Positions 1 to 64,000 of a stretch of DNA of 64,000 nucleotides are shown here, piece after piece. A program made the position numbers and the translations under genes. The stretch is taken from assembly GCA_022452035.1 (NCBI GenBank), contig JAKURV010000006.1, positions 1 to 64,000 on the forward strand, given 5' to 3'. A model generated the notes under the pieces. It had not been told where the DNA came from and ran no database searches. It saw only the letters and a list, made by a program, of their open reading frames with translations. Each line of letters opens with the position of its first letter. Positions within the stretch are counted from its first letter, which is position 1. The DNA is from Acidimicrobiales bacterium. GTDB lineage: Bacteria; Actinomycetota; Acidimicrobiia; Acidimicrobiales; MedAcidi-G1.

Positions 1-571
1 CGGTACCGCCGGCTGTGGACCGGACACCTCCGACAAGGAGAGCGGAGACCAAGCCAGTGCCGAGTATTAATCCGGCCAGCAGACGCAAGCCGCCTTCCGG
101 ACCGGCTGAGTCGATACGCGCCTCGAGGACGACGGCGGCCGTTGCCGCGCCGAGGGCATAAGCCGCGGTGACCAAACCCAGAGCCCAGCCCCGCCGGTCA
201 GGTGTCGCCTCAGCTGACCGCTGAAGGGCGAAGGCGTAGCCCAGCCCATTGGCGCCCCCGAAGACGATTCCGTAGCCGACGACCAGGCCAGTGAAAGACG
301 ACGCTTCGGCAGCCAGCAGGAGGCCGCCGGCCGCACCGACAGCAGCAATCGTGGCAACGAGCGCTCCGGGGAGGTGCCGAAACAGGGGGTGCCCGACTAG
401 GACGACCACAGTGAGGCAGGCCAGGGCCACTGAGTAAACGGCGCTCATTGCCCCCCGGCCCACGTCGAGGTTGGTTTCGAGTGGCATCACGAACAGGCTC
501 CAGGCGTGGATGGTGCCAAGGGCTCCGCTGAGGAACACGCAACCGGTCAGCGGGCGGACTCCGGAGGGCAC
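1..571 (-). CDS. MFS transporter, N-terminal part (cut by window edge)
   Basis: This is the beginning of a membrane transporter that runs off the left edge of the window. Reading the minus strand from a GTG at 571 gives about 190 residues with no stop. They form several hydrophobic segments in the pattern of the oxalate/formate-antiporter-like branch of the major facilitator superfamily: a first helix with GALGTIHAWSLF, then a second helix, a basic turn, and the glycine-rich run GIVFGGANGLGYAF. The frame stays open upstream to another GTG at 655, so the start is uncertain; 571 puts the first helix at the usual distance. The substrate cannot be told; this branch often carries small organic acids. 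It is divergent from the GYD-domain gene at 697. Confidence 0.7.
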   Translation of the reverse strand, partial: MPSGVRPLTGCVFLSGALGTIHAWSLFVMPLETNLDVGRGAMSAVYSVALACLTVVVLVGHPLFRHLPGALVATIAAVGAAGGLLLAAEASSFTGLVVGYGIVFGGANGLGYAFALQRSAEATPDRRGWALGLVTAAYALGAATAAVVLEARIDSAGPEGGLRLLAGLILGTGLVSALLVGGVRSTAGGT

Positions 572-696
572 GGGGGGAACGCTAACGGGAGTCCAGACCG
601 GAGCCGGGAGCCTGTTCTGGCCGCCAGTCAGCAGTATGTGGTGAGATGGCCACACGGCGGTGACCTCCGCCGAACACGGCGGAAGGGGAATGAACG

Positions 697-1023
697 ATGC
701 CGCACTACCTGATTCAAGGTTCTTATACAGCAGATGGCGCCCAGGGCCTTCTGGCCGAGGGGGGAACCGCCCGTATTACCGAGGCCACCGGGCTGATCGA
801 GGCCCTCGGTGGCACGTTGGAATGTCTCTACTTCATCTGGGGAAGCGACGACATCATTGGGGTAACCGAGATGCCCGACGACGCCTCGGCAGCCGCCGCA
901 AGCCTGGCCGTGTCAGCCAGCGGCAAGGTGGGAGTTCGAATCACGCCCCTTATTTCCCCGAGCGAGATCGACGCCGCAGCCGACAAGGCAGGAGAGTTGT
1001 CTTACCGACCCCCGGGGGGCTGA
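697..1023 (+). CDS. GYD domain protein
   Basis: A 108-residue cytosolic protein of the GYD family, a ferredoxin-like alpha/beta fold. Its length and layout fit: an N-terminal strand (MPHYLIQGSYT), a helix carrying an ALGG turn before the second strand, a segment FIWGSDDIIGVTEMPDD that matches the family's G-x-x-D signature, and a final strand with VRITPLIS. Family members are small, single-domain proteins of unproven function, sometimes compared with dimeric alpha/beta-barrel monooxygenases. ATG start at 697. It lies alone between two minus-strand genes, so context says little. Confidence 0.75.
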   Translation: MPHYLIQGSYTADGAQGLLAEGGTARITEATGLIEALGGTLECLYFIWGSDDIIGVTEMPDDASAAAASLAVSASGKVGVRITPLISPSEIDAAADKAGELSYRPPGG

Positions 1024-1116
1024 ACCGCCGAGTGTGAGTTGCGGTTAGTCAGCGCCAGCTGGGTCACCAGGAAAGGATCCGGGTCGGCTCGTCCGGGCAA
1101 TCGAACAGAGACTGGC

Positions 1117-2028
1117 TCAGGGAGCGAGGCGGTTTCGGTTGACTTCTAGGCGCAGGACATCTGGACGGCCGTAGTGGCCGACAGGGTCGAAATTCTGTCG
1201 GTGGCGACGGACGTCAGCCAGGTCCAGGTCGGCCCACACGATGCCCTGCTCGTCGTGGACCGGTTCAACAATCCATTCTCCATCCGGACCGGCAATGCAA
1301 GTCCCGCCGTTGTGGTACCGCTCACCATCCGGCAACTGGTCCTTTAGTGGGAAATCGTCCGGCAGGTCCTCTGAGCAATAGGGGGCTCCGACGCTGACCA
1401 CGAACAGCCTTCCCTCGCGGGCGATGAAGCGGGTGATGTCCCGGGTCAGGCCGACCGAACCAGGCCAGGCCGCAACGTGAACCTCTGAGCCGGCGCCGTA
1501 CATGGCCGTCCGGGCGAGCGGCATCCAGTTCTCCCAGCAGTTGAGGCCGGTGATCGTGGCGCCCCGATGCCGATGGGCTACAAGGCCAGCGCCATCACCG
1601 TCGGCCCACACCAGTCGCTCACCGTAGGTGGGCTTGAGCTTTCGGTGGACCCCAACCACCCCCTCGACAGGGTCGATGGCCACCAGCGAGCAGTAGACAG
1701 ATCCCCCCGACATCGAACGCTCCACTATGCCCACGTAGGCAAACGCATCGGCCTCCCGGACGGCTTCGACCACGGTGGCGAACTCGGGGCCGTTCACCTC
1801 CACTGCTTGGTCTACATAGCGGGCGTAGGCCTCCTGCTGGTCTGGGTCCTCCCAGGCCGAAGCATTCGTCCGATCAACCCAGACCGGGTAGCCGGGAACG
1901 AAGACCTCCGGGAAGGCCACCAGGTCGGCGTTTCCAGCGCCGGCCTCGGCGATCCGGTCTACGACCAGCCCGATAGAGGCCGACCGGTCAAGGAAGGCAG
2001 GTGAGACCTGGACAGCAGCGACACGCAC
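1117..2028 (-). CDS. Nitrilase family carbon-nitrogen hydrolase
   Basis: A 303-residue cytosolic hydrolase predicted to convert a nitrile into the carboxylic acid and ammonia. The nitrilase triad is visible: the catalytic glutamate in VAFPEVFVPGYP near residue 41, the lysine in HRKLKPTYGER near residue 131, and the nucleophilic cysteine in GLNCWENW near residue 164. CWE after the cysteine and the PGYP segment favour true nitrilases over the amidase and cyanase-like branches. Length is a little short of the usual 310-370 residues. The start is GTG at 2028. It lies 44 bases downstream of the BVMO gene on the same strand and is probably cotranscribed. The nitrile substrate is unknown; aliphatic and aryl nitriles are both possible. 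Confidence 0.85.
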   Translation of the reverse strand: MRVAAVQVSPAFLDRSASIGLVVDRIAEAGAGNADLVAFPEVFVPGYPVWVDRTNASAWEDPDQQEAYARYVDQAVEVNGPEFATVVEAVREADAFAYVGIVERSMSGGSVYCSLVAIDPVEGVVGVHRKLKPTYGERLVWADGDGAGLVAHRHRGATITGLNCWENWMPLARTAMYGAGSEVHVAAWPGSVGLTRDITRFIAREGRLFVVSVGAPYCSEDLPDDFPLKDQLPDGERYHNGGTCIAGPDGEWIVEPVHDEQGIVWADLDLADVRRHRQNFDPVGHYGRPDVLRLEVNRNRLAP

Positions 2029-2072
2029 AAGCCCAGTCTGCGGCAGGAGGCACCGTCGAGGCCTTGTCGGGC

Positions 2073-3581
2073 CTACCGGGACTCGACAAATTCCCGATTG
2101 GGGGAACTGAACTCCATGACGTCATCGGCAATGGTTTCTCGGCGAATCATCTTCACGTCCCGGCTGTAGTCCTGGGTGTGTAGCCACGGGGCGCGGTCTC
2201 CCTGACGAGGGAGGAGGTGCAAGGTGCGTTTCATGTACCCGGCTGGGAAGCCGTCGATCCAGGGACGTTGCGGCATGTCAAGGTCCGAGGGGCGTAGACG
2301 AGGCGTGCAGGTGGTAGCTCCCACGTCGGCCATATGGCTTAGTAGCCGACAGACGTACTCCGCCGTTAGGTCAGCCTTCAGGGTCCACGAGGCGTTGACA
2401 TACCCGAAAGTAGACACGAGGTTCGGAACGTCCGAGTAGGCGAGCCCCTTGTAGGTCCAAGAGCGGGCGAAATCGACCGGTTCGCCGTCGACTTCGAAGC
2501 CGATCTCGCCCAGGGTGACCAAGTTCAGACCAGTGGCCGTCACGATGACGTCGGCCTCCAACTCGGCGCCGGACCGCAGCCGGATGCCCGCCTCGGTGAA
2601 CGTGTCGATGTGGTCAGTGACCACAGAGGCACTTCCCGACCGGATGGACCCGAACAGGTCCCCGTCCGGGAGGAGGCACAGACGTTGATCCCACGGGTTG
2701 TACGACGGGGTGAAGTGGGTGGCTACGTCGTAGTCGGGGCCAAGACCCTGTCGGACACCACCAAGCAAGAGGCGCTTGACCTTGTCGGGATCGGTCCGGG
2801 TCTTCCGGTAGACGAGGCCCTGTCGGAAGACGTTCTTGCGTCTGGTCAGAGCGTAGGCCCACTTCTCGGGGAGGATCCGCCGTAACCGGTTGGCGAAGAG
2901 GTCGTGCGACGGACGGGCCACCACGTAGGTGGGGGAGCGCTGCAGCATCGTGACGTGGGCCGCCCGTTCGGCCATGGCCGGCACGAGGGTCATGGCCGTT
3001 GCCCCGGACCCAATGACCAGGACACGCTTGCCCGCGTAGTCGAGGTCCTCGGGCCAGGCCTGGGGGTGCACAATCTCCCCGCCGAACCGGTCTCGACCCG
3101 GGAATGTTGGAAGGTGACCCTCGCGGTAGCTGTAGTAGCCGGAGCACATGAACAGAAATCCACAAGTCAGCGTTGTGGTCTCGCCGGTGGCGGCAAGTGT
3201 GGCGGTGACCGTCCAACGAGCCGAGTCGCTCGACCACTCGGCCCGTGATACGAGATGGCCGAAACGGATGTGACGCTCCAGGTCGTGCTCGGCCACGGTC
3301 TCGCGGAGGTAATCCATGATGGCCGGGCCACCGGCGATCGACCGGGCGTCCTTCCAGGGCTTGAAGCTGAAGCCGAGGGTGTGCATATCAGAGTCCGATC
3401 GGACCCCGGGATAGCGGAACAAGTCCCATGTTCCACCAATGTCGCCGCGCCCCTCCAAGATGGTGAACGACGCCCACGGGCACTTGTTTTGAAGGTGGTA
3501 GCCGGCGCCGATTCCAGAGATCCCAGCGCCGACGACCAAAACGTCGACGTGCTCGGGGCTGGCGGAGACCGGGCTGGACAT
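2073..3581 (-). CDS. EthA-like Baeyer-Villiger / flavin monooxygenase
   Basis: A 502-residue NADPH- and FAD-dependent monooxygenase closely resembling mycobacterial EthA in overall sequence. Visible features are the N-terminal FAD Rossmann motif GAGISGIGAGYHL, the EthA-type segment GGTWDLFRYPGVRSDSDM, the BVMO-like fingerprint F-P-G-x5-H-P-Q-x-W around residues 160-175 (the family form is F-x-G-x3-H-x3-W), a second Rossmann motif VIGSGATAMTL for NADPH, and the downstream PSYNPWDQRLCL segment. Family members insert oxygen into ketones or oxidise sulfur and nitrogen in thioamides. Length is as expected (about 490). Start ATG at 3581. It precedes the nitrilase gene on the same strand and diverges from cysD across 138 bases. 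No TetR regulator of EthR type is adjacent. Confidence 0.88.
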   Translation of the reverse strand: MSSPVSASPEHVDVLVVGAGISGIGAGYHLQNKCPWASFTILEGRGDIGGTWDLFRYPGVRSDSDMHTLGFSFKPWKDARSIAGGPAIMDYLRETVAEHDLERHIRFGHLVSRAEWSSDSARWTVTATLAATGETTTLTCGFLFMCSGYYSYREGHLPTFPGRDRFGGEIVHPQAWPEDLDYAGKRVLVIGSGATAMTLVPAMAERAAHVTMLQRSPTYVVARPSHDLFANRLRRILPEKWAYALTRRKNVFRQGLVYRKTRTDPDKVKRLLLGGVRQGLGPDYDVATHFTPSYNPWDQRLCLLPDGDLFGSIRSGSASVVTDHIDTFTEAGIRLRSGAELEADVIVTATGLNLVTLGEIGFEVDGEPVDFARSWTYKGLAYSDVPNLVSTFGYVNASWTLKADLTAEYVCRLLSHMADVGATTCTPRLRPSDLDMPQRPWIDGFPAGYMKRTLHLLPRQGDRAPWLHTQDYSRDVKMIRRETIADDVMEFSSPNREFVESR

Positions 3582-3719
3582 CGCTGGGACCCTAGGGACG
3601 AGCAGCGAAGGGGGCCAATCCCCGGTACCGGGCCGTCATGGCGACCGGGTCGATATGGCGAGATTCCCACGGGCCTCGGCTCCGTCAGCTACCGGTAGTG
3701 GCTCGTAGGCTCGCCAGGA

Positions 3720-4652
3720 ATGGACCGCCGGACCACGACGCTCCCCCCGGAGCTCCGCCTAACCCACCTCCGCCAACTTGAGGCCGAGGGCATCCACATC
3801 CTCCGCGAGGTAGTGGCCCAGTTTGAGCGGCCAGTGATGCTCTACTCCATCGGCAAGGACTCGTCGGTCCTGCTGCACCTAGCCCGCAAGGCGTTCTACC
3901 CCGGCCGGATCCCGTTCCCGCTCCTCCACGTCGACACCACGTGGAAGTTCCAGGAGATGATCGCTTTCCGGGACCGCATGGCCGACGAGCTCGGCTTCGA
4001 CCTGGTGGTCCACTCCAACCCTGAAGGGGTGGAGCAGGGGATCAACCCGTTCGACCACGGCTCGAAGAACTACACCGACATCATGAAAACCCAGGCCCTC
4101 CGACAGGCCTTAGACGCCGGCAGATACGACGCCGCATTCGGCGGGGCCCGCCGGGACGAGGAGAGGTCCCGGGCCAAGGAGCGGGTCTTCAGCTTTCGGG
4201 ACCGCAACCACCGCTGGGACCCGAAAAACCAACGACCCGAACTCTGGAACCTCTACAACGGCCGGGTCGACCGCGGTGAGAGCATCCGAGTCTTTCCGAT
4301 CAGCAACTGGACTGAACTCGACGTGTGGCAGTACATCCACCTCGAGGAGATCCCCATTGTCCCGCTGTACCGAGCAGCTATCCGACCAGTCGTAGAGCGG
4401 AACGGGACCCTGATCATGGTCGACGATGACCGCTTCCGATTCGCCGATGGCGAGGAGTTCCAAAAGAGGTCTGTGCGGTTTCGGACCTTGGGTTGCTACC
4501 CGCTGTCCGGGGCGGTCGAGTCAACAGCTACCACGTTGCCCGAGATCATCCAGGAGATGCTTCTGGCCACCCGATCGGAACGCGAGGGGCGAGTCATCGA
4601 CCACGACCAGGTCGGGTCGATGGAGGAGAAGAAGCGCGAGGGGTACTTCTGA
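3720..4652 (+). CDS. cysD: Sulfate adenylyltransferase subunit 2 (CysD)
   Basis: The 310-residue catalytic subunit of ATP sulfurylase, which makes adenosine 5'-phosphosulfate (APS) from ATP and sulfate. The PP-loop motif [13 protein letters not shown] lies near residues 42-54, and the conserved segments [11 protein letters not shown] and [17 protein letters not shown] follow. The C-terminus ends in the usual EKKREGYF. Length matches the family (about 300). It is the first gene of cysD-cysNC-cysC, and its stop overlaps the cysNC start as TGATG, so the two subunits are translationally coupled. No clear Shine-Dalgarno sequence lies at the right distance from the ATG; a few extra N-terminal residues before the conserved [10 protein letters not shown] leave the start slightly open. 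Confidence 0.96.
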
Positions 4653-6571
4653 TGCCTTACGACTCGGACCTCATCACCACCGACATCGACGCCTACCTGG
4701 CCGAACATGAGAACAAGGGCCTACTACGCCTTCTGACCTGTGGAAGTGTCGACGACGGCAAGTCGACCCTCATCGGTCGCCTGCTGCACGATTCCCAGTT
4801 GATCTACGAAGACCAGATGGCGGACCTGGAGGCCGACTCGGCAACTATGGGATCAGCCGGTGAACGTGTCGACCTGGCGTTGCTGATGGACGGCCTAAAG
4901 GCCGAGCGGGAGCAAGGCATCACCATCGACGTCGCCTACCGGTACTTCTCTACGTCACGTCGAAAGTTCATCATTGCCGATACCCCTGGCCACGAGCAGT
5001 ACACGCGAAACATGGTCACCGGAGCGTCGACTTGCGAGCTGGCGGTGGTCCTCGTCGACGCCCGGCACGGCGTAGTCGAACAGACCCGCCGGCACAGCTT
5101 CATTGTCAGCCTGCTGGGCATCAGAGACGTGGTGGTGGCCGTCAACAAGATGGACCTGGTGGGCTGGTCGGAGGAGGCCTTCGACGACATCCGGAACTGC
5201 TATCAGAAACTTGCCGCCGACCTCGATCTAGCCGACCCGTACTTCCTGCCCATGTCGGCCCTGCTGGGCGACAACGTGGTCGACACCGGGCACAACCTCA
5301 ACTGGTTCGACGGGCCTCCCCTAATGCAGTACTTGGAAACCGTTGACGTCGCCACCGGCGTGGACCTGAACCACCTACGCCTGCCCGTCCAGATGGTGCT
5401 GCGTCCCGACCAGGACTTCCGCGGTTTCGCAGGGACCGTAGCCTCCGGGGTGCTGCGCCCGGGCGACGAGGTGGTGGCGTTGCCGTCAGGTACGCGGTCC
5501 ACAGTGGAGCGAATTGTCACCTTCGACGGCGACCTCGAGGTGGCCGGTCCGGGACGGGCCGTGACGGTGACCCTGGCCGACGAGATCGACGTCAGCCGCG
5601 GCGACCTCTTAGTGGGCGGCGACGATTCACCCAACCGAGCACACGAGGTCGACGCCACCATTGTGTGGATGGACACCGAGCCAATGGAACCCGGCCGGCA
5701 GTACCTTCTGCGGTCGGCCACCGGTCAGAGCAATGCGTCGGTGACCTCCATCCGTCACCGGGTCGACGTCAATACGCTGGCCGAGCGGCCGGCAGCGGCC
5801 CTGGGGCTTAATGACATTGCCCGGTGCGCGATCAGTACCGACCGAGAGCTCCTGTTCGACCCGTATGACACGAATCGACGGACAGGATCGTTCGTACTAG
5901 TGGACCGGCTGTCCAATGCCACGGTGGGTGCCGGAATGGTCATTGAGGCCTCCTCCGGATGGGATCGGCAACCCGACGCTGGTCTTGTCCGACACGCATC
6001 GGAGATCTCCTCGGACGAGCGGTCGGCTCGCTTCGGCCAGCACCCCTGCACCGTCTTGCTGACAGGGCTCACAGCGGCTGGGAAGTCGACCATTGCCACC
6101 AGCCTGGAACGGCGACTCTTCGACCAGGGGAGGGCCACTATCCGTCTGGACGGCGAAAACGTACGCCTCGGCATCAGCCGGGATCTCGGGTTCAGCGCAC
6201 AAGAACGCTCTGAGAACCTTCGCCGGGTGGCCGAGGTGGCCCGCCTGGTCAACAACCAGGGCCTCATCGCTGTGGCGGCTCTCGTTGCACCTAAGGAGGA
6301 CATCCGGGCCCGGGCCCGGAACCTGATCGGGTCTGACCGGTTCGTTGAAGTGTTCGTGGATACCCCACTGGAGGTCTGTCGGGAACGCGACCCCCATGGC
6401 CTGTACGAGGCTGCCGAGAGAGGCGAGATCCCGCAGTTCCCCGGTGTATCGGCCACCTACGACCAGCCGACCGACATGGACCTTCGAGTCGATACCACGA
6501 CCCAGAGCGTGGACGACTGCGTGGACGCCATCCTGAGCCTGCTAAACGAACGGGGGTTTCTCCGTGGATGA
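4652..6571 (+). CDS. cysN: Bifunctional sulfate adenylyltransferase GTPase / APS kinase (CysNC)
   Basis: A 639-residue fusion. Residues 1-440 are the CysN GTPase, which drives APS formation by CysD: P-loop GSVDDGKST at 31-39, DTPGHEQY at 110-117, NKMD at 165-168, then EF-Tu-like beta-barrels. Residues from about 460 form an APS kinase domain that makes PAPS, with P-loop GLTAAGKS at 472-479 and LDGENVRLGI. I place the start at the ATG at 4652, overlapping the cysD stop, because the longer open frame from 4493 is only cysD sequence out of frame. The kinase part departs from canonical APS kinases: GLTAAGKS in place of GLSGSGKS, and APKEDIR where most carry SPYRADR. A second, canonical APS kinase gene follows directly, overlapping by 8 bases. 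Confidence 0.95.
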   Translation: MPYDSDLITTDIDAYLAEHENKGLLRLLTCGSVDDGKSTLIGRLLHDSQLIYEDQMADLEADSATMGSAGERVDLALLMDGLKAEREQGITIDVAYRYFSTSRRKFIIADTPGHEQYTRNMVTGASTCELAVVLVDARHGVVEQTRRHSFIVSLLGIRDVVVAVNKMDLVGWSEEAFDDIRNCYQKLAADLDLADPYFLPMSALLGDNVVDTGHNLNWFDGPPLMQYLETVDVATGVDLNHLRLPVQMVLRPDQDFRGFAGTVASGVLRPGDEVVALPSGTRSTVERIVTFDGDLEVAGPGRAVTVTLADEIDVSRGDLLVGGDDSPNRAHEVDATIVWMDTEPMEPGRQYLLRSATGQSNASVTSIRHRVDVNTLAERPAAALGLNDIARCAISTDRELLFDPYDTNRRTGSFVLVDRLSNATVGAGMVIEASSGWDRQPDAGLVRHASEISSDERSARFGQHPCTVLLTGLTAAGKSTIATSLERRLFDQGRATIRLDGENVRLGISRDLGFSAQERSENLRRVAEVARLVNNQGLIAVAALVAPKEDIRARARNLIGSDRFVEVFVDTPLEVCRERDPHGLYEAAERGEIPQFPGVSATYDQPTDMDLRVDTTTQSVDDCVDAILSLLNERGFLRG

Positions 6572-7151
6572 GCCGACAGCGACCAACATTGTCCGAGCCG
6601 AGGGGCTTGTGGGCCCCGTCGAGCGGTTTGCCGTCCTCGGCCAGGATGGCCACACGGTCTGGTTTACCGGGTTGTCCGGCTCAGGCAAGTCCACCCTGGC
6701 CTTCGCCCTGGAGGAGGCCCTCCTGACACGGGCAAGAGCGGCCTACGTTCTAGATGGCGACAATGTGCGCTTCGGGCTAAACCGTGACCTCGGCTTCTCG
6801 CCGGAGGACCGAACGGAGAATGTGCGGCGGATCGGCGAGGTTTGCCGGCTGTTCCAGGACGCCGGACTTATTGTTCTCACGGCATTCATCTCCCCCTACC
6901 GAGCCGACCGGAGCGCCGTCCGGGACCTCCACCCCGAAGGCGCCTTCACCGAGGTGTTCGTGGACACCCCACTGGAGGTGTGTGAGGAACGGGACGTCAA
7001 GGGCCTGTACGCCCGGGCCCGGGCCGGCGACATCACAGAGTTCAGTGGAATCTCGGCCCCCTACGAGCCGCCGGTCGACCCTGATGTCCGGATCGACACG
7101 TCCCGTCCGCTGGAGGAATGCGTGGCCATCCTCCTCGACCGCCTGACCTAA
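6564..7151 (+). CDS. cysC: Adenylyl-sulfate kinase (CysC)
   Basis: A 195-residue stand-alone APS kinase that phosphorylates APS at the 3' position to give PAPS. It shows the canonical P-loop GLSGSGKS at residues 36-43, LDGDNVRFGLNRDLGF, the substrate loop FISPYRADR, and the lid-region sequence VKGLYARARAGDI. Length is normal for CysC. The start is the GTG at 6564, inside the end of cysNC. Since the upstream protein already has an APS kinase domain, this gene is either the main enzyme beside a degenerate fused domain, or the two differ in role. PAPS feeds sulfate assimilation or sulfotransferases; neither PAPS reductase nor sulfotransferase is in the window. Confidence 0.95.
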   Translation: MDEPTATNIVRAEGLVGPVERFAVLGQDGHTVWFTGLSGSGKSTLAFALEEALLTRARAAYVLDGDNVRFGLNRDLGFSPEDRTENVRRIGEVCRLFQDAGLIVLTAFISPYRADRSAVRDLHPEGAFTEVFVDTPLEVCEERDVKGLYARARAGDITEFSGISAPYEPPVDPDVRIDTSRPLEECVAILLDRLT

Positions 7152-7282
7152 GCCCGGCGAGGTTCGTGTTGATCGAGCAGATCGTCTCGCAGGAGCCGGT
7201 CCCGCTCGCCCACCGGCTCGCCGTCGGCTAGACCATCGAAGGACCGGCTACCACCGGCCGTTCTGGAAGGACACCGAGGACC

Positions 7283-9316
7283 GTGACCGACCCGCTGCTG
7301 GAGCCGTTCGACCTGGGTGGCCTGCGGCTGCGCAACCGGGTGTTCTCCAGCAGCCACTCGCCCGGTTACAACGTCGACGGTACGCCCAGCGACCGGTACG
7401 TCCGATACCACGAGGAGAAAGCAAAGGGTGGTATCGGCCTGACAATGATCGGCGGGTCGTCGAACGTGTCACGTGATTCGGCGTCGCTCTGGGGTCAACT
7501 GGACTTCGGATCGGAATCCATCGTGGCGCCCCTGGCTGACATGGTGGACCGGATCCACGGGCACGGCACAGCAATCATGTGCCAACTCACCCACATGGGA
7601 CGGCGCAACGTTTCCAACGACGGCGACTGGCTACCGACCATTGCTCCGTCACCGATCCGGGAGCCCATGCACCGCTTCTGGCCCAAGGAGATGGAGCGCT
7701 CCGATATTCGGCGGGTGGTGACCGACTTCGCCTCAGCCGCCCGGCGTGCCGGTGAAGCGGGCCTAGACGGGATTGAGTTGCTGGCCACCAGCCACCTACT
7801 GGACCAGTTCTGGACACCGTTGGTGAACCGGCGCACCGACGAGTACGGCGGCAGCATGGCCAACCGGCTTCGGTTTACCTTCGAGGTTCTGGAGGCCGTC
7901 CGGGCGTCGGTAGGGGACCGTTTGCTGGTTGGTTTACGGATGATCGGCGACGAGGACCTGGTGGGAGGCCTAGATCGGGACGACTGCTGTGAGATAGCAG
8001 TCAGCCTGGCCACATCGGGCCTCCTGGACTTCCTGAACGTGGCCGGGCCGGCCCTTTCCACCGAAGCCGGACTGGCCAGGGCCATACCGCCGGCCGGTAC
8101 GCCACTCATGCCTTACCTGCCGGTGGCGACTGCCATCAGAGAGGCCGTGGACCTACCGATCCTGCACGCCACCCGAATCACCGACGTTGCGTCAGCCCGG
8201 CACGCCATTGTCGAAGAGTTGGTCGACCTGGTTGGAATGACTCGGGCCCATCTGGCTGATCCTCACCTGGTAGCCAAACTGGAACGGGGTGACGGGGACC
8301 GCATCAGGGTGTGCGTCGGTGCCGCCTACTGCATCAACCGGCTCCACCTGGGGTTGGACTCGGTCTGCGTCCAGAACCCCGCCACCGGTCGGGAGGCCTC
8401 GGTTCCGCAGCTGGTGGTCCGATCAGACGGGCCCCGTAAACGGGTTGTCGTGGTGGGCGCCGGACCCGGGGGCCTTGAGGCGGCACGTACCTGCGCTGAG
8501 CGAGGACACGAGGTGGTGCTCTTCGAGGCCCAAGACCGCGTGGGAGGTCAGATGGCTCTGGCAGCCCGAGCCGGGGAGCGCCAACGGGAGGTAGCCAGTC
8601 TCGTTGACTGGCTGGAGGCCGAAGTCGGCCACGCCGGGGTTGACGTCCGCCTATCGACCCCCGTCGGACTAGACGAGGTACTGGCCGAGGGAGCGGACGT
8701 CGTCGTGGTGGCCACCGGCGGTCTGCCCGACACGTCATACCTAGAGGCGGGGGAGAACCTCGTCTACACCTCCTGGGATGTCCTGGCTGGTCGCGCCCGA
8801 CCAGCCGGTCGAGTACTGGTCTACGACGACCACGGGGCGGAGCGGGGACTGGCCGTGGTGGAATACCTGGCCGGCCGCGACCTAACCACACTGGAGGTGG
8901 TTACCCCCGACCGTCACGTTGGCTACGACTTGGCCACCCCTCTCGGCCCCACCTACCTGAGGATGCTCTACGGCCACGGGGTGCTTCTCACCCCCGACCA
9001 TCGGCTGACCCGTGTCAAGGAAGCCAGCAACGGCCTACAGGTCACGTTGTGCAACGAGTACACGCGGGACGAGACGTTCCGAGAGGTGGACGCCGTAGTG
9101 GTCGAACACGGCGTGGTTCCCGACACGACCCTGTACGAGGCCCTCCGCGACGGGTCGGCCAACGAGGGTGTCGTGGACATCGACGCCCTGCTGGCCGGTG
9201 AACCACAGCCCGTTCCCTCCACGGGCTACGCGCTGTACCGGGTGGGCGACGCAGTGGCTAGCCGCGACGTCGCCTCGGCCCTCCTCGACGCCCGGCGCCT
9301 CCTCCAGACCGTCTGA
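7283..9316 (+). CDS. dgcA: DgcA-like FMN/Fe-S oxidoreductase (amine N-demethylase)
   Basis: A 677-residue flavoprotein of the trimethylamine-dehydrogenase/2,4-dienoyl-CoA-reductase group. Residues 1-340 are the OYE-like FMN barrel, residues 344-362 the iron-sulfur region, and from about residue 385 a Rossmann domain starts with VVVVGAGPGGLEA. The whole protein, including YHEEKAKGGIGL, QLTHMGRR and the cysteine region CVGAAYC followed by CVQNPATGRE, follows Pseudomonas DgcA (dimethylglycine demethylation, about 686 residues) and related N-methylproline demethylases as I recall them. The cysteines are C344, C350 and C362, not the CxxCxxxC of dienoyl-CoA reductases. The OYE catalytic histidine region reads LLATSHLLDQFW. 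It may demethylate dimethylglycine, or another N-methylated compound handled by the four genes downstream. Start GTG at 7283. Confidence 0.8.
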   Translation: MTDPLLEPFDLGGLRLRNRVFSSSHSPGYNVDGTPSDRYVRYHEEKAKGGIGLTMIGGSSNVSRDSASLWGQLDFGSESIVAPLADMVDRIHGHGTAIMCQLTHMGRRNVSNDGDWLPTIAPSPIREPMHRFWPKEMERSDIRRVVTDFASAARRAGEAGLDGIELLATSHLLDQFWTPLVNRRTDEYGGSMANRLRFTFEVLEAVRASVGDRLLVGLRMIGDEDLVGGLDRDDCCEIAVSLATSGLLDFLNVAGPALSTEAGLARAIPPAGTPLMPYLPVATAIREAVDLPILHATRITDVASARHAIVEELVDLVGMTRAHLADPHLVAKLERGDGDRIRVCVGAAYCINRLHLGLDSVCVQNPATGREASVPQLVVRSDGPRKRVVVVGAGPGGLEAARTCAERGHEVVLFEAQDRVGGQMALAARAGERQREVASLVDWLEAEVGHAGVDVRLSTPVGLDEVLAEGADVVVVATGGLPDTSYLEAGENLVYTSWDVLAGRARPAGRVLVYDDHGAERGLAVVEYLAGRDLTTLEVVTPDRHVGYDLATPLGPTYLRMLYGHGVLLTPDHRLTRVKEASNGLQVTLCNEYTRDETFREVDAVVVEHGVVPDTTLYEALRDGSANEGVVDIDALLAGEPQPVPSTGYALYRVGDAVASRDVASALLDARRLLQTV

Positions 9317-9380
9317 ATTGCGACGGTCGGCAACTGCAGGACATTCCGTCCAGGCCCGAACCGTGGCAGGATCCGCAGCC

Positions 9381-10250
9381 GTGGAAGTGCTATCCGACGA
9401 ACAGGTGGAGACGTTCTGGCGGGAAGGGTTCGTCCTCCTACCCGAGGCCGTGCTGCCCGATGACTTAGCTGCTCTCCAACAGACCGTGGTCGATTGGGTA
9501 GAGGAGAGCCGGAGGCACACCGGCCCTTGGGGTACAACGATGGACGGTCGGCCTCGCTTCGACGTGGAACCAGGCCACAGTGCCGAACAGCCCGCTCTAC
9601 GCCGGGTGGCTTCACCCCAAGAGGTGTGCGACGCCCACCTACGAGTAATGCGCGACAGCCCGCTGGTCGACGCGGCCGCACAACTTGTGGGCCCCAACCT
9701 GGCCGTCAACAACGTGAAGCTCAATACCAAACAACCCGGTGCTGGCACAAAGGTTGGTTTCCACCAGGACTTCGCCTACGAGGCGCACTCCAACGACGAC
9801 ATGCTTGCCGTACTGCTCTTCCTTGACGATGTCACGCCGGAGAACGGCCCCCCAGAGATGGTGCCAGGCAGTCATATTGGACCAATACACGACCACTGGC
9901 ACGACGGGGTGTTCACCGGGACCATCTCTGACGAGGCCCTAGGCGGCCTAGCGCCCTCTGTGCTGTGCCACGGCCCGGCCGGTACGGCGTGCCTGATGCA
10001 TACCCGGCTGGTGCACGGTTCGGCCCCCAACCTAAGCGACCAACCGAGGACGCTCTCGATCTTCAGTTACCGGTCCGAGGACAGCCACCTCCTGCACCCC
10101 AGCCACCTCCCAAGCGTCCACGACGGCGAGGTCGTCCGAGGACGGTCCACGGGCCGAATTCGCAGCGTGGCCTACGAGATGGCTGTGGCCGAGATGCCCT
10201 CTGGGGCGTCGTTTTTCGAACAGCAGGCACAAGAGGAGGGTGAACACTGA
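9381..10250 (+). CDS. Phytanoyl-CoA dioxygenase (PhyH) family oxygenase
   Basis: A 289-residue Fe(II)/2-oxoglutarate oxygenase of the PhyH family, which also contains ectoine hydroxylase. The iron ligands are visible as H128 and D130 in FHQDFAYEAH and H212 in LVHGSAPN. Other family features are LLFLDDVTPENGP and VPGSHIG. I chose the GTG at 9381 because an AGGA lies 9 bases upstream; an in-frame GTG at 9363 would add six residues, and the open frame continues to 9168 inside the previous gene. The substrate is unknown. It is the second gene of the 7.3-13.1 kb operon and its stop codon overlaps the next start. Confidence 0.82.
   Translation: MEVLSDEQVETFWREGFVLLPEAVLPDDLAALQQTVVDWVEESRRHTGPWGTTMDGRPRFDVEPGHSAEQPALRRVASPQEVCDAHLRVMRDSPLVDAAAQLVGPNLAVNNVKLNTKQPGAGTKVGFHQDFAYEAHSNDDMLAVLLFLDDVTPENGPPEMVPGSHIGPIHDHWHDGVFTGTISDEALGGLAPSVLCHGPAGTACLMHTRLVHGSAPNLSDQPRTLSIFSYRSEDSHLLHPSHLPSVHDGEVVRGRSTGRIRSVAYEMAVAEMPSGASFFEQQAQEEGEH
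10233..10240 (+). promoter_or_regulatory. Strong ribosome binding site supporting a CTG start
   Basis: The sequence GAGGAGGG ends six bases before a CTG at 10247. It lies inside the end of the PhyH gene and is the best argument that the next gene starts at CTG, overlapping the PhyH stop as CTGA. The only other in-frame candidate, a GTG at 10343, would remove the first strand of the conserved fold. Confidence 0.65.
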
Positions 10251-11026
10251 AGCCCGACCTGGAGGCTCTGCCATTCTCTGTCGACGAGGGTTTCGGACCC
10301 CGAGCCCGGATCGGCCTGGTCGTCCTGGAGGGCGACCAGACGGTGGAAGCCGAGCTCTCGTCGCTGTGGCCGGTCGGTGTGGCAGCATTTGCCACCCGAA
10401 TTCCGATGGAGGATCGGGTCACAGCCGAGACGCTCCGGGCTATGGAGGACCGAATTCCGGCCGCCGCCAAGCTCTTGCCAACTGGGTTCGGGTTTGACGT
10501 CATCGGCTATGGCTGCACCTCGGCAGCCACGCTGATCGGCGAGGCTCGAGTCGACGCTGCCATCCGACGGGCCCATCCGGAGGCCCCGAACACCAACCCC
10601 ATCACCGCGGCGGTTGCGGCGTTCGGGGCTTTGGAGGCGACCCGGATTGGGGTGGTGACGCCGTACAACGTCGAGGTGACGGGAGGGATCGTCGACCACC
10701 TTTCGGGCCAGGGGTTGGAGGTAACGAGAACCGGGTCCTTTCTGGAGGAAAGCGACCACACGGTGGCCCGCATCACCGAAGCCTCGGTAGCGGCCGGGGT
10801 CCGACAGATTGCCGGTGACGCTGCAGGCCTGGACGCCGTCTTCGTGTCATGCACGAGCCTCCGGCTGTTCGGCATCGCCGGCGCTCTCGAGGACGAGCTC
10901 GACATCCCCGTAGTGTCCAGCAACCTGGCCTTCGGCTGGCACCTCCTCCGCCTGGCCGGGATCGATGACCACCTGACTGGCCTCGGGAGCCTGTTTGGTC
11001 TTGCCCTGGACGGTGCGGCGTCGTGA
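10247..11026 (+). CDS. Maleate isomerase / Asp-Glu racemase family protein
   Basis: A 259-residue protein of the group that includes maleate cis-trans isomerase, arylmalonate decarboxylase and the EutA protein of ectoine degradation clusters. The family pattern is clear: an opening strand RIGLVVLEGDQTVEAEL, the first catalytic cysteine C90 in VIGYGCTSAATLIG, the strand ATRIGVVTPYN, and the second cysteine C202 in VFVSCTSLRLF. Both cysteines expected for two-base isomerases are present, which argues against a one-cysteine decarboxylase. The start is CTG at 10247 (see the ribosome binding site entry). Its end overlaps the M24 gene by 4 bases (GTGA), so translation is coupled. The real substrate is unknown. 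Confidence 0.8.
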   Translation: MKPDLEALPFSVDEGFGPRARIGLVVLEGDQTVEAELSSLWPVGVAAFATRIPMEDRVTAETLRAMEDRIPAAAKLLPTGFGFDVIGYGCTSAATLIGEARVDAAIRRAHPEAPNTNPITAAVAAFGALEATRIGVVTPYNVEVTGGIVDHLSGQGLEVTRTGSFLEESDHTVARITEASVAAGVRQIAGDAAGLDAVFVSCTSLRLFGIAGALEDELDIPVVSSNLAFGWHLLRLAGIDDHLTGLGSLFGLALDGAAS

Positions 11027-12189
11027 CTGACCGTGTGGAGCGGGGTTTCCCCGTCGAGGAGTTCGAGGAGCGAGCGGAGCGGGCCCAGCGGATGCTGGCA
11101 GACAGCGGGCTGGACGCCCTGCTGGTCTGTACCGAGCCGGAGGTCCGCTACTTCACCGGGTTCCATACGCCCTTCTGGCAGAGCCCCACCCGTCCCTGGT
11201 TCGTAGTGCTCCCGCTGAGTGGCCGGCCAATCGCGGTGATTCCCGGCATCGGCGCCTCGGCCATGGCCGGGACGTGGGTAGAGGACGTCCGGACGTGGCC
11301 CGCTCCTCGTCCGGACGACGACGGTCTAGCGCTACTGGCCGAGACCTTGGCCGAACACGCCGGCCCAGGGGGTCGAATCGGGCTTCCCATGGGCCCTGAG
11401 ACTCACGTCAGGATGCCTCTGGCCGATCTGGACGCCCTACGAGAGGAGATCCGGCCGAAGGTGTTTGTGGACGCAACCCACGTGGTCCGCAGCCTCCGCA
11501 TGGTGAAGTCGGAACGCGAGGTGGCCAAGGTCGCTCACATCTGCTCCGTGGTCTCCGATGGCTTCGAGGGCATTCCGACGCTCCTATCCGCGGAGATGAC
11601 CGAACGCGAGGCTTTCGCTGCATTCCGGATGGATCTGCTTCGTCGGGGTGCCGACGAGGTCCCGTACCTCGTCGGTGCGACCGGCCCAGGCTTTGACGAC
11701 ATCATCAAGCAGCCCTCCGACAGGGTCATCGTCGATGGAGATTTGGTGATGTTCGACACCGGCTCCATATTCGATGGCTACTCCAGTGACTTTGACCGCT
11801 ACTACGCCTTCGGCTGGGCCGACGATGGGGCCCGACGGGCCTACAAGACGGTATGGGAGGCCACTGAGGCGGGCCTGGCCACCGTGCGGCCGGGAGCCAC
11901 GACCAGTGACCTCTGGCGGGCTATGGCCACCGTCCTGGATGCCGGCGGCTCACTTGGTAACTCGGTTGGGCGGATGGGCCACGGCCTAGGAATGCAGGTC
12001 ACCGAGTGGCCGTCCAATACCGCCGACGATCAGACGGTGCTTGAAGAGGGAATGGTTCTCACCCTGGAGCCAGGGCTTACCTGGGCGCCGGGTCGAATGA
12101 TGGTGCACGAAGAGAACCTGGTTGTTCGGGCCGAAGGCGCCGAACTGCTGTCCCGCCGAGCGCCCGCCGAACTACCGCTCATCAGTTGA
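11023..12189 (+). CDS. M24 family metallohydrolase (creatinase / Xaa-Pro peptidase type)
   Basis: A 388-residue two-domain protein: an N-terminal creatinase-like domain (1-160) and a pita-bread catalytic domain. All five metal ligands of metallo-members are visible: D245 and D256 in FDTGSIFDGYSSDFDR, H320 in MGHGLG, E349 in LTLEPG and E363 or E364 in VHEEN. The family includes prolidases, ectoine hydrolase DoeA/EutD and the DMSP lyase DddP. It lacks the DddP-like region as I know it and is not clearly DoeA, so the substrate is open. Next to an EutA-like isomerase, cleavage of a small cyclic or amide-containing osmolyte is plausible. GTG start at 11023 overlaps the previous gene. Confidence 0.85.
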   Translation: MTDRVERGFPVEEFEERAERAQRMLADSGLDALLVCTEPEVRYFTGFHTPFWQSPTRPWFVVLPLSGRPIAVIPGIGASAMAGTWVEDVRTWPAPRPDDDGLALLAETLAEHAGPGGRIGLPMGPETHVRMPLADLDALREEIRPKVFVDATHVVRSLRMVKSEREVAKVAHICSVVSDGFEGIPTLLSAEMTEREAFAAFRMDLLRRGADEVPYLVGATGPGFDDIIKQPSDRVIVDGDLVMFDTGSIFDGYSSDFDRYYAFGWADDGARRAYKTVWEATEAGLATVRPGATTSDLWRAMATVLDAGGSLGNSVGRMGHGLGMQVTEWPSNTADDQTVLEEGMVLTLEPGLTWAPGRMMVHEENLVVRAEGAELLSRRAPAELPLIS

Positions 12190-12198
12190 GGGCCCGGC

Positions 12199-13146
12199 AT
12201 GGTGACCGACGGCGTTCCCGTCGTATCCCTCGACCACCCAGAGGCCCTCGTGCGGGCGCTGTCCACCGTTGGGTTCGCAGCCGTTCGTAACCACGGTGTT
12301 CCGAAAACTGACCTGGCGGCCATGCGCCGCCTGCTCGTCGACCTGTTTGCCGTGGACGAGGAAGCTAAACGGCGCCAGGTCATCACTAGGGAGAACTATC
12401 GAGGATTCATCCCGTTACGGTTCTTCTCTCCGAACCGAGATACCACGGCTCCTCCGGACGCCTTCGAGGGCTACAAGCTCCACTGGGAGTGTCCGCCCGA
12501 ACATCCGGTACGCGACGAGTGCGACCTGTACGGGTCGAACCGGTGGCCCGAACACATACCGGAGATGCCAGCCGTGGTGTCTTCTTGGTGGGCGTCGATG
12601 GACGTCGTTGCCGACCGTGTCACAACGGTGCTCGCCGACGCTGTCGGCATGGACCCAGGTGCACTGGCCATGGCCATGGAGGCACCGCTGACCAACACGA
12701 CGCTGCTCCACTATCCAGAGCGTCGTCGCGACGACCCGGCCCCGGGGTTTCACCCCCACAAAGACATCACTGTGGTGACGATCCTTGATCCCGACCCCGT
12801 GGGCGGCCTGGAGGTCCGGGCGAGGGACCGGGGCTGGATGGAGGCCGAGTGTCCGCACGACGCCCTCCTAGTCAATGTGGGTGACCTGCTGGAGGTCTGG
12901 TCGGGTGGACGCCTGGCGTCGACGCCCCACCGGGTAACCAACCCGGATGGCGCCGCCCGGTACAGCGCACCGTTCTTCGTAGTACCCAATCACCGGACGG
13001 TGGTGCAGCCGCTGCTAGAACCGGTCGACGGTTTCGAGTGGCGGTCGGTGACGGTGGGGTACTCCCAGGCGGAAGTGTGGCGCACCAACTGGCCGGACGA
13101 GGAGCCCTCGGACTCCGACACGCACCTGGGTGGCGTGGAGAACTGA
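12199..13146 (+). CDS. Isopenicillin-N-synthase-like 2OG-Fe(II) oxygenase
   Basis: A 315-residue non-haem iron oxygenase. The N-terminal DIOX_N-like part has GFAAVRNHGVP near residue 25, followed by YRGFIPL. The jelly-roll core carries the iron ligands H187 and D189 in HPHKDITVVTIL and H244 in STPHRVTNP, with R254 and S256 (RYS) positioned to bind the 2-oxoglutarate carboxylate. That RxS motif argues for a normal 2-oxoglutarate-dependent enzyme. Start ATG at 12199, nine bases after the M24 stop. It is the last gene of the operon, which therefore holds two different 2OG oxygenases. Confidence 0.82.
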   Translation: MVTDGVPVVSLDHPEALVRALSTVGFAAVRNHGVPKTDLAAMRRLLVDLFAVDEEAKRRQVITRENYRGFIPLRFFSPNRDTTAPPDAFEGYKLHWECPPEHPVRDECDLYGSNRWPEHIPEMPAVVSSWWASMDVVADRVTTVLADAVGMDPGALAMAMEAPLTNTTLLHYPERRRDDPAPGFHPHKDITVVTILDPDPVGGLEVRARDRGWMEAECPHDALLVNVGDLLEVWSGGRLASTPHRVTNPDGAARYSAPFFVVPNHRTVVQPLLEPVDGFEWRSVTVGYSQAEVWRTNWPDEEPSDSDTHLGGVEN

Positions 13147-13168
13147 CTGACCCCGAGCCTTAGGACGG

Positions 13169-14089
13169 TTACGGGTTGGCGTGGAGGAACCGGCGAATGT
13201 TGTCCACCAGGACACCGGGCGCGTCCTCTTGACAGAAGTGACCCACTCCGGGCATCTCCACTACCGGGGCGTCGGGCCACAGGGCGCGGAAGTCGGCGAT
13301 GGCCCGGTCCGCTGGGATCGCCCCGTCCTCCATGCCCTCGAGGAGGATCGCCGGTTTCGCACACAGGTCGCCGATACCGACCGCCCCCGCGACCACGTAG
13401 TCCCGGATTCGGCCGAGGTAGGCATCGAGTGGGAATTCCAAGCCTCCGATAGCCGACTCCCGGTCCGGGAACGGGTCCGAGTAGGCCCGGATCCAGGTGT
13501 CGTCGACGGCCGCTGAGTTAGTGAAGCCAATGATCTTCATCACCGACAGAACGGTAGATCCAAGATTGAGTAGGACGTCCTCGGTGCGTCCCGACTCCAG
13601 CCCGCCACCGATCCACGTAAACCACCGGGACTCAGACATCGGTGTCACCGAGGCGTCGTCGACTCTCCCGTAGCCAGCCAGTGTGTTGGCGAACACAATT
13701 CGTTTGACCCGTTCGGGATGTCGCACCGTGTACGCCGTGGCAATAGGCCCACCCCAGTCCTGGCCTACGAACGTGATATCGGTCAGTCCCAGGTGCTCAA
13801 TCAGTGCAGCAAGGTTCTCCGTGTGGGCCCGCAGCGTGTACTCCCGGTCCTGCGGGGTCTCCGACTTCCCGAAGCCCATGTGATCGGGCACGACCACACG
13901 GTTGTCCTCGGCCAGCGGCCCGATCATGTGCCGGTACAGGTATCCCCAGGTCGGCTCGCCGTGCAGACAAACGATCGGCTCGCCATCGCGCGGGCCTTCG
14001 TCCACGAAGTGCTGGACAAAGCCGTGGCCGTCAAACGTGTGCGCAGCAAACGGGAACGACCCGTCGTAGGTCTCATCGAGGGGGACCAT
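13169..14089 (-). CDS. Haloalkane dehalogenase (HLD-I type)
   Basis: A 306-residue alpha/beta hydrolase predicted to replace a halogen on an alkyl carbon with hydroxyl. The nucleophile D111 lies in FVGQDWGG, and W112 right after it is the halide-binding tryptophan of haloalkane dehalogenases. The oxyanion-hole segment is CLHGEPTWGYLYR and the catalytic histidine H284 is in GVGHFCQED. HGEPTW and GQDWGG are hallmarks of the DhlA/DhmA subfamily HLD-I. Length is normal. Related epoxide hydrolases share the Asp nucleophile but not the GEPTW...QDWG combination. It is convergent with the oxygenase gene at 12199 and divergent from the Rieske gene at 14220. Confidence 0.85.
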   Translation of the reverse strand: MVPLDETYDGSFPFAAHTFDGHGFVQHFVDEGPRDGEPIVCLHGEPTWGYLYRHMIGPLAEDNRVVVPDHMGFGKSETPQDREYTLRAHTENLAALIEHLGLTDITFVGQDWGGPIATAYTVRHPERVKRIVFANTLAGYGRVDDASVTPMSESRWFTWIGGGLESGRTEDVLLNLGSTVLSVMKIIGFTNSAAVDDTWIRAYSDPFPDRESAIGGLEFPLDAYLGRIRDYVVAGAVGIGDLCAKPAILLEGMEDGAIPADRAIADFRALWPDAPVVEMPGVGHFCQEDAPGVLVDNIRRFLHANP

Positions 14090-14219
14090 TGGGACCTCCG
14101 AGGGTCAGGTGTGGCTCGGCCACGGGCCGAAGCGTCGCAGCCGATGTTGGCAGACCCGCCAGACGAGAAGGACACTCGGGAACAGCGGACCAGCCGCAAC
14201 GTACATCCCAGGGGGAGTC

Positions 14220-15419
14220 GTGGAACGGGCCGAGCAGGTTGCCCAGATCAAGTTACTGATGTCCCGTCTCGACGCAGGGATGACCGTCGACGCTGGAGGA
14301 TTCCGTCGCAACCCGACGACCGTGTACGCGGATCCGGACCTAGCCGAACGAGAATGGCAGACGTTTTTCCGCGGGCACCCCCACCTTGTCGGCTTGACCG
14401 GCGACCTACCCGAGCCCGGCTCGTTCCTCACCTGTGAGTACCTACCAACGCCGGTCCTGGCCACCCGAGACGACGACGGCCGCTTTCGGGCGTTCGTGAA
14501 CGCCTGCCGCCACCGGGGTGTCGTGGTCGAGGAACGGGACCGGGGCGAAGCCCGCCGTTTCACCTGCCCGTTCCACCATTGGACGTACGACACCGAGGGA
14601 ACCCTGGTGGGTCTACCCAACCCCGAACACTTCGGGAACCCGGACCCCTCGTGCCTTGGCCTCATCGAGTTGCCGGCGGTTGAAGATGCCGGCCTCCTGT
14701 GGGTTCATCCCGACCCGGATGGCGCCATCGACCTCGACGAGCAGCTGGGTCACGATCTACGGGCCGAGCTGGCCTCGTGGCACCTCGACGAACTCTCCTA
14801 TCTGGGCTGGGATGACTACGACGTGGCCTGCAACTGGAAGTTGGCCATGGACACGTTTGGTGAGACGTACCACTTCCCGGCGTTGCACTCGCAGACCCTC
14901 AACCTGGGCTTCCATGGCAACGTCCAGTGCTACGACACCCACGGTCGGAACCACCGGATGTTGTTGTGCAAGCGTGACATCGACGGCCTACGCGACCTCC
15001 CCGAGGACGACTGGGAGATCACCACGGCGGCCTTGCCGGTCTACTGGCTATTTCCGAACGTTCAACTCATGCCATTTGCCGAAGGCCTGCATCTGGTGCG
15101 GGCCTACCCGGATCCGCGCGACCCAGGTAGGCACGTCAGCCGCATCACCTGGTACCTACGACCGGAGCCAGCGGCCGACACCGAGACCCGGAAGGCCCTA
15201 GAGATGATCTCGCAGCGATTCGGGGAGATCATCCGCGACGAGGACTATGTGGTGAGCGCCAGCCAGCAGCGCACCACCTCAGCTGGCGTACTTGACCACG
15301 TGGTCTTCGGACGCAACGAACCGGCGTTACACCACTACCACGAGACCTACCGGCGGATGCTTGGGATGGACCCGCTGCCACTGCTCGACGAGTTGGGTTT
15401 TGTCTCCGAGATTTCATGA
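14220..15419 (+). CDS. Rieske non-haem iron oxygenase, alpha subunit type
   Basis: About 399 residues, the catalytic subunit of an aromatic-ring-hydroxylating or related oxygenase. The Rieske [2Fe-2S] ligands are C96 and H98 in NACRHRG and C116 and H119 in CPFHHW. The mononuclear iron site follows with the two histidines of ETYHFPALH. The second Rieske loop reads CPFHHW in place of the usual CPYHGW. The start is uncertain: GTG at 14220 has a purine-rich stretch only two bases upstream, and the ATG at 14259 has none. Its stop overlaps the sulfatase start by 4 bases, so the two are made together, which suggests one substrate is both desulfated and oxidised. No reductase or beta subunit is adjacent. 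Confidence 0.83.
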   Translation: MERAEQVAQIKLLMSRLDAGMTVDAGGFRRNPTTVYADPDLAEREWQTFFRGHPHLVGLTGDLPEPGSFLTCEYLPTPVLATRDDDGRFRAFVNACRHRGVVVEERDRGEARRFTCPFHHWTYDTEGTLVGLPNPEHFGNPDPSCLGLIELPAVEDAGLLWVHPDPDGAIDLDEQLGHDLRAELASWHLDELSYLGWDDYDVACNWKLAMDTFGETYHFPALHSQTLNLGFHGNVQCYDTHGRNHRMLLCKRDIDGLRDLPEDDWEITTAALPVYWLFPNVQLMPFAEGLHLVRAYPDPRDPGRHVSRITWYLRPEPAADTETRKALEMISQRFGEIIRDEDYVVSASQQRTTSAGVLDHVVFGRNEPALHHYHETYRRMLGMDPLPLLDELGFVSEIS

Positions 15420-17689
15420 GGAGAACCGAACGTTTCGAGGGGCGCATCGGTCGAACCATTGCCGAGTCCGAGCCATGGTTCGATGAGCCGCCACACCCCG
15501 GAGAAGATGCCCCGGACGTCGTCGTGGTGCTACTTGATGACACCGGGTTCGCCCAACTGGGCTGCTACGGATCCGACATCGCCACGCCGCATATCGATGC
15601 TTTGGCAGGAGCCGGTCTGCGGTACACGAACTTCCATGTCACGCCACTGTGCTCGCCGACCCGGGCCTCACTGCTCACTGGGCGGAACCCCCATGCCGTG
15701 GGGATGCGGGCGGTCTCCAATTTCCAGACAGGCTTTCCCAACCAGAAGGCCCATATCTCCAACCACGCCGCGACCATGGCAGAGGTCCTGGGCGATGCCG
15801 GCTACGCCACCTTCTGTGTCGGGAAGTGGCACTTGGCGCCAATGGAGGAGTGTTCGGCGGCAGGACCATTCGACCAGTGGCCCTTGGCTCGCGGTTTTGA
15901 CCGCTTCTACGGCTTCCTAGAAGGCGAGACCGACCAGTTCCACCCGGAGTTGGTGTGCGACAACCACTGGATCGATTCGCCTGCTCGACCCAAGGGCGAC
16001 TACCACCTGTCCGAGGATCTGGTCGACCAGGCCCTCCTAATGATCGGCGACTCCGTCGGTGTGCGCCCAGACCGCCCGTTTTTCACCTACGTGGCCTTCG
16101 GAGCCACCCACGCCCCACACCAAGCCCCGACCGGTTATCTCGACCGCTATCGAGGACGCTTCGACGACGGGTGGGATGAAGCACGTCGACGGTGGTTTGC
16201 CCGACAGATCGAGATGGGCCTCCTCCCAGAGGGAACCCTGTTGTCGCCTCGCAATCCGGGGGTCGACGCGTGGGAGGACCTGACAGAGAACGGCCGGCGT
16301 CTAGCGGCTCGCCTCCAGGAGGCGTTTGCCGCGTTCCTAGAGCACACCGACGCACAAGTCGGCCGACTCGTTGAAGGCCTTCGACGACTAGGACGCCTCG
16401 ACAACACCATCCTGCTGGTCCTGACTGATAACGGAGCTTCCCAAGAGGGAGGACCCCACGGGATCCTCCATGAGATGAAGTACTTCAACGGCATCCTGGA
16501 GGACCCAGACGACGCTGTGGAACGGCTGGACGACATCGGAGGTCCGCGGAGCCACAGCAACTACCCGTGGGGGTGGGCCCAAGCCGGCAATACGCCGTTT
16601 CGCTGGTATAAGCAGAACACCCACGAGGGTGGCGTGCACGTCCCCCTCGTCGTGCACTGGCCCGCTGGCATCACTGACACCAACCAGGGCGGACTCCGCG
16701 ACCAGTTCGCCTTCGTGGCCGACGTAGCCCCGACCATCTACGACCTGGTGGGCGCGACGGTCCCGGAAGTGCACCGTGGGATCGACCAGCTCCCGGTTAC
16801 AGGGCGGTCATTCGCAGGGACCATCAGCGATCCGGCAGCGCCGGCCGTCAACGACTGTCAGGTTTTCGAGAATGCGGGGAGCAGGGCACTAGTGGCCGAT
16901 GGCTGGAAGGCCGTGGTCCGAAATCCACCAGAGAGCCCCGTCGACCCCGACGACACCTCGGCCTGGGAGCTATACGACCTGAACGCCGACCCGTCGGAAT
17001 GCCAGAACCTGGCAGAAGACCAGCCTGATCGTCTAGCCGACATGGTGGCCCGGTGGTGGCACGAGGCCGCCTCCGGTGGAGTTCTCCCAGTGGACCACCG
17101 GATGGCTTCACTATTCGGTCCGCGCTTTCGCGACCAATCTCCTCACCCAACAAACCGACGGTACGTATACCGACCACCCATGTCGCCGCTCCCGGGCCAG
17201 GCCTCGGCCCCGATCGGAGGACGAAGCTTTGACCTGGAGGCCAGACTCGTGGCGGACGCCACTGATGAGGGAGTCATCTACGCCACCGGAACGGAAAACG
17301 CCGGGATCTCCTTGTTCGTCCAAAACGGCAAACTGGTTCTCGACTACAACGCCTTCGGCGATCACGTCCTCTTGGAGTCCGATCTCGAAGTGCCCGTCGG
17401 GGAAGTTCTCCTCGGGGCGCGACTACGTCGGCTAGACGAAAGAGCAGGGTCAGCGACCGTAGTGGTGGACGGCGTCGACGCCGGCCAGACCGACCTACCG
17501 TTGTACATGCGGATGATCTCATCGATTGGCCCCAGCATCGGCTTCGACCACGGGTCGGCCGTCTCGGACCGCTACCGGGCGCCGTACGCCTTCACTGGCA
17601 CCCTCCACGAAGTAGTGATCCAGATCAGCCCCGACCGCTTCGGCGATGTACGAGACGTCACAGCCCGGGCCGAGATGAACCGGCAGTGA
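15416..17689 (+). CDS. Arylsulfatase-type sulfatase, long form (copy 1)
   Basis: A 757-residue formylglycine sulfatase that hydrolyses sulfate esters. D41 and D42 in VVLLDDTGF bind calcium, C79 in LCSPTRASLLTGR is the residue converted to formylglycine, and GKWHLAP supplies further active-site residues. From about residue 570 a beta-rich C-terminal domain (SFDLEARL to the end) adds a concanavalin-like module, giving the long architecture of mycobacterial AtsA/AtsD. There is no signal peptide, so it probably acts in the cytosol. Translationally coupled to the Rieske gene. It is a clear paralogue of the protein at 24329, with C79 at the same position. The modifying enzyme (FGE) is not in the window. 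Confidence 0.93.
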   Translation: MRRTERFEGRIGRTIAESEPWFDEPPHPGEDAPDVVVVLLDDTGFAQLGCYGSDIATPHIDALAGAGLRYTNFHVTPLCSPTRASLLTGRNPHAVGMRAVSNFQTGFPNQKAHISNHAATMAEVLGDAGYATFCVGKWHLAPMEECSAAGPFDQWPLARGFDRFYGFLEGETDQFHPELVCDNHWIDSPARPKGDYHLSEDLVDQALLMIGDSVGVRPDRPFFTYVAFGATHAPHQAPTGYLDRYRGRFDDGWDEARRRWFARQIEMGLLPEGTLLSPRNPGVDAWEDLTENGRRLAARLQEAFAAFLEHTDAQVGRLVEGLRRLGRLDNTILLVLTDNGASQEGGPHGILHEMKYFNGILEDPDDAVERLDDIGGPRSHSNYPWGWAQAGNTPFRWYKQNTHEGGVHVPLVVHWPAGITDTNQGGLRDQFAFVADVAPTIYDLVGATVPEVHRGIDQLPVTGRSFAGTISDPAAPAVNDCQVFENAGSRALVADGWKAVVRNPPESPVDPDDTSAWELYDLNADPSECQNLAEDQPDRLADMVARWWHEAASGGVLPVDHRMASLFGPRFRDQSPHPTNRRYVYRPPMSPLPGQASAPIGGRSFDLEARLVADATDEGVIYATGTENAGISLFVQNGKLVLDYNAFGDHVLLESDLEVPVGEVLLGARLRRLDERAGSATVVVDGVDAGQTDLPLYMRMISSIGPSIGFDHGSAVSDRYRAPYAFTGTLHEVVIQISPDRFGDVRDVTARAEMNRQ

Positions 17690-17742
17690 CCGATCGTTAA
17701 ACGCAAAAATAGACAATCGAAACCGCGACGAGGAGCCGCACC

Positions 17743-18654
17743 ATGGACGTGATCCGTACACCGGACGACCGGTTCGATGACATGCCCGACTTCAGCTTCG
17801 CACCCCACTACGCCGAGGTGGACGACGGCGACGGCGGGACACTCCGAATGCATTACCTCGACGAGGGACCACCGGACTCGCCACCCGTACTTCTGATCCA
17901 TGGCGAGCCGTCATGGTGCTTCCTGTACCGAAAGATGATCCCCGTGCTTGTAGAAGCGGGGCACAGGGTTGTGGCACCGGACCTGGTGGGTTTCGGACGC
18001 AGCGACAAACCGACCGAGCAGACGGACTACACGTACGCCCGGCATGTGGCTTGGACCTCGACCCTGATCTTCGACCACCTCGACCTGAGAGAAGCGACCT
18101 TCTTCGGTCAGGACTGGGGCGGCCTAATCGGCCTGCGGCTAGTCGCGGCACAGCCGGACCGGTTTGCACGCGTGGTAATCGGGAACACCGGCTTACCCAC
18201 CGGACACGGACCGGCTAGCGACGCCTTCCTTAAGTGGCAGCATTTCTCCCAGACCACCCCCGTCTTCCCTGTCGGAACACTGGTGAAACGGGCGTGCGTG
18301 AATCCCCTGACCGACGACGTGGTCGCCGCCTACGACGCCCCGTTCCCGGACGATTCGTTCAAGGCCGGAGCGCGGATATTTCCGGCGTTGGTGCCGACGA
18401 GTCCAGAGGACCCAGAGTCGTCAGCGAACCAGCAGGCCTGGCGGAGCCTCGAACTGTATGACCGCCCGTTTCTTTGCGCTTTCAGTGATTCGGATCCGGT
18501 AACCGCCGGGGGCGACGCCCCGTTCCTGGCAAAGGTGCCGGGCGCCCAAGGCCGCGAGCACCCCACAATGGTTGGGGGCGGCCACTTTCTCCAAGAAGAC
18601 CTCGGTCCCGAACTAGCAGCCAAGATCCGGGACTTCATCACCGATACAGCCTGA
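17743..18654 (+). CDS. Haloalkane dehalogenase (HLD-I type), second copy
   Basis: A 303-residue alpha/beta hydrolase with the HLD-I marks: LIHGEPSWCFLYRKM, nucleophile D124 followed by halide-binding W125 in FFGQDWGGLIG, and H281 in GGGHFLQED. It is more canonical than the copy at 13169: the cap-domain sequence and the run VVAPDLVGFGRSDKP match marine DhmA-type enzymes closely. GAGGAG lies eight bases before the ATG. It sits between a sulfatase and a DUF1330-like gene on the plus strand. The upstream 53 bases are locally AT-rich and could hold an internal promoter. Confidence 0.92.
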   Translation: MDVIRTPDDRFDDMPDFSFAPHYAEVDDGDGGTLRMHYLDEGPPDSPPVLLIHGEPSWCFLYRKMIPVLVEAGHRVVAPDLVGFGRSDKPTEQTDYTYARHVAWTSTLIFDHLDLREATFFGQDWGGLIGLRLVAAQPDRFARVVIGNTGLPTGHGPASDAFLKWQHFSQTTPVFPVGTLVKRACVNPLTDDVVAAYDAPFPDDSFKAGARIFPALVPTSPEDPESSANQQAWRSLELYDRPFLCAFSDSDPVTAGGDAPFLAKVPGAQGREHPTMVGGGHFLQEDLGPELAAKIRDFITDTA

Positions 18655-18730
18655 TCCAGAACCGAGACGGTGGGGCGGAAACCCTCGGGGAGAAGCAGAT
18701 GGAACGGAACCGAAAGAGAGACCAGTCGAG

Positions 18731-19606
18731 ATGAGCGGCGAACGGCTCGGATACGGCACCGTAGATACTGACTACGGAATGCGCCTCGCTACAACACCTC
18801 GTAGCGAAGACGGGCCGATCTGGATGGTCAACCTCATGGCCTACCGGAAGGTTGCCGACTACGGCGTCGGTAACGCTTCGGGAATAGATCCAGAGAACGG
18901 TGGCACGGTGTCCGGCCGGGAAGCCGACGACCGCTACGCCCCACTAGACGTCCTGGCCGACATCGGTGCTGACGTGGTGTTCATAGGCGACGTTGAGGAC
19001 CAACTCTTAGGCGACGAACCACGATGGGACCGGGTGGGCGTCGTCCGCTACCCGACCCGGCGGTCGTTTATCGAGATGCAGCAACGGGAGGACTTCCAGA
19101 AAAAGCATGTCCACAAAGAGGCCGGAATGGCCGAGACAATCGTGGCCGGGTGCCTCCCGCTAGAAATACCGCCATTGCTTGGCGACAGGGATCCAGTGGA
19201 CTGGGCAGACGTGCCCCACCCGCCGTCCGACGCAGACGGTTCGGTCATGGTGGTCCACGTGCTGCGCTTCAGCGATGGCGTTGGAACCCAATCGCCGACC
19301 GACATGGAGACCTATACCAACCATGCTGCCCAGGTCGCGGTCCCAAATGGTGTCCGCCTCGCGGGATGGTTCGCCGTCGAGGGCACGATCATCGGCGATG
19401 GACGGACCTGGGACCAGGTCCGTTTCAACGCCTTTCCGAGCCGGGCCGCGTTCCGGGCCGTGGTTATGGATCCCGACCGTCTGTCTGCCCAACGAGAACA
19501 TCGGGAGGCGGCCATCGCCGATACATACACACTCGTCGTACGACCAACGATTGATCGAATCGCCGAGTCGCTTCGAGACGAGGCAGTCACCCGCCCAGCT
19601 TCCTGA
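18731..19606 (+). CDS. Duplicated DUF1330-like (dimeric alpha/beta-barrel) protein
   Basis: A 291-residue protein that appears to contain two copies of a ferredoxin-like domain. The first half has WMVNLMAYRKVADYG, a strand VVFIGDV and WDRVGVVRYPTRRSFIEM; the second has VMVVHVLRFSD, a strand on LAGWFAVEGTIIGD and WDQVRFNAFPSRAAFRAV. WDxVxxxxxPxRxxF, repeated in both halves, is the DUF1330 signature. Such domains occur in small proteins of uncertain function related to NIPSNAP and antibiotic-biosynthesis monooxygenases. The duplication would make a pseudo-dimer in one chain. No enzymatic role can be assigned. Confidence 0.6.
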   Translation: MSGERLGYGTVDTDYGMRLATTPRSEDGPIWMVNLMAYRKVADYGVGNASGIDPENGGTVSGREADDRYAPLDVLADIGADVVFIGDVEDQLLGDEPRWDRVGVVRYPTRRSFIEMQQREDFQKKHVHKEAGMAETIVAGCLPLEIPPLLGDRDPVDWADVPHPPSDADGSVMVVHVLRFSDGVGTQSPTDMETYTNHAAQVAVPNGVRLAGWFAVEGTIIGDGRTWDQVRFNAFPSRAAFRAVVMDPDRLSAQREHREAAIADTYTLVVRPTIDRIAESLRDEAVTRPAS

Positions 19607-19620
19607 GAGGACCAACCTTC

Positions 19621-20415
19621 GTGTCTCAGAGCTTCCATCAGGTCGATGCCTTCACCGACCAGCCGTTTCAGGGGAACCCGGCAGCCGTGCTCGTGCTCGA
19701 CGAACCGGCAGATCCGGCCTGGATGCAGTCGGTAGCTCTGGAAATGAATCTGTCGGAGACGGCGTTTTGTCACCCGTCGTCCCGAGCCGGCGAGGAATGG
19801 GACCTTCGCTGGTTCACGCCGAAAGCCGAAGTAGACCTATGCGGCCACGCCACGCTGGCCACCGCCCACGTCCTGGTTGAGGAGCACGGAGTAGACGGTG
19901 AGATCGGTTTCCACACGAGGTCCGGCCGGCTGACGGCCACGTCCGTGGCCAGAGGGATACGCCTCGACTTCCCGGTGGACGCAGTCAACGTCCTATCGGT
20001 GTCAGCGAATATGTCTGAGGCCCTCGGCCTTCCAGTAGTTGACGCGGGAATGGGCGCTACCGACCTCGTTCTGGAGGTCGGCACAGCGGCCGACGTTCGC
20101 GGCTGTGACCCTGACCTGCGCCTGATAGCCGGCCTAGCGGACCGTGGGGTGGTGGTCACCGCCCAGTGCGACGACCGTGACGACATCGACATCGTCTCAC
20201 GGGTCTTCGCTCCGAACGTCGGGATCCCCGAAGACCCGGTGACCGGATCGGCCCACACCACACTGGCGGCCTGGTGGGCGCCCCGTCTCGGTCCGGAGCT
20301 TCGTGCCGAACAGGCGTCAGTCCGTGGTGGCGAACTGGACGTCCGTCTGGTTGGCGAACGCGTACACCTCACCGGCTGTGCCGTGACGGTGGCCCGTGGG
20401 ATGCTCCTCACATGA
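19621..20415 (+). CDS. PhzF family isomerase
   Basis: A 264-residue protein of the PhzF/diaminopimelate-epimerase-like fold. The family signature is present: VDAFTDQPFQGNPAAV at the N-terminus, the catalytic glutamate in NLSETAF near residue 47, and RWFTPKAEVDLCGHATLA. The second-half motif GIPEDPVTGSAHTTLA is also intact. PhzF itself isomerises dihydro-hydroxyanthranilate, but most members act on unknown metabolites. There is no other phenazine gene here, so phenazine synthesis is not implied. GTG start at 19621, 14 bases after the previous gene. Confidence 0.88.
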   Translation: MSQSFHQVDAFTDQPFQGNPAAVLVLDEPADPAWMQSVALEMNLSETAFCHPSSRAGEEWDLRWFTPKAEVDLCGHATLATAHVLVEEHGVDGEIGFHTRSGRLTATSVARGIRLDFPVDAVNVLSVSANMSEALGLPVVDAGMGATDLVLEVGTAADVRGCDPDLRLIAGLADRGVVVTAQCDDRDDIDIVSRVFAPNVGIPEDPVTGSAHTTLAAWWAPRLGPELRAEQASVRGGELDVRLVGERVHLTGCAVTVARGMLLT

Positions 20416-20560
20416 GGAAACGGACCCGTCCGACGGAAATGCCGGAGAGGGGAGTGGGCGACCGTCAGCGAGTCAATGCAATGACCGAGCGGAACGGTTT
20501 GCGGACTAGTCGACTTCTGTGTCGGCACGACTGAGGACGACAGAGCAAGGATCTGGACTG

Positions 20561-21019
20561 GTGGACGTCGACGAGATCTCGGTTGCCTACACGCCGGAGG
20601 GCTATTGGGAAAAGATGCCGGCTCCGATCCTCGCTGGATGTACAACCCCGCTGCACCCGGACGCTCCAGACCTACGAGGCACCTGGCATGCGGTACGAGC
20701 CGAGGTCGACGGCGTGCCGGCACCTCCCGATTCGCCATTCATCGAACACGTGGAACGCGTCGAACAGGCAGGGGACCGGGTGGTGGTCTGCAGCAGCGGG
20801 ATCGTGCACGACATGCGAGCTGACGGAACCCTCGAAAACGGCGTGCACGATGTAAATCCGAGGGGCATGAAGATCCACGTCGTGGCGACATTTGAAGATG
20901 GTCGTCTGGTGCTCCGTCCCGAAGGCCTTCCCATCGAGGTCATCCGATACCTAGAAGGCGATCAAATGGTCTGGCACTACGGACCGACGGTCACCGTGTG
21001 GATGGAGCGGGTCGGATGA
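20561..21019 (+). CDS. Hypothetical protein, possible lipocalin-like barrel
   Basis: A protein of about 152 residues that I do not recognise. The C-terminal two thirds alternate short hydrophobic strands and turns (RGTWHAVRAEVDGVP, GDRVVVCSSGIVHDM, KIHVVATFEDGRLVLRP, MVWHYGPTVTVWMERV), a layout typical of lipocalin or FABP-like beta-barrels opening with a GTW motif. The GTG at 20561 is preceded by AAGGA at about 10 bases; an in-frame upstream GTG at 20519 would add 14 residues. It is six bases upstream of the FMN-binding protein gene, suggesting joint expression. Confidence 0.55.
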   Translation: MDVDEISVAYTPEGYWEKMPAPILAGCTTPLHPDAPDLRGTWHAVRAEVDGVPAPPDSPFIEHVERVEQAGDRVVVCSSGIVHDMRADGTLENGVHDVNPRGMKIHVVATFEDGRLVLRPEGLPIEVIRYLEGDQMVWHYGPTVTVWMERVG

Positions 21020-21025
21020 GCGAAC

Positions 21026-21679
21026 GTGGGTGACCGGACGACCCTGAGGCGCAAGCCTGACCGGTCCATCGACGACCGCCAGGCCATCCATGCTCTGATC
21101 GACGAGGCCGTCTACTGCCATGTGGGCATCGTGGCCGGCGGCGCGACAGACGCCCACCCAGTGGTCATACCCATGCTGCACGCCCGGCAAGGCGAGCGGC
21201 TCCTACTTCACGGGTCACCAGCCAGCCGACTGCTGCGGACAGCGCGCGACGGTGTGGATCTCTGCGCAACCATCACCCTCTCCGACGCCCTGGTCCTAGC
21301 CCGGTCCGGCTTTCACCATTCGATGAACTACCGGTCAGTTGTGGTCCTCGGGCGAGCCACCGAGGTCATAGACCATGACGAAAAGGTAGAAGCCCTGGAC
21401 CGGTTCGTGGAACACGCCGTGCCGGGTCGAACGGCCCGGATCCGACCGGCCACCACCCAGGAGGTAAAGGGAACCCTCGTGCTCAGCGTTCCACTGGACG
21501 ACTGTTCCATGAAGGTACGGAGCGGGCCCCCGATCGACGATGAAACAGACATGGACTCCGACACTTGGGCCGGACTCATCCCGCTGTACCAGGGTGTAGG
21601 GATCGCCATCCCTGACGAGGCCACCGGGGACGCCACGGTTCCCGGACACGTGGCCTTCTGGTCCCGGGGAAGACGGTAG
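21026..21679 (+). CDS. Pyridoxamine 5'-phosphate oxidase-like FMN-binding protein
   Basis: A 217-residue split-beta-barrel flavoprotein of the PNPOx-like/NimA type. The pattern includes [34 protein letters not shown], the helix [17 protein letters not shown] and [15 protein letters not shown]. Such proteins bind FMN or F420 and reduce or sequester small molecules; true PNP oxidase is unlikely because the C-terminal substrate motif is missing. GTG start at 21026. The glpK gene begins four bases after its stop. Confidence 0.8.
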
Positions 21680-21683
21680 ACCC

Positions 21684-23174
21684 ATGGCCCTCGTAGGGGC
21701 ATTGGACCAGGGCACCACTAGTACCCGTTTTTTGGTATTTGACGACAGCGGCGCAGTGGTGTCGGTCGCCCAGCGGTCACACCGACAGCACTTCCCTCAA
21801 CCGGGGTGGGTAGAGCACTGCGCTGAAGAGATCCGGGACAACGCGTGGGCTGTTGTAACCGAGGCGTTGACCGGAGCGGGTCTAGACCCCGGGGACCTCG
21901 CTGCCGTAGGGATCACCAACCAGCGTGAGACAGCCGTGCTGTGGGAACGATCTACCGGTCGTCCGGTCCACCACGCCGTCGTCTGGCAGGACACCCGGAC
22001 GGCCGAGTTGGTGGAAAACCTCGCAGGCGACGGGGGATCAGACCGCTTCCGGGAAGTCACCGGCCTTCCCCTCGCCACCTACTTCACCGGCCCGAAGGTG
22101 GCATGGCTCCTAGACCACGTCGACGGACTACGGAACCGGGCGGAGGCCGGAGACCTGTGCGCGGGAACCATCGATTCTTGGCTGACCTGGAACCTGACAG
22201 GCGGCCCCGACGGAGGCCGGCACGTTACCGACGTGACCAACGCGTCGCGGACGCTCCTCATGAACATCGCCCGGCTGGCGTGGGACCCGGCAATGTTGGA
22301 GACATTGGACATCCCCGCAGGGTTGCTTCCCGAAATCGTGCCCTCCGTCGGGCGGGTGGGGACAGGAACCGGTGCATTGGACGGCGTGCCCGTATCAGGA
22401 ATCCTTGGCGACCAACAGGCTGCCCTGTTCGGGCAGGGTTGCCATGGGGCCGGCGAGGCCAAGAACACCTACGGGACCGGGTGCTTCCTGCTCTTGCACA
22501 CCGGCCAGGAAATGGTGCCGTCCCGCCACGGCCTACTCACCACCGTGGCGTGCCAAAAGGCAGGAGAGGCGCCCACCTATGCACTAGAGGGATCGGTAGC
22601 AATGGCCGGAGCGACAGTGCAGTGGCTACGTGACGAGATCGGATTGATCGCCGACTCGGCTGATGTGGAGGCGTTGGCCCGGACAGTCGAAGACAACGGC
22701 GACGTCTACTTGGTCCCCGCCTTCTCCGGGCTCTTCGCCCCCCACTGGCGAGCAGACGCCAGGGGTGCCGTAGTGGGCATAACCCGTTACACCAACAGGG
22801 GGCACTTGGCCCGGGCGGCCCTGGAATCCACGGCCTTCCAGACTGCCGAGGTACTGGAGGCCATGCGGGCCGACAGCGGCGTAGAGCTATCCGAGTTGCG
22901 AGTCGACGGAGGCATGGTCGTCAATGACCTCCTCATGCAGTTCCAAGCGGACATCTTGGACGTGCCGGTGGTCCGACCGATGGTGGAGGAGACCACGGCG
23001 CTCGGAGCGGCCTACGCGGCGGGCCTAGCCGAAGACGTCTGGCCCGGGCCGGCTGACATCCGGGCGAACTGGAGGGAAGGGGGCCGCTGGACCCCGTCAA
23101 TGGCCGCCGATGATCGGGCCCGCCTGATCGCCCGCTGGAAGCAGGCCGTACAGCGGACCCTCGACTGGGTCTGA
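21684..23174 (+). CDS. glpK: Glycerol kinase (GlpK)
   Basis: A 496-residue FGGY-family sugar kinase that phosphorylates glycerol to sn-glycerol 3-phosphate. Diagnostic segments: [16 protein letters not shown] at the N-terminus, [44 protein letters not shown] and [14 protein letters not shown]. Length is normal. No GlpF facilitator is next to it; the matching dehydrogenase GlpD is 17 kb away at 40624. Glycerol or glycerol from lipid breakdown could enter here. ATG start at 21684. Confidence 0.96.
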
Positions 23175-23297
23175 AATTCGCCGCTGCCCCCGATCTCAGC
23201 TGATCGACCGCTCCAGCCCTAACATCCGCGCCGTGTCCGCCAGTTTGAAACGGTCCGGCTCACTCCGGTCATCGGCGCTGAGGTTCGGGGCCTGGAC

Positions 23298-24278
23298 GTG
23301 ACCGGCGGGATTGACAAGGCCAACACCGACTACGAGCCATCAGTCCCGATCACACCCCCACCGATCTACGCCTGGCCACCGAGACCACTGGCCGCAGTCA
23401 GGTGGTTTGTTGGGCGCCTCCTGTACCCGTGGGTGGGGACCTACCTGATTCTCTCCCTCATAATCTGGAAGTGGCTACTGCCCCCCGAGGAGCAGATGGC
23501 CACCCTGCAGGCAAACTGGATTCTCCAAATCTGGGCACGCAACCTTGCCGTCCTTACCCTGGTGGTCGGCGGCCTTCATTGGACGCTGTACGCCCGTCGC
23601 CGCCAGGGTGACTCCTACAAATTCAACCGACGATGGCCGGTAAAGGGTCGCAAGTATCTGTTCGGCGACCAGGTGAAGGACAACGCCTTCTGGACTCTGA
23701 CCAGTGGCGGATTCTTTCTAACGGCCTACGAGGCACTCACCCACTGGGCCTACGCCAGCGGCCTAGTAGACCGACCAGACTGGGTCTCCAACCCGGCCTA
23801 CATATTCGTGATGGCCACTCTGGGCGTGGTCCTGTGGTCCACAATCCACTTCTGGGTCAACCACCGGCTTCTCCACTGGGAGCCGCTGTACCGGGCGGCC
23901 CACCACCTTCACCATCGCAACATCAACCCTGGACCGTGGAGCGGTATTTCCATGCACCCTGTGGAACACCTGATCTACTTCTCGCTCTTCCTGCTCTGGT
24001 GGGTAGTACCAGTCCATCCAGTGGTGATCCTGATGTGCGGTTTCTACCAAGGACCCGGTCCGGCGCCGTCTCACTCCGGCTTCGAGCGGGTGAAGATCAT
24101 CGGCCGGTGGGAAATCCCAGCCGGGGACTACTTCCACCAACTGCACCACCGGTACTTTGAGGTGAACTACGGCAACACGCAGGCGCCAATCGACAGGGCC
24201 GCCGGGACCTGGCACGACGGGACCCTCGAGGCGCATGAGCGTCTCAAAGGCCGCCGTCGGGCCGACCAGATCGCCTGA
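23298..24278 (+). CDS. Membrane fatty-acid hydroxylase / sterol desaturase family protein
   Basis: A 326-residue integral membrane di-iron oxygenase. Histidine clusters that bind the two irons are visible: HFWVNHRLLH (184-193), HHLHH (202-206), HPVEH (220-224) and HQLHH (280-284). Hydrophobic segments lie near 40-60, 80-97, 132-150, 165-185 and 225-250. The family hydroxylates or desaturates lipid tails and sterols at the membrane. GTG start at 23298. Between glycerol kinase and a sulfatase it may modify a lipid substrate, but this is inference only. Confidence 0.85.
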   Translation: MTGGIDKANTDYEPSVPITPPPIYAWPPRPLAAVRWFVGRLLYPWVGTYLILSLIIWKWLLPPEEQMATLQANWILQIWARNLAVLTLVVGGLHWTLYARRRQGDSYKFNRRWPVKGRKYLFGDQVKDNAFWTLTSGGFFLTAYEALTHWAYASGLVDRPDWVSNPAYIFVMATLGVVLWSTIHFWVNHRLLHWEPLYRAAHHLHHRNINPGPWSGISMHPVEHLIYFSLFLLWWVVPVHPVVILMCGFYQGPGPAPSHSGFERVKIIGRWEIPAGDYFHQLHHRYFEVNYGNTQAPIDRAAGTWHDGTLEAHERLKGRRRADQIA

Positions 24279-24328
24279 ACGCCGTCCCCGGTTGGGGCCG
24301 GGGCCGCAGCCTGCGCCACGCTGAAGGC

Positions 24329-26629
24329 ATGGATCACCCGACCACTGATGGCCCAATCATCGGACGCACCACCAGCGAGTCCACACCCTGGTGGCCCGAG
24401 CCGGTCCTGCCGGCCACCGGCACGCCCAACGTGATCGTCGTCCTGCTGGACGACACCGGTTTCGCCCACCTGGGTTGTTACGGAGGATCGGTCGACACCC
24501 CCAACTATGACCGCCTAGCCGCCCGGGGCCTTCGCTACACAAACTTTCACACCACGGCACTCTGCTCGCCGACTCGCGCCTGTCTCCTAACGGGTCGCAA
24601 CCACCACTCGGTGGGCATGCGGGCCCTGTCCAACTTCGATACTGGCTTCCCCAATATGCGCGGTCGGATCGCCCGATCGGCGGGCACGCTGGCTGAGATT
24701 CTCCGCGAGGACGGTTTCGCTACGTGGGCCATCGGCAAATGGCACCTCACCCCAATGCGAGAAGCCTCTGCTGTCGGCCCGTTCGGAGACTGGCCGCTCC
24801 AGCGGGGATTCGACCGGTACTACGGATTCATGCAGGGCGAGACCGACCAGTTCCACCCGGAGCTCTACGAGGACAACCGCCTAGTCGACGTCCCCCGAAC
24901 CCCCGCGGAGGGTTACCACGTCACAGAAGACCTGGTCGACCACGCAATCGACCTGGTCCGGACCCAACACACAATGGTTCCGGAACGTCCGTTTTTTTTG
25001 TACCTGGCCTTTGGCGCTACCCACGCCCCTCACCAGGCACCGGACACCTACCTCGAGAAGTGGCGGGGCCGCTTCGACGAGGGGTGGGACGTAGTCCGTC
25101 AACAGGTTTACGAACGGCAACTGGACATGGGAGTGGTCCCACCCGGGACGGAGCTCGCCCCCCGCAACCCAGGGGTGGAGGCATGGGAGGACCTCTCGGC
25201 AGACGAACGTAACGTGGCCTGCCGGCTCCAGGAGGCCTTCGCCGCCATGCTGGACCACACCGATGCTCAACTAGGGCGACTGCTGGACTCGCTGGACGAG
25301 TTGGGCATTGCCGACGACACCATGATTGTGGCCCTCAGCGACAACGGGGCGTCCCAAGAGGGTCGAGCACACGGGGTTCTGGACACGTTCCGGCACTTCA
25401 ACGGAATCGATCAACCCCTCGACGAGGCGATGGACCGGCTGGACGCCATCGGAACCCGGACGTCTAACACCAACTACCCGTGGGGGTGGGCCCAGGTGGG
25501 CAACACCCCCGGCAAGCGCTACAAGCAGAACACTCACGGAGGCGGCGTTCGCGACCCTCTGATCGTCTCGTGGCCCAACGGCATCGACCAGGAAGCCTCG
25601 GGGGGAATCCGTACCCAGTTTCACCATGTGATCGACATGGCTCCGACGATCCTCGAGCTGGTCGGTTCAACATTGCCCGACGAGATTGGAGGCGTGGCCC
25701 AGCAGCCAATCGAGGGGACCAGCCTGGCCTACACCTTCGACATAAAAGCCGAGGATGCCGGCGCCGTCCCCACACGGAAGAAGACCCAGTACTTCGAGAT
25801 GCAGGGACACCGGGCACTCTGGTACGACGGATGGAAGGCCGTGGCCTACCACCGATACGGCACCTCCTTAGACGACGACGTCTGGGAGCTATACCACCTC
25901 GACGAGGACTTCTCGGAGTGCCGCGACTTGGCCGATGCCCAACCCGAACGACTGGCTGGGATGGTGGACCGGTTCTGGGAGGAGGCTGAACGCTACGACG
26001 TGCTTCCCATCATGGATGACGCCGGAAACCTTGCCGGGACGGGAAGGCTGTTCGCCGGCCACTCCACACCCGGAACACCAAGAAACCGAGACAAATTCAC
26101 CTACCTCCCACCCACGCCGCGCGTTCCTCCGGACGCGGGCCCCGCCCTCGGCTCGCGGAACTGGACAATGCGCTTCGATGTGGAGCGGCCCGACGGCGAA
26201 GACGTCGGAGTTCTCCTTGCCGTCGGAACAGTGAACAATGGGCTAGTGGCCTACGTCGACCGGCAGGGACACCTCGTCTACGACCACAACGCGTACGGCA
26301 ACCACACGGTGCTTCGATCCCCGTCACCGGTTCCAACCGGCCGTTCCGTCCTAGAGGTCCACCAGGACCGCGTGCGACAAGGTCCCGGACGGGCTCGCCT
26401 GTTGGTCGATGGGACACTGGTCGGCGAGGAGAGCATCCCCGAGATACCCACCATGATCTCGCCCGTGGGGCTTGACGTGGGCCGAAACCCGACTGGGGTC
26501 AGCCCTGACTACGAGCCACCCTTCGCGTTCCGGGGCCGGATTCACCGCGTGGACATTGCTACCCGACGGGCCTTCCGGAAGGAAGATGAGGCGGCAATCG
26601 AGTTGGCGGCCGCCGAGCGGATGCAGTGA
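24329..26629 (+). CDS. Arylsulfatase-type sulfatase, long form (copy 2)
   Basis: A 766-residue formylglycine sulfatase parallel to the one at 15416 across its length. D41 and D42 in VVLLDDTGF, C79 in LCSPTRACLLTGR and GKWHLTP form the active site. Both copies share the segments GETDQFHPEL and NTNYPWGWAQVGNTP or its near equivalent, and the concanavalin-like C-terminal domain. No signal peptide is seen. The next gene starts seven bases after its stop, so it is cotranscribed with the M20 hydrolase and thioesterase genes. Copy 2 has an extra linker before the C-terminal module. The substrate is unknown. Confidence 0.93.
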   Translation: MDHPTTDGPIIGRTTSESTPWWPEPVLPATGTPNVIVVLLDDTGFAHLGCYGGSVDTPNYDRLAARGLRYTNFHTTALCSPTRACLLTGRNHHSVGMRALSNFDTGFPNMRGRIARSAGTLAEILREDGFATWAIGKWHLTPMREASAVGPFGDWPLQRGFDRYYGFMQGETDQFHPELYEDNRLVDVPRTPAEGYHVTEDLVDHAIDLVRTQHTMVPERPFFLYLAFGATHAPHQAPDTYLEKWRGRFDEGWDVVRQQVYERQLDMGVVPPGTELAPRNPGVEAWEDLSADERNVACRLQEAFAAMLDHTDAQLGRLLDSLDELGIADDTMIVALSDNGASQEGRAHGVLDTFRHFNGIDQPLDEAMDRLDAIGTRTSNTNYPWGWAQVGNTPGKRYKQNTHGGGVRDPLIVSWPNGIDQEASGGIRTQFHHVIDMAPTILELVGSTLPDEIGGVAQQPIEGTSLAYTFDIKAEDAGAVPTRKKTQYFEMQGHRALWYDGWKAVAYHRYGTSLDDDVWELYHLDEDFSECRDLADAQPERLAGMVDRFWEEAERYDVLPIMDDAGNLAGTGRLFAGHSTPGTPRNRDKFTYLPPTPRVPPDAGPALGSRNWTMRFDVERPDGEDVGVLLAVGTVNNGLVAYVDRQGHLVYDHNAYGNHTVLRSPSPVPTGRSVLEVHQDRVRQGPGRARLLVDGTLVGEESIPEIPTMISPVGLDVGRNPTGVSPDYEPPFAFRGRIHRVDIATRRAFRKEDEAAIELAAAERMQ

Positions 26630-26636
26630 GAACCTG

Positions 26637-27980
26637 ATGGCGACGGCGACCGAACGGACAGCGGAGACCGTTGAGCTTCTGCAGGCCCTGATCCGCAACG
26701 AATGTGTGAACGACGGCACCCCCGAGTCGGGCCAGGAGGTTCGCAACGCCGACCTGCTCGCCACCTACCTGGAGGGCACCGGCCTAGACCTTCAGTGCTA
26801 CGAACCCACCCCGGGCCGGACCTCGCTGGTGGCCCGCATCGAGGGGTCGGACCCTGCTGCCCCTTCCCTGTGCCTTATGGGCCACACCGACGTGGTTCCA
26901 GTGAACCCAGATGGTTGGAGCCGTGACCCGTTCGGCGGAGAGGTGGTAGACGGCGAGGTCTGGGGTCGGGGTGCCGTCGACATGTTGAACCTGACTGCCT
27001 CCCAGGCCGTGGCCTTTCGTAGCCTGGCTGACAGCGGCTTTCGACCCACCGGCGATCTGATTTTCTTCGCGGTGGCCGACGAAGAGTCAGGTAGCGCCCA
27101 CGGGGCCCGTTGGATGGCCGACCACGAGGCCGACGCCATCCGAGCTGACTACGTCCTCACCGAGAACGGTGGCCTCCACTCGGGTAGCGCTGAGGCTCCG
27201 GCCATCTCGGTCAACGTGGCCGAGAAGGGGGCGGCCTGGCGGCGCCTGACTGTTCGGGGAACTCCAGGCCATGGCTCGGCGCCCTACCGGACCGACAACG
27301 CGCTAGTGAAGGCGGCCGCCGTAGTGCAGCGCCTCGCCGACTACCGACCACCGGCCCGCTTCCATGAACTATGGAGGGGCCAGGTGGACGCCATGGCCCT
27401 GGACGAAGAACTCCGAGAGCAACTCCTTGACACGGACCGAATCGACGAGTTCCTGGCTGCCCTGCCCGACCCGGGAATGGCGGGACACTTGCACGCGTGT
27501 ACCCACACGACCTTCTCGCCCAACGTGGCTGACGGTCTGGGCAAGACCAACGTGATACCTGACCGGGTAACTATCGATGTGGATATCCGCACCATGCCCG
27601 GCGACCACACCGAGGAGGTCCGCGGCCACCTCCGCGAGGCACTCGGAGACTTAGCCGACCACGTTGAGTTAGAGGTCCTCCAAGACGACGCCGCCTCATC
27701 TAGCCGCATCGAAACTCCCCTGTGGGACGCTCTGGAGCGGGCCGTGGCACGGCCGTTCCCCACGGCCCGAATCAACCCCCAGTTCATTGTGGGATTCACG
27801 GACGCTCGGGTCTACCGGGAGATGGGGGCTGTGGCCTACGGGGCGGGCCTCCTCAGCCCTCGGATCAGTGGCGGGGAATTCGCCCAGAGATTCCACGGAA
27901 ACGACGAGCGGATCGACATCGAGTCGCTGGGTTTGACCACCGGGTTGTATCACGACGTCTGCATGGACCTACTTGGATGA
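26637..27980 (+). CDS. M20 family metallohydrolase
   Basis: A 447-residue di-zinc amidohydrolase or peptidase. Metal and catalytic residues: H83 and D85 in MGHTDVVPV, D115 in GRGAVDML, the pair E149-E150 in ADEESGS, a further ligand in TENGG, and a late histidine in RFHGNDERID. The family includes ArgE, DapE, carboxypeptidases and N-acyl-amino-acid hydrolases. The metal-site sequence GRGAVDM fits this group. The start is ATG at 26637; the longer open frame reaching 26472 lies inside the sulfatase gene. Its end overlaps the thioesterase start as ATGA. It may split an amide-linked conjugate released by the sulfatase. Confidence 0.88.
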   Translation: MATATERTAETVELLQALIRNECVNDGTPESGQEVRNADLLATYLEGTGLDLQCYEPTPGRTSLVARIEGSDPAAPSLCLMGHTDVVPVNPDGWSRDPFGGEVVDGEVWGRGAVDMLNLTASQAVAFRSLADSGFRPTGDLIFFAVADEESGSAHGARWMADHEADAIRADYVLTENGGLHSGSAEAPAISVNVAEKGAAWRRLTVRGTPGHGSAPYRTDNALVKAAAVVQRLADYRPPARFHELWRGQVDAMALDEELREQLLDTDRIDEFLAALPDPGMAGHLHACTHTTFSPNVADGLGKTNVIPDRVTIDVDIRTMPGDHTEEVRGHLREALGDLADHVELEVLQDDAASSSRIETPLWDALERAVARPFPTARINPQFIVGFTDARVYREMGAVAYGAGLLSPRISGGEFAQRFHGNDERIDIESLGLTTGLYHDVCMDLLG

Positions 27981-28786
27981 GTAGCCAGTTCGACCGGGAG
28001 ACCGAGGTGGAGCCTGTCGGCGAGGGACGATTCGCCGCCCAGGTCAGCGGGTCGTGGAACATCGGCGATAACCCAAACGGCGGCTATCTGACGGCCATCG
28101 CCCTTCAGGCCCTGCGCCAAATAGGCCCTCACCAGGACCCGGTCTCGGTCACCACCCATTTTCTTCGTCCCGGTTCTGGAGGACAGCCTGGCGAGGTGGT
28201 CATCGAGCTACTCCGCTCCGGACGATCGGTAACCACGGGGAGGGCCACGCTCTCTCAGGACGGACGGCCCCGGATCGAAGTGGTGGCAGCCCTAGGCGAC
28301 CTGTCCGACACGTCGGGCCACGACCATGAGATCACCCTTCCTCCACCGAGCATGCCGCCCCTGGACGAGTGCGTTGAACGCGACGGATTGGAGCAGGGCG
28401 TACGCCTTTTCATCTCCAGCCGAGTTGACCTCCGAGTGCATCCCGCGATGTCGACCGCTGGGGGCTCGAACAAGGCCGAGGTGGTTGGTTGGATCCGTTT
28501 CGCCGACGAACGTCCCCCCGATGCCCTGGGCGCCGTACTGTTCTCCGACGCCTTCGCCCCGTCGATCTTCTCGCGGCTCGGACGGGTGGGCTGGGTTCCC
28601 ACCATCGAGCTGACCGTCCACGTGAGACGCCGCCCCAGTCCTGGATGGATGATGGGCCGGTTCACCACCGAGGACCTGCACGACGGCCGGATGATCGAAG
28701 ATGGGTGCATCTGGGACGCCAACGGGTCTCTAGTGGCCCGCTCCCGACAACTGGCCATGCTCCTCCCGGGAACCGCTGCCAGTTGA
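27977..28786 (+). CDS. Acyl-CoA thioesterase-like protein (double hotdog)
   Basis: A 269-residue thioesterase-like protein with two hotdog domains. GSWNIGDNPNGGYLTAIALQAL near residues 30-50 is the typical opening of this family, followed by VTTHFLRPG and GRSVTTGRATL; the second hotdog has VELTVHVRR-type strands and ends in SRQLAMLLP. It most likely cleaves acyl-CoA esters in the cytosol. ATG at 27977 overlaps the M20 stop by 4 bases, so translation is coupled. It is the last gene of the plus-strand run and is convergent with the enoyl-CoA hydratase gene. Confidence 0.82.
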   Translation: MSSQFDRETEVEPVGEGRFAAQVSGSWNIGDNPNGGYLTAIALQALRQIGPHQDPVSVTTHFLRPGSGGQPGEVVIELLRSGRSVTTGRATLSQDGRPRIEVVAALGDLSDTSGHDHEITLPPPSMPPLDECVERDGLEQGVRLFISSRVDLRVHPAMSTAGGSNKAEVVGWIRFADERPPDALGAVLFSDAFAPSIFSRLGRVGWVPTIELTVHVRRRPSPGWMMGRFTTEDLHDGRMIEDGCIWDANGSLVARSRQLAMLLPGTAAS

Positions 28787-28826
28787 GCCGAGGGCCGGCA
28801 GCGGCCTGACAGGCAGTCGGCACCGT

Positions 28827-29591
28827 TTAGGTCCCGGTCCACTCCGGGGGACGTTTCTCGGCGAAAGCCCGGGGGCCCTCCTTGGCGTCGCCGGACTTCC
28901 AGACGGTCGCCATGTGGGGTCGCTGGATCTTCCACAGCTCCTCTTCGGTGGCGCCCTGGGTTGCCCGGATGAGCTGCTTGGAGGCGGCTACGGCCAGCGG
29001 AGCATTCTGGGCGATCCGCTCGGCCAGAACGAGGGCCGCACTGAGCGCCTCACCGGGCTCAGTCAGCCGGGACACCAGACCGTGGTCGGCAGCTTCCTCG
29101 GCGGTGATCGGATCTCCGGTAATGGCCATCTCCATGGCCGTGCCGTAGCCGACACGACCGGGCAGCCGGAACAGGCCAGCTCCTGCGGCAAACAGGCCCA
29201 CCCCAACCTCCGGTATGCCTAACTTGGCCCCACGGGCAGCTACCAGCAGGTCGCACGACAGGGCCAGTTCCAGCCCTCCAGCAAGGGCGAACCCCTCAAT
29301 CGCCCCGACAAGTGGCTTAGCTGCGCCATTTTGCACGAACTCCAACATCGGCCCGATGTCCTCACCCCGCGAGAACGCCTTGAGGTCCATGCCGGAGCAG
29401 AAGCCCTTTCCGGCACCGGTTACGACACCGGCCGTGAGCCCAGAATCACTGTCGAGCTCCTGCACGGCGGACCGCAGGCCCTCGGACAGGGCCCCGTTGA
29501 TGGCGTTCATGGCTTCGGGTCGATTCAGCGTGATGACCAGAACTCGACCTCGGCGCTCAGTGAGCACCGCCGACTCCCCATTGCCGCCCAT
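28827..29591 (-). CDS. Enoyl-CoA hydratase / crotonase family
   Basis: A 254-residue crotonase. The N-terminal VLVITLNRPEAMNAIN, the oxyanion-hole segment GKGFCSGMDLKAF and IEGFALAGGLELALSCDL are family marks. The two acidic residues of true hydratases are at E134 and at the region KLGIPEVGVGLF; E in PEVGVG is present. It probably hydrates 2-enoyl-CoA in a beta-oxidation-like path. It is the last gene of the minus-strand operon from 33827. The start codon ATG at 29591 lies 11 bases after the SDR stop. Confidence 0.9.
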   Translation of the reverse strand: MGGNGESAVLTERRGRVLVITLNRPEAMNAINGALSEGLRSAVQELDSDSGLTAGVVTGAGKGFCSGMDLKAFSRGEDIGPMLEFVQNGAAKPLVGAIEGFALAGGLELALSCDLLVAARGAKLGIPEVGVGLFAAGAGLFRLPGRVGYGTAMEMAITGDPITAEEAADHGLVSRLTEPGEALSAALVLAERIAQNAPLAVAASKQLIRATQGATEEELWKIQRPHMATVWKSGDAKEGPRAFAEKRPPEWTGT

Positions 29592-29602
29592 CTCAGGTCG
29601 GC

Positions 29603-30382
29603 TTACTTGGGGGGCATCCGGATGCCCCCGTCGACCCGGATGACCTCACCGTTCATGTACGGGTTGGTTAGTAAGTCCATGACCATAAAGGCCAGTTCCT
29701 CGGAGGAACCCAGCCTCTTTGGGAACAGCACCGACTGGCCCAGGTGAGCCTTAAAGGCTTCGCTCTGTTCGCCCTCGCCATAGATGGGGGTGTCGATGAG
29801 GCCAGGAGCGATGGTGTTGACCCGTACACCGACAGCCGACAGGTCCCGGGCGACGGGAAGCGTCATGCCCACGATGCCGCCCTTGGAGGCCGAGTAGGCG
29901 GCCTGTCCAATCTGGCCGTCGAAGGCCGCAGCAGAAGCCATATTCACTACCGCACCTCGTTGTCCGTCTTCATCCAGCGGCTCAGTCGCCGCCATGGCAC
30001 CGGCGGCACGACTGAGCACGTTGAACGAGCCAATCAGGTTGACCCGGACCACGAACTCGAACCGAGCTAGGTCCATCGGCTCGTTGTCGCGGGAGATAGT
30101 CCGCGCCGCATATCCGAGACCCGCCGAGTTGACGAGCGCCCTGAGCGGGCCCATCTCAGAAGCAGCGGCCACCGCAGCGTCGGCATCGTCGGTGCTGGTG
30201 ACATCGCAACGAACAAATAGGCCTCCCAACTCGGAGGCCACGGCCTGGCCACGCTCCTCGTTGAGGTCGGCAACGACGACCCGGCTTCCAGCGGCTGCTA
30301 GTTGACGGGCACTGGCCTCGCCGATACCGGACGCTCCGCCGGTGACGACAGAGGAACTGCCGTCCAAGTCAACTCGGGGCAC
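29603..30382 (-). CDS. SDR oxidoreductase (3-hydroxyacyl-CoA dehydrogenase type II-like)
   Basis: A 259-residue short-chain dehydrogenase. The NAD motif is TGGASGIGEASA, the acidic D in VVADLNEE near residue 40 favours NAD over NADP, and the catalytic YxxxK appears as YSASKGG, with the serine in NMASAAAF. The layout follows the HSD17B10/type II 3-hydroxyacyl-CoA dehydrogenase group, which fits the enoyl-CoA hydratase gene downstream. GTG start at 30382 with GAGGAGA six bases before it. Confidence 0.88.
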   Translation of the reverse strand: MPRVDLDGSSSVVTGGASGIGEASARQLAAAGSRVVVADLNEERGQAVASELGGLFVRCDVTSTDDADAAVAAASEMGPLRALVNSAGLGYAARTISRDNEPMDLARFEFVVRVNLIGSFNVLSRAAGAMAATEPLDEDGQRGAVVNMASAAAFDGQIGQAAYSASKGGIVGMTLPVARDLSAVGVRVNTIAPGLIDTPIYGEGEQSEAFKAHLGQSVLFPKRLGSSEELAFMVMDLLTNPYMNGEVIRVDGGIRMPPK

Positions 30383-30432
30383 GCTGATCTCCTCTCGTGT
30401 TATTGCTGGTGTGCAGCTGAACCCGTGACGAA

Positions 30433-31515
30433 TTAGCCGTGGGGGAGCAGAACGGTTCGGGCCTCAGCGCCTGCCTTTAGGGAGTTGAACGCCTCCTGAA
30501 GGCCGTCAAGGCCAGCAGTATGGGAGACCAACTCATCCAGCCGAAGCATGCCCCGGAGGTACAGGTCGGCCAGGAGCGGGAAATCTCGCCGGGGTTTGCC
30601 GCCCCCGGCCCGGATACCCAACAGGTTTTTGTTCTGGTGAAGGGCCTGGAACGGGTAGGTAACAGTGGCCGTGAGGTCGGGAACCCCTACGGCACACACG
30701 TTTCCGCCCGCTCGGACCATGGAGATGGCGTCGGCCAAAAGCTTGGTACTACCCACCACCTCGAAGGCGTGGTCCACGCCGCCGCCGCTGACCTGCTGCA
30801 CGGCGGCCACCGCGTCGAAGTCGTCGCTATCAGCCAACAGGAAGTCGGTGGCTCCGAACTCGGTGGCCATCCGCTCCTTGGAGGGCGCCCGGTCGATAGC
30901 GATGACCTGGGAGGCGCCACTGAGCCGGGCCGCCTGAATGACGTTTAGACCGACGCCCCCAGCACCGATGACTGCGACCCGGTCGCCGACGGCCACCCGA
31001 GCCCGGTTGAATACCGCCCCAGCTCCGGTCATTACACCGCACCCGATGAGGGCAGCCGAGGTGAGGGGAACCTCAGCGGGGATAGGGACGGCTTGGTTCT
31101 CGTGGACGATGGTCTCTTGGGCAAAGGCGCCCAGGTTGGCGAACCCCCACAGGGCCTGCTCGCCCTCGACGTGGGTATGACGGAGACCGCCGAAGCCGCA
31201 GTTACCCGGATCACCGCCCTCGCAGGTCGGGCAGTGTCCACAGTTCCCAAACGTGGACAGCACCACGTGGTCACCTACCGAGCAATAAGTAACGGCCGAT
31301 CCGACCTCCACAACGACGCCGGCTGCCTCGTGCCCGGGGACCAGCGGGGTGGGCATGTAGTACTTGCCGTGCACGCAACTGAGATCACTGCCGCAGACAC
31401 CGGCCGCCCGGATCTCGACGCGGACCTGCCGCGGCTCAAGGTCCGCCGCATGCTCAAGGGCGTCGGATAGCCGGACGTGCTCCTCGCCGTTGCCCTCCTG
31501 GATAAGGCCCTGCAT
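30433..31515 (-). CDS. Zinc-dependent alcohol dehydrogenase (medium chain)
   Basis: A 360-residue MDR-family dehydrogenase. The catalytic zinc ligands are in AGVCGSDLSCVHG and PGHEAAG, the structural zinc ligands are four cysteines in CGHCPTCEGGDPGNCG, and the NAD motif is GAGGVGLNVIQ. The acidic residue after the second strand (VIAIDRAPSK) favours NAD. It resembles class III and S-nitrosomycothiol-type dehydrogenases in layout but lacks diagnostic residues for either. The ATG at 31515 has GGAG 10 bases upstream; the longer open frame to 31602 has no such site. Downstream of an alpha/beta hydrolase and a sulfatase, it could oxidise the alcohol those enzymes release. Confidence 0.88.
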   Translation of the reverse strand: MQGLIQEGNGEEHVRLSDALEHAADLEPRQVRVEIRAAGVCGSDLSCVHGKYYMPTPLVPGHEAAGVVVEVGSAVTYCSVGDHVVLSTFGNCGHCPTCEGGDPGNCGFGGLRHTHVEGEQALWGFANLGAFAQETIVHENQAVPIPAEVPLTSAALIGCGVMTGAGAVFNRARVAVGDRVAVIGAGGVGLNVIQAARLSGASQVIAIDRAPSKERMATEFGATDFLLADSDDFDAVAAVQQVSGGGVDHAFEVVGSTKLLADAISMVRAGGNVCAVGVPDLTATVTYPFQALHQNKNLLGIRAGGGKPRRDFPLLADLYLRGMLRLDELVSHTAGLDGLQEAFNSLKAGAEARTVLLPHG

Positions 31516-31605
31516 GGTGGACGTGCTCCGTTCGACCGAAATCAGACAGGACCCATCATCCCGCCCGGATGTCGGCGGGGCCAACGCGTGGGACGGTGTC
31601 ACCGA

Positions 31606-32364
31606 TCACAGTGAGGCCCAGAAGCCCACGAGCAGGTCAGCGGCCTCGTCGGGACGCTCCATCATCCACCAGTGGCCAGCACCATCCATCGGAGCGTGCC
31701 AGGCACCCAGGCGGTCGGCCATTTCGGCGGCCCGACCCGGCGGCCCTACATAGGGGTCCTCGGTCGGGTCCAAGGCCAGCCCGGGTGGGAGGTCGGTGGC
31801 GGCCAGGATCTTGCCCAACTCGATCATTGCCGGCTGGGCGCCCGACCGGTAGAGCGGGAGGATGCAGTCGGTCATGGCCTCGAGTGCGTCGGCCATGTCC
31901 GCGGCCGCCGCCTTGGTTACGCCGTTGGTGCCCATGTTGGCAATCCAGTCCTCGCGTGACACGGCACCCATCCCGTCCAGTACCTGCTCACCAACGTCGG
32001 GGGTTTGCCAGAGTTGGGCTAGGTCGTGCCACTGGTAGTCGGGGTGTACAAGGCCCGTGCAGTCACACGCCCACGAGTGGACGAGGTCAGGTCGGGTAGC
32101 CAGGACGCCAAACACGTGGCCGGCCCCCCAGTCATGGCCAACCAGGTCGACCGGGTTGCCACCGGAGGTCAGATCCTCCAGCTCGGCGATCAGCCAGTCT
32201 CGGTATTCGAGCTGGGTGGCTCCCCACCCGTCCGGTATTGATGCGCCGAACCCGGGTGGCGAAAGCAGCACCAGGTCAGTGACGCTGCGGTCGGTGAGCT
32301 CGCAGACCAAGTCAGTCCAGATGGCATCAGTTTCCGGGTTGCCGTGGATCAGGACAGTGGTCAT
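31606..32364 (-). CDS. Alpha/beta hydrolase with Asp nucleophile
   Basis: A 252-residue alpha/beta hydrolase. The nucleophile elbow is GHDWGAG, so the nucleophile is aspartate as in epoxide hydrolases and haloalkane dehalogenases, and the histidine lies in GAGHWWMMERP. TTVLIHGNP forms the oxyanion hole. It lacks the GEPTW motif of the two HLD-I proteins, so epoxide or ester hydrolysis or dehalogenation are all possible. The start is ATG at 32364, with GGAGG seven bases upstream; the open frame extends ten residues further to 32394 but without a site. Confidence 0.78.
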   Translation of the reverse strand: MTTVLIHGNPETDAIWTDLVCELTDRSVTDLVLLSPPGFGASIPDGWGATQLEYRDWLIAELEDLTSGGNPVDLVGHDWGAGHVFGVLATRPDLVHSWACDCTGLVHPDYQWHDLAQLWQTPDVGEQVLDGMGAVSREDWIANMGTNGVTKAAAADMADALEAMTDCILPLYRSGAQPAMIELGKILAATDLPPGLALDPTEDPYVGPPGRAAEMADRLGAWHAPMDGAGHWWMMERPDEAADLLVGFWASL

Positions 32365-32390
32365 GCGGTTTCCTCCATTTCCGGCAGGGG

Positions 32391-33827
32391 TCAACCCCGT
32401 TCGGTCAGGTCGTATTCGGCCATGAAGTATGGGGTGTCAGGGTCGTAGGAGGTAAGGGTGACGGGATCAGCTACCTGACCCACCGGGCGGACGTCGGAGC
32501 CAAGGGTGTTTGAGGCGTCGTCGCCAAGTTCGTCCCTGGCCTCCTCGACGAGGGCTAAGAGCTCGGCAACCACAGCGGGGTTTTCCTCGACCACGTCGTT
32601 TCGCTCGCCGATATCCGTCTCCAGGTCATAGAGCCGCACCCGTTCCACGTTCCACTTCCGGACATGAAGCTTCCAGCGGCCTTTTCTCACGGCCTCCACG
32701 TTGCCGCCAAGGATGTAGAAGAACGGGGCCTCGGGCGGAGCGTCGCCGCCCTCCAGGAGGGTGCTGATGTCTCGCCCGTCCAGAGTCCGGTCGCCAGGGA
32801 CGTCGACGCCACACCACCCCGCGATTGTGGGATAGAGGTCCATGGCGTTGACGACCTCGGGGACCGTCTGCCCAGCCGGGACTCTTCCCGGCCACCGGAC
32901 GATGCACGGAACCCTCTGACCGCCCTCCCACGTTGTGCCCTTTGCGGCCCGGAGCGCGCCGTTGCTTCCACCGCCGTCGCGAATCAGGGCACCGTTGTCA
33001 CTGGTGAAGACGACCACCGTGTCCTCGTCCAGGCCCAGAGCTCGGATCTCGGCAAGGAGTGCCCCGGTTGACCAATCAATACATTGCACCGCCGCCCCGT
33101 AACGGCCATTAGTTGACTGTCGGACGAAGCGATCCCGGACGTAGATCGGCAGGTGCACGTAGAGGTGTGCCAGGTAGAGGAAGAACGGCCGGTTCCGATT
33201 AGAGCGTAGGAACTCCACCGCGTCGGCAACGTATGCCTCGGTAAGGGCAGCCTGGTCGGGCTGCTCGGCTACTACGTCGTCGTCCCGCATAAGAGGAAGG
33301 GGCGGGCGGTTAGCCAGCATCGGGGCGTCGTTGGGCACCGGTGTTCCTAGTTGCTCCATGATGTCGCGGTAGGACTGCCCCTCGGGCGGTAAGGCCTGCC
33401 GACCCATGTCGTTGCTGTAGGGGAGGCCAAACCATCCGTCGAAACCATGGCGGGTAGGCAGGAACTCCGGTTGGTCTCCGCAGTGCCACTTTCCGACCAG
33501 CCGGGTGGCATACCCAGCGTCGCTGAGGAGCCGGGCGATGGTGATCTCGTCAGGGTGCAGCCCCTGAGCCTGGCCGGGGAACAAGACGGGAGCGTTGTCG
33601 ATGCTCCGCCCACCGAAGCCAACCCGGAGCGGATAACTACCGGTAAGCATCGCGGCCCGTGACGGCGAGCAGACCGGTGACGCCATGTAGAAGTCGGTGA
33701 GGCGGGCCCCTTCAGAGGCCATGCAGTCCAGGGTCGGGGTCTCATGCTGAGTTGAGCCGTAGCACGACAGGTCGCCGTAACCCAGATCGTCGCAGTTGAT
33801 GAGGATGACGTTCGGTCGTCGACTCAT
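32391..33827 (-). CDS. Sulfatase (copy 3, short form)
   Basis: A 478-residue formylglycine sulfatase. NCDDLGYGDLSCYG carries the calcium-binding aspartates, C53 in VCSPSRAAMLTG is the formylglycine site, and GKWHCG continues the active site. Unlike the copies at 15416 and 24329 it ends without the concanavalin-like module and belongs to the arylsulfatase A-like branch. No signal peptide is evident. It heads a minus-strand operon with hydrolase, alcohol dehydrogenase, SDR and enoyl-CoA hydratase genes. ATG at 33827 has GAAGGG about six bases before it. Confidence 0.92.
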   Translation of the reverse strand: MSRRPNVILINCDDLGYGDLSCYGSTQHETPTLDCMASEGARLTDFYMASPVCSPSRAAMLTGSYPLRVGFGGRSIDNAPVLFPGQAQGLHPDEITIARLLSDAGYATRLVGKWHCGDQPEFLPTRHGFDGWFGLPYSNDMGRQALPPEGQSYRDIMEQLGTPVPNDAPMLANRPPLPLMRDDDVVAEQPDQAALTEAYVADAVEFLRSNRNRPFFLYLAHLYVHLPIYVRDRFVRQSTNGRYGAAVQCIDWSTGALLAEIRALGLDEDTVVVFTSDNGALIRDGGGSNGALRAAKGTTWEGGQRVPCIVRWPGRVPAGQTVPEVVNAMDLYPTIAGWCGVDVPGDRTLDGRDISTLLEGGDAPPEAPFFYILGGNVEAVRKGRWKLHVRKWNVERVRLYDLETDIGERNDVVEENPAVVAELLALVEEARDELGDDASNTLGSDVRPVGQVADPVTLTSYDPDTPYFMAEYDLTERG

Positions 33828-33936
33828 GGCTGGCCCTTCAGTCACCGTGATCATCCTGCGTGGGGCAGCAGTCTGCCGAAGCGGGCCCGGGGACCGGACC
33901 CGGTCTGGGGGTCAGACCGAGACTACGGTCCGCTCC

Positions 33937-34434
33937 ATGAGCGACGAAGCCGAGAGCCAGAAGGTCGTTATGGAGTGGGAGACCCCCACCCACGCAGAGA
34001 TAATCGAGATTACGAAGGCGCACATCATGGGGATGGAGGCCTCCGATGACGATGCCGTGTGGTGTGTGGTGGGTATGCACCACGTGCTGTTACACACCGT
34101 CGGTCGACGATCGGGTAACGAACACAAGGTGGCCTTACCGTTCTGGCGTGATGCCGACGGGCATCGGATTGTGGTCGGATCGTTTGCCGGGGCGACGAAT
34201 GACCCGGCGTGGGTCCTGAACCTACGGGACCGGGAGGCCAATCCCCGGGTGAAAGTCAGGGTGCAGGGCGGCATGTTCTGGTCTGAGCACGAGGTCCTCG
34301 ATGCAGGCCCAACCCGTGACGCCCTGTGGGCGGCCCTCGTGGAGGATCGCGCGTTTTATGCCGACTACCAGACAAAGACGGACCGGGTGATACCACTGGT
34401 GCGCCTGGCCGAGACTGAATCCATCACCGATTAA
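33937..34434 (+). CDS. F420-dependent nitroreductase family protein (Ddn-like)
   Basis: A 165-residue split-barrel protein of the deazaflavin (F420)-dependent nitroreductase family, typical of Actinobacteria. The family signature runs HHVLLHTVGRRSGNEHKVALPF, then RIVVGSFAGATNDPAW and the VKVRVQG strand. Such enzymes use F420H2 to reduce quinones or other electrophiles at the membrane. The ATG at 33937 is chosen; the longer open frame from 33796 overlaps the divergent sulfatase gene. It is convergent with the SMP-30 gene. Confidence 0.85.
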   Translation: MSDEAESQKVVMEWETPTHAEIIEITKAHIMGMEASDDDAVWCVVGMHHVLLHTVGRRSGNEHKVALPFWRDADGHRIVVGSFAGATNDPAWVLNLRDREANPRVKVRVQGGMFWSEHEVLDAGPTRDALWAALVEDRAFYADYQTKTDRVIPLVRLAETESITD

Positions 34435-34470
34435 TCGATCGGTCATCGATCAGGTAAGGCGGATTATCGA

Positions 34471-34489
34471 GAGCCCGATTTCGGGGCTC
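34471..34489. terminator. Stem-loop between convergent genes
   Basis: GAGCCC and GGGCTC form a 6-base-pair stem around a 7-base loop, between the ends of the Ddn-like gene (34434) and the SMP-30 gene (34504). No T-run follows on either strand, so it is at best a weak or Rho-assisted terminator. Confidence 0.4.
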
Positions 34490-34503
34490 AAGCACCGGGG
34501 TCC

Positions 34504-35349
34504 TCAGGGTCGGCCTGCACGGGGATGGTCCACGCGCGTGGCCCAGATACAGCCGTCGCCGGTGTCCGCGCGAACCGAGCCGGCAGCCGGGGCGGTGAGG
34601 ATGTACAGGGTCCGCCCGTCGTCACCACCGAGGGTGCAGGCGAATGCCTGCTGTGGAGTCTCGATGCGGTGGGTGATCTCGCCACCCTCCAACACCCGGA
34701 GCACTCCAGAGGTGGCCACGTCCGCAAACCAGATTCCACTCGCTTCGTCCATCGTGCAGCCGTCGGGCGCCGACTGCGGAAGGGGAGCCCACACACGGCC
34801 CGGGCCCGGTGTTCCGTTCCTGTCAAGGTTGAAGGCGGTGTAGCGCTGACCGAATGTTTCCCCCACAACCAGGGTCCGCCCATCGGGGGTGATGACAGAA
34901 CCGTTGGGGAACAGCAGGTCGCCGGGCCCGACGTCGACGGTTCCATCCGGTCGCACCACGGCCAGAGTTGCGGCCTGTGGGTGGCCATAGTCGGTCTCGA
35001 TGTCCCAGCCGAAGTTCCCCACGTATGCGGTGCCGTCAGCCGCGACGACCATGTCGTTGCAGTGCCAGGTGGCGACTTCAGAGAGATCGGCGTGAATGAT
35101 CACCTCGCTGTCCACTACACGGAGAACCTGTCTGGCCACCATGGCTACGACGAGCAGGGAGCCGTCGGGCATCCACCCAAGCCCGGAGGGTTGTTCGTCG
35201 CCCAGGTCCAGCACGGTTTCGCGTTCGCCATCCGGTGAAACGGCGTAGACGCGGTGCTGGTAGAAGTCGCTGTACCAAAGGCGGCCGTCGTGCCAGCGAG
35301 GCCCCTCGCCGAAGTCCAGGTCGTTGAGCACCAGTTCGAGTTCTGCCAT
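34504..35349 (-). CDS. SMP-30/gluconolactonase family protein
   Basis: A 281-residue six-bladed beta-propeller. Metal-binding positions of the family are visible: E in DFGEGPRW, N in WHCNDMVVAADG, N in FPNGSVITPDG and D in SAPDGCTMDEAS. Family members hydrolyse sugar lactones or related lactones and depend on a divalent cation. ATG at 35349 has GGGAGG five bases upstream. The substrate is unknown, but a BVMO in the same window could generate lactones. Confidence 0.87.
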   Translation of the reverse strand: MAELELVLNDLDFGEGPRWHDGRLWYSDFYQHRVYAVSPDGERETVLDLGDEQPSGLGWMPDGSLLVVAMVARQVLRVVDSEVIIHADLSEVATWHCNDMVVAADGTAYVGNFGWDIETDYGHPQAATLAVVRPDGTVDVGPGDLLFPNGSVITPDGRTLVVGETFGQRYTAFNLDRNGTPGPGRVWAPLPQSAPDGCTMDEASGIWFADVATSGVLRVLEGGEITHRIETPQQAFACTLGGDDGRTLYILTAPAAGSVRADTGDGCIWATRVDHPRAGRP

Positions 35350-35432
35350 CAAGGCCTCCCGGATCTCGTCCCGATATTACGGGAGGGTCTAAGCGCTGGT
35401 GAAGGCGGTGCTCCGCCTAGCCTTCGGCGCCG

Positions 35433-36602
35433 ATGGGCTTCCGAGCGCTGGCACCTTACGTTTGGCCGATCTACGGGCCCTGGATGTCGGCCAGCCTCGG
35501 CATGAGCCTCCTCCTGGTCGCATTGCCAATCATCCTGGTTGGGGATGGCCACGGGTACGCCCTGGCCAGCATTGTGGCCGGTGCCGGGGGTGCGGGAGCT
35601 GCCACCGGGGCGCTACCCGTAGGTTGGGCCACTGATCGGTGGGGTCCGGCCAGAGTGGGGGCGGGGTCCCTCGTGGCCATGGTGGGTTCAGCGGCCGTCA
35701 TGACGGCCAGCGGAACGGTCGTCCTTTTGGGACTTGGCCACTTTGTGTTCGGGGCCGGCGCGCTCGGTGTGATGCTGTCGCGCCAAGCTGACCTGACCCG
35801 TCGGATTCCACTCCAGCTCCGCGGCCGAGCCATGTCACTGATGGGCGGGACAATGCGGTTCTCAGTTCTACTCGGGACCATCGTTGGCGGAGTCCTCGTC
35901 GATGTGGCGGGAGCCCGATGGACCTTTGGGGCTGCCGGCCTAGGAGCAGCGATAGGCATTCCGGCGGTTCTTCCTGGGGCCCTCAAGCCGGAAAGGGAGG
36001 TTGCTCCGATCGGTGCCGGAGGTCCGGACCTGTTGGAGGTGATACGGGCGAACCGGCGGCGTCTACTGCACGCAGGCCTATTCGGGATGGCTGCTATGAC
36101 GACGCGTGAGGGTCGGATGGTGTTACTGCCCCTGGTGGGGGTTGCCTTAGACCTTCGACCATCGACCATCGGGATACTGGTGGCTGCCGGCTACAGCGCG
36201 GACCTCATCCTCTTCCCGCTGTCGGGCTACATCATGGACCGCCTGGGTCGCCTAGCGGCCATAGTGCCGGCCTACGCACTACTCGCGCTCGGCCTCCTCA
36301 GCCTGCTGGTGGTGGACTCGGCGACAGGGGTTTTGTTTTCGGGGTTGGTGATGGGCGTCGGGAACGGCCTGAGCGCCGGCTCCCTATTCACCCTGAGTAG
36401 CGACCTAGCCCCCAAGGAGGGAACGGCGTCCTTCCTCTCGGCTGTCGCGCTGATCACCGACGGCGGTCGGGTGCTTGGACCGCTGGTTGTGGCGGTAGTG
36501 GCCAGTCTCGGCAGCTTGGATGGCGCAGCGGTTGGCCTGGCCCTAGTCATGACCCTCGGCCTGGTCTGGCTGGTGACCGTGGTCGGCGAAACCTCAACCT
36601 AG
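35433..36602 (+). CDS. MFS transporter
   Basis: A 389-residue membrane protein with about twelve hydrophobic segments and the MFS-type loop GWATDRWGPARVG after the second helix. Glycine-rich helices such as GAGGAGAATGAL and LLGLGHFVFGAGALGVML occupy the first half. A cytoplasmic loop near residue 190 is followed by the second six-helix half. The start at ATG 35433 has no obvious ribosome site. It resembles proton-linked drug or metabolite exporters, but substrate cannot be told. It runs codirectionally into the OYE gene ten bases after its stop. Confidence 0.8.
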   Translation: MGFRALAPYVWPIYGPWMSASLGMSLLLVALPIILVGDGHGYALASIVAGAGGAGAATGALPVGWATDRWGPARVGAGSLVAMVGSAAVMTASGTVVLLGLGHFVFGAGALGVMLSRQADLTRRIPLQLRGRAMSLMGGTMRFSVLLGTIVGGVLVDVAGARWTFGAAGLGAAIGIPAVLPGALKPEREVAPIGAGGPDLLEVIRANRRRLLHAGLFGMAAMTTREGRMVLLPLVGVALDLRPSTIGILVAAGYSADLILFPLSGYIMDRLGRLAAIVPAYALLALGLLSLLVVDSATGVLFSGLVMGVGNGLSAGSLFTLSSDLAPKEGTASFLSAVALITDGGRVLGPLVVAVVASLGSLDGAAVGLALVMTLGLVWLVTVVGETST

Positions 36603-36612
36603 GTTGCCTCGA

Positions 36613-37689
36613 ATGGTGAGCCTCTTTTCTCCAACGTCGTTGGGAACTCTGAAACTCCGGAACCGGATCGTCATGGCGCCCATGACCCGCTCACGATCCA
36701 CCGAGAACGGCGCAGCGACCGACCTGATGGCCTGGTATTACGGGCAGCGGGCTTCGGCAGGCCTAATCGTGACTGAGGGGATCGCCCCGAGCGAGGACGG
36801 CAAGGGTTATTGCCGCACGCCGGTCCTGGACTCGTCGGAACGGGCCGACGGTTGGCGGCCAGTAACCAGCGCCGTACATCAGCGCGGCGGGCTGATCGTC
36901 GCCCAAGCCATGCACTGCGGACGAATTGCCCATAAAGACAACAAGACTCCGGACGCCGAGACTGTGGCTCCGTCAGCCGTCCGTGCCACAGGAGAGATGT
37001 ACACGGACGGCAACGGCCTGCAGCCCTTCGACCAACCACGAGAACTGACGGAATACGAGGTTCCAGGAGTGGTGGCGGAATACCGGCGATTCGCTGCCCT
37101 GGCTGTCGAAGCCGGATTCGATGGCGTCGAACTCCACGGGACGAGCGGCTACCTACCGGCCCAGTTCCTGTGCACGGGAACAAACCGGAGAACCGACGCC
37201 TACGGCGGGCCAGTCCAGAATCGGATCCGGTTTGTGGTTGAAGTGCTACACGCAATGGCCGACGAGGTGGGAGCCAACCGAATCGGCCTCCGCATCTGCC
37301 CGGGGAACCCCTTCAACGACCTTCAAGATGAGGGTCCTTCCGACGTCGAGGACACCTTCCGGGCACTTCTGGAGGAGATACGTCCCATGGGGCTCGCCTA
37401 CCTACACGTCATCCGTCTGGCGGGAGCGCACCTGGACAACCTGGCATTGGCCCGGGACCACCACGACGGAGCACTAATCGCCAACGACTCCTTCGACGCC
37501 CGAGAGGCCGAAGATGCCATCACCGCCGAACGATGTGACGCCGTGTCGTTCGCGCGGTACTTCCTGGCCAACCCCGACCTAGTTGAGCGCTTCGCTGATG
37601 GTCTGCCGTTGGCTCGCTTCGATTCACGCACCCTTTACACCCCGGGGCCCGCCGGCTACATCGACTATCCGACAGCTGGAGAGGCGTGA
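36613..37689 (+). CDS. Old yellow enzyme family flavin oxidoreductase
   Basis: A 358-residue FMN enzyme of the alkene reductase class: LFSPTSLGTLKLRNRIVMAPMTRSR at the N-terminus, QAMHCGRIAH, GVELHGTSGYLPAQF and TDAYGGPVQNRIRF. The barrel and length fit NemA/xenobiotic reductase-type enzymes. At the substrate-binding pair normally H-x-x-H or H-x-x-N, H175 is kept but the second position is S178, and the usual tryptophan-containing LWHVGR is QAMHCGR, so activity may differ. ATG at 36613 is preceded by AGG at about ten bases; a TTG at 36604 is an alternative. Confidence 0.85.
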   Translation: MVSLFSPTSLGTLKLRNRIVMAPMTRSRSTENGAATDLMAWYYGQRASAGLIVTEGIAPSEDGKGYCRTPVLDSSERADGWRPVTSAVHQRGGLIVAQAMHCGRIAHKDNKTPDAETVAPSAVRATGEMYTDGNGLQPFDQPRELTEYEVPGVVAEYRRFAALAVEAGFDGVELHGTSGYLPAQFLCTGTNRRTDAYGGPVQNRIRFVVEVLHAMADEVGANRIGLRICPGNPFNDLQDEGPSDVEDTFRALLEEIRPMGLAYLHVIRLAGAHLDNLALARDHHDGALIANDSFDAREAEDAITAERCDAVSFARYFLANPDLVERFADGLPLARFDSRTLYTPGPAGYIDYPTAGEA

Positions 37690-37799
37690 CAGCCCGATTC
37701 GGCAACAGGAGGAAAGCGCGCACGAGGAGCTGCTCGGGTTCGACCTGCCACCATCTACGGGTTGGCGGACCAGCCGCGGCGCGACGATCCTGACGAGGC

Positions 37800-38072
37800 A
37801 TGCACTACGTGATCCACGCCCTGGACCGCCCTGACGCCGGCGACCTGAGGGACCAGACCCGACCGGACCACCTGGCGTACTTGGCCGGCTTTGCTGTGAC
37901 GTTCGGTGGGCCCCTCCTGGATGATGACGGCCAGATGTGCGGTTCTCTGATCGTCCTTGACGTCGATACCCGCGAGGCGGCCGAGGAGTTCGCGGCCGGG
38001 GATCCCTACGCCGAGGCGGGCCTGTTCGAACGAGTCACGATTACAGGCTTCCGACCCCTACTGGGCACCTGA
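37800..38072 (+). CDS. YciI family protein
   Basis: A 90-residue alpha/beta protein of the YciI-related family: MHYVIHALDRPD, a helix RPDHLAYLAGF, GGPLLDDDG, SLIVLDVDTREAAEEF and DPYAEAGLFERV. The conserved aspartate-serine pattern of the family is the DDDG...GS region. Its biochemical role is unclear; family members often sit beside catabolic enzymes and may bind small acids. ATG start at 37800. Confidence 0.82.
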   Translation: MHYVIHALDRPDAGDLRDQTRPDHLAYLAGFAVTFGGPLLDDDGQMCGSLIVLDVDTREAAEEFAAGDPYAEAGLFERVTITGFRPLLGT

Positions 38073-38094
38073 GTCTCGCCTACGTACTCACCGG

Positions 38095-38883
38095 TCAGTC
38101 CAAGCCGGCCAGAAAGTCCAGCATGGCAGGATTGACTACGTCTGGCGCCTCGAGGTTGCTGGTATGGCCGGCGCCGGGAACCACCACGAAGGTTGACGGC
38201 CCCGAGAGTGATTCCGAGACGAGGCGCCCCCGTTCCACTGGAATGGCCATGTCCGCGTCGCCGTGAAAGACGATGCTCGGACAGGTGATCTCACCAAGAC
38301 GTTCGACGATCGAATCGCGTTCGAAGAGACAGTCCTTGGCCCCCACCCACGCGGCAATCGGCTTGGAGGTCCACTTGCCCCGCCAGTAACGGGCGTCGGC
38401 GTAGCCAGGGGCGAACAGGAACATCTGGAGGGCATCACCGATCTCGCCGGAAAGCCCCATGGCGCCAGCGGCGTCGAAGAGTCCCTGGTACTGCGCCCGA
38501 TCCTCGACGGAGAGAGCTTCGGCCTCGGTGTCGACTAACACCATGGCCCGAACCCGGGCAGGGGCGGTGAGCGCGACCCGCAGCGTCAGGAAACCGCCCT
38601 GAGACATACCGCCGAGCACCACACGATCAATGCCTAGGTGGTCAAGCAGCCCGACCACGTCGGCAGCCAGGTCCCAGTAGTCGAAGGGCTCGGTGTGGGT
38701 TGTCTGGCCCCAGCCCCGTTCGTCGTAGGTCACGACCCGCCATCCGGCGCCGGTGAGAGGACCAACCTGATGCACCCACATCTCATGACCCATGCCAAAG
38801 CCGTGGCTCAGCAAGATGGCTGGCCCGTCGCCACCGGTGTCCAGGTAGTGGATGGTCTGGTCATTGACATCGGCGAAGGGCAC
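38095..38883 (-). CDS. Alpha/beta hydrolase (serine nucleophile)
   Basis: A 262-residue alpha/beta hydrolase. The nucleophile elbow GGMSQGG contains serine near residue 93, the oxyanion segment is LLSHGFGMGHEMW, the acid lies in FHGDADMAIP and the histidine in GAGHTSNLEAP. This is an esterase, lactonase or non-haem haloperoxidase-like fold; the Trp expected in haloalkane dehalogenases is absent. I place the start at GTG 38883, where GAGGAG lies seven bases upstream; the open frame continues to 38961 without such a site. It diverges from the beta-propeller gene at 38995. Confidence 0.8.
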   Translation of the reverse strand: MPFADVNDQTIHYLDTGGDGPAILLSHGFGMGHEMWVHQVGPLTGAGWRVVTYDERGWGQTTHTEPFDYWDLAADVVGLLDHLGIDRVVLGGMSQGGFLTLRVALTAPARVRAMVLVDTEAEALSVEDRAQYQGLFDAAGAMGLSGEIGDALQMFLFAPGYADARYWRGKWTSKPIAAWVGAKDCLFERDSIVERLGEITCPSIVFHGDADMAIPVERGRLVSESLSGPSTFVVVPGAGHTSNLEAPDVVNPAMLDFLAGLD

Positions 38884-38890
38884 GGTTGAT

Positions 38891-38896
38891 CTCCTC
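38891..38896 (-). promoter_or_regulatory. Ribosome binding site deciding the GTG start at 38883
   Basis: On the minus strand GAGGAG is followed by seven bases and then GTG CCC TTC. The upstream in-frame ATG at 38907 has no matching site, so the shorter protein is preferred. Confidence 0.6.
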
Positions 38897-38994
38897 GGGT
38901 GCTCCATGTTGGGCTGACTGGTTAATCGATCGACGGCCGCGTTCGGGATGAAAACTCGCAACAGAGCGCTTAGCGAAATCTACTCTGGGGACCT

Positions 38995-40548
38995 GTGACC
39001 GTCGGCTACCGCAACCCGTTTCTGGCCGCCAGCGAAAACCCGATCGCCCACGGCCGGTGCGACCAGCAGGACTGCACAGAAATAGCTGGGGCCATTCCTG
39101 ACGGTGCCGTCGAGTTGGGCGACGAGGAGAGGCAGTTCACGTGGCTTGGTCCCGGCCACTTCGGCGGTTTGATTTCCGGCCCGTACCCCGACGGGAAGCG
39201 CACAATCTGGAGCAACGGCCGCGAGCGGCTGGTCAAGTTGGATTACGAAACCCTGGAGGTCTTGGCCTCCCTGGATCTGCCTGGCTCGGGGTCCAGCACG
39301 ATGGAGGACTGGGAGGCTGGCGTGGCGGGCCTTGACGAGCTTGAGGGCGATGAGGCGGTCCTTCACGCCGCTGATCTGGCCGCCCGGTTCCTAACTGGTC
39401 TTGATGGCGTGTACTCCCTTCTGGACGCGGACCACACCATGTTCTTGGGGCGCAAGACGGGTGCCGTGGCTTACGCAGAGGTGGACCCGACGGATCGTTG
39501 TTCGCCGTTGGTGGAGGTCGCACGGTGGGCCAAGCCGGCGGAGGTCGAGGGGTCGTTCGTAGGCGTCAACATGACCCCCGACGGGCGCCTGGTCCTGTCG
39601 ACTGACCACGGGTGGTTGGTCAGCCTGGCCCGGGACTTCTCTGACCATGTGGCCATCCGACTCCCTGGTGCGGACAGGGATGCAGCCGACCACTGCGCTC
39701 GGATGGAGGCCGAGCGGGGCAATACGGGATACGGCTGGGTACGTACGAGTATGTGTTGTGACGAGACGGGGGGCGTTTATGTCAGCTCGGTGGACCACAC
39801 CCACCGGGTGGTGTGGACCGGTGAGCGCTTCTCGCTAGACGAGGCCGACGGTGCGTGGAGCGCTCGCTACAGAAACGAAACCGGCCGGGGCTCAGGGACT
39901 ACGCCGTCGCTCATGGGGTTCGAGCCCGCGGATGACCGTTTCGTGGTCATCGGCGATGGCGACGAGGTGGTCAATATCACCTTGTTTTGGCGAGACAGAA
40001 TCCCCGAGAATTGGGAACAGCTCCCCGGGGCCCCATCCCGGCGGATTGCCGGCTTGGGGCCGGCCCATATGGGCGATCTGACCCGCACCGCCATCCAGAC
40101 CGAACAGTCGATCACCGTGTCGGGCTATGGGGCCATGACAGTCAATAACGAACCGGGCTCCCTTCCCGACTGGCTTCCGGCCCGGGGAGCCCGCCTCTTG
40201 TGTTTTTTCTTGGGACATCACGAGCGGTTCACCCCGTATGGCCTCCACAAGTACGAGTGGGACCCGTTAACCCAAACTTTTAGGGAGGCGTGGGTGGCCA
40301 CTGACGTCAGTTCCCCCAACTCAGTGCCCTACATAAGCCAGGACTCGGACACCGTCTACACATGTGGAACCCGAGGTGGAAAGTGGACCATCGAGGCGTT
40401 GTCCTGGTCGACAGGGAAGTCGCGGGGCCACTGGGTGATGGGAGATTCCCGCTACAACGCGCTGGGCGGGGGCGTTCACCTCGACGAGGACGGTCGCCTC
40501 GTGTACGGCACCATTTTCGGGAAGGCCCGGATACTACGAGCACCCTGA
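38995..40548 (+). CDS. Uncharacterised protein with probable beta-propeller fold
   Basis: A 517-residue protein I cannot name. Repeated short strands with turn motifs (GGLISGPYPDGKR, MTPDGRLVLSTDHGWLVSL, DETGGVYVSSVDHTHRVVWTG, DDRFVVIGDGDEVVN, LDEDGRLVYGTIFG) are typical of beta-propellers of the quinoprotein or SMP-30 sort. An N-terminal segment HGRCDQQDCTEIAG holds two cysteines and could bind metal. No signal peptide or membrane segment is visible, so it looks cytosolic. GTG start at 38995. I have a vague memory of similar unnamed proteins in marine proteobacteria and mycobacteria, but no function. Confidence 0.7.
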   Translation: MTVGYRNPFLAASENPIAHGRCDQQDCTEIAGAIPDGAVELGDEERQFTWLGPGHFGGLISGPYPDGKRTIWSNGRERLVKLDYETLEVLASLDLPGSGSSTMEDWEAGVAGLDELEGDEAVLHAADLAARFLTGLDGVYSLLDADHTMFLGRKTGAVAYAEVDPTDRCSPLVEVARWAKPAEVEGSFVGVNMTPDGRLVLSTDHGWLVSLARDFSDHVAIRLPGADRDAADHCARMEAERGNTGYGWVRTSMCCDETGGVYVSSVDHTHRVVWTGERFSLDEADGAWSARYRNETGRGSGTTPSLMGFEPADDRFVVIGDGDEVVNITLFWRDRIPENWEQLPGAPSRRIAGLGPAHMGDLTRTAIQTEQSITVSGYGAMTVNNEPGSLPDWLPARGARLLCFFLGHHERFTPYGLHKYEWDPLTQTFREAWVATDVSSPNSVPYISQDSDTVYTCGTRGGKWTIEALSWSTGKSRGHWVMGDSRYNALGGGVHLDEDGRLVYGTIFGKARILRAP

Positions 40549-40623
40549 CCATCGACCGTCAGGGGACAAATGTCCGACCTCCCGGAGGTGTGAGCGAGAG
40601 GCGGACCGGCTACAAACGGGTGC

Positions 40624-42180
40624 GTGGAACGGCCACCGGACCGGCGGGCTGAGGCGCTGGACGCTCTCGACGGAGGCACTTTTGACGCCCTCGTGGTGGG
40701 CGGTGGCATCAACGGGGCGGTCTCGGCCCTCGCCCTGTCGGCCCACGGCCTGCGGGTGGCCCTTGTGGAACGCCACGACTTCGGATCCGGTACCAGCCAA
40801 GAGTCATCATGCATGGTCTGGGGTGGATTCAAATACCTGGAGAGCCGCGACCTTCGCTTGGTGGCCGGGCTCTGCGACTCTCGAAATCGGCTAGCCCAGG
40901 CGTTTCCGACCCGCCTCGCCGAGACTCGCTTCCTGGCTGCCCTGGATCACGGGGCGCCCTTTCCGCCGTGGTTTGCTTCGTTAGGGGCTGTGACCTACTG
41001 GGGCCTGGGGCGTATGGCCACCCAGCCTCCCCGCCATCGGCCGACAGCCAGCATCGAACGCTTAGAACCGTCGGTTGATACTTCGATGGTGCGGGGCGGC
41101 ATCGAGTACTCCGATTACCTGCTGGTAGACAACGATGCCCGCTTCGTCTCGGAGATGGCGCTACAGGCCGTGCGGCACGGGGCGGTTATCGCCAACCGTG
41201 TTGATGTAGTGGCCGCTGAAACAGGAGTGGGTGGCTGGCGGGTGGGCCTGAGCGACGTCCTGGCCGACCGGACCTTCCAGTGCTCAGCGTCTCTCGTCGT
41301 CAACGCAGCCGGTCCCTACGTGCCGGACGTAGGGCACCTAACCGGAACAGCCACCAACCACCGTTTGGTGTTTTCAAAAGGCATTCACCTGGTGGTGCCT
41401 CGGATCACTGACTCGGGACGGATATTGGCGTTTTTCGACGATGACGAGAGGTTGTTCTATGTGCTTCCGATGGGGGACCGTTCGGTTATCGGGACGACGG
41501 ACACCCCTGTCGAGGATCCCGACGTGTCGGTGACTGGAGAGGACCGATCGTTTTTGCTGGAACAGATCAACGCCCGAATCGACCTGCCGCATCCGCTAAC
41601 AGTCGCCGACGTGATTGCCGATCGCTGTGGAGTCCGGTCGCTCGTCGTGGAGCCCGGGGGATCGGCTGAGGGCCGGGACTGGACAGAACTGTCGCGGCGG
41701 CACGCTGTGGAAGTCGACCGAACTCTTGGTGTCGTGTCAATTCTGGGCGGCAAACTTTCCGACTGTCTTAACGTAGGCGACGAGGTCGTCGAGGCCGCAG
41801 AGAGCTGCGGTTTGGAGGTCCGCACGCCGGTGACGCGGTGGTATGGCGAGCCTGGTCGTACAGCCCGACGACGATTCAACGAGCGGGCATCCGATCTTGG
41901 GCTGAACCAGCAAGTGGCCGAAGACCTTTGGCGCCGCCAAGGTATGCGGGCCTTCCCGACACTCGACCTGATCGACGAGGACAGAACCCTGGGCGAGCCA
42001 ATGGGTGGCCTGATGCCCCTCACCGAAGCCGAGGTTCGAGTCATGGCCGACCATGAGCGAATCCTCGAACCAGAGGACTTCCTGCGCCGCCGAACCATGC
42101 TCGCCCAGGTGGAGCGGGACGAGGACCTAGCTGGCGACAAGGCAGTACAACGGGCGTTGGGGATCCTGGGAATGGTTTAA
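40624..42180 (+). CDS. glpD: Glycerol-3-phosphate dehydrogenase (GlpD type)
   Basis: A 518-residue FAD enzyme oxidising sn-glycerol 3-phosphate to dihydroxyacetone phosphate at the membrane face. The FAD motif VVGGGINGAVSALALSAHG lies near residue 24, followed by VERHDFGSGTSQESSCMVWGG and KYLESRD. LPMGDRSVIGTTDTP and SILGGKLSDCLNVGDEV are family segments. It pairs in function with glpK at 21684. In the usual family form the first of these reads ...GTSSRSTKLVHGG, so SQESSCMVWGG is a divergent version. GTG start at 40624 is preceded only by a weak site. Confidence 0.88.
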   Translation: MERPPDRRAEALDALDGGTFDALVVGGGINGAVSALALSAHGLRVALVERHDFGSGTSQESSCMVWGGFKYLESRDLRLVAGLCDSRNRLAQAFPTRLAETRFLAALDHGAPFPPWFASLGAVTYWGLGRMATQPPRHRPTASIERLEPSVDTSMVRGGIEYSDYLLVDNDARFVSEMALQAVRHGAVIANRVDVVAAETGVGGWRVGLSDVLADRTFQCSASLVVNAAGPYVPDVGHLTGTATNHRLVFSKGIHLVVPRITDSGRILAFFDDDERLFYVLPMGDRSVIGTTDTPVEDPDVSVTGEDRSFLLEQINARIDLPHPLTVADVIADRCGVRSLVVEPGGSAEGRDWTELSRRHAVEVDRTLGVVSILGGKLSDCLNVGDEVVEAAESCGLEVRTPVTRWYGEPGRTARRRFNERASDLGLNQQVAEDLWRRQGMRAFPTLDLIDEDRTLGEPMGGLMPLTEAEVRVMADHERILEPEDFLRRRTMLAQVERDEDLAGDKAVQRALGILGMV

Positions 42181-42207
42181 GTCCATTGCTGAAATCCTGA
42201 CCTCGTT

Positions 42208-42223
42208 AGCCGGTTAACCGGCT
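42208..42223. promoter_or_regulatory. Perfect 16-base palindrome, possible operator
   Basis: AGCCGGTTAACCGGCT reads identically on both strands with no spacer. It lies in the 125-base gap between glpD and the hypothetical gene at 42306. A spacerless palindrome suits a dimeric repressor better than a terminator, since no loop or T-run is present. No regulator gene is adjacent. Confidence 0.4.
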
Positions 42224-42305
42224 CAGGAGCCCCGTGGGACCGTGTCTTGTGGCAGGTGTCCTTCATTGCCTTGTCGACCTGGCTTCTGAGCGCGAAATTG
42301 GATCC

Positions 42306-42806
42306 ATGCAGTTTTTCCAACGGAGACGGTGGATCGATCCAGACCGGTTGATGGAGGGCCATGCCGCGTTTGTCCGACAACTGGAGTGGATTGACGCCCA
42401 TACAAACATGGACATGGCTGGGTGGCGGCTTGCTGACAGCGACCCGCTGGGGGCAATACTGGCCACGACCACTTACGACGATCACGACTGGTTCCTGGCC
42501 GAGAAGGACTACCTCCAGACCTTGTCCGCCTACGGTCCTGTTAACAACGCTGCGGCATCTCTGACGGTCGGCGAGGACACCTTCGAACGGTGGGACAGCG
42601 TGGAAGACCTCCCGGTCGGTTGGTCCCTTGACGATACATTTTGGCAGCTAACGGACCCGACTGACGTCGAACGGTCGGGTGGGAGAGCTACCCGGTGGAC
42701 GAACGTGGAGGGCGCAGCGGGCTGCACTGCCTGGCTATTAGATGCCGATGGCCCGATGGTCGAACCGACCGGTGTCCGTATCGAGCACTGGGAACGAATT
42801 CACTAA
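42306..42806 (+). CDS. Hypothetical protein
   Basis: A 166-residue soluble protein not recognised. It starts FFQRRRWIDPDRLMEGHAAF and continues with GWRLADSDPLGAILATTTYDD, then an acidic tryptophan-rich C-terminal part (FERWDSVEDLPVGWSLDD, HWERIH). No motif for metal, nucleotide or cofactor binding stands out. ATG at 42306 is chosen because the longer frame from 42234 begins in the palindrome-containing gap. It converges with the MFS gene 20 bases away. Confidence 0.5.
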   Translation: MQFFQRRRWIDPDRLMEGHAAFVRQLEWIDAHTNMDMAGWRLADSDPLGAILATTTYDDHDWFLAEKDYLQTLSAYGPVNNAAASLTVGEDTFERWDSVEDLPVGWSLDDTFWQLTDPTDVERSGGRATRWTNVEGAAGCTAWLLDADGPMVEPTGVRIEHWERIH

Positions 42807-42826
42807 CCAGGGGACGTCGTGTCGGG

Positions 42827-44209
42827 TCAGCCCCCTGAACCGTCTGTTGGCCACGTGTGGTGGCTGGGGTGCCGCTGGTCGACCTCGCAGTCGTGCTTGT
42901 CAAGGTGGTGATGCCACCCAGCTAGTGGATGGAGGACCCACTTGCTGACCGAGTGAGCGATTTCGCCCGATCGAGCCAGGATGGGCTGGAACGTTGATTG
43001 ATGCTCGACGGGTACGGCCTGCCGGACCCGGACCCGGTACGAGAGATAAAGAGCCAGAACGGCCAAGCAGGTAGCCAACGACCAGAAGTAGGCAGAAGGC
43101 CCGAGGGCCTGTACGGCCATTCCAATGATCATTGGGGCGGCCATGGCTCCGAAACTGGAAGCCAACACGAGGGTCGATGCGGCCGCCACCCGCTTCTCGG
43201 CGGGGACCCAGTCGTTGGCTAGGGCAACGAACTGCCCGTAGAGAGGGAATACGAAGGCTCCGAAGACCAGGTTGACGATCAGGAGGACCATGCTGGTCGC
43301 CGGAACCAGCGCTCCGATACAGGCCAGTCCACACGACGTGATGGCCACGACCAGGATTACCGCCCGGCGGGGGTACCGGTCCGAAAGCTTGCCCAGTGGG
43401 ATCTGGAGGGTGATGGCCCCGATCACGGCCGCCGAGGTGAACAAGGTGATTCGGCCGGCGCCCATACCCGACTCGGTACCGAACACGGCGGCCATCGAAG
43501 TGGAGGCCGACTGAACGAACGAACAGAGAACGATGCCGACGACCGCCGAGGGGATGGTCCGATACAGGTCCCGTAGTGGCATCTTCTCCTCGCTTGGGAC
43601 CGGAGCGGCCGTTGAGGCCGAGAGGGTCACCGGCACAACGGCAAGTGAGATGAGGACTGAGGACAGCACGAAGAGCTTGAACCCGTCAGCTGAGCCAACG
43701 TTCAGTAGGAGCTGACCGACGGCCGTCCCACCCATCATGACCATCATGTAGGCACCGAGAATGCTGCCCCGCGTTTCGTTCGTGGCCCGGTCATTCAGCC
43801 AGCTCTCCAAGATCACCAAGACGCCGGCGTTGCAGGCTCCACCGACGAAGTACACGACAGCCCACGTGACGGGCAGCACGAGCACAGCGTTGATGAGGAC
43901 GGCGGCCGAAGCAGTCGAGGCCAACGCCGCAAACACTCTGATGTGGCCCACCGCCGAAAGGGCTCGGCCAATTGCCTTAGCTCCCAGCAGATAGCCGGCG
44001 AAGTGGACGGCCATCACCGTGCCCATCGCGCTGGCACTAAAGCCCTCAGATTCGGCGCGGATAGGCAGGAGGATCCGTTGTAGGCCATTGCCGACCTGCA
44101 GGAAGAGGAAGGCCAAGAACAGCGCCCACACGCCGAGAAGGGACGAAATGGTCGACGTTCGACCCTGTCCCGTGCCGGCCGTCGACCCGTCGGCCGACGG
44201 CGGGTTCAT
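42827..44209 (-). CDS. MFS transporter with histidine-rich tail
   Basis: A 460-residue major facilitator protein of about twelve transmembrane segments: FLAFLFLQVGNGLQRILLPI as the first helix, the loop KAIGRALSAVGHIR, WVPAEKRVAAASTL in the second half. The layout resembles YcaD-type MFS proteins. The C-terminal 30 or so residues after SVSKWVLHPLAG are polar and hold eight histidines in a cytoplasmic tail, unusual for this family and possibly metal-binding. The ATG at 44209 overlaps the stop of the betainyl-CoA thioesterase-like gene as ATGA, so it may carry that pathway's substrate. Confidence 0.8.
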   Translation of the reverse strand: MNPPSADGSTAGTGQGRTSTISSLLGVWALFLAFLFLQVGNGLQRILLPIRAESEGFSASAMGTVMAVHFAGYLLGAKAIGRALSAVGHIRVFAALASTASAAVLINAVLVLPVTWAVVYFVGGACNAGVLVILESWLNDRATNETRGSILGAYMMVMMGGTAVGQLLLNVGSADGFKLFVLSSVLISLAVVPVTLSASTAAPVPSEEKMPLRDLYRTIPSAVVGIVLCSFVQSASTSMAAVFGTESGMGAGRITLFTSAAVIGAITLQIPLGKLSDRYPRRAVILVVAITSCGLACIGALVPATSMVLLIVNLVFGAFVFPLYGQFVALANDWVPAEKRVAAASTLVLASSFGAMAAPMIIGMAVQALGPSAYFWSLATCLAVLALYLSYRVRVRQAVPVEHQSTFQPILARSGEIAHSVSKWVLHPLAGWHHHLDKHDCEVDQRHPSHHTWPTDGSGG

Positions 44210-44691
44210 CGAAGGGTCCTGACACCCCGACCGACATGGTCGGGAAGGGGAATAACGGCATGGTCAGAGGCCTGGGCTAGGGCGTTACCCAGCACCGGTT
44301 CGACCATAGGGGCAACCTCGGGACCATTCAGCCCTCGGGTCACGTGGAGCATCATGGACTCTTGGGTGGCCGCCGGATCGGGGAGGTCCCCAGTGAACAA
44401 CTCGTGATGAAGATGGATCCTCTTTGCGTCAGCACCCAGAACCCAGCTGTCAGCTCGTATTGACGCGCCCTCCTTGACCTCGCGGAGGTACCGGATTCGG
44501 CTTTCGACCGTGTAAAAACTTCCGTGCTCCTCGAGGTACTCGGAGCCGAAGCCGAGGTGGACCAGGACTTCGTCGGAGGCCTGGCCGAATGCCACGCCGT
44601 AGTAGCCCTCAGTGAGATGGCCGTTGTAGTCGATCCACTCCGGTGGAACGACGGTGCTCCACACCCGGAGCGGTTCGGGGCTTGCTGCCAT
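44206..44691 (-). CDS. Thioesterase, betainyl-CoA thioesterase-like
   Basis: A 161-residue hotdog thioesterase. VVPPEWIDYNGHLTEGYY near the N-terminus has the catalytic aspartate D21 in DYNGH, then FYTVESRIRYL and RIHLHHELF. I recall the same run in the thioesterase part of carnitine dehydrogenase fusions and in CdhB, which free glycine betaine from betainyl-CoA. The start is ATG at 44691, with GGAGGT seven bases upstream. It is immediately followed by the overlapping MFS gene. Nearby GbcA-like and sarcosine oxidase genes could use released glycine betaine. No carnitine dehydrogenase is present here. Confidence 0.72.
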   Translation of the reverse strand: MAASPEPLRVWSTVVPPEWIDYNGHLTEGYYGVAFGQASDEVLVHLGFGSEYLEEHGSFYTVESRIRYLREVKEGASIRADSWVLGADAKRIHLHHELFTGDLPDPAATQESMMLHVTRGLNGPEVAPMVEPVLGNALAQASDHAVIPLPDHVGRGVRTLR

Positions 44692-44854
44692 CGACCTGAC
44701 CTCCACAGTCCGGCCGGCCACCGGCATCGGAAGACTGCCAATGGGGTGGTGGTGCCACCGGGGTGGCGTTTACGCCGGCAATCTACGGCCGTCCCGCGCT
44801 ATGCGGCAATCATCCTCGACGGTCATGGGGCACAGGCGGCCTTGACATCCACTG

Positions 44855-46258
44855 TTAGCCCAGGGGGCCCGGAGGGAGCGTCTTCGTATCAAGGGTGGCC
44901 AACGCCCCGATATCGGGTGCGGGTGCCGTGCCGAACACCTCCTCAGCGGCAGCCAGAAGGGCCACTAGGGCAGCGTCGCCATGACGCCGCCCAGCAAACT
45001 GAATCCCGACAGGAAGGCCACCGTCGATGAATCCTGCCGGCAGGGACGCCGACGGTGCGCCGGTCACGGTGATCCTCGAACAGGACCGCATCCAGTGGGT
45101 GTAGTGGTCCAGTGACACGCCGTCGATCTCGTCGACCCACTCCATGCCGACCGGGAATGGTGACACCTGGGTAGTCGGCGACAGGAACGCATCGAACTGA
45201 CCTTCAACAAAGAACCGATCCCAGTCGGATCGGATACGTCCTTCGGTGGCGACTGCCGCGGCGATCCGATCGGCATCTAGAGAAAGGCCCAGCCGGATCT
45301 CATAGCGGGCTGTGGCCTTCACACGCTCGTCGTCGACGAGAGGGGCCAGATGGAAGGTCTGAAAAAGGCCGCGCAAGTCTTCGAAGCAGCGATCGGCGCC
45401 CCTCAGGTTGGGGCAGGCCTCCACCACCTCCCAGCCAGCATCCGCCAACGCATCGACGGCCCGGGCGGTTGCCGCCCGGACGGGGGGCTCCACCGGAAGG
45501 TCCCCAAGGTCAGGAGAGAACGCAACCCGGGGAACGGTCGGGATGGGGTCTGCCGACACCTCGGCAGACATCATCACTCCCAGCAGGAGCGCCATGTCGG
45601 CCACCGTTCGGCCCATCGGGCCAGCGATCGGTTGGTCGGTCCGGGGATCGGGATGCACGTCCAAGGGAATAGATCCGGTGGTCGGACGAAAGCCGACTAC
45701 GGCGTTAAAGGCTGCTGGATTCCGGAGCGAGCCACCCAGGTCCGAGCCGTCGGCGATTGAGAGAGATCCACAGGCCAGACCCACAGCCGCACCGCCACTC
45801 GAGCCACCTGCGCTGCGTTTTGGGTCCCATGGGTTGCGGGTCAGACCTAGCACCGGATTGAAGGTGTGGGAGCCCTTTCCGAACTCAGGTGTGTTGGTTT
45901 TGCCCACCGGCACCACGCCGCTCCGACGGACATGGGCGACGAGGGGGGCGTCGTCGGTCGGTATGTGGTCGCTGAAGACCAATGATCCCCGGGTGGTCAG
46001 GACACCAGCGGTGTCGTTGAGGTCCTTGAACGCGGTGACAAGCCCGCGCAGAGGGGTGCCCTTAAGCATGGTCGGATCGTCATCGAGTCGACCGGCCAGA
46101 TCCTCAGCTGTGTCCCAGTGGACGGTTGGTATGGCGTTGACCACCGGCTCGGTCATCTCGGCCCGGGTCCGGCAGTCAGCCAGGAGTTCCCGGCACGACG
46201 CCTTGCCGGCGTCCAGCAGCGCCTTCTGCTCGGTGGCGGTTAACGCAGCGAGGTCCAT
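44855..46258 (-). CDS. Amidase (amidase signature family)
   Basis: A 467-residue amidase-signature hydrolase. The catalytic lysine lies in LVTAFKDLND, and the serine pair in GSDLGGSLRNPAAF with SAGGSSGGAAVGLACG before it completes the Ser-cis-Ser-Lys triad. Length and order match GatA-type and aliphatic amidases. Unlike GatA, no GatC or GatB gene is near, and the N-terminus is of stand-alone amidase type. The gene is on the same strand as the sox genes but 73 bases downstream. Substrate unknown; amides from the nitrogen-rich context are plausible. Confidence 0.9.
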   Translation of the reverse strand: MDLAALTATEQKALLDAGKASCRELLADCRTRAEMTEPVVNAIPTVHWDTAEDLAGRLDDDPTMLKGTPLRGLVTAFKDLNDTAGVLTTRGSLVFSDHIPTDDAPLVAHVRRSGVVPVGKTNTPEFGKGSHTFNPVLGLTRNPWDPKRSAGGSSGGAAVGLACGSLSIADGSDLGGSLRNPAAFNAVVGFRPTTGSIPLDVHPDPRTDQPIAGPMGRTVADMALLLGVMMSAEVSADPIPTVPRVAFSPDLGDLPVEPPVRAATARAVDALADAGWEVVEACPNLRGADRCFEDLRGLFQTFHLAPLVDDERVKATARYEIRLGLSLDADRIAAAVATEGRIRSDWDRFFVEGQFDAFLSPTTQVSPFPVGMEWVDEIDGVSLDHYTHWMRSCSRITVTGAPSASLPAGFIDGGLPVGIQFAGRRHGDAALVALLAAAEEVFGTAPAPDIGALATLDTKTLPPGPLG

Positions 46259-46331
46259 CGCCGGCGCACCCTAGGGCACGTCGAAGATGGACCTCTTGCC
46301 GGTCTCCGATCGTTCAGCGACCGAAAACGGA

Positions 46332-46943
46332 TCAGTGTCCGTGCAGTTCCCAGCCGTGGGGGACCGACAGCCCGAATTCGGTGCAGGCGTCCGCCACGGC
46401 GATGAACAGGAACTTTCCGAACGAGCGTTCGCAGCCAATGAGAAACGATGTCTGGCCACCCTCGTCGTCGCGAACCAGGTCACAACTGACGTTCCCAACC
46501 GATGCCGAGAACACGGCACCGTCTGGGGTGAGTTCATTGGACAGGTCCAGGTTGCAGATCTTGTTCAGGGCTGCTGTGGCGTTTGAGCCACTGATTCGCA
46601 GCATGGCTCGACCGTGGGTTATGTCGATGACGGTGACGAATCCCTCCCCGGGCTCTCCCTGGAAGTGACCGAACACCTCGGAGAGGGCTGCTGTGATGGC
46701 CGACGCCTGTCCAGACCCGGCATAGATAGTCCACTCATCGGGACGGGTTCCGCATACGAGGGCACCGTCGGTACGTCGCTGGCTACTCCCATAGCCCACG
46801 CCTAGCTCTGCTGCCGCCCCCGTACCGGCACCGCCCCGAACCTGGACCTTGGTAGTTGAGGCAGCATCGGCCACGGTGACACTCCCGTCTGGAGCGCTCA
46901 AGGGACCGACGTCTACCGGGCTGTTGAAGGTGGTCTCAGACAC
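46332..46943 (-). CDS. soxG: Sarcosine oxidase gamma subunit (SoxG)
   Basis: About 203 residues, the gamma subunit of heterotetrameric sarcosine oxidase. It follows soxA, which fixes the assignment. VCGTRPDEWTIYAG, VIDITHGRAMLRISG and CERSFGKFL match the gamma/GcvT-like fold, with FLIG and HGWELH near the end. I place the start at GTG 46943, which has AAGGAG nine bases before it and overlaps soxA by 8 bases; the ATG at 46970 would give nine more residues. It stabilises the complex rather than catalyse. Confidence 0.85.
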   Translation of the reverse strand: MSETTFNSPVDVGPLSAPDGSVTVADAASTTKVQVRGGAGTGAAAELGVGYGSSQRRTDGALVCGTRPDEWTIYAGSGQASAITAALSEVFGHFQGEPGEGFVTVIDITHGRAMLRISGSNATAALNKICNLDLSNELTPDGAVFSASVGNVSCDLVRDDEGGQTSFLIGCERSFGKFLFIAVADACTEFGLSVPHGWELHGH

Positions 46944-49788
46944 GTTGCCGTGCTCCTTCCGGGTCGACATGGGCGTGGTGTTCCTGGACGGTGGCGGTGA
47001 CCCGCCGCCCGTCGGCGAGCAGCACGGTGATGGATGAACCCGCAGCAGCCAGCGACGGGTCGACCTGAGCCAGACAGACCGACCGTCCGAGGGTCGGTGA
47101 CATTCGGCTCGAAGTGATCCGTCCCAGGATCGTGTTCGAGCCGCCGTCCACGATCTGTGCGGCCTCTTCCGGGACGATCTCTGGATCGTCGGTTTGGACG
47201 CCGACCAAGATGGGCAGATCGGTCCGTTCGTAGGCGGCTTTCAACTCGGGTAGGCCAATGGTGTCCGGCTTATCCAGCTTTACCAGTCCACCGAGGCCGG
47301 CTGTAGGGGCCTTACTCAGCCCATCGGTGTCCTGGCCCACGATGTAGTGGCCCTTTTCCAATCGCAGAATCCGCTGGGCTTCGACACCGAACGGACGGCA
47401 GCCGAGATCTTCACCCTGTGTGAGGAGTTCCTCCCAAACGTGGAGTGCATGACCGGACGGCACGTGGACCTCATAGGAGAGTTCACCGGTGAATCCGATC
47501 CTCCAGATGATGCAGTCGGACACACCGGCCACTGTGCCCTGGCGCACGCTGAAGTATGGGAAGGCGTCAGCACTCAGGTCGACGCCTTCCACGATGCGCT
47601 CCAGCAGGGTTCGGGAGTGCGGCCCGGCCACGTTGATGCTGGTCAAGCCGCCGGTCACGGCAGTCACGTGGACTTGCCACTCGGGACGGTAGGTCTGTAG
47701 CCAGTCCTCCAGCATCTCCCAGACGGCGCCGGCACCTGATGAGGTACAGGTCATGAGCCAGTGGTACTCACCTAGGCGGCCAGTGACGCCGTCATCGGAG
47801 ACCACTCCGTCTTCGGCCACCATGGTGCCGTAGCGCACTCGTCCGATGTCCAGCTTGCTCCACTTGTTGACGTAGACGAGTTCAAGGAGCTTCGACACGT
47901 CAGGGCCACGGAGGTCCAGCTTTCCCAGCGGGGTTACGTCAATGAGGCCGACGTTGTTCCGCACGTTGTTGGCTTCGCCCATGGGGTCGCCGTAATGGTC
48001 AGGACGGACCCACTGGCCGGCGAGGAGCGGTGAGGCGCCGTGGGCGTCGTGCCAGTCTTGGAGAGCTGATCGGCGCACCGGCTCGTGGATTCGACCGGCC
48101 AACGCACCAAGCGTGATGGGGGCGAAGGGAGGCCGCCACACAGTTGTGCCAATCTCGGCCATAGACACCTGGTTGGCCTCAGCCAACACGGCGGCGGCGT
48201 TGACCGTCTCCAGCTTGCCCTGCGACGGGCCCATCGTCACGGTGGTGTACCGCTTCATGAGTTCGATGGAGTCGAAACCCTCCTTGGAGGCCTGGATGAG
48301 GTCCTTGGAGGAAACGTCCTCGGAGAAGTCGACCATGCCGTGGGTTGTACTCCGGTAGCACTCTGGGTGCGGCGCACGGGTTAAAGGAGTCCGGCTGTCT
48401 ACCATTTCGGCTGGCTTGTCCCAGGTGGGGCCGTTCGACCTGGTCGTCTGAGCCACCCGGTCATGGCGACGCCGCAGTGCACGGTTGGCTGCCAACGCAC
48501 CAGTGGCCCGACCATGAACTTCCAATTCGGCAGTCGACCCATCACCAGTGATACCACCGGTAGCCAGGATGTTGCTGGGAAGCGAATTGGAGAAGTATCT
48601 AGCTGACGTGGCGTCGTAGACGGGCCTGTCGCCGGCCATGTTGAGCAGCGAAGTGGGGGCGGTCCAGCCTGTGGCGGTGACCACCAGGTCGGCGTTAACG
48701 GTCCGCCCGTCGCTTAATACAACCTTGGACACGCGGCTCTTACCTTCCGCCGACACAATGCCTTCGCCCTTGCGGGCGTCCAGCACGGCAACGACCTCTA
48801 CGCCAACCCGCTCCAGGTCGGCTACCGCTGCATCCCCATCAGCATTGGCGCTCATGACCACGGCTCTGTTCCCTGGCTTAACGGCCCAGAGATTGATGAG
48901 CCGCCGGGCGGCGCCGGAGAGAATGACACCTGGGGTGTCGTTGCCTGCGAACACGTACGGACGCTCCACCAGGCCGGGCGCCACGACCATTACTCCAGCT
49001 CGGGCCTTGATAAGCCGTTCCGGGGCAATGTCGTGGCTTCGCTGCATGATGGAAATCCAGTTGTGGTCGTAGCGACCGGTCACCGTCGAGTCGACCAGCA
49101 CCTCGATGTTGCCGTTGGTGCGGCAGGCTGCAGCAAGGTCCGCACCCTGTGCCCGTTGGGCCTCGTCACCCCACAGCAGGTGTCCACCGAGGTCGTCGTA
49201 CTGCTCGACGAGGAGGACCGAAGCACCGTTGTCGGCAGCTGCCAGAGCCGCGCCCATGCCGGCCGGGCCACCACCTGCTACAAGGACGTCCGGGTGGACG
49301 TACCGCTTGTCGTAGGCACCATGCGTGCTGGTTTCCCAGTGAATTCGGCCACCTGGTGCAAACTTCTTTAGGACCTTTTGGTACAGCGGCCACAGAAACT
49401 TCGGACGCATAAAGGTCTTGTAGTAGAAGCCTGAGGACAGGAACCGTCCAACCAACTGGTTCGCAGCACCGAGGTCAAACTCGAGGCTGGGCCACACGTT
49501 CTGGGTGCTGACCACCATGCCGGCTTCCAGGCGGCGGCTACCGGCCCGGACATTGGGCTCGTCGCCAACCTGTACGAACAGATTTGGGTCCCAGTGGTCG
49601 GCGGTAAGAATGCCGCGCTTGCGGTGGTACTTCATACTGCGGCCGAAGACATCGACTCCACTGGCCGCAATCGCCGAGGCGATGGTGTCACCCTGGTAAC
49701 CGGTGATGGATTTTCCGTTCCAGGTGAACGAAAGGCTCGTGGACCGGTCAATGATCTCGCCCGGTTGGGCGACAAGTCGGTTACTCAT
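46936..49788 (-). CDS. soxA: Sarcosine oxidase alpha subunit (SoxA)
   Basis: A 950-residue subunit of heterotetrameric sarcosine oxidase, which oxidises sarcosine to glycine and passes the methyl group to tetrahydrofolate. N-terminal residues 20-90 form the ferredoxin-like domain (GKSITGYQGDTIASAI, MKYHRKRGIL). A NAD Rossmann motif VAGGGPAGMGAALAA lies at 170-185, and from about 560 a GcvT-type folate-binding domain follows, ending with VRYGTMVAEDGVVSDDGV and RLEKGHYIVGQDTDG segments. Length is close to the family (about 965-1000). It overlaps soxD by 4 bases and soxG by about 8. Confidence 0.94.
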   Translation of the reverse strand: MSNRLVAQPGEIIDRSTSLSFTWNGKSITGYQGDTIASAIAASGVDVFGRSMKYHRKRGILTADHWDPNLFVQVGDEPNVRAGSRRLEAGMVVSTQNVWPSLEFDLGAANQLVGRFLSSGFYYKTFMRPKFLWPLYQKVLKKFAPGGRIHWETSTHGAYDKRYVHPDVLVAGGGPAGMGAALAAADNGASVLLVEQYDDLGGHLLWGDEAQRAQGADLAAACRTNGNIEVLVDSTVTGRYDHNWISIMQRSHDIAPERLIKARAGVMVVAPGLVERPYVFAGNDTPGVILSGAARRLINLWAVKPGNRAVVMSANADGDAAVADLERVGVEVVAVLDARKGEGIVSAEGKSRVSKVVLSDGRTVNADLVVTATGWTAPTSLLNMAGDRPVYDATSARYFSNSLPSNILATGGITGDGSTAELEVHGRATGALAANRALRRRHDRVAQTTRSNGPTWDKPAEMVDSRTPLTRAPHPECYRSTTHGMVDFSEDVSSKDLIQASKEGFDSIELMKRYTTVTMGPSQGKLETVNAAAVLAEANQVSMAEIGTTVWRPPFAPITLGALAGRIHEPVRRSALQDWHDAHGASPLLAGQWVRPDHYGDPMGEANNVRNNVGLIDVTPLGKLDLRGPDVSKLLELVYVNKWSKLDIGRVRYGTMVAEDGVVSDDGVTGRLGEYHWLMTCTSSGAGAVWEMLEDWLQTYRPEWQVHVTAVTGGLTSINVAGPHSRTLLERIVEGVDLSADAFPYFSVRQGTVAGVSDCIIWRIGFTGELSYEVHVPSGHALHVWEELLTQGEDLGCRPFGVEAQRILRLEKGHYIVGQDTDGLSKAPTAGLGGLVKLDKPDTIGLPELKAAYERTDLPILVGVQTDDPEIVPEEAAQIVDGGSNTILGRITSSRMSPTLGRSVCLAQVDPSLAAAGSSITVLLADGRRVTATVQEHHAHVDPEGARQRV

Positions 49789-50033
49789 GACGCCTCCTGG
49801 CCGCGGATCTCGTTGGTCGCGGTGTTGCGCTCAATGGTGAAGTATCGACGGCAGCCTCCCCGGCAGTACCAGGTCTCGGTCACCCAGCCAGCAGGGTTCT
49901 TCCGCATGTACAGGTATTCGCGCCACTCGACCAGAGAAGCCGTCGAGGGGTCGGGGCGGGGAACGAGCTCTCCGCAGTTCCGTAGATCGCCCGAGTTCCG
50001 GGGACCACAGTTCGGGCAAGGTACGACAATCAT
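49785..50033 (-). CDS. soxD: Sarcosine oxidase delta subunit (SoxD)
   Basis: An 82-residue small subunit carrying a zinc site. Cysteines C6 and C9 (CPNCGPRN), C20, C57 and C61 (WYCRGGC) are candidates for the metal; SoxD of other bacteria uses three cysteines and a histidine, so this site appears to have a cysteine at the fourth position. It sits between soxB and soxA with a 1-base overlap upstream and 4-base overlap downstream, the normal soxBDAG order. Its role is structural. Confidence 0.92.
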   Translation of the reverse strand: MIVVPCPNCGPRNSGDLRNCGELVPRPDPSTASLVEWREYLYMRKNPAGWVTETWYCRGGCRRYFTIERNTATNEIRGQEAS

Positions 50034-51322
50034 TAGTGACCCACCGCTGCTGCGCCCTTTTCACCGACGAGGTCTCCCTCGGTGAAGCGCTCAATTCCGA
50101 ACGGGGCGATCAGGTCCGCTGTGCGGCCGGTGGCGATCGTCTCCGCCAGGGTTTCGCCGGCCACCGGGCCGGCCTTGAATCCGTAGGTACCCCAGCCAAC
50201 GTCAACTAGGTAACCGTCCACGGGCGTGAAGCCCATGACAGGGGAGTAGTCGGGCGTCATGTCGCAGAGGCCTGACCACTGACGTAGCAGACGCATCTTC
50301 GAGATACCCGGCATGAGCTCCAGTACGTGTCCGGCCAGTTCCTCGGTGAACTCGAGGGTTCCGTTGACCCGGTAAGTACCAACCGGGTCAACGGAGGCGC
50401 CGAATACGAGCTCCCCCCGGTCGGTCTGGCTGACATAGACGTGCAGCGAGCCCGACACAACCACCGTCGGTAGGAACACCTTGCATGGTTCGGTGACCGC
50501 CGCCTGGAGAGGGTGAGTGGTGATGGGTAGAGGCACACCGGCCATGTTGGAGATCAGTGAGGCCCAACCAGCCGTGCAGTTGACAACCACGGGAGAGTTG
50601 ATGTCTCCGCGACTGGTCTTCACGCCGGTGACCCGACCGCCGGCGCCCTTTCCGCCGGGCCCGGAGCCGCCTTCAACGTTGATGTCAAGGACTTCGGTCT
50701 CCTGGAGGATGTGAACCCCGTGGTGGTCGGCACCCCGGGCGTACCCCCAGACGACGGCGTCGTGGCGGACTATCCCGCCAGGGGGGTGGTACAGGGCGCC
50801 CATGATCGGGTACCGGGTGTTCGGCGAGACATCCAGGCTTGGGGCCTGCTTCTTGACCTCCTGAGGGTCAATCACGCTGGAGTCGATGCCCTGGAGCTTG
50901 TTGACCTCGGCTCGCCAGTGCATGGTCCGCAGCGCTCCGTCGGTGTGAGCCAGGGTGAGATGGCCCCGCCGGGAGAACATGATGTTCAGGTTCAGGTCGG
51001 TGGCCATCGTGTTGTACAGGTCCAACGACCGGTCGTAGAAGGCCACACCCTCAGGCGTGAGGTAGTTGGAGCGGACGATGGCCGTGTTACGTCCGGATCC
51101 GCCGCCACCGATATACCCCTTGTCGACGACGGCGACGTTCGTAATGCCGTGGTTCTCGGCGAGGTAGTAAGCGGTGGCCAAGCCGTGGAGACCACCACCT
51201 ATGACGACGACGTCGTACGAGTCGCGCATCTCCGGGCGACGCCACATCCGTGGCCAGTCACCCCTGGTCAGGCCGTGCTTGATGAGCGCGCCTGCTGAGT
51301 ACTTCGGGGGTCGCTTCCCCAT
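50033..51322 (-). CDS. soxB: Sarcosine oxidase beta subunit (SoxB)
   Basis: A 429-residue flavoprotein that holds the covalent FMN and the sarcosine-oxidising site. FAD-type motif VVVIGGGLHGLATAYYL lies near residues 35-51, followed by KGYIGGGGSGRN and STAIVRSN-like NTAIVRSNY. The C-terminal part contains YLVDVGWGTYGFKAGPVAGE. The N-terminal MGKRPPKYSAGALIKHGLTR is typical of SoxB. First gene of soxBDAG, three bases after the Rieske gene, so all five form one transcript. Substrate: sarcosine, or possibly another N-methyl amino acid. Confidence 0.94.
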   Translation of the reverse strand: MGKRPPKYSAGALIKHGLTRGDWPRMWRRPEMRDSYDVVVIGGGLHGLATAYYLAENHGITNVAVVDKGYIGGGGSGRNTAIVRSNYLTPEGVAFYDRSLDLYNTMATDLNLNIMFSRRGHLTLAHTDGALRTMHWRAEVNKLQGIDSSVIDPQEVKKQAPSLDVSPNTRYPIMGALYHPPGGIVRHDAVVWGYARGADHHGVHILQETEVLDINVEGGSGPGGKGAGGRVTGVKTSRGDINSPVVVNCTAGWASLISNMAGVPLPITTHPLQAAVTEPCKVFLPTVVVSGSLHVYVSQTDRGELVFGASVDPVGTYRVNGTLEFTEELAGHVLELMPGISKMRLLRQWSGLCDMTPDYSPVMGFTPVDGYLVDVGWGTYGFKAGPVAGETLAETIATGRTADLIAPFGIERFTEGDLVGEKGAAAVGH

Positions 51323-51325
51323 GGG

Positions 51326-52600
51326 CTAGTTCACCTTCCTTGCTTGGTCCTCGACGCTGCGCCACGGAAGCGGGTTGACCCCGGTGCCATAGAGCGGCTG
51401 GTCGTCGGTCTCATCGCCGACGGGAATCCGTGAGATCCCAACGAACCGGTCAGCGAGCATGTTGTGGAACCGATGTAGTGGCTCCTCGAACCGTGGGGAG
51501 AGGCGACCCGGCGTATAACTGCCGGTCGACAGACCCTTATGTCCCCGTTGGACGATGTCGATGTCCTCGGCATTTACGTCTAGCCAGAAGTTTCGGGTGA
51601 CGGCAAAGTCCTCGTCCGCCACCCGTGTGTTGGATGGGGGAAGCAGCCAGGTGCAGCACTCCCGGGTGAAGCCCGGGGCTACGGGGTCCAGGCGCATCAC
51701 GAAGACGTGATTGGGCAAGATGCTGAGGAGCACGTTAGGGAACAAGGCGATGAAGCGGCCGCTGGACAAGTCGGACTGGCTGAGCCCCTCGGCTGGAGGC
51801 AAGGCGTCCCAGTCGCCACGCTCGTCGTTAGACAGCGGAGTGGTCGTCTGACCGCAGTACATGCCGATGCCCTGGTAGCGGTAGTGATCCTGCACGCGGG
51901 AGACCTTGGCAAGTTCGGGATGCACCCAGCGCAGGTGGTAGTACTCCTGGAAGTTCTCCGAGACAAGCTTCCAGTTGGCTTCGAATTCGAGATCCCGGGT
52001 GAAATGGCTCCGCCAACCGGCGAGGCGGTAGCCGGCAAGCCGCTGATCGAGGTCACCGAACCAGTTCTCGATCGGTGGCGCCTCGTCGGACAGACAGACG
52101 AACAGGAGGCACTGCCAGGAGGCCACTCGTACCTTGTGGAGTCCGTAGTTGGCCGGGTCGAATCGGTCCACGCCGGCATCGGCGAACTGGGGAGTGGCCA
52201 CCAGGCTTCCGTCCCGGTCGTAGGTCCAACGGTGGTAGGGGCAGCGGATGGTCGACCCCAAGGTGCAGTCGCCCTCCAGCAGCTCTGTGCCGCGATGTCG
52301 ACAAGCGTTGAAGTAACCGCGCAAGTCGCCGTCCTGGTTGCGGGTGAGGATCACAGAACGGCCGGCCACAGATCGCACGATGGCGCTACCCGGAGCGTCC
52401 AACTCATCGTGAGTTCCCACGCAGACCCAGGAGGTGGAAAAGACTCGCTCCTGCTCCTCGGCGTAAAAGGTCGGGTCGGTGTATACGGCGGCCGGGAGGG
52501 CGTGAGCCTCCAGTATTGGGCGGCGGGTACCCACCCAGGCCTCCTCGGAGGTCCAGTGGGTCCCAGTAGCGGCGGTCTGCGCGTCGGTTGAGGTACTCAT
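51326..52600 (-). CDS. Rieske oxygenase, GbcA-like (glycine betaine demethylase candidate)
   Basis: A 424-residue Rieske non-haem iron oxygenase. [2Fe-2S] ligands are C100 and H102 in NACRHRG and C120 and H123 in CPYHRW; the mononuclear iron histidines lie in NFQEYYHLRWVHPEL. Arrangement and immediate coupling to soxBDAG resemble GbcA, which demethylates glycine betaine to dimethylglycine with a separate reductase GbcB; no reductase is in the window. Other trimethylamine-type oxygenases remain possible (carnitine CntA, stachydrine Stc2). I use ATG at 52600, since the open frame to 52717 runs through the divergent promoter region. No strong ribosome site is visible. Confidence 0.78.
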   Translation of the reverse strand: MSTSTDAQTAATGTHWTSEEAWVGTRRPILEAHALPAAVYTDPTFYAEEQERVFSTSWVCVGTHDELDAPGSAIVRSVAGRSVILTRNQDGDLRGYFNACRHRGTELLEGDCTLGSTIRCPYHRWTYDRDGSLVATPQFADAGVDRFDPANYGLHKVRVASWQCLLFVCLSDEAPPIENWFGDLDQRLAGYRLAGWRSHFTRDLEFEANWKLVSENFQEYYHLRWVHPELAKVSRVQDHYRYQGIGMYCGQTTTPLSNDERGDWDALPPAEGLSQSDLSSGRFIALFPNVLLSILPNHVFVMRLDPVAPGFTRECCTWLLPPSNTRVADEDFAVTRNFWLDVNAEDIDIVQRGHKGLSTGSYTPGRLSPRFEEPLHRFHNMLADRFVGISRIPVGDETDDQPLYGTGVNPLPWRSVEDQARKVN

Positions 52601-52633
52601 GGGCGCGTACGCCCCCGTACCGGAGAGGGGGCG

Positions 52634-52667
52634 GTGAAAAGGTAGGGCTGGTTTCACTCCGTGTAAA
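52634..52667. promoter_or_regulatory. Candidate LysR operator between Rieske and LysR genes
   Basis: The 89-base divergent gap contains GTGAAA (52634-52639), TTTCAC (52652-52657) and GTGTAAA (52661-52667). GTGAAA and TTTCAC are exact inverted copies, and TTTCACTCCGTGTAAA is a second, imperfect dyad with a T-N11-A core, the usual binding site of LysR regulators. It is well placed to control both the LysR gene and the Rieske-soxBDAG transcript. Confidence 0.5.
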
Positions 52668-52689
52668 GGATGTGTACTCTCATGGGGGT

Positions 52690-53610
52690 ATGAGACGAAT
52701 TGATACCCATGGGTCAACCGACCTTCCGAGTACCCAGGGGCTAACCACGTTCGCCATCGTGGCTCGACACCACAGCTTCTCCAGCGCCGCGGAGGAACTC
52801 GAGGTGGGACAGTCGGCGGTGAGCCACGCCATCCGACAACTAGAACGGTGGTTTGGATGTGCCCTCTTCGATCGCGACCATCGGGGCATTCGCCTCACCG
52901 AGGAGGGGAGGATCCTGGCCGACGGAGTGGGAGCCGGCCTGGCCCGCGTCCACCAAGCCGTCCGCGACGTCCAGAGCCTCCAAGATCTTGCCACCGAAGT
53001 CGTCACAATCTCGGTCTCCACGGCGACAGCCAGTCACTGGTTAATACCCCGACTGGCCCGGTTCAAAGTGGCACATCCCGAGATCGACGTCCGTTGTGTA
53101 ACCACCGATTCTGATCGGAACTTCGACACCGGAACGGTCGACCTCTTCGTCCCCGTGGGTCGGGCCCGCTGGCCAGGATGCCAACGCTGGCCACTAATGG
53201 AGGAAACTGTCTATCCGGTTTGTAGTCCCGAATACGCGACATCCTTGGGCCCCACCCCATGGTCGCTGGGGGTCCTCATGGGAGCCGAACTCCTAACGCT
53301 CCAGGAGCGCCACCGCTCGAGGATGCGGTGGTCGGAGTGGTTTAAGGCACTGGGGGCCGGAGCGCCTGACGGAGCAGGGGTGGGAGTTACAAACGACTAC
53401 ACAGTGCTCCTGCATGCCGCAATGGAAGGTCAGGGGGTAGGCCTGGGCTGGCACCACCTTGTACACGATCTAGTCAAGCAAGGTCGCCTTGTGAGGCCGG
53501 TAACCGAATCGGTGACGACCGCTGACCCGATGTGGCTCAACGCTCCACCAGGACGGGCCCTCACCTCGGCAACCGAAGTGCTGCGCGACTGGCTCCTTAC
53601 CGCAGACTGA
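52690..53610 (+). CDS. LysR family transcriptional regulator
   Basis: A 306-residue DNA-binding regulator. The winged helix-turn-helix covers residues 15-70 with FAIVARHHSFSSAAEELEVG and SAVSHAIRQLE, then a periplasmic-binding-like effector domain (VVTISVSTATASHWLIPRL). It resembles the GcvA/AmpR branch. ATG at 52690 follows a GGGGG run; the open frame back to 52588 overlaps the divergent gene. Divergent from the Rieske-sox operon, it likely activates that operon in response to glycine betaine or a downstream product. Confidence 0.9.
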   Translation: MRRIDTHGSTDLPSTQGLTTFAIVARHHSFSSAAEELEVGQSAVSHAIRQLERWFGCALFDRDHRGIRLTEEGRILADGVGAGLARVHQAVRDVQSLQDLATEVVTISVSTATASHWLIPRLARFKVAHPEIDVRCVTTDSDRNFDTGTVDLFVPVGRARWPGCQRWPLMEETVYPVCSPEYATSLGPTPWSLGVLMGAELLTLQERHRSRMRWSEWFKALGAGAPDGAGVGVTNDYTVLLHAAMEGQGVGLGWHHLVHDLVKQGRLVRPVTESVTTADPMWLNAPPGRALTSATEVLRDWLLTAD

Positions 53611-53649
53611 GGACACTGCTCTACTCAACGGCGGACCTAGTGTGGGCCG

Positions 53650-54273
53650 ATGCCAGAACTGCACGTCGTCAACCACCCCCTGGTCAGCCACAAGCTGACC
53701 CAAATGCGGCGGACCGAGACACCCAGTGAGCGGTTCCGGCAGTTGCTGACCGAGACCAGCCTCCTCCTGGCCTACGAGGTAACACGTGAACTGCCACTGC
53801 GAAGCGTCCGAATCACTACACCGATGACCGACACAGATCAGCCCGAATTGGTCGAAGAGCCCGTGGTCGTGTCGATACTGCGTGCTGGTAACGGGCTACT
53901 CGACGGTGTTCTCAGGGTTATCCCCTCGGCCCGGGTGGGCCACGTCGGCCTTTACCGGGACCACGAAACCCTCGAGGCGGTCGAGTACTACTGCAAGCTC
54001 CCACCACTGGAGGGACGGACGGTCATCGTCGTCGACCCGATGCTGGCCACCGGAAACTCAGCGAGCGCCGCCCTCGACCGAGTAAAGCGAGACGGGCCTG
54101 CCGCCATCAGATTTCTTTGCCTCCTGGCCGCTCCTGAGGGGATCGCAGCTCTTCAAGACACCCACCCGGATGTCGCCATCTGGACCGCGGCGGTCGACGA
54201 GTGCCTAAACGAGGTCGGCTACATCGTGCCGGGCCTCGGCGACGCCGGTGACCGGATCTTCGGCACGAGCTGA
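53650..54273 (+). CDS. upp: Uracil phosphoribosyltransferase (Upp)
   Basis: A 207-residue salvage enzyme forming UMP from uracil and PRPP. The PRPP-binding loop is [18 protein letters not shown] near residues 124-141, with [15 protein letters not shown] and the uracil-binding [17 protein letters not shown] at the C-terminus. All essential motifs are intact and length is normal. ATG at 53650. Its end overlaps the polysaccharide deacetylase start. Confidence 0.97.
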
Positions 54274-55303
54274 ACGTCGACCTCGCCGGTTCCTCCCATC
54301 GGCGGCGGTGGCCGCCGTCGGTGTCCTGGTCGCCGTGCTGGCTGGAACGGCAGGGGCCAAGACGGACGACAGTGGTACCTCCGAAAGGGTCGAGGGGCTC
54401 ACTGAGTATTTCGAAGAAGCCCCTGGTGTGGTCCACCTGACCTTCGACGACGGTCCCGACCAGGTATTTACCCCGGTACTCCTCGATCTCCTCGACCGTT
54501 ACGGGGCTAAGGCCACCTTCTTCCCCCTCGGTCGGAACCTTGAGCCCCGCTGGGAGCAGGACGACGTGCAGGATCTTCTGAGCCGGGGACACGCCATCGG
54601 AAACCACTCATGGCATCACCGGAAACTCACGGAGCACCATCCCTTTGATGTGGCCGCCGACCTCGAGCGGGCCTCGCTGCTACTCCGGGATCTGGCCGGA
54701 TTCCGACCCTCCTGCTGGCGGGCGCCCTACGGAGAACGAAACGAGATGGTCCTGGCCGTCGCCGGGTCCCTTGGAATGGAACACGTGGAGTGGACAGCCG
54801 ATCCGCAGGAATGGCAGAACCCGTGGGTGCCGGTGGTTCTGGCCTATCTGACCGGGAAACGTCACGACGGGTCGACAATCCTGCTCCATGACCGAAAATG
54901 GCTCTCGCTCCACATCGTGGATGCGGTTGTTCCGGCATACAGCGACGATGGCTGGCGCTTTGAGGTTGTTAAATCCTGCCGGACCGGAGCTGAGCGGGAG
55001 GAGCGCATGGCCACACGGGCCGACGGCGACGTTCCCGTCGGTCTGGTTGAAGGCCTGACAAAAGACGGCGACAAGATCCTGCTTACTGGTTGGGCCTACG
55101 ACGCCGACGCGCCGGAGGGCGGCCTGGAGGTTGTGTTCAACACTGACGGCCTGAGTCCACGTGTAGTGGGAACGACTGGGAGCGGACACGATTTCGCAGT
55201 GGTCTTGGCCAGCCCGGCGGGCGTCGGTCCGATTTGTGTCTGGGTGGCTAACGCCGGCCGACCCCGCCACGACACCTCCCTAGGGTGTCACCGCCTGCCC
55301 TAA
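54248..55303 (+). CDS. Polysaccharide deacetylase with C-terminal extension
   Basis: A 351-residue probably exported NodB-type carbohydrate esterase. Residues 1-37 look like a signal peptide ([24 protein letters not shown] ending AGA). The NodB core has TFDDGPD at 65-71, the metal histidines H120 and H124 in NHSWHH, and the RAPYG motif at 158-162, so the metal triad and catalytic residues appear intact. After about residue 235 a beta-rich extension of about 110 residues ([22 protein letters not shown]) follows, absent in minimal members. GTG at 54248 overlaps upp by 26 bases. It may deacetylate cell-wall peptidoglycan or glycans. Confidence 0.84.
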
Positions 55304-55350
55304 AGCGGGCTCGGAGCGTGACCGGCCGGAGTTACGTACCCTCTTCAGGC

Positions 55351-56025
55351 ATGCACGGCTATCCCGACGGACCAGACCCCACCGAGGAGCGCTCCCTCCT
55401 GCGGATCCAGGCCAGGGTGGCGTGGTTCATGCGGATACTGACCACCGTCGATGTCGGGGAGCGGCCCCCCGCTCCTCCTGGACCGGCCATCCACGCTGCG
55501 AACCACCGGAGCATGGCCGACCTCCTTCTCTCAACGTGCACGTTTAGCACCTGGGGTTGGCCCATCCGCCCCTTGGTCGCCGTTTCTTACTTTGAACGGC
55601 CGCTGATCGGTTGGTTGCTGAGAAAGCTGCGTTGCATACCTGTAGAGGGCACCGAGGCTCTGGACCTTGCCGCTGAAGCACTCCGCGACGGATGGTCTAT
55701 CGCCATCATGCCCGAGGGCCGGATTGTTCCCGAGGAGGAATGGGCCGAGACCGGCGTTGGTCGGTCCCACCTGGGGATTGGTCGCCTCGCCATTGACACC
55801 GGGCTTCCGGTGGTGGCCAACGGGGCCAGTGGAACCGAAAAGCTCTGGCCTCGGGGACGGTCCCTCCCGTTCTTCCGGCCCTGGCGGCGGGTACCGCTGG
55901 TCCTGCGTAGTGAGGTGGTCGGGGTGGTGGAGTCCAAACGAGCCCGCGAAGCCACAGACCAGGTCATGGCGGCGGTGGTTCGATGCGTGGCCACCTCGGA
56001 CCGGATCGCCGGAAGAACTGTCTGA
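55351..56025 (+). CDS. 1-acyl-sn-glycerol-3-phosphate acyltransferase-like protein (PlsC family)
   Basis: A 224-residue acyltransferase. The HX4D motif is H52-RSMA-D57 (ANHRSMADLLL) and the glycerol-phosphate motif is MPEGRIVPEEE near residues 123-133, as in PlsC and related lysophospholipid acyltransferases. It is shorter than typical PlsC, lacks an obvious N-terminal membrane helix, and may acylate another lipid. I chose ATG at 55351; the frame is open to 55285 but that part overlaps the deacetylase gene. Confidence 0.82.
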   Translation: MHGYPDGPDPTEERSLLRIQARVAWFMRILTTVDVGERPPAPPGPAIHAANHRSMADLLLSTCTFSTWGWPIRPLVAVSYFERPLIGWLLRKLRCIPVEGTEALDLAAEALRDGWSIAIMPEGRIVPEEEWAETGVGRSHLGIGRLAIDTGLPVVANGASGTEKLWPRGRSLPFFRPWRRVPLVLRSEVVGVVESKRAREATDQVMAAVVRCVATSDRIAGRTV

Positions 56026-56076
56026 CCTTGGGCGCATAGAAAGCGTTTAGCCCACGCCGTGACCAAATCCGCCGGG

Positions 56077-56550
56077 TCACCAAAGATCCAGGGCCAGGCC
56101 GGCGGCTAGTGATCCGCCGAGTTCTCGGGCCGCATCGAGGTCCTTGTCGCTGACCTCCTCCCGCACGACCAGCGGCTCACCAACCGACCGCCAACCCAAG
56201 CCGGTGGCCAGTGGCACCACAGCGCCCACAGCGCCCGCCCCATCCCCTCCGGCCTTGACGACTAAGCGGTAGGGCCTCCCACGAGTGTGATCCAGACACG
56301 GGTAGTAGGTCCGGTCGAAGAAATCCTTCAATGCGCCGGACATGTAACCGAAGTTCTCTGGGGTGGCCAGGAGGTAACCGTCGGCACCCAGGACGTCCTC
56401 GACTCCGGCATGGAGTGCCTCGACCACCTGGACACCAACCAGCATCCCGGCATTGGCAATGGCTGGATCAGAGGCCCCAGCGACCGCAGCCTCGACCAGA
56501 GCACGGGTCCCGCCGGAGGCGGAATGCCAGACCACAAGCAAGGTGCGCAT
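56077..56550 (-). CDS. Flavodoxin-like NAD(P)H-dependent oxidoreductase
   Basis: A 157-residue flavodoxin fold protein. The FMN phosphate loop WHSASGGTRALVEAA lies near the N-terminus, and TPENFGYMSGALKDFFDRTY is the flavodoxin-like FMN isoalloxazine segment shared with NADPH-dependent FMN reductases. Start at ATG 56550 (a second ATG at 56559 adds three residues). It is separated from menB by 41 bases on the same strand. Function is probably small-molecule or quinone reduction. Confidence 0.8.
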   Translation of the reverse strand: MRTLLVVWHSASGGTRALVEAAVAGASDPAIANAGMLVGVQVVEALHAGVEDVLGADGYLLATPENFGYMSGALKDFFDRTYYPCLDHTRGRPYRLVVKAGGDGAGAVGAVVPLATGLGWRSVGEPLVVREEVSDKDLDAARELGGSLAAGLALDLW

Positions 56551-56591
56551 GTCGGGCACGACGGTTCACCAGGTCCTGAAGAGCAACGCCC

Positions 56592-57503
56592 TCAGAAGTG
56601 GTACGGGAAACCCGAGTAGTCCTGGGGCCGCTTTTCCAGGAACGCGTCCCGACCTTCCCGGGCCTCGTCAGTCCCGTAGGCCAGACGTGTTGCCTCGCCG
56701 GCAAACACCTGCTGACCGACAAGACCATCGTCGATCAGGTTGAAGGCGAATTTGAGCATCCGCTGGGCTGTCGGACTCTTGGCGTTAACGGCGGCCGCCC
56801 ACTCCAAGGCCACATCCTCAAGGCGGTCGTGGTCAACCACCTCGTTGACCATCCCCATCGAGTGTGCCTGCTCGGCTGTGTACTCCCGACCGAGGAAGAA
56901 CACCTCACGGGCGAACTTCTGGCCCACCTGGCGCGCCAGATAGGCCGAACCAAAACCTCCGTCGAAGCTGGCCACGTCAGCATCCGTCTGCTTGAAGCGG
57001 GCGTGTTCACGGCTGGCCAGGGTCAGGTCGGCCACCACGTGGAGGCTGTGACCGCCACCGGCCGCCCAGCCGGGCACCACCGCGATGACCACTTTGGGCA
57101 TAAACCGGATCAGACGCTGGACCTCAAGGATGTGGAGACGGCCTGTCCGGGCCGGGTCCACCGTCTCGGCCGTCTCTCCATCGGCGTAGCGATAGCCGTC
57201 TTCACCTCGGATCCGCTGATCACCGCCCGAACAGAACGACCAGCCGCCGTCGCGAGGCGAAGGTCCGTTTCCTGTCAACAGCACTGTGCCCACGTCCGAA
57301 GCCATCCGCGCATGGTCCAGCACCCGGTAAAGCTCGTCGACGGTGTGTGGCCGGAAGGCATTTCGAACATCCGGGCGGTCAAAGGCCACCCGAACGGTTC
57401 CCTGGTCCACGGCCCGGTGATAGGTCACGTCCGTCAGATCAAATCCGTCCACGGGCTCCCATCGCCCAGGATCGAACGTCTCAGAGACAGCGACTTCGCC
57501 CAT
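56592..57503 (-). CDS. menB: 1,4-dihydroxy-2-naphthoyl-CoA synthase (MenB)
   Basis: A 303-residue crotonase-fold enzyme that cyclises o-succinylbenzoyl-CoA in menaquinone synthesis. Marks are VRVAFDRPDVRNAFRPHTVDEL, the segment GGWSFCSGGDQRIRG, PGWAAGGGHSLHVVADL, and SFDGGFGSAYLARQVGQKFA. The C-terminus ends in KRPQDYSGFPYHF, close to the usual MenB ending. Length matches the family (about 300). Other men genes are not in the window. Start ATG at 57503, 59 bases from the divergent SRPBCC gene. Confidence 0.95.
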   Translation of the reverse strand: MGEVAVSETFDPGRWEPVDGFDLTDVTYHRAVDQGTVRVAFDRPDVRNAFRPHTVDELYRVLDHARMASDVGTVLLTGNGPSPRDGGWSFCSGGDQRIRGEDGYRYADGETAETVDPARTGRLHILEVQRLIRFMPKVVIAVVPGWAAGGGHSLHVVADLTLASREHARFKQTDADVASFDGGFGSAYLARQVGQKFAREVFFLGREYTAEQAHSMGMVNEVVDHDRLEDVALEWAAAVNAKSPTAQRMLKFAFNLIDDGLVGQQVFAGEATRLAYGTDEAREGRDAFLEKRPQDYSGFPYHF

Positions 57504-57562
57504 GGCGGGGGAGCATACGGCCCGTTGGCCGACCGGCCTGAACCGGTGTCTACCATCGCAAC

Positions 57563-57997
57563 ATGGGAGACCGCAGGGTTGACGTCAGGCGTGAGGCGGT
57601 AATCCCCGCCGACCCGGACGTCGTCTGGGCCATCGTGGCTGCTGCCGAACGCCAGGCCGAGTGGTTCCCCGGGATGGTGACGTCGACCGTCAAAGACGAC
57701 GTCCGCACCGTCGTCGCGGCTTCCGGGGCCATCTTCCTGGAGAAAATTCTGTCCATCGACGACGACACCCGGTGTTTCGAGTACCGAATCACCGGCCCCC
57801 TCCAACTCGACCACCACCGAGGGCGCATAACCGTGCAAGACGACCCCGGAGGGGCAAGGGTCGTCTACGAACAAGAACTCGAACCCAAAGCGTTGGCCTA
57901 CGTCCTGGACGGTGCTCTCGGCGATGCTCTGGTCGGCCTACGGGATCTCGTAACCGACGGGCAGACGTCCCGGGCCTATCAGGACGGTGGTGCCTGA
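57563..57997 (+). CDS. SRPBCC family (polyketide cyclase-like) protein
   Basis: A 144-residue lipid- or ligand-binding START-like fold: VRREAVIPADPDVVWAIVAAAERQAEWFPGMV opening, strands around TVVAASGAIFLEKILSIDD and RVVYEQELEP, and a long C-terminal helix. This family binds small hydrophobic ligands. Its stop overlaps the sulfatase start as TGATG, so the sulfatase and this protein are coupled; it may present a hydrophobic substrate. ATG start at 57563. Confidence 0.82.
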   Translation: MGDRRVDVRREAVIPADPDVVWAIVAAAERQAEWFPGMVTSTVKDDVRTVVAASGAIFLEKILSIDDDTRCFEYRITGPLQLDHHRGRITVQDDPGGARVVYEQELEPKALAYVLDGALGDALVGLRDLVTDGQTSRAYQDGGA

Positions 57998-59547
57998 TGG
58001 GCCGGGGAATCCTGTTCGTAACCACCGACCAGCAGCGGTTCGACGCCCTGGGTTGCAACGGCGGACAGGTGGCCCGAACCCCGGTGATCGACGGCTTAGC
58101 CGCTACAGGCGTCCGATTCGAACGTGCCCATCCCCAAAACGTGGTCTGCATGCCGTCCCGGGCCACCATGCTCACCGGCCAGCACGTCCGCACCCACGGA
58201 GTCTGGATGAACGGCGTCCCCTTGCCGGCCGATGCACCCACCGTCGCTGGCCTCCTCCATGAGGCGGGCTGGCGGACCGGTCTGTTCGGCAAGGCGCATT
58301 TCGAACCCTTCCTAGACCCGTTTCTCCGCTTCGCCGAAAACCAGATGGGAACTTCTGGCTCGACTGACGAAAACGGTCGGCCTCACCGGGGATTCGACCG
58401 AATGGAACTGGCCGGCCACGGCCCGGCCGGCCTAGTGCACTACCGACGGTGGATGAGAGAGCACCACCCGGAGCACATCGGTGGCTTCTTCCCCGTCCTC
58501 GACCTCAGTCTCAACGTAAACGCCGAAGGAGGCGGGGACAGCGGAGCCCCGCAGGTTCGTTACAACGAGGTACCACGACACGCCTACCACACGGACTGGG
58601 TTGCCGATCGGGCTATTGAGTGGCTCCGCGGTCTTGAAACCGACGACGACTGGTTCTGTTGGCTGAGCTTCCCAGACCCCCACCACCCGTGGGACCCGCC
58701 GTCTTCCGAACTCCACCGAGTCCCGTGGCGCGACCTGAATCTCCCAGCCGGCTATCCGGAGGACCGAGTGGAAAGAGAGACTGCGCTCGACGCCAAAGCC
58801 CCGCACTGGCGGCGTTGGTATGACGGGACCTTGGTCTCCAACTACGAGGCTCCAACCCACTGGACCCCAGCCAGTCTCACCTCCGACCAGGTACGCGAGG
58901 TCGACGCCATGGCCCATATCGAGAACGAGTTGATCGACGAGGCCCTGGGCCGGGTGCTGAACGCCCTCGGAGACCAGGGCCGGACGGCCGGGACTGACGT
59001 GGTATTCACTACCGACCACGGTGAATTCCAGGGCGACCACGGGCTCCTGTTCAAAGGGCCGTACCACGTGGACTCCCTGATGCGCCTACCTCTCGTCTGG
59101 CGCCCGGCACCAAATCGCCACGTAGCCCCAGCAGTGGTGACCGACCCGGTGGGACTGGTGGATCTCGCCCCGACGTTTTGTCGGATTGCCGGCCTCCCAG
59201 TCCCGGGCTGGATGGACGGTGAGCCGCTGCCAACTTCGGCAACAGAGGCCACCGAACAAGAACGGCAACGGGTCCTCACCGAATGGGACAGCGTTCATCC
59301 AAGCGGCGTCGAGGTCCACCTTCAAACCATCACCCGAGACGGGATGGTGTGCACCCGCTACGAGTCGGGGACCTGTCACGACGGAACCGAGGGCGAGCTC
59401 TGGGATCTGGCCGAGGACCCCCTCCAGCGGATCAACCTTTGGGACGACACCTCCCGGAAGAGTCTCCGGGATGACCTCCTATCGGACCTCGTCGACGCAC
59501 TGCCGCCACGCCCCGCGAACCGACTAAGAGTCGAGTCCCCGGTCTGA
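57997..59547 (+). CDS. Sulfatase-like hydrolase (copy 4, choline-sulfatase/PMH branch)
   Basis: A 516-residue alkaline-phosphatase-superfamily hydrolase. FVTTDQQRFDALGCNGG holds metal ligands, C51 in VVCMPSRATMLTG is the candidate formylglycine residue (C-x-P-S-R), and GKAHFEPF replaces the GKWH of the other copies, as in choline sulfatase and phosphonate monoester hydrolases. TDHGEFQGDHGL supplies further ligands. It could cleave sulfate or phosphonate esters. The start is ATG at 57997, the longer frame from 57661 being the SRPBCC gene out of frame. It is convergent with the CoA-transferase gene. Confidence 0.88.
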   Translation: MGRGILFVTTDQQRFDALGCNGGQVARTPVIDGLAATGVRFERAHPQNVVCMPSRATMLTGQHVRTHGVWMNGVPLPADAPTVAGLLHEAGWRTGLFGKAHFEPFLDPFLRFAENQMGTSGSTDENGRPHRGFDRMELAGHGPAGLVHYRRWMREHHPEHIGGFFPVLDLSLNVNAEGGGDSGAPQVRYNEVPRHAYHTDWVADRAIEWLRGLETDDDWFCWLSFPDPHHPWDPPSSELHRVPWRDLNLPAGYPEDRVERETALDAKAPHWRRWYDGTLVSNYEAPTHWTPASLTSDQVREVDAMAHIENELIDEALGRVLNALGDQGRTAGTDVVFTTDHGEFQGDHGLLFKGPYHVDSLMRLPLVWRPAPNRHVAPAVVTDPVGLVDLAPTFCRIAGLPVPGWMDGEPLPTSATEATEQERQRVLTEWDSVHPSGVEVHLQTITRDGMVCTRYESGTCHDGTEGELWDLAEDPLQRINLWDDTSRKSLRDDLLSDLVDALPPRPANRLRVESPV

Positions 59548-59569
59548 GGCGTTACCCATTTCAGCGCGG

Positions 59570-61957
59570 TCAGCCGTCATCGGTGGTCACCTGTTCCAGG
59601 GCACCTGAGGCCAGAAGGGCAGTCACCCGGTCCGGTTCCATCTGCAAGTCTTGGACGCAGAAGGACCAACTGTGCTCCCCGATGAGTGGTGCCGGCCCGC
59701 AGGGGGGCTCCGGCATGGCGGAACCTCGTATACACGTCCCCTCTAGGACCATTGGGCCCAGACCGGTCTGGTCGATCTCCACCAAGAAACCCCGCTCCAT
59801 CAGATGGTGGTCCTCGAGTTGGTCAAACGGATTCGTTACTCGACCAGCGGGCACGCCGACAGATTGACAACGGTCCTGTACCTCAGACGATCCGAAAGTC
59901 CTCGTCCATGCGGCCAGTCCGCTATTCACCCGATCCCGCTGTGCCAGGCGACCGTCGGTGGTGGCTAGGTCGGGGCTCGCGGCCCACTCCGGATTGTCCA
60001 TGGCCTCCCGTAATGCGGCCCAGTCGTCGTCATGGCGGACGCAGACCACGCACCACCGGTCCTCGCCGGCGCATGGGAACACGCCCCACGGGGCACCAAT
60101 GGGGGAGTCGTTGCCTTCCGGTCGTGCTGCCCCAGGTTCCAGCGCCTCGGCCAGGAGGGCGTCGCCAAGAGTGGCCACCATGGACTCGACCTGTGCGACC
60201 TCCACGTGGGCCGGAAGTGATCCCCGTCGCATGCCGATCAGGGTGGCTAGAGCCCCGATGGCGCACAGACGGCCGGCTAGGTGGTCCGGGTGGACCGCGT
60301 TGTTGCCCGGCGGGCCGTCGCCGTCGTCGAACGCCCAGAGCCAACTGAGTCCGCCTGCCGTCTGGATGGTGGGCCCGTAGCCCGTCCAAGCGGCCTGGAT
60401 TCCCCGAGAACCCATTAGTTGGCTGGAGACCAGCACGGCCTTCGGATTGAGTCGTCGGACGTCCTGCCATCCGATCCCCAACCGGTCCATAGTTCCTGTG
60501 GAGTTGTTCTCAATCAGGACGTCGGCCCACGCAACCAGGCGCTCCACGACCTCCCGGGCATCGGGATGTTTCAGGTCGAGGCCGAGGCAGCGCTTGTTAC
60601 GACTGCAGGAGGCGAACGATGGCGTTACCTCACCGCCCATGAATATCCGTAGGAAGTCGGGATAAGACCGGCTCTCCACCTTGACGACGTCGGCTCCAAA
60701 GTCGGCCAGCATGCGACCGCACTCCACGCCGACACCGCCGTGTCCAAAGTCGGCTACCCGGAGACCCTCCAGCGGCCGACTGCCGGAGCCGTCGACCAGA
60801 GCGGGGAGTTCGAAGGGCGGATCCTGAAACTCGGGCGTGTGCTCACCCGGGTCCGGAGAGCGGAACCGGTAGCCAACCCGCTCCCCGTCAAATTCCCAGA
60901 GCCCGGACACCACGGGGGCCCGGGTAGTGGAGGAGACGTCGACATCCCAGAAGGTGCCGCGCGAGGCGAAATGCTCGTCGATCAGTATGTCGGCCGGACT
61001 CAACATGGGCGTCGCCACGATGCCGCGCCGTTGGGCCTCCCGGCATCCCTCCACCATCGTCCAGTCCGACCAATGTTTGGCGAACGCCTCATTGATCTGC
61101 AGAAGGTGGGATAGGCGGTTAGCGAAGGACTCCCAGTATTCGCCGGCGAACTCCTCCGGCTGATCCATCCACTCCCACATGGCCCGCCACTGGCCGGGTG
61201 AAAGGACCACCTGCCGAACGGCCCCGTCGGCGCACGGCACCGTGGGGTACATCAGGCTGTCCCCCTGCCGGAGGGTTGACATACCAGCCCCGAGGTGTCG
61301 ACGGTGGCTGGCGAGGGGCACTCCCCAGGTGTTCATCTGGGCCATGGCCTCCAGGGCAGACACGTCAAGGTGCTGGCCACCTCCGCCACGGCTACGTTGC
61401 ACGAGGGCCACCAGGATGGCGTGTACGCCCAGGATCCCCAGGGTGTCACTGGCCAGGGTGCACGGGGGCAGCAGGGGAGGCTTCTCCGGTATACCCGAGA
61501 GAGCCAACCAGCCGGACAGGCCAAGGATCACGTCATCGGTGGACTCCATGTCTCGGTAGGGGCCGGTCTGGCCAAAATCGGTGAGCGATGCGACCACGAG
61601 CTCAGAGTTGGTGGCGGCCAGGTCCTCGGCGCCAATCCCCAGGCTGGCCAGGTGACCAGGCGGAGATGACTCCACCACCACGTCTGCACGTGCGGTTAAG
61701 GACAGCAGACGGTCTCGGTCTACCTGGTCGCTCAGGTCCAAGACCGCACTGCGCTTATTCGTGTTGCGGTAGGCGAAGTACAGCGACGTCCCGTCGGTAC
61801 CGAACGGTGGCAGGTGTCGACTGGTCGATCCGGTCGGTGGTTCGACGAGAAGCACGTCAGCTCCAAGGTCACCCAGCAGTCGACCGCAAAGGTCGCCCCG
61901 GCCGTGGCAGAGGTCGATGACCCGGAGGCCCTGTAGTGGTCGGTTTATGGGGGGCAT
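59570..61957 (-). CDS. Tandem family III CoA-transferase (CaiB/BaiF type)
   Basis: A 795-residue protein with two CoA-transferase III domains in one chain. Domain 1 starts LQGLRVIDLCHGRGDLCG and runs to about residue 390; domain 2 starts LEGLRVADFGHGGVGVECG and runs to the end. Each has the fold's opening strand and a mid-domain DVSALEAM or EVAQVESM segment where the catalytic acidic residue is expected. Such enzymes move CoA between carboxylates, as in carnitine, bile acid and oxalate metabolism. Most members are 380-430 residues as separate chains; a double-length polypeptide is less common. Start ATG at 61957 with GGAGGA just upstream; the open frame to 62179 overlaps the divergent gene. 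Confidence 0.88.
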   Translation of the reverse strand: MPPINRPLQGLRVIDLCHGRGDLCGRLLGDLGADVLLVEPPTGSTSRHLPPFGTDGTSLYFAYRNTNKRSAVLDLSDQVDRDRLLSLTARADVVVESSPPGHLASLGIGAEDLAATNSELVVASLTDFGQTGPYRDMESTDDVILGLSGWLALSGIPEKPPLLPPCTLASDTLGILGVHAILVALVQRSRGGGGQHLDVSALEAMAQMNTWGVPLASHRRHLGAGMSTLRQGDSLMYPTVPCADGAVRQVVLSPGQWRAMWEWMDQPEEFAGEYWESFANRLSHLLQINEAFAKHWSDWTMVEGCREAQRRGIVATPMLSPADILIDEHFASRGTFWDVDVSSTTRAPVVSGLWEFDGERVGYRFRSPDPGEHTPEFQDPPFELPALVDGSGSRPLEGLRVADFGHGGVGVECGRMLADFGADVVKVESRSYPDFLRIFMGGEVTPSFASCSRNKRCLGLDLKHPDAREVVERLVAWADVLIENNSTGTMDRLGIGWQDVRRLNPKAVLVSSQLMGSRGIQAAWTGYGPTIQTAGGLSWLWAFDDGDGPPGNNAVHPDHLAGRLCAIGALATLIGMRRGSLPAHVEVAQVESMVATLGDALLAEALEPGAARPEGNDSPIGAPWGVFPCAGEDRWCVVCVRHDDDWAALREAMDNPEWAASPDLATTDGRLAQRDRVNSGLAAWTRTFGSSEVQDRCQSVGVPAGRVTNPFDQLEDHHLMERGFLVEIDQTGLGPMVLEGTCIRGSAMPEPPCGPAPLIGEHSWSFCVQDLQMEPDRVTALLASGALEQVTTDDG

Positions 61958-62088
61958 CCGTCCTCCGGAACGGCAGCGGTCCACCCCGGGTCTACCACCC
62001 GATCCCGGGACGTAACGATCCGACGGGTACGGCACCACACCGGATCTCACGGGTACCCTGCGCCTGCCCACCCACGGGCACGTTTGCC

Positions 62089-63261
62089 ATGCACCACCAC
62101 CCACCCGTTCCCCGTCTCCGTCGGCTCCTGGTGCTCTCTGGAGCCCTACTGGTTGTCCTGGCCCTCCCAGCCGAAGCAATCAAAGAAACCGAGTCCATCC
62201 GTGACGCCCGGGACAAGAGGGAGGCGGCCAAGGACAGCGCAGCGACCGCAGCAGAGGCCCTGGAGGTCGTGGCGGCCGCCGACGACGTGGTGGCCGACGC
62301 TCTGCATGCCTTGGACGACGCAGTGGCCCTCCAAGAGGCGAAAATTGCCGCCGCCCGGCAGGCCATCGAGGCAGCCGAAGCCGAGGCCACTCTGCGGTGG
62401 GTCCAGGCGGACCAGGTGGAGGCCGAGGTGGCCGAGCTTCGGCTCCGGATCCAGGAGCTGGCCATTGATGTCTATATCTCCCGCATGCGGCCGGGCAGCC
62501 TGCTTGAATCTCGGGACCTCACTGAGGGCGTCCGGCGGGCCGCCATACTGGACGCGGTGACCGGCGACCGGGGCGACATGGTCGATCGGCTCCGCGCCCT
62601 CGAGTCGGACCTGGAGGACATTGCCTTCTCGGCCGACGACGCCATCCGCGAGGCCGATGCGCGCCAACGGGAGTTGGAGTCATCAATTTTGGTCCTAGAC
62701 CGCCGGATCGCCGCCAAGGAGAACGTGAAGGGCGAGTTGGAGGAGCGGATTCGGGCCTATGAGGAAGAGATCCGGCAGTTCGAACGCGACCAGTACGTCA
62801 TGGCTATTCTCATCGAGAACCTGATTGCCGAGGAACTCCGCAAGTCGGCGCCCGACCTGACCAAAGAATCCGGCCAAGGCTTCATCATGCCCATGGAGGG
62901 AAAGATCGGATCAGGTTTCGGACCTCGGATCCACCCCATCTTCGGGACCAAGCGCCAGCACAACGGGGTGGACATCGGATGTGTCAGGGGTCAGCCCATC
63001 TGGGCGGCCAAGGCGGGGAAGGTCATCTTCGCGGGCTGGAAGAACGGCTACGGCAACATCGTCCTAATCGAGCACGAGGGCCCGGTAGTCACCTTGTACG
63101 CCCACCAGGAGGAGCTACACGTCTCCAGCGGCTACGTGATCGACAAAGGCGAGGTGCTCGGGAAGTGCGGATCCACCGGATGGTCGACCGGCCCACACCT
63201 CCACTTCGAGGTCCGAACCGGTGGCGAGGCTAAGGACCCGATGATCGTCCTCCCGGGCTAG
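62089..63261 (+). CDS. M23 family peptidase with coiled coil (EnvC-like)
   Basis: A 390-residue probably exported protein. A signal peptide covers residues 1-30 (RRLLVLSGALLVVLALPAEA), then alanine- and glutamate-rich heptads form a long coiled coil to about residue 255, then an M23 LytM domain. Zinc ligands are H291 and D295 in QHNGVDIG, with H370 and H372 in HLHFE. All are present, so it looks active, unlike some EnvC proteins that only activate amidases. It likely trims or regulates cell-wall peptidoglycan during division. ATG at 62089. Confidence 0.93.
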   Translation: MHHHPPVPRLRRLLVLSGALLVVLALPAEAIKETESIRDARDKREAAKDSAATAAEALEVVAAADDVVADALHALDDAVALQEAKIAAARQAIEAAEAEATLRWVQADQVEAEVAELRLRIQELAIDVYISRMRPGSLLESRDLTEGVRRAAILDAVTGDRGDMVDRLRALESDLEDIAFSADDAIREADARQRELESSILVLDRRIAAKENVKGELEERIRAYEEEIRQFERDQYVMAILIENLIAEELRKSAPDLTKESGQGFIMPMEGKIGSGFGPRIHPIFGTKRQHNGVDIGCVRGQPIWAAKAGKVIFAGWKNGYGNIVLIEHEGPVVTLYAHQEELHVSSGYVIDKGEVLGKCGSTGWSTGPHLHFEVRTGGEAKDPMIVLPG

Positions 63262-63282
63262 CCCGATTGATCCAACAGCGTC

Positions 63283-63305
63283 AAAAAGAGCCCCGAAAGG
63301 CTCCT
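63283..63305 (-). terminator. Intrinsic terminator for hppA
   Basis: Read on the minus strand, AGGAGCC and GGCTCTT form a seven-pair stem (one G-T pair) around TTTCGG, followed by a run of five T. It lies 22 bases after the hppA stop codon. A second overlapping stem, CCGAAAG/CTTTCGG, is available to plus-strand transcripts from the M23 gene but lacks a T-run. Confidence 0.7.
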
Positions 63306-63326
63306 TTCGGACGCCTCGATGTTGGT

Positions 63327-64000
63327 TTAGCCGACAAAAGCCGATGCGAACACTAGGGACACGATCGTCATCACCTTGATGAGGATGTTCATAGCGGGGC
63401 CGGAGGTGTCCTTGAACGGGTCGCCCACCGTGTCGCCAACAACGGCCGCCTTGTGGCTTTCCGAGCCCTTGCCGCCGTGGTGACCGCTTTCGATGTACTT
63501 CTTGGCGTTATCCCACGCACCGCCGGCGTTGGCCATGAAGATGGCTAAACAGAAGCCAGAGACCAACGCGCCGGCTAGGAAGCCACCCAGGGCATTGATA
63601 CTGATGAAGCCCATAACCAAGGGAATGACCACAGCCAGCGATCCGGGGAGCACCATCTCCTTGAGCGATGCCGTGGTGGAAATGGCCACGCAGCGCGCCG
63701 AGTCCGGGTGTACTCCCGGCTGGCCCTCTCTCAGGCCAGGGATCTCCCTGAACTGGCGACGGACCTCTTCGATCATGTCGTGGGCGGCCCGGCCCACGGC
63801 GTCGATGGTCAGAGCGGCGAAAAGGAAGGGCAGCATGGCACCGAGGAACAGGCCGATGAAGACGGTCACGTCGCCAACGTCGAGGGACAACGAGCCACCC
63901 GCCTGGCTGACCGCGAATTCGAAGCTCTTGAATAGGGCCAGGGCAGTGAGGGCAGCTGAGCCCACGGCGAAGCCCTTGGCTACGGCGGCGGTGGTGTTGC
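63327..64000 (-). CDS. hppA: Membrane-bound proton/sodium pyrophosphatase, C-terminal part
   Basis: The last 224 or so codons of H+ or Na+-pumping pyrophosphatase, cut by the right edge. The visible part contains [23 protein letters not shown], the [24 protein letters not shown] helices, [43 protein letters not shown], the [22 protein letters not shown] active-site loop, and the final helix. This is the typical C-terminus. The residue after NTTAAV that marks K-dependence is an alanine followed by K (AVAKG), consistent with K-dependent or K-independent forms only after full alignment. The start lies outside the window. Confidence 0.96.

Follow-up and report, generated by a model that had tools for sequence, protein, structure and literature searches.

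In the 64,000-nucleotide stretch of Acidimicrobiales DNA analysed here (termed the window), the gene of a Rieske oxygenase α-subunit (14220-15419, + strand) and that of an S1 sulfatase (15416-17689, + strand) share a stop/start overlap of four bases, ATGA at 15416-15419. Catalytic residues are kept in both proteins, and the overlap reported by the first-pass annotation is real. Each of the two genes adds a member to a family that is already known. The overlap itself is a local, lineage-specific event common to the window and one near-identical relative; a loose link between sulfatases and this clade of Rieske oxygenases nevertheless remains, judging from their gene neighbourhoods. We tentatively favour, at slightly below an even chance, a reading in which a cytosolic Rieske oxygenase and a sulfatase serve the same variable cluster of catabolic genes, with a sulfated amine as a conceivable substrate; that the two enzymes share a sulfated substrate, such as an amine of this kind, is possible.

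The Rieske protein comprises 399 residues, encoded from a GTG start at 14220 to a TGA stop at 15417-15419. The mechanical open reading frame begins upstream at 14109; the start at 14220 agrees with the relatives, of which nine of 12 aligned rows (bounded from tblastn matches) have methionine in that column, the remaining three opening later, one of them at a contig end. Two loops of the Rieske cluster, C96-x-H98 and C116-P-F-H119, together with matches to PF00355 (58.1 bits) and PF00848 (117.7 bits), each above the Pfam cut-off, assign the protein to the Rieske α-subunits. Alignment of 54 rows revealed that C96, H98, C116, H119, H218, H223 and D340-E341-D342 are invariant; the two histidines H218 and H223 and one of the candidate acids D340, E341 or D342 make up the two-His-one-carboxylate pattern of a mononuclear iron site. 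Residue 215 is glutamate in all 54 rows, and the spacing E215-x2-H218-x4-H223 equals that of E205, H208 and H213 in CntA, where PMC7948474 describes E205 as the bridging residue joining the two iron centres. The protein therefore carries the bridging-glutamate pattern E-x2-H-x4-H that is documented for CntA, a candidate mark of the CntA/GbcA/Stc2 type. By contrast, the second loop CPFHHW, which had been singled out as unusual, is uninformative and was rejected as a functional mark, because the column of H120 varies widely among the 54 rows (N in 13, S in 13, R in 12, A in 11, G in three and H in two). The named relatives, among the best 80 of 441 matching loci, are mainly MAGs of Acidimicrobiales and other actinobacteria, many of them marine-named, the remainder including some Chloroflexi, Proteobacteria and Deltaproteobacteria. 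A match of 98% identity bears the name ALOHA_A2.5_66, and the host is probably a marine actinobacterium.

The sulfatase gene starts with ATG and encodes 757 residues, with a C-S-P-T-R formylglycine motif and a PF00884 match of 210 bits, above the Pfam cut-off. Among solved structures, the nearest in sequence is the bacterial arylsulfatase 4cxk/1hdh, presumably from Pseudomonas aeruginosa, with which an end-to-end alignment covers residues 32-557. The DD, x-S-P-T-R, K-x-H, DN and K positions of that enzyme, which we take to be catalytic, are all kept, and one FGE gene was found in the genome; together with PF00884 and the C-x-P-x-R motif, these features define an S1 formylglycine sulfatase. No signal peptide was seen by eye. 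Compared to 1hdh/4cxk, the window sulfatase has about 200 extra C-terminal residues. The C-terminal 203 residues (from about 580) are predicted to form a β-sandwich (pLDDT 80.6), the model of which is nearest to laminin-G and CBM40 domains, with a Z-score of 14.6 and 2.7 Å over 144 residues. This fold is frequent among glycan-binding proteins, and the domain thus argues slightly against a small-amine substrate. The scores against the choline-sulfatase model TIGR03417 (86.9 bits, cut-off 433) and the arylsulfatase model NF010322 (130 bits, cut-off 481) are low. In total, the genome (2.18 Mb in 65 contigs) has eight sulfatases, four of which lie within the window.

Structural comparison of the Rieske model (pLDDT 90.5) using VIA-align placed CntA (6zgp_H) at the top, with a Z-score of 34.0 and 2.4 Å over 332 residues; the quaternary-ammonium demethylase 3vca gave a Z-score of 33.0 (2.7 Å over 335 residues) and the stachydrine demethylase 4quq 32.4. 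The likeness to CntA and the stachydrine demethylase extends to the Rieske ligands and the His-His-acid ligands and, for CntA, to a bridging glutamate three residues ahead of the first histidine. However, the sequence identity is only 18-19%, and the window protein has Phe213 where CntA, by spacing, has the ammonium-binding Tyr203. Aromatic oxygenases also fit the model almost equally well, with salicylate 5-hydroxylase (Z 32.5) and terephthalate dioxygenase (Z 31.7) close to CntA, and Foldseek, ordered by E-value, lists terephthalate dioxygenase first and CntA eighth. The first-pass annotation had suggested desulfation plus oxidation of a sulfated aromatic, sterol or amine; in its aromatic or sterol version, an arylsulfatase would act together with a ring-hydroxylating dioxygenase. 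The Foldseek order would agree with that version, as would the arylsulfatase nearest to the sulfatase and the best sequence matches of the Rieske protein, which are biphenyl and phthalate dioxygenases. Nevertheless, we consider ring oxidation of this kind very unlikely: the genome has no β-subunit (PF00866) above the cut-off, with one weak match at 21.3 of 27 bits, which fits an α3 enzyme; the quaternary-ammonium monooxygenases come first by VIA-align, albeit narrowly; and glutamate occupies the bridging place. Moreover, all NCBIfam equivalog models listed score far below their cut-offs for the Rieske protein as for the sulfatase, including GbcA (NF058607, 85.9 bits against a cut-off of 670), and the naming of a substrate from such models was rejected. 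No match for the Rieske protein was found in PHROGs, and the library scans returned no close characterised relative of its clade. Overall, the model would place the protein near the α3 quaternary-ammonium monooxygenases, not clearly separate from the aromatic oxygenases, and fold and bridging glutamate lean towards an amine substrate by a small margin over the aromatic oxygenases.

An overlap of this sort had been taken to tie the two gene products to one process, with conservation in close relatives as the check, and on that check the argument failed. Among the 15 homologous loci in which the Rieske stop could be read (the window included), the overlap is present in two, the window and L077, in genome G007, and these are 98% identical; two more loci, G045 and G028, break off inside the Rieske gene. 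Likewise, among the best 80 of 441 loci, a sulfatase reaches into the end of the Rieske gene only in L111, which belongs to the G007 genome. In three genomes of the same genus whose Rieske proteins are 81-82% identical (G012, G005 and G001:C26), a dehalogenase-like hydrolase gene stands directly 3' of the Rieske gene, sharing one base with its stop (TGATG) in G012 and opening nine bases past it in G005 and G001:C26; in G036, too, this hydrolase is the next gene found after the Rieske gene. The overlap was therefore rejected as evidence of a conserved, translationally coupled operon. A purine-rich ribosome site was not seen just 5' of the sulfatase ATG, a GGAG falling 3' of it, and sulfatase translation in the window may thus rely on coupling.

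The four relatives with the hydrolase next to the Rieske gene could instead have decayed from an older Rieske-sulfatase-hydrolase order present in the family ancestor, which would be compatible with the other readings discussed here. In G028, of another genus, a 218-residue sulfatase C-terminus lies directly 5' of the same hydrolase, indicating that the gene order may predate the overlap; by score, the best matches of this piece are, narrowly, the sulfatases of G007 and the window (64%). However, the G028 Rieske gene runs off the end of a separate contig, leaving the Rieske-sulfatase junction outside the available sequence, and in G036, which belongs to the genus of G028, no sulfatase separates the Rieske gene from the hydrolase after it. 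We regard an ancestral order as rather unlikely.

Comparison among relatives revealed a variable cassette inside a catabolic region that is kept across the genus. The cassette consists of the Rieske oxygenase, the sulfatase, a haloalkane-dehalogenase-family α/β-hydrolase (17743-18654, + strand; NF002043, 468 bits against a cut-off of 265) and a 291-residue protein (18731-19606, + strand) for which neither Pfam nor NCBIfam gave a match at E 0.001. Its left border is a second dehalogenase-like α/β-hydrolase, which is divergent (13169-14089, - strand), and its right border is a gene that is PhzF-like by eye (19621-20415, + strand). The hydrolase at 17743-18654 is the homologue of that directly following the Rieske gene in G012, G005, G036 and G001:C26, so that the window sulfatase stands between two genes that are direct neighbours in four relatives. 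In G001:C9, G002:C74, G010 and G016 (L195, L196, L197 and L199), merely 220-244 bases separate the divergent hydrolase from the PhzF-like gene, and the Rieske oxygenase, the first sulfatase, the other hydrolase and the 291-residue protein are all absent from this gap. G006 has the hydrolase and the 291-residue protein without the Rieske oxygenase and the first sulfatase, and G008 and G009 have the hydrolase alone. Within the reach of the stretches, both flanks are conserved, with OYE, PhyH, EutA-like, M24 and 2OG oxygenase genes on one side and FGGY kinase, fatty-acid hydroxylase, sulfatase 2 and M20 genes on the other. Counting the window genome, a Rieske match at E ≤ 1e-60 occurs in six out of 17 genomes of the genus and in 13 out of 48 of the family. 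Base composition gives no sign of recent import: the GC contents of the Rieske gene (63.7%) and the sulfatase gene (63.8%) are within the range of eight other genes (62.4-66.1%).

Several of these features would also suit a sulfatase that is a mere bystander, brought next to the Rieske gene when a catabolic region rich in sulfatases was locally rearranged, with unrelated substrates for the two enzymes and the overlap reflecting compact packing. Half of the sulfatases of the genome lie in the window, the overlap is not conserved, and overlaps of four bases are not unusual in the window, occurring in five of the 37 same-strand neighbour pairs of our own gene list, in which some starts were picked by eye and longer overlaps may reflect wrong starts; one of them joins another sulfatase (32391-33854) to the gene at 31606-32394. 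Sulfatase 2 (24329-26629, + strand), an S1 sulfatase 51-52% identical to the first, is found at the same place in genus mates whether the Rieske gene is present or absent. On the other side, a sulfatase lies within the cluster in all seven relatives that keep it (G000, G007, G012, G005, G036, G001 and G028, those of G001 and G028 being read from split contigs); this counts for little, because G012 has only the genus-conserved sulfatase 2.

The relatives of the window sulfatase provide a further point in favour of a bystander, as they adjoin an MBL-fold hydrolase instead, located 5' or 3', in 11 of 14 stretches (the exceptions being L097, L105 and L110). In those 11 stretches, no Rieske match was found at E 1e-12. 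The MBL-fold hydrolase belongs to PF12706; its best solved relative is the arylsulfatase 8gyg, and its best NCBIfam model, under the cut-off, is ribonuclease Z. The window has no gene for such a hydrolase; the closest protein in the genome, on another contig, is 52% identical, and the closest in G007 only 38%. In the sulfatase tree, the window and G007 sequences are sister (100/99) to a clade of 22 rows that includes G005 and the MBL-linked sulfatases. The G005 sulfatase is therefore not the vertical counterpart of that in the window, and, with the G005 cluster holding a sulfatase from a different branch, related sulfatases have entered the cluster more than once.

Against a bystander, S1 sulfatases are found repeatedly, in separate lineages, close to members of this Rieske clade. 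A sulfatase is present in 12 of the 80 loci (the best 80 of 441), compared to 1.3 expected at the order-wide density (397 PF00884 matches in 311 Mb of 99 genomes) and 3.8 at the density of this genome; the loci have unequal flanks of at most 8 kb per side, 1.03 Mb in total, and were screened by our own HMM built from 38 sulfatases at E 1e-8, a different yardstick from the PF00884 counts behind the densities. The 12 loci fall into seven groups: L111, L112, L121, L133, L157, L173 and a set of six related loci (L139, L140, L141, L155, L166 and L176). The six groups besides L111 are not unusual at this genome's density (Poisson P 0.17 at 3.7). In the Rieske tree, the sulfatase label needs five changes, gains and losses pooled, and well-supported branches force four of them; its 54 rows are the window, L090 and 52 of the 80 loci, covering eight of the 12 sulfatase-bearing loci and leaving out L140 (in-frame stop), L161 and 26 others. 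Two loci have a different sulfatase as the direct neighbour of the Rieske gene: in L121, it carries C-S-P-S-R and its end lies about 75 bases 5' of the Rieske gene, and in L133, from Chloroflexota, a sulfatase with C-S-P-T-R is the divergent neighbour. Our own arithmetic, at an assumed density of about 1000 genes per Mb, gives 0.2 expected direct adjacencies. Conversely, 12 of 16 fetched Rieske stretches, several of them short, have no match to any sulfatase of the window. Taken together, the proposal that sulfatase and oxygenase belong to one process survives in part: the overlap itself is not conserved, whereas the recurrence in 12 of 80 loci, the at least four forced changes and the direct adjacency in L121 and L133 speak for it indirectly. 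The bystander reading strikes us as somewhat less likely than the favoured one.

The same genus has a further pair of this general kind. In G012 (L093), a choline-sulfatase-like gene is followed by a GbcA-like Rieske gene, and G009 (L094) has a sulfatase remnant, an open frame of 124 residues. As in the window, a sulfatase gene adjoins a Rieske gene on the same strand; however, the sulfatase is another one, scoring 235 of the 433 bits needed in the choline-sulfatase model, its Rieske protein is only 28% identical to that of the window, and the sulfatase comes first.

In the favoured reading of one variable catabolic cluster, both enzymes would be active in the cytosol. The Rieske protein would be an α3 monooxygenase of the CntA/Stc2 sort that N-dealkylates or hydroxylates an amine or a similar small polar compound. 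The sulfatase would act either ahead of the oxygenation step or behind it, stripping sulfate off a compound handled by the same catabolic cluster, be it a substrate or an intermediate, and the ATGA overlap would hold the expression of the two in step. More broadly, and unlikely in our estimate, this bridging-glutamate and probably α3 Rieske clade, found for the most part in Acidimicrobiales but also in Chloroflexota, might repeatedly and independently recruit S1 sulfatases, often together with an MBL-fold hydrolase, giving interchangeable desulfate/oxygenate cassettes whose targets would be amines or other metabolites that carry sulfate, with the ATGA pair as the tightest case.

A search of the literature at the level of titles and abstract openings found no Rieske-sulfatase gene pair, which we do not extend to a claim of absence from print, as papers such as PMC12487129 hold both words. 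The locus offers a worked case in which a single overlap in a single genome is weak evidence for shared function. The recurring association with sulfatases gives a lead that can be tested as to how sulfated dissolved organic matter may be used by actinobacteria that are uncultured and largely marine.

The window holds four of the genome's eight S1 sulfatase genes, with three further ones (positions 24329-26629, 32391-33854 and 57661-59547) besides sulfatase 1, which overlaps the Rieske oxygenase gene. Sulfatase 2 (24329-26629) and sulfatase 3 are both present in seven of the eight stretches from the same genus (L192-L199) and lie several kb apart; the sequence of the eighth, L195, stops short of sulfatase 3. 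The C-terminal domain of sulfatase 1 (17078-17686) is predicted to adopt a laminin-G/CBM40-like fold, so the ligand of this protein may be bulkier than a simple sulfate ester.

Elsewhere, an S1 sulfatase gene pairs with that of an MBL-fold hydrolase in a two-gene unit that recurs in other stretches (L079:6326-9449, L100, L107, L108, L139, L141 and L155), possibly combining two unrelated sulfatase kinds within one operon. The genus also has a second sulfatase-Rieske pair, unrelated to the main one, in which a choline-sulfatase-like gene is followed by a GbcA-like Rieske gene (L093:5059-7657 and L094:4380-5912); the choline-sulfatase-like copy in L094 is a shortened remnant. In the window, a GbcA-like Rieske gene (51326-52717; 176 bits versus the cut-off of 670) adjoins sarcosine/dimethylglycine oxidase-like genes, named by eye (46332-52717 in all), which suggests that methylamine catabolism is encoded nearby.

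Immediately upstream of the window's catabolic region lie cysD-, cysNC- and cysC-like genes of sulfate activation (3720-7151), also named by eye, and in L195 two of them likewise adjoin the OYE gene. Such sulfate-activation-like genes near several sulfatases make a curious combination.
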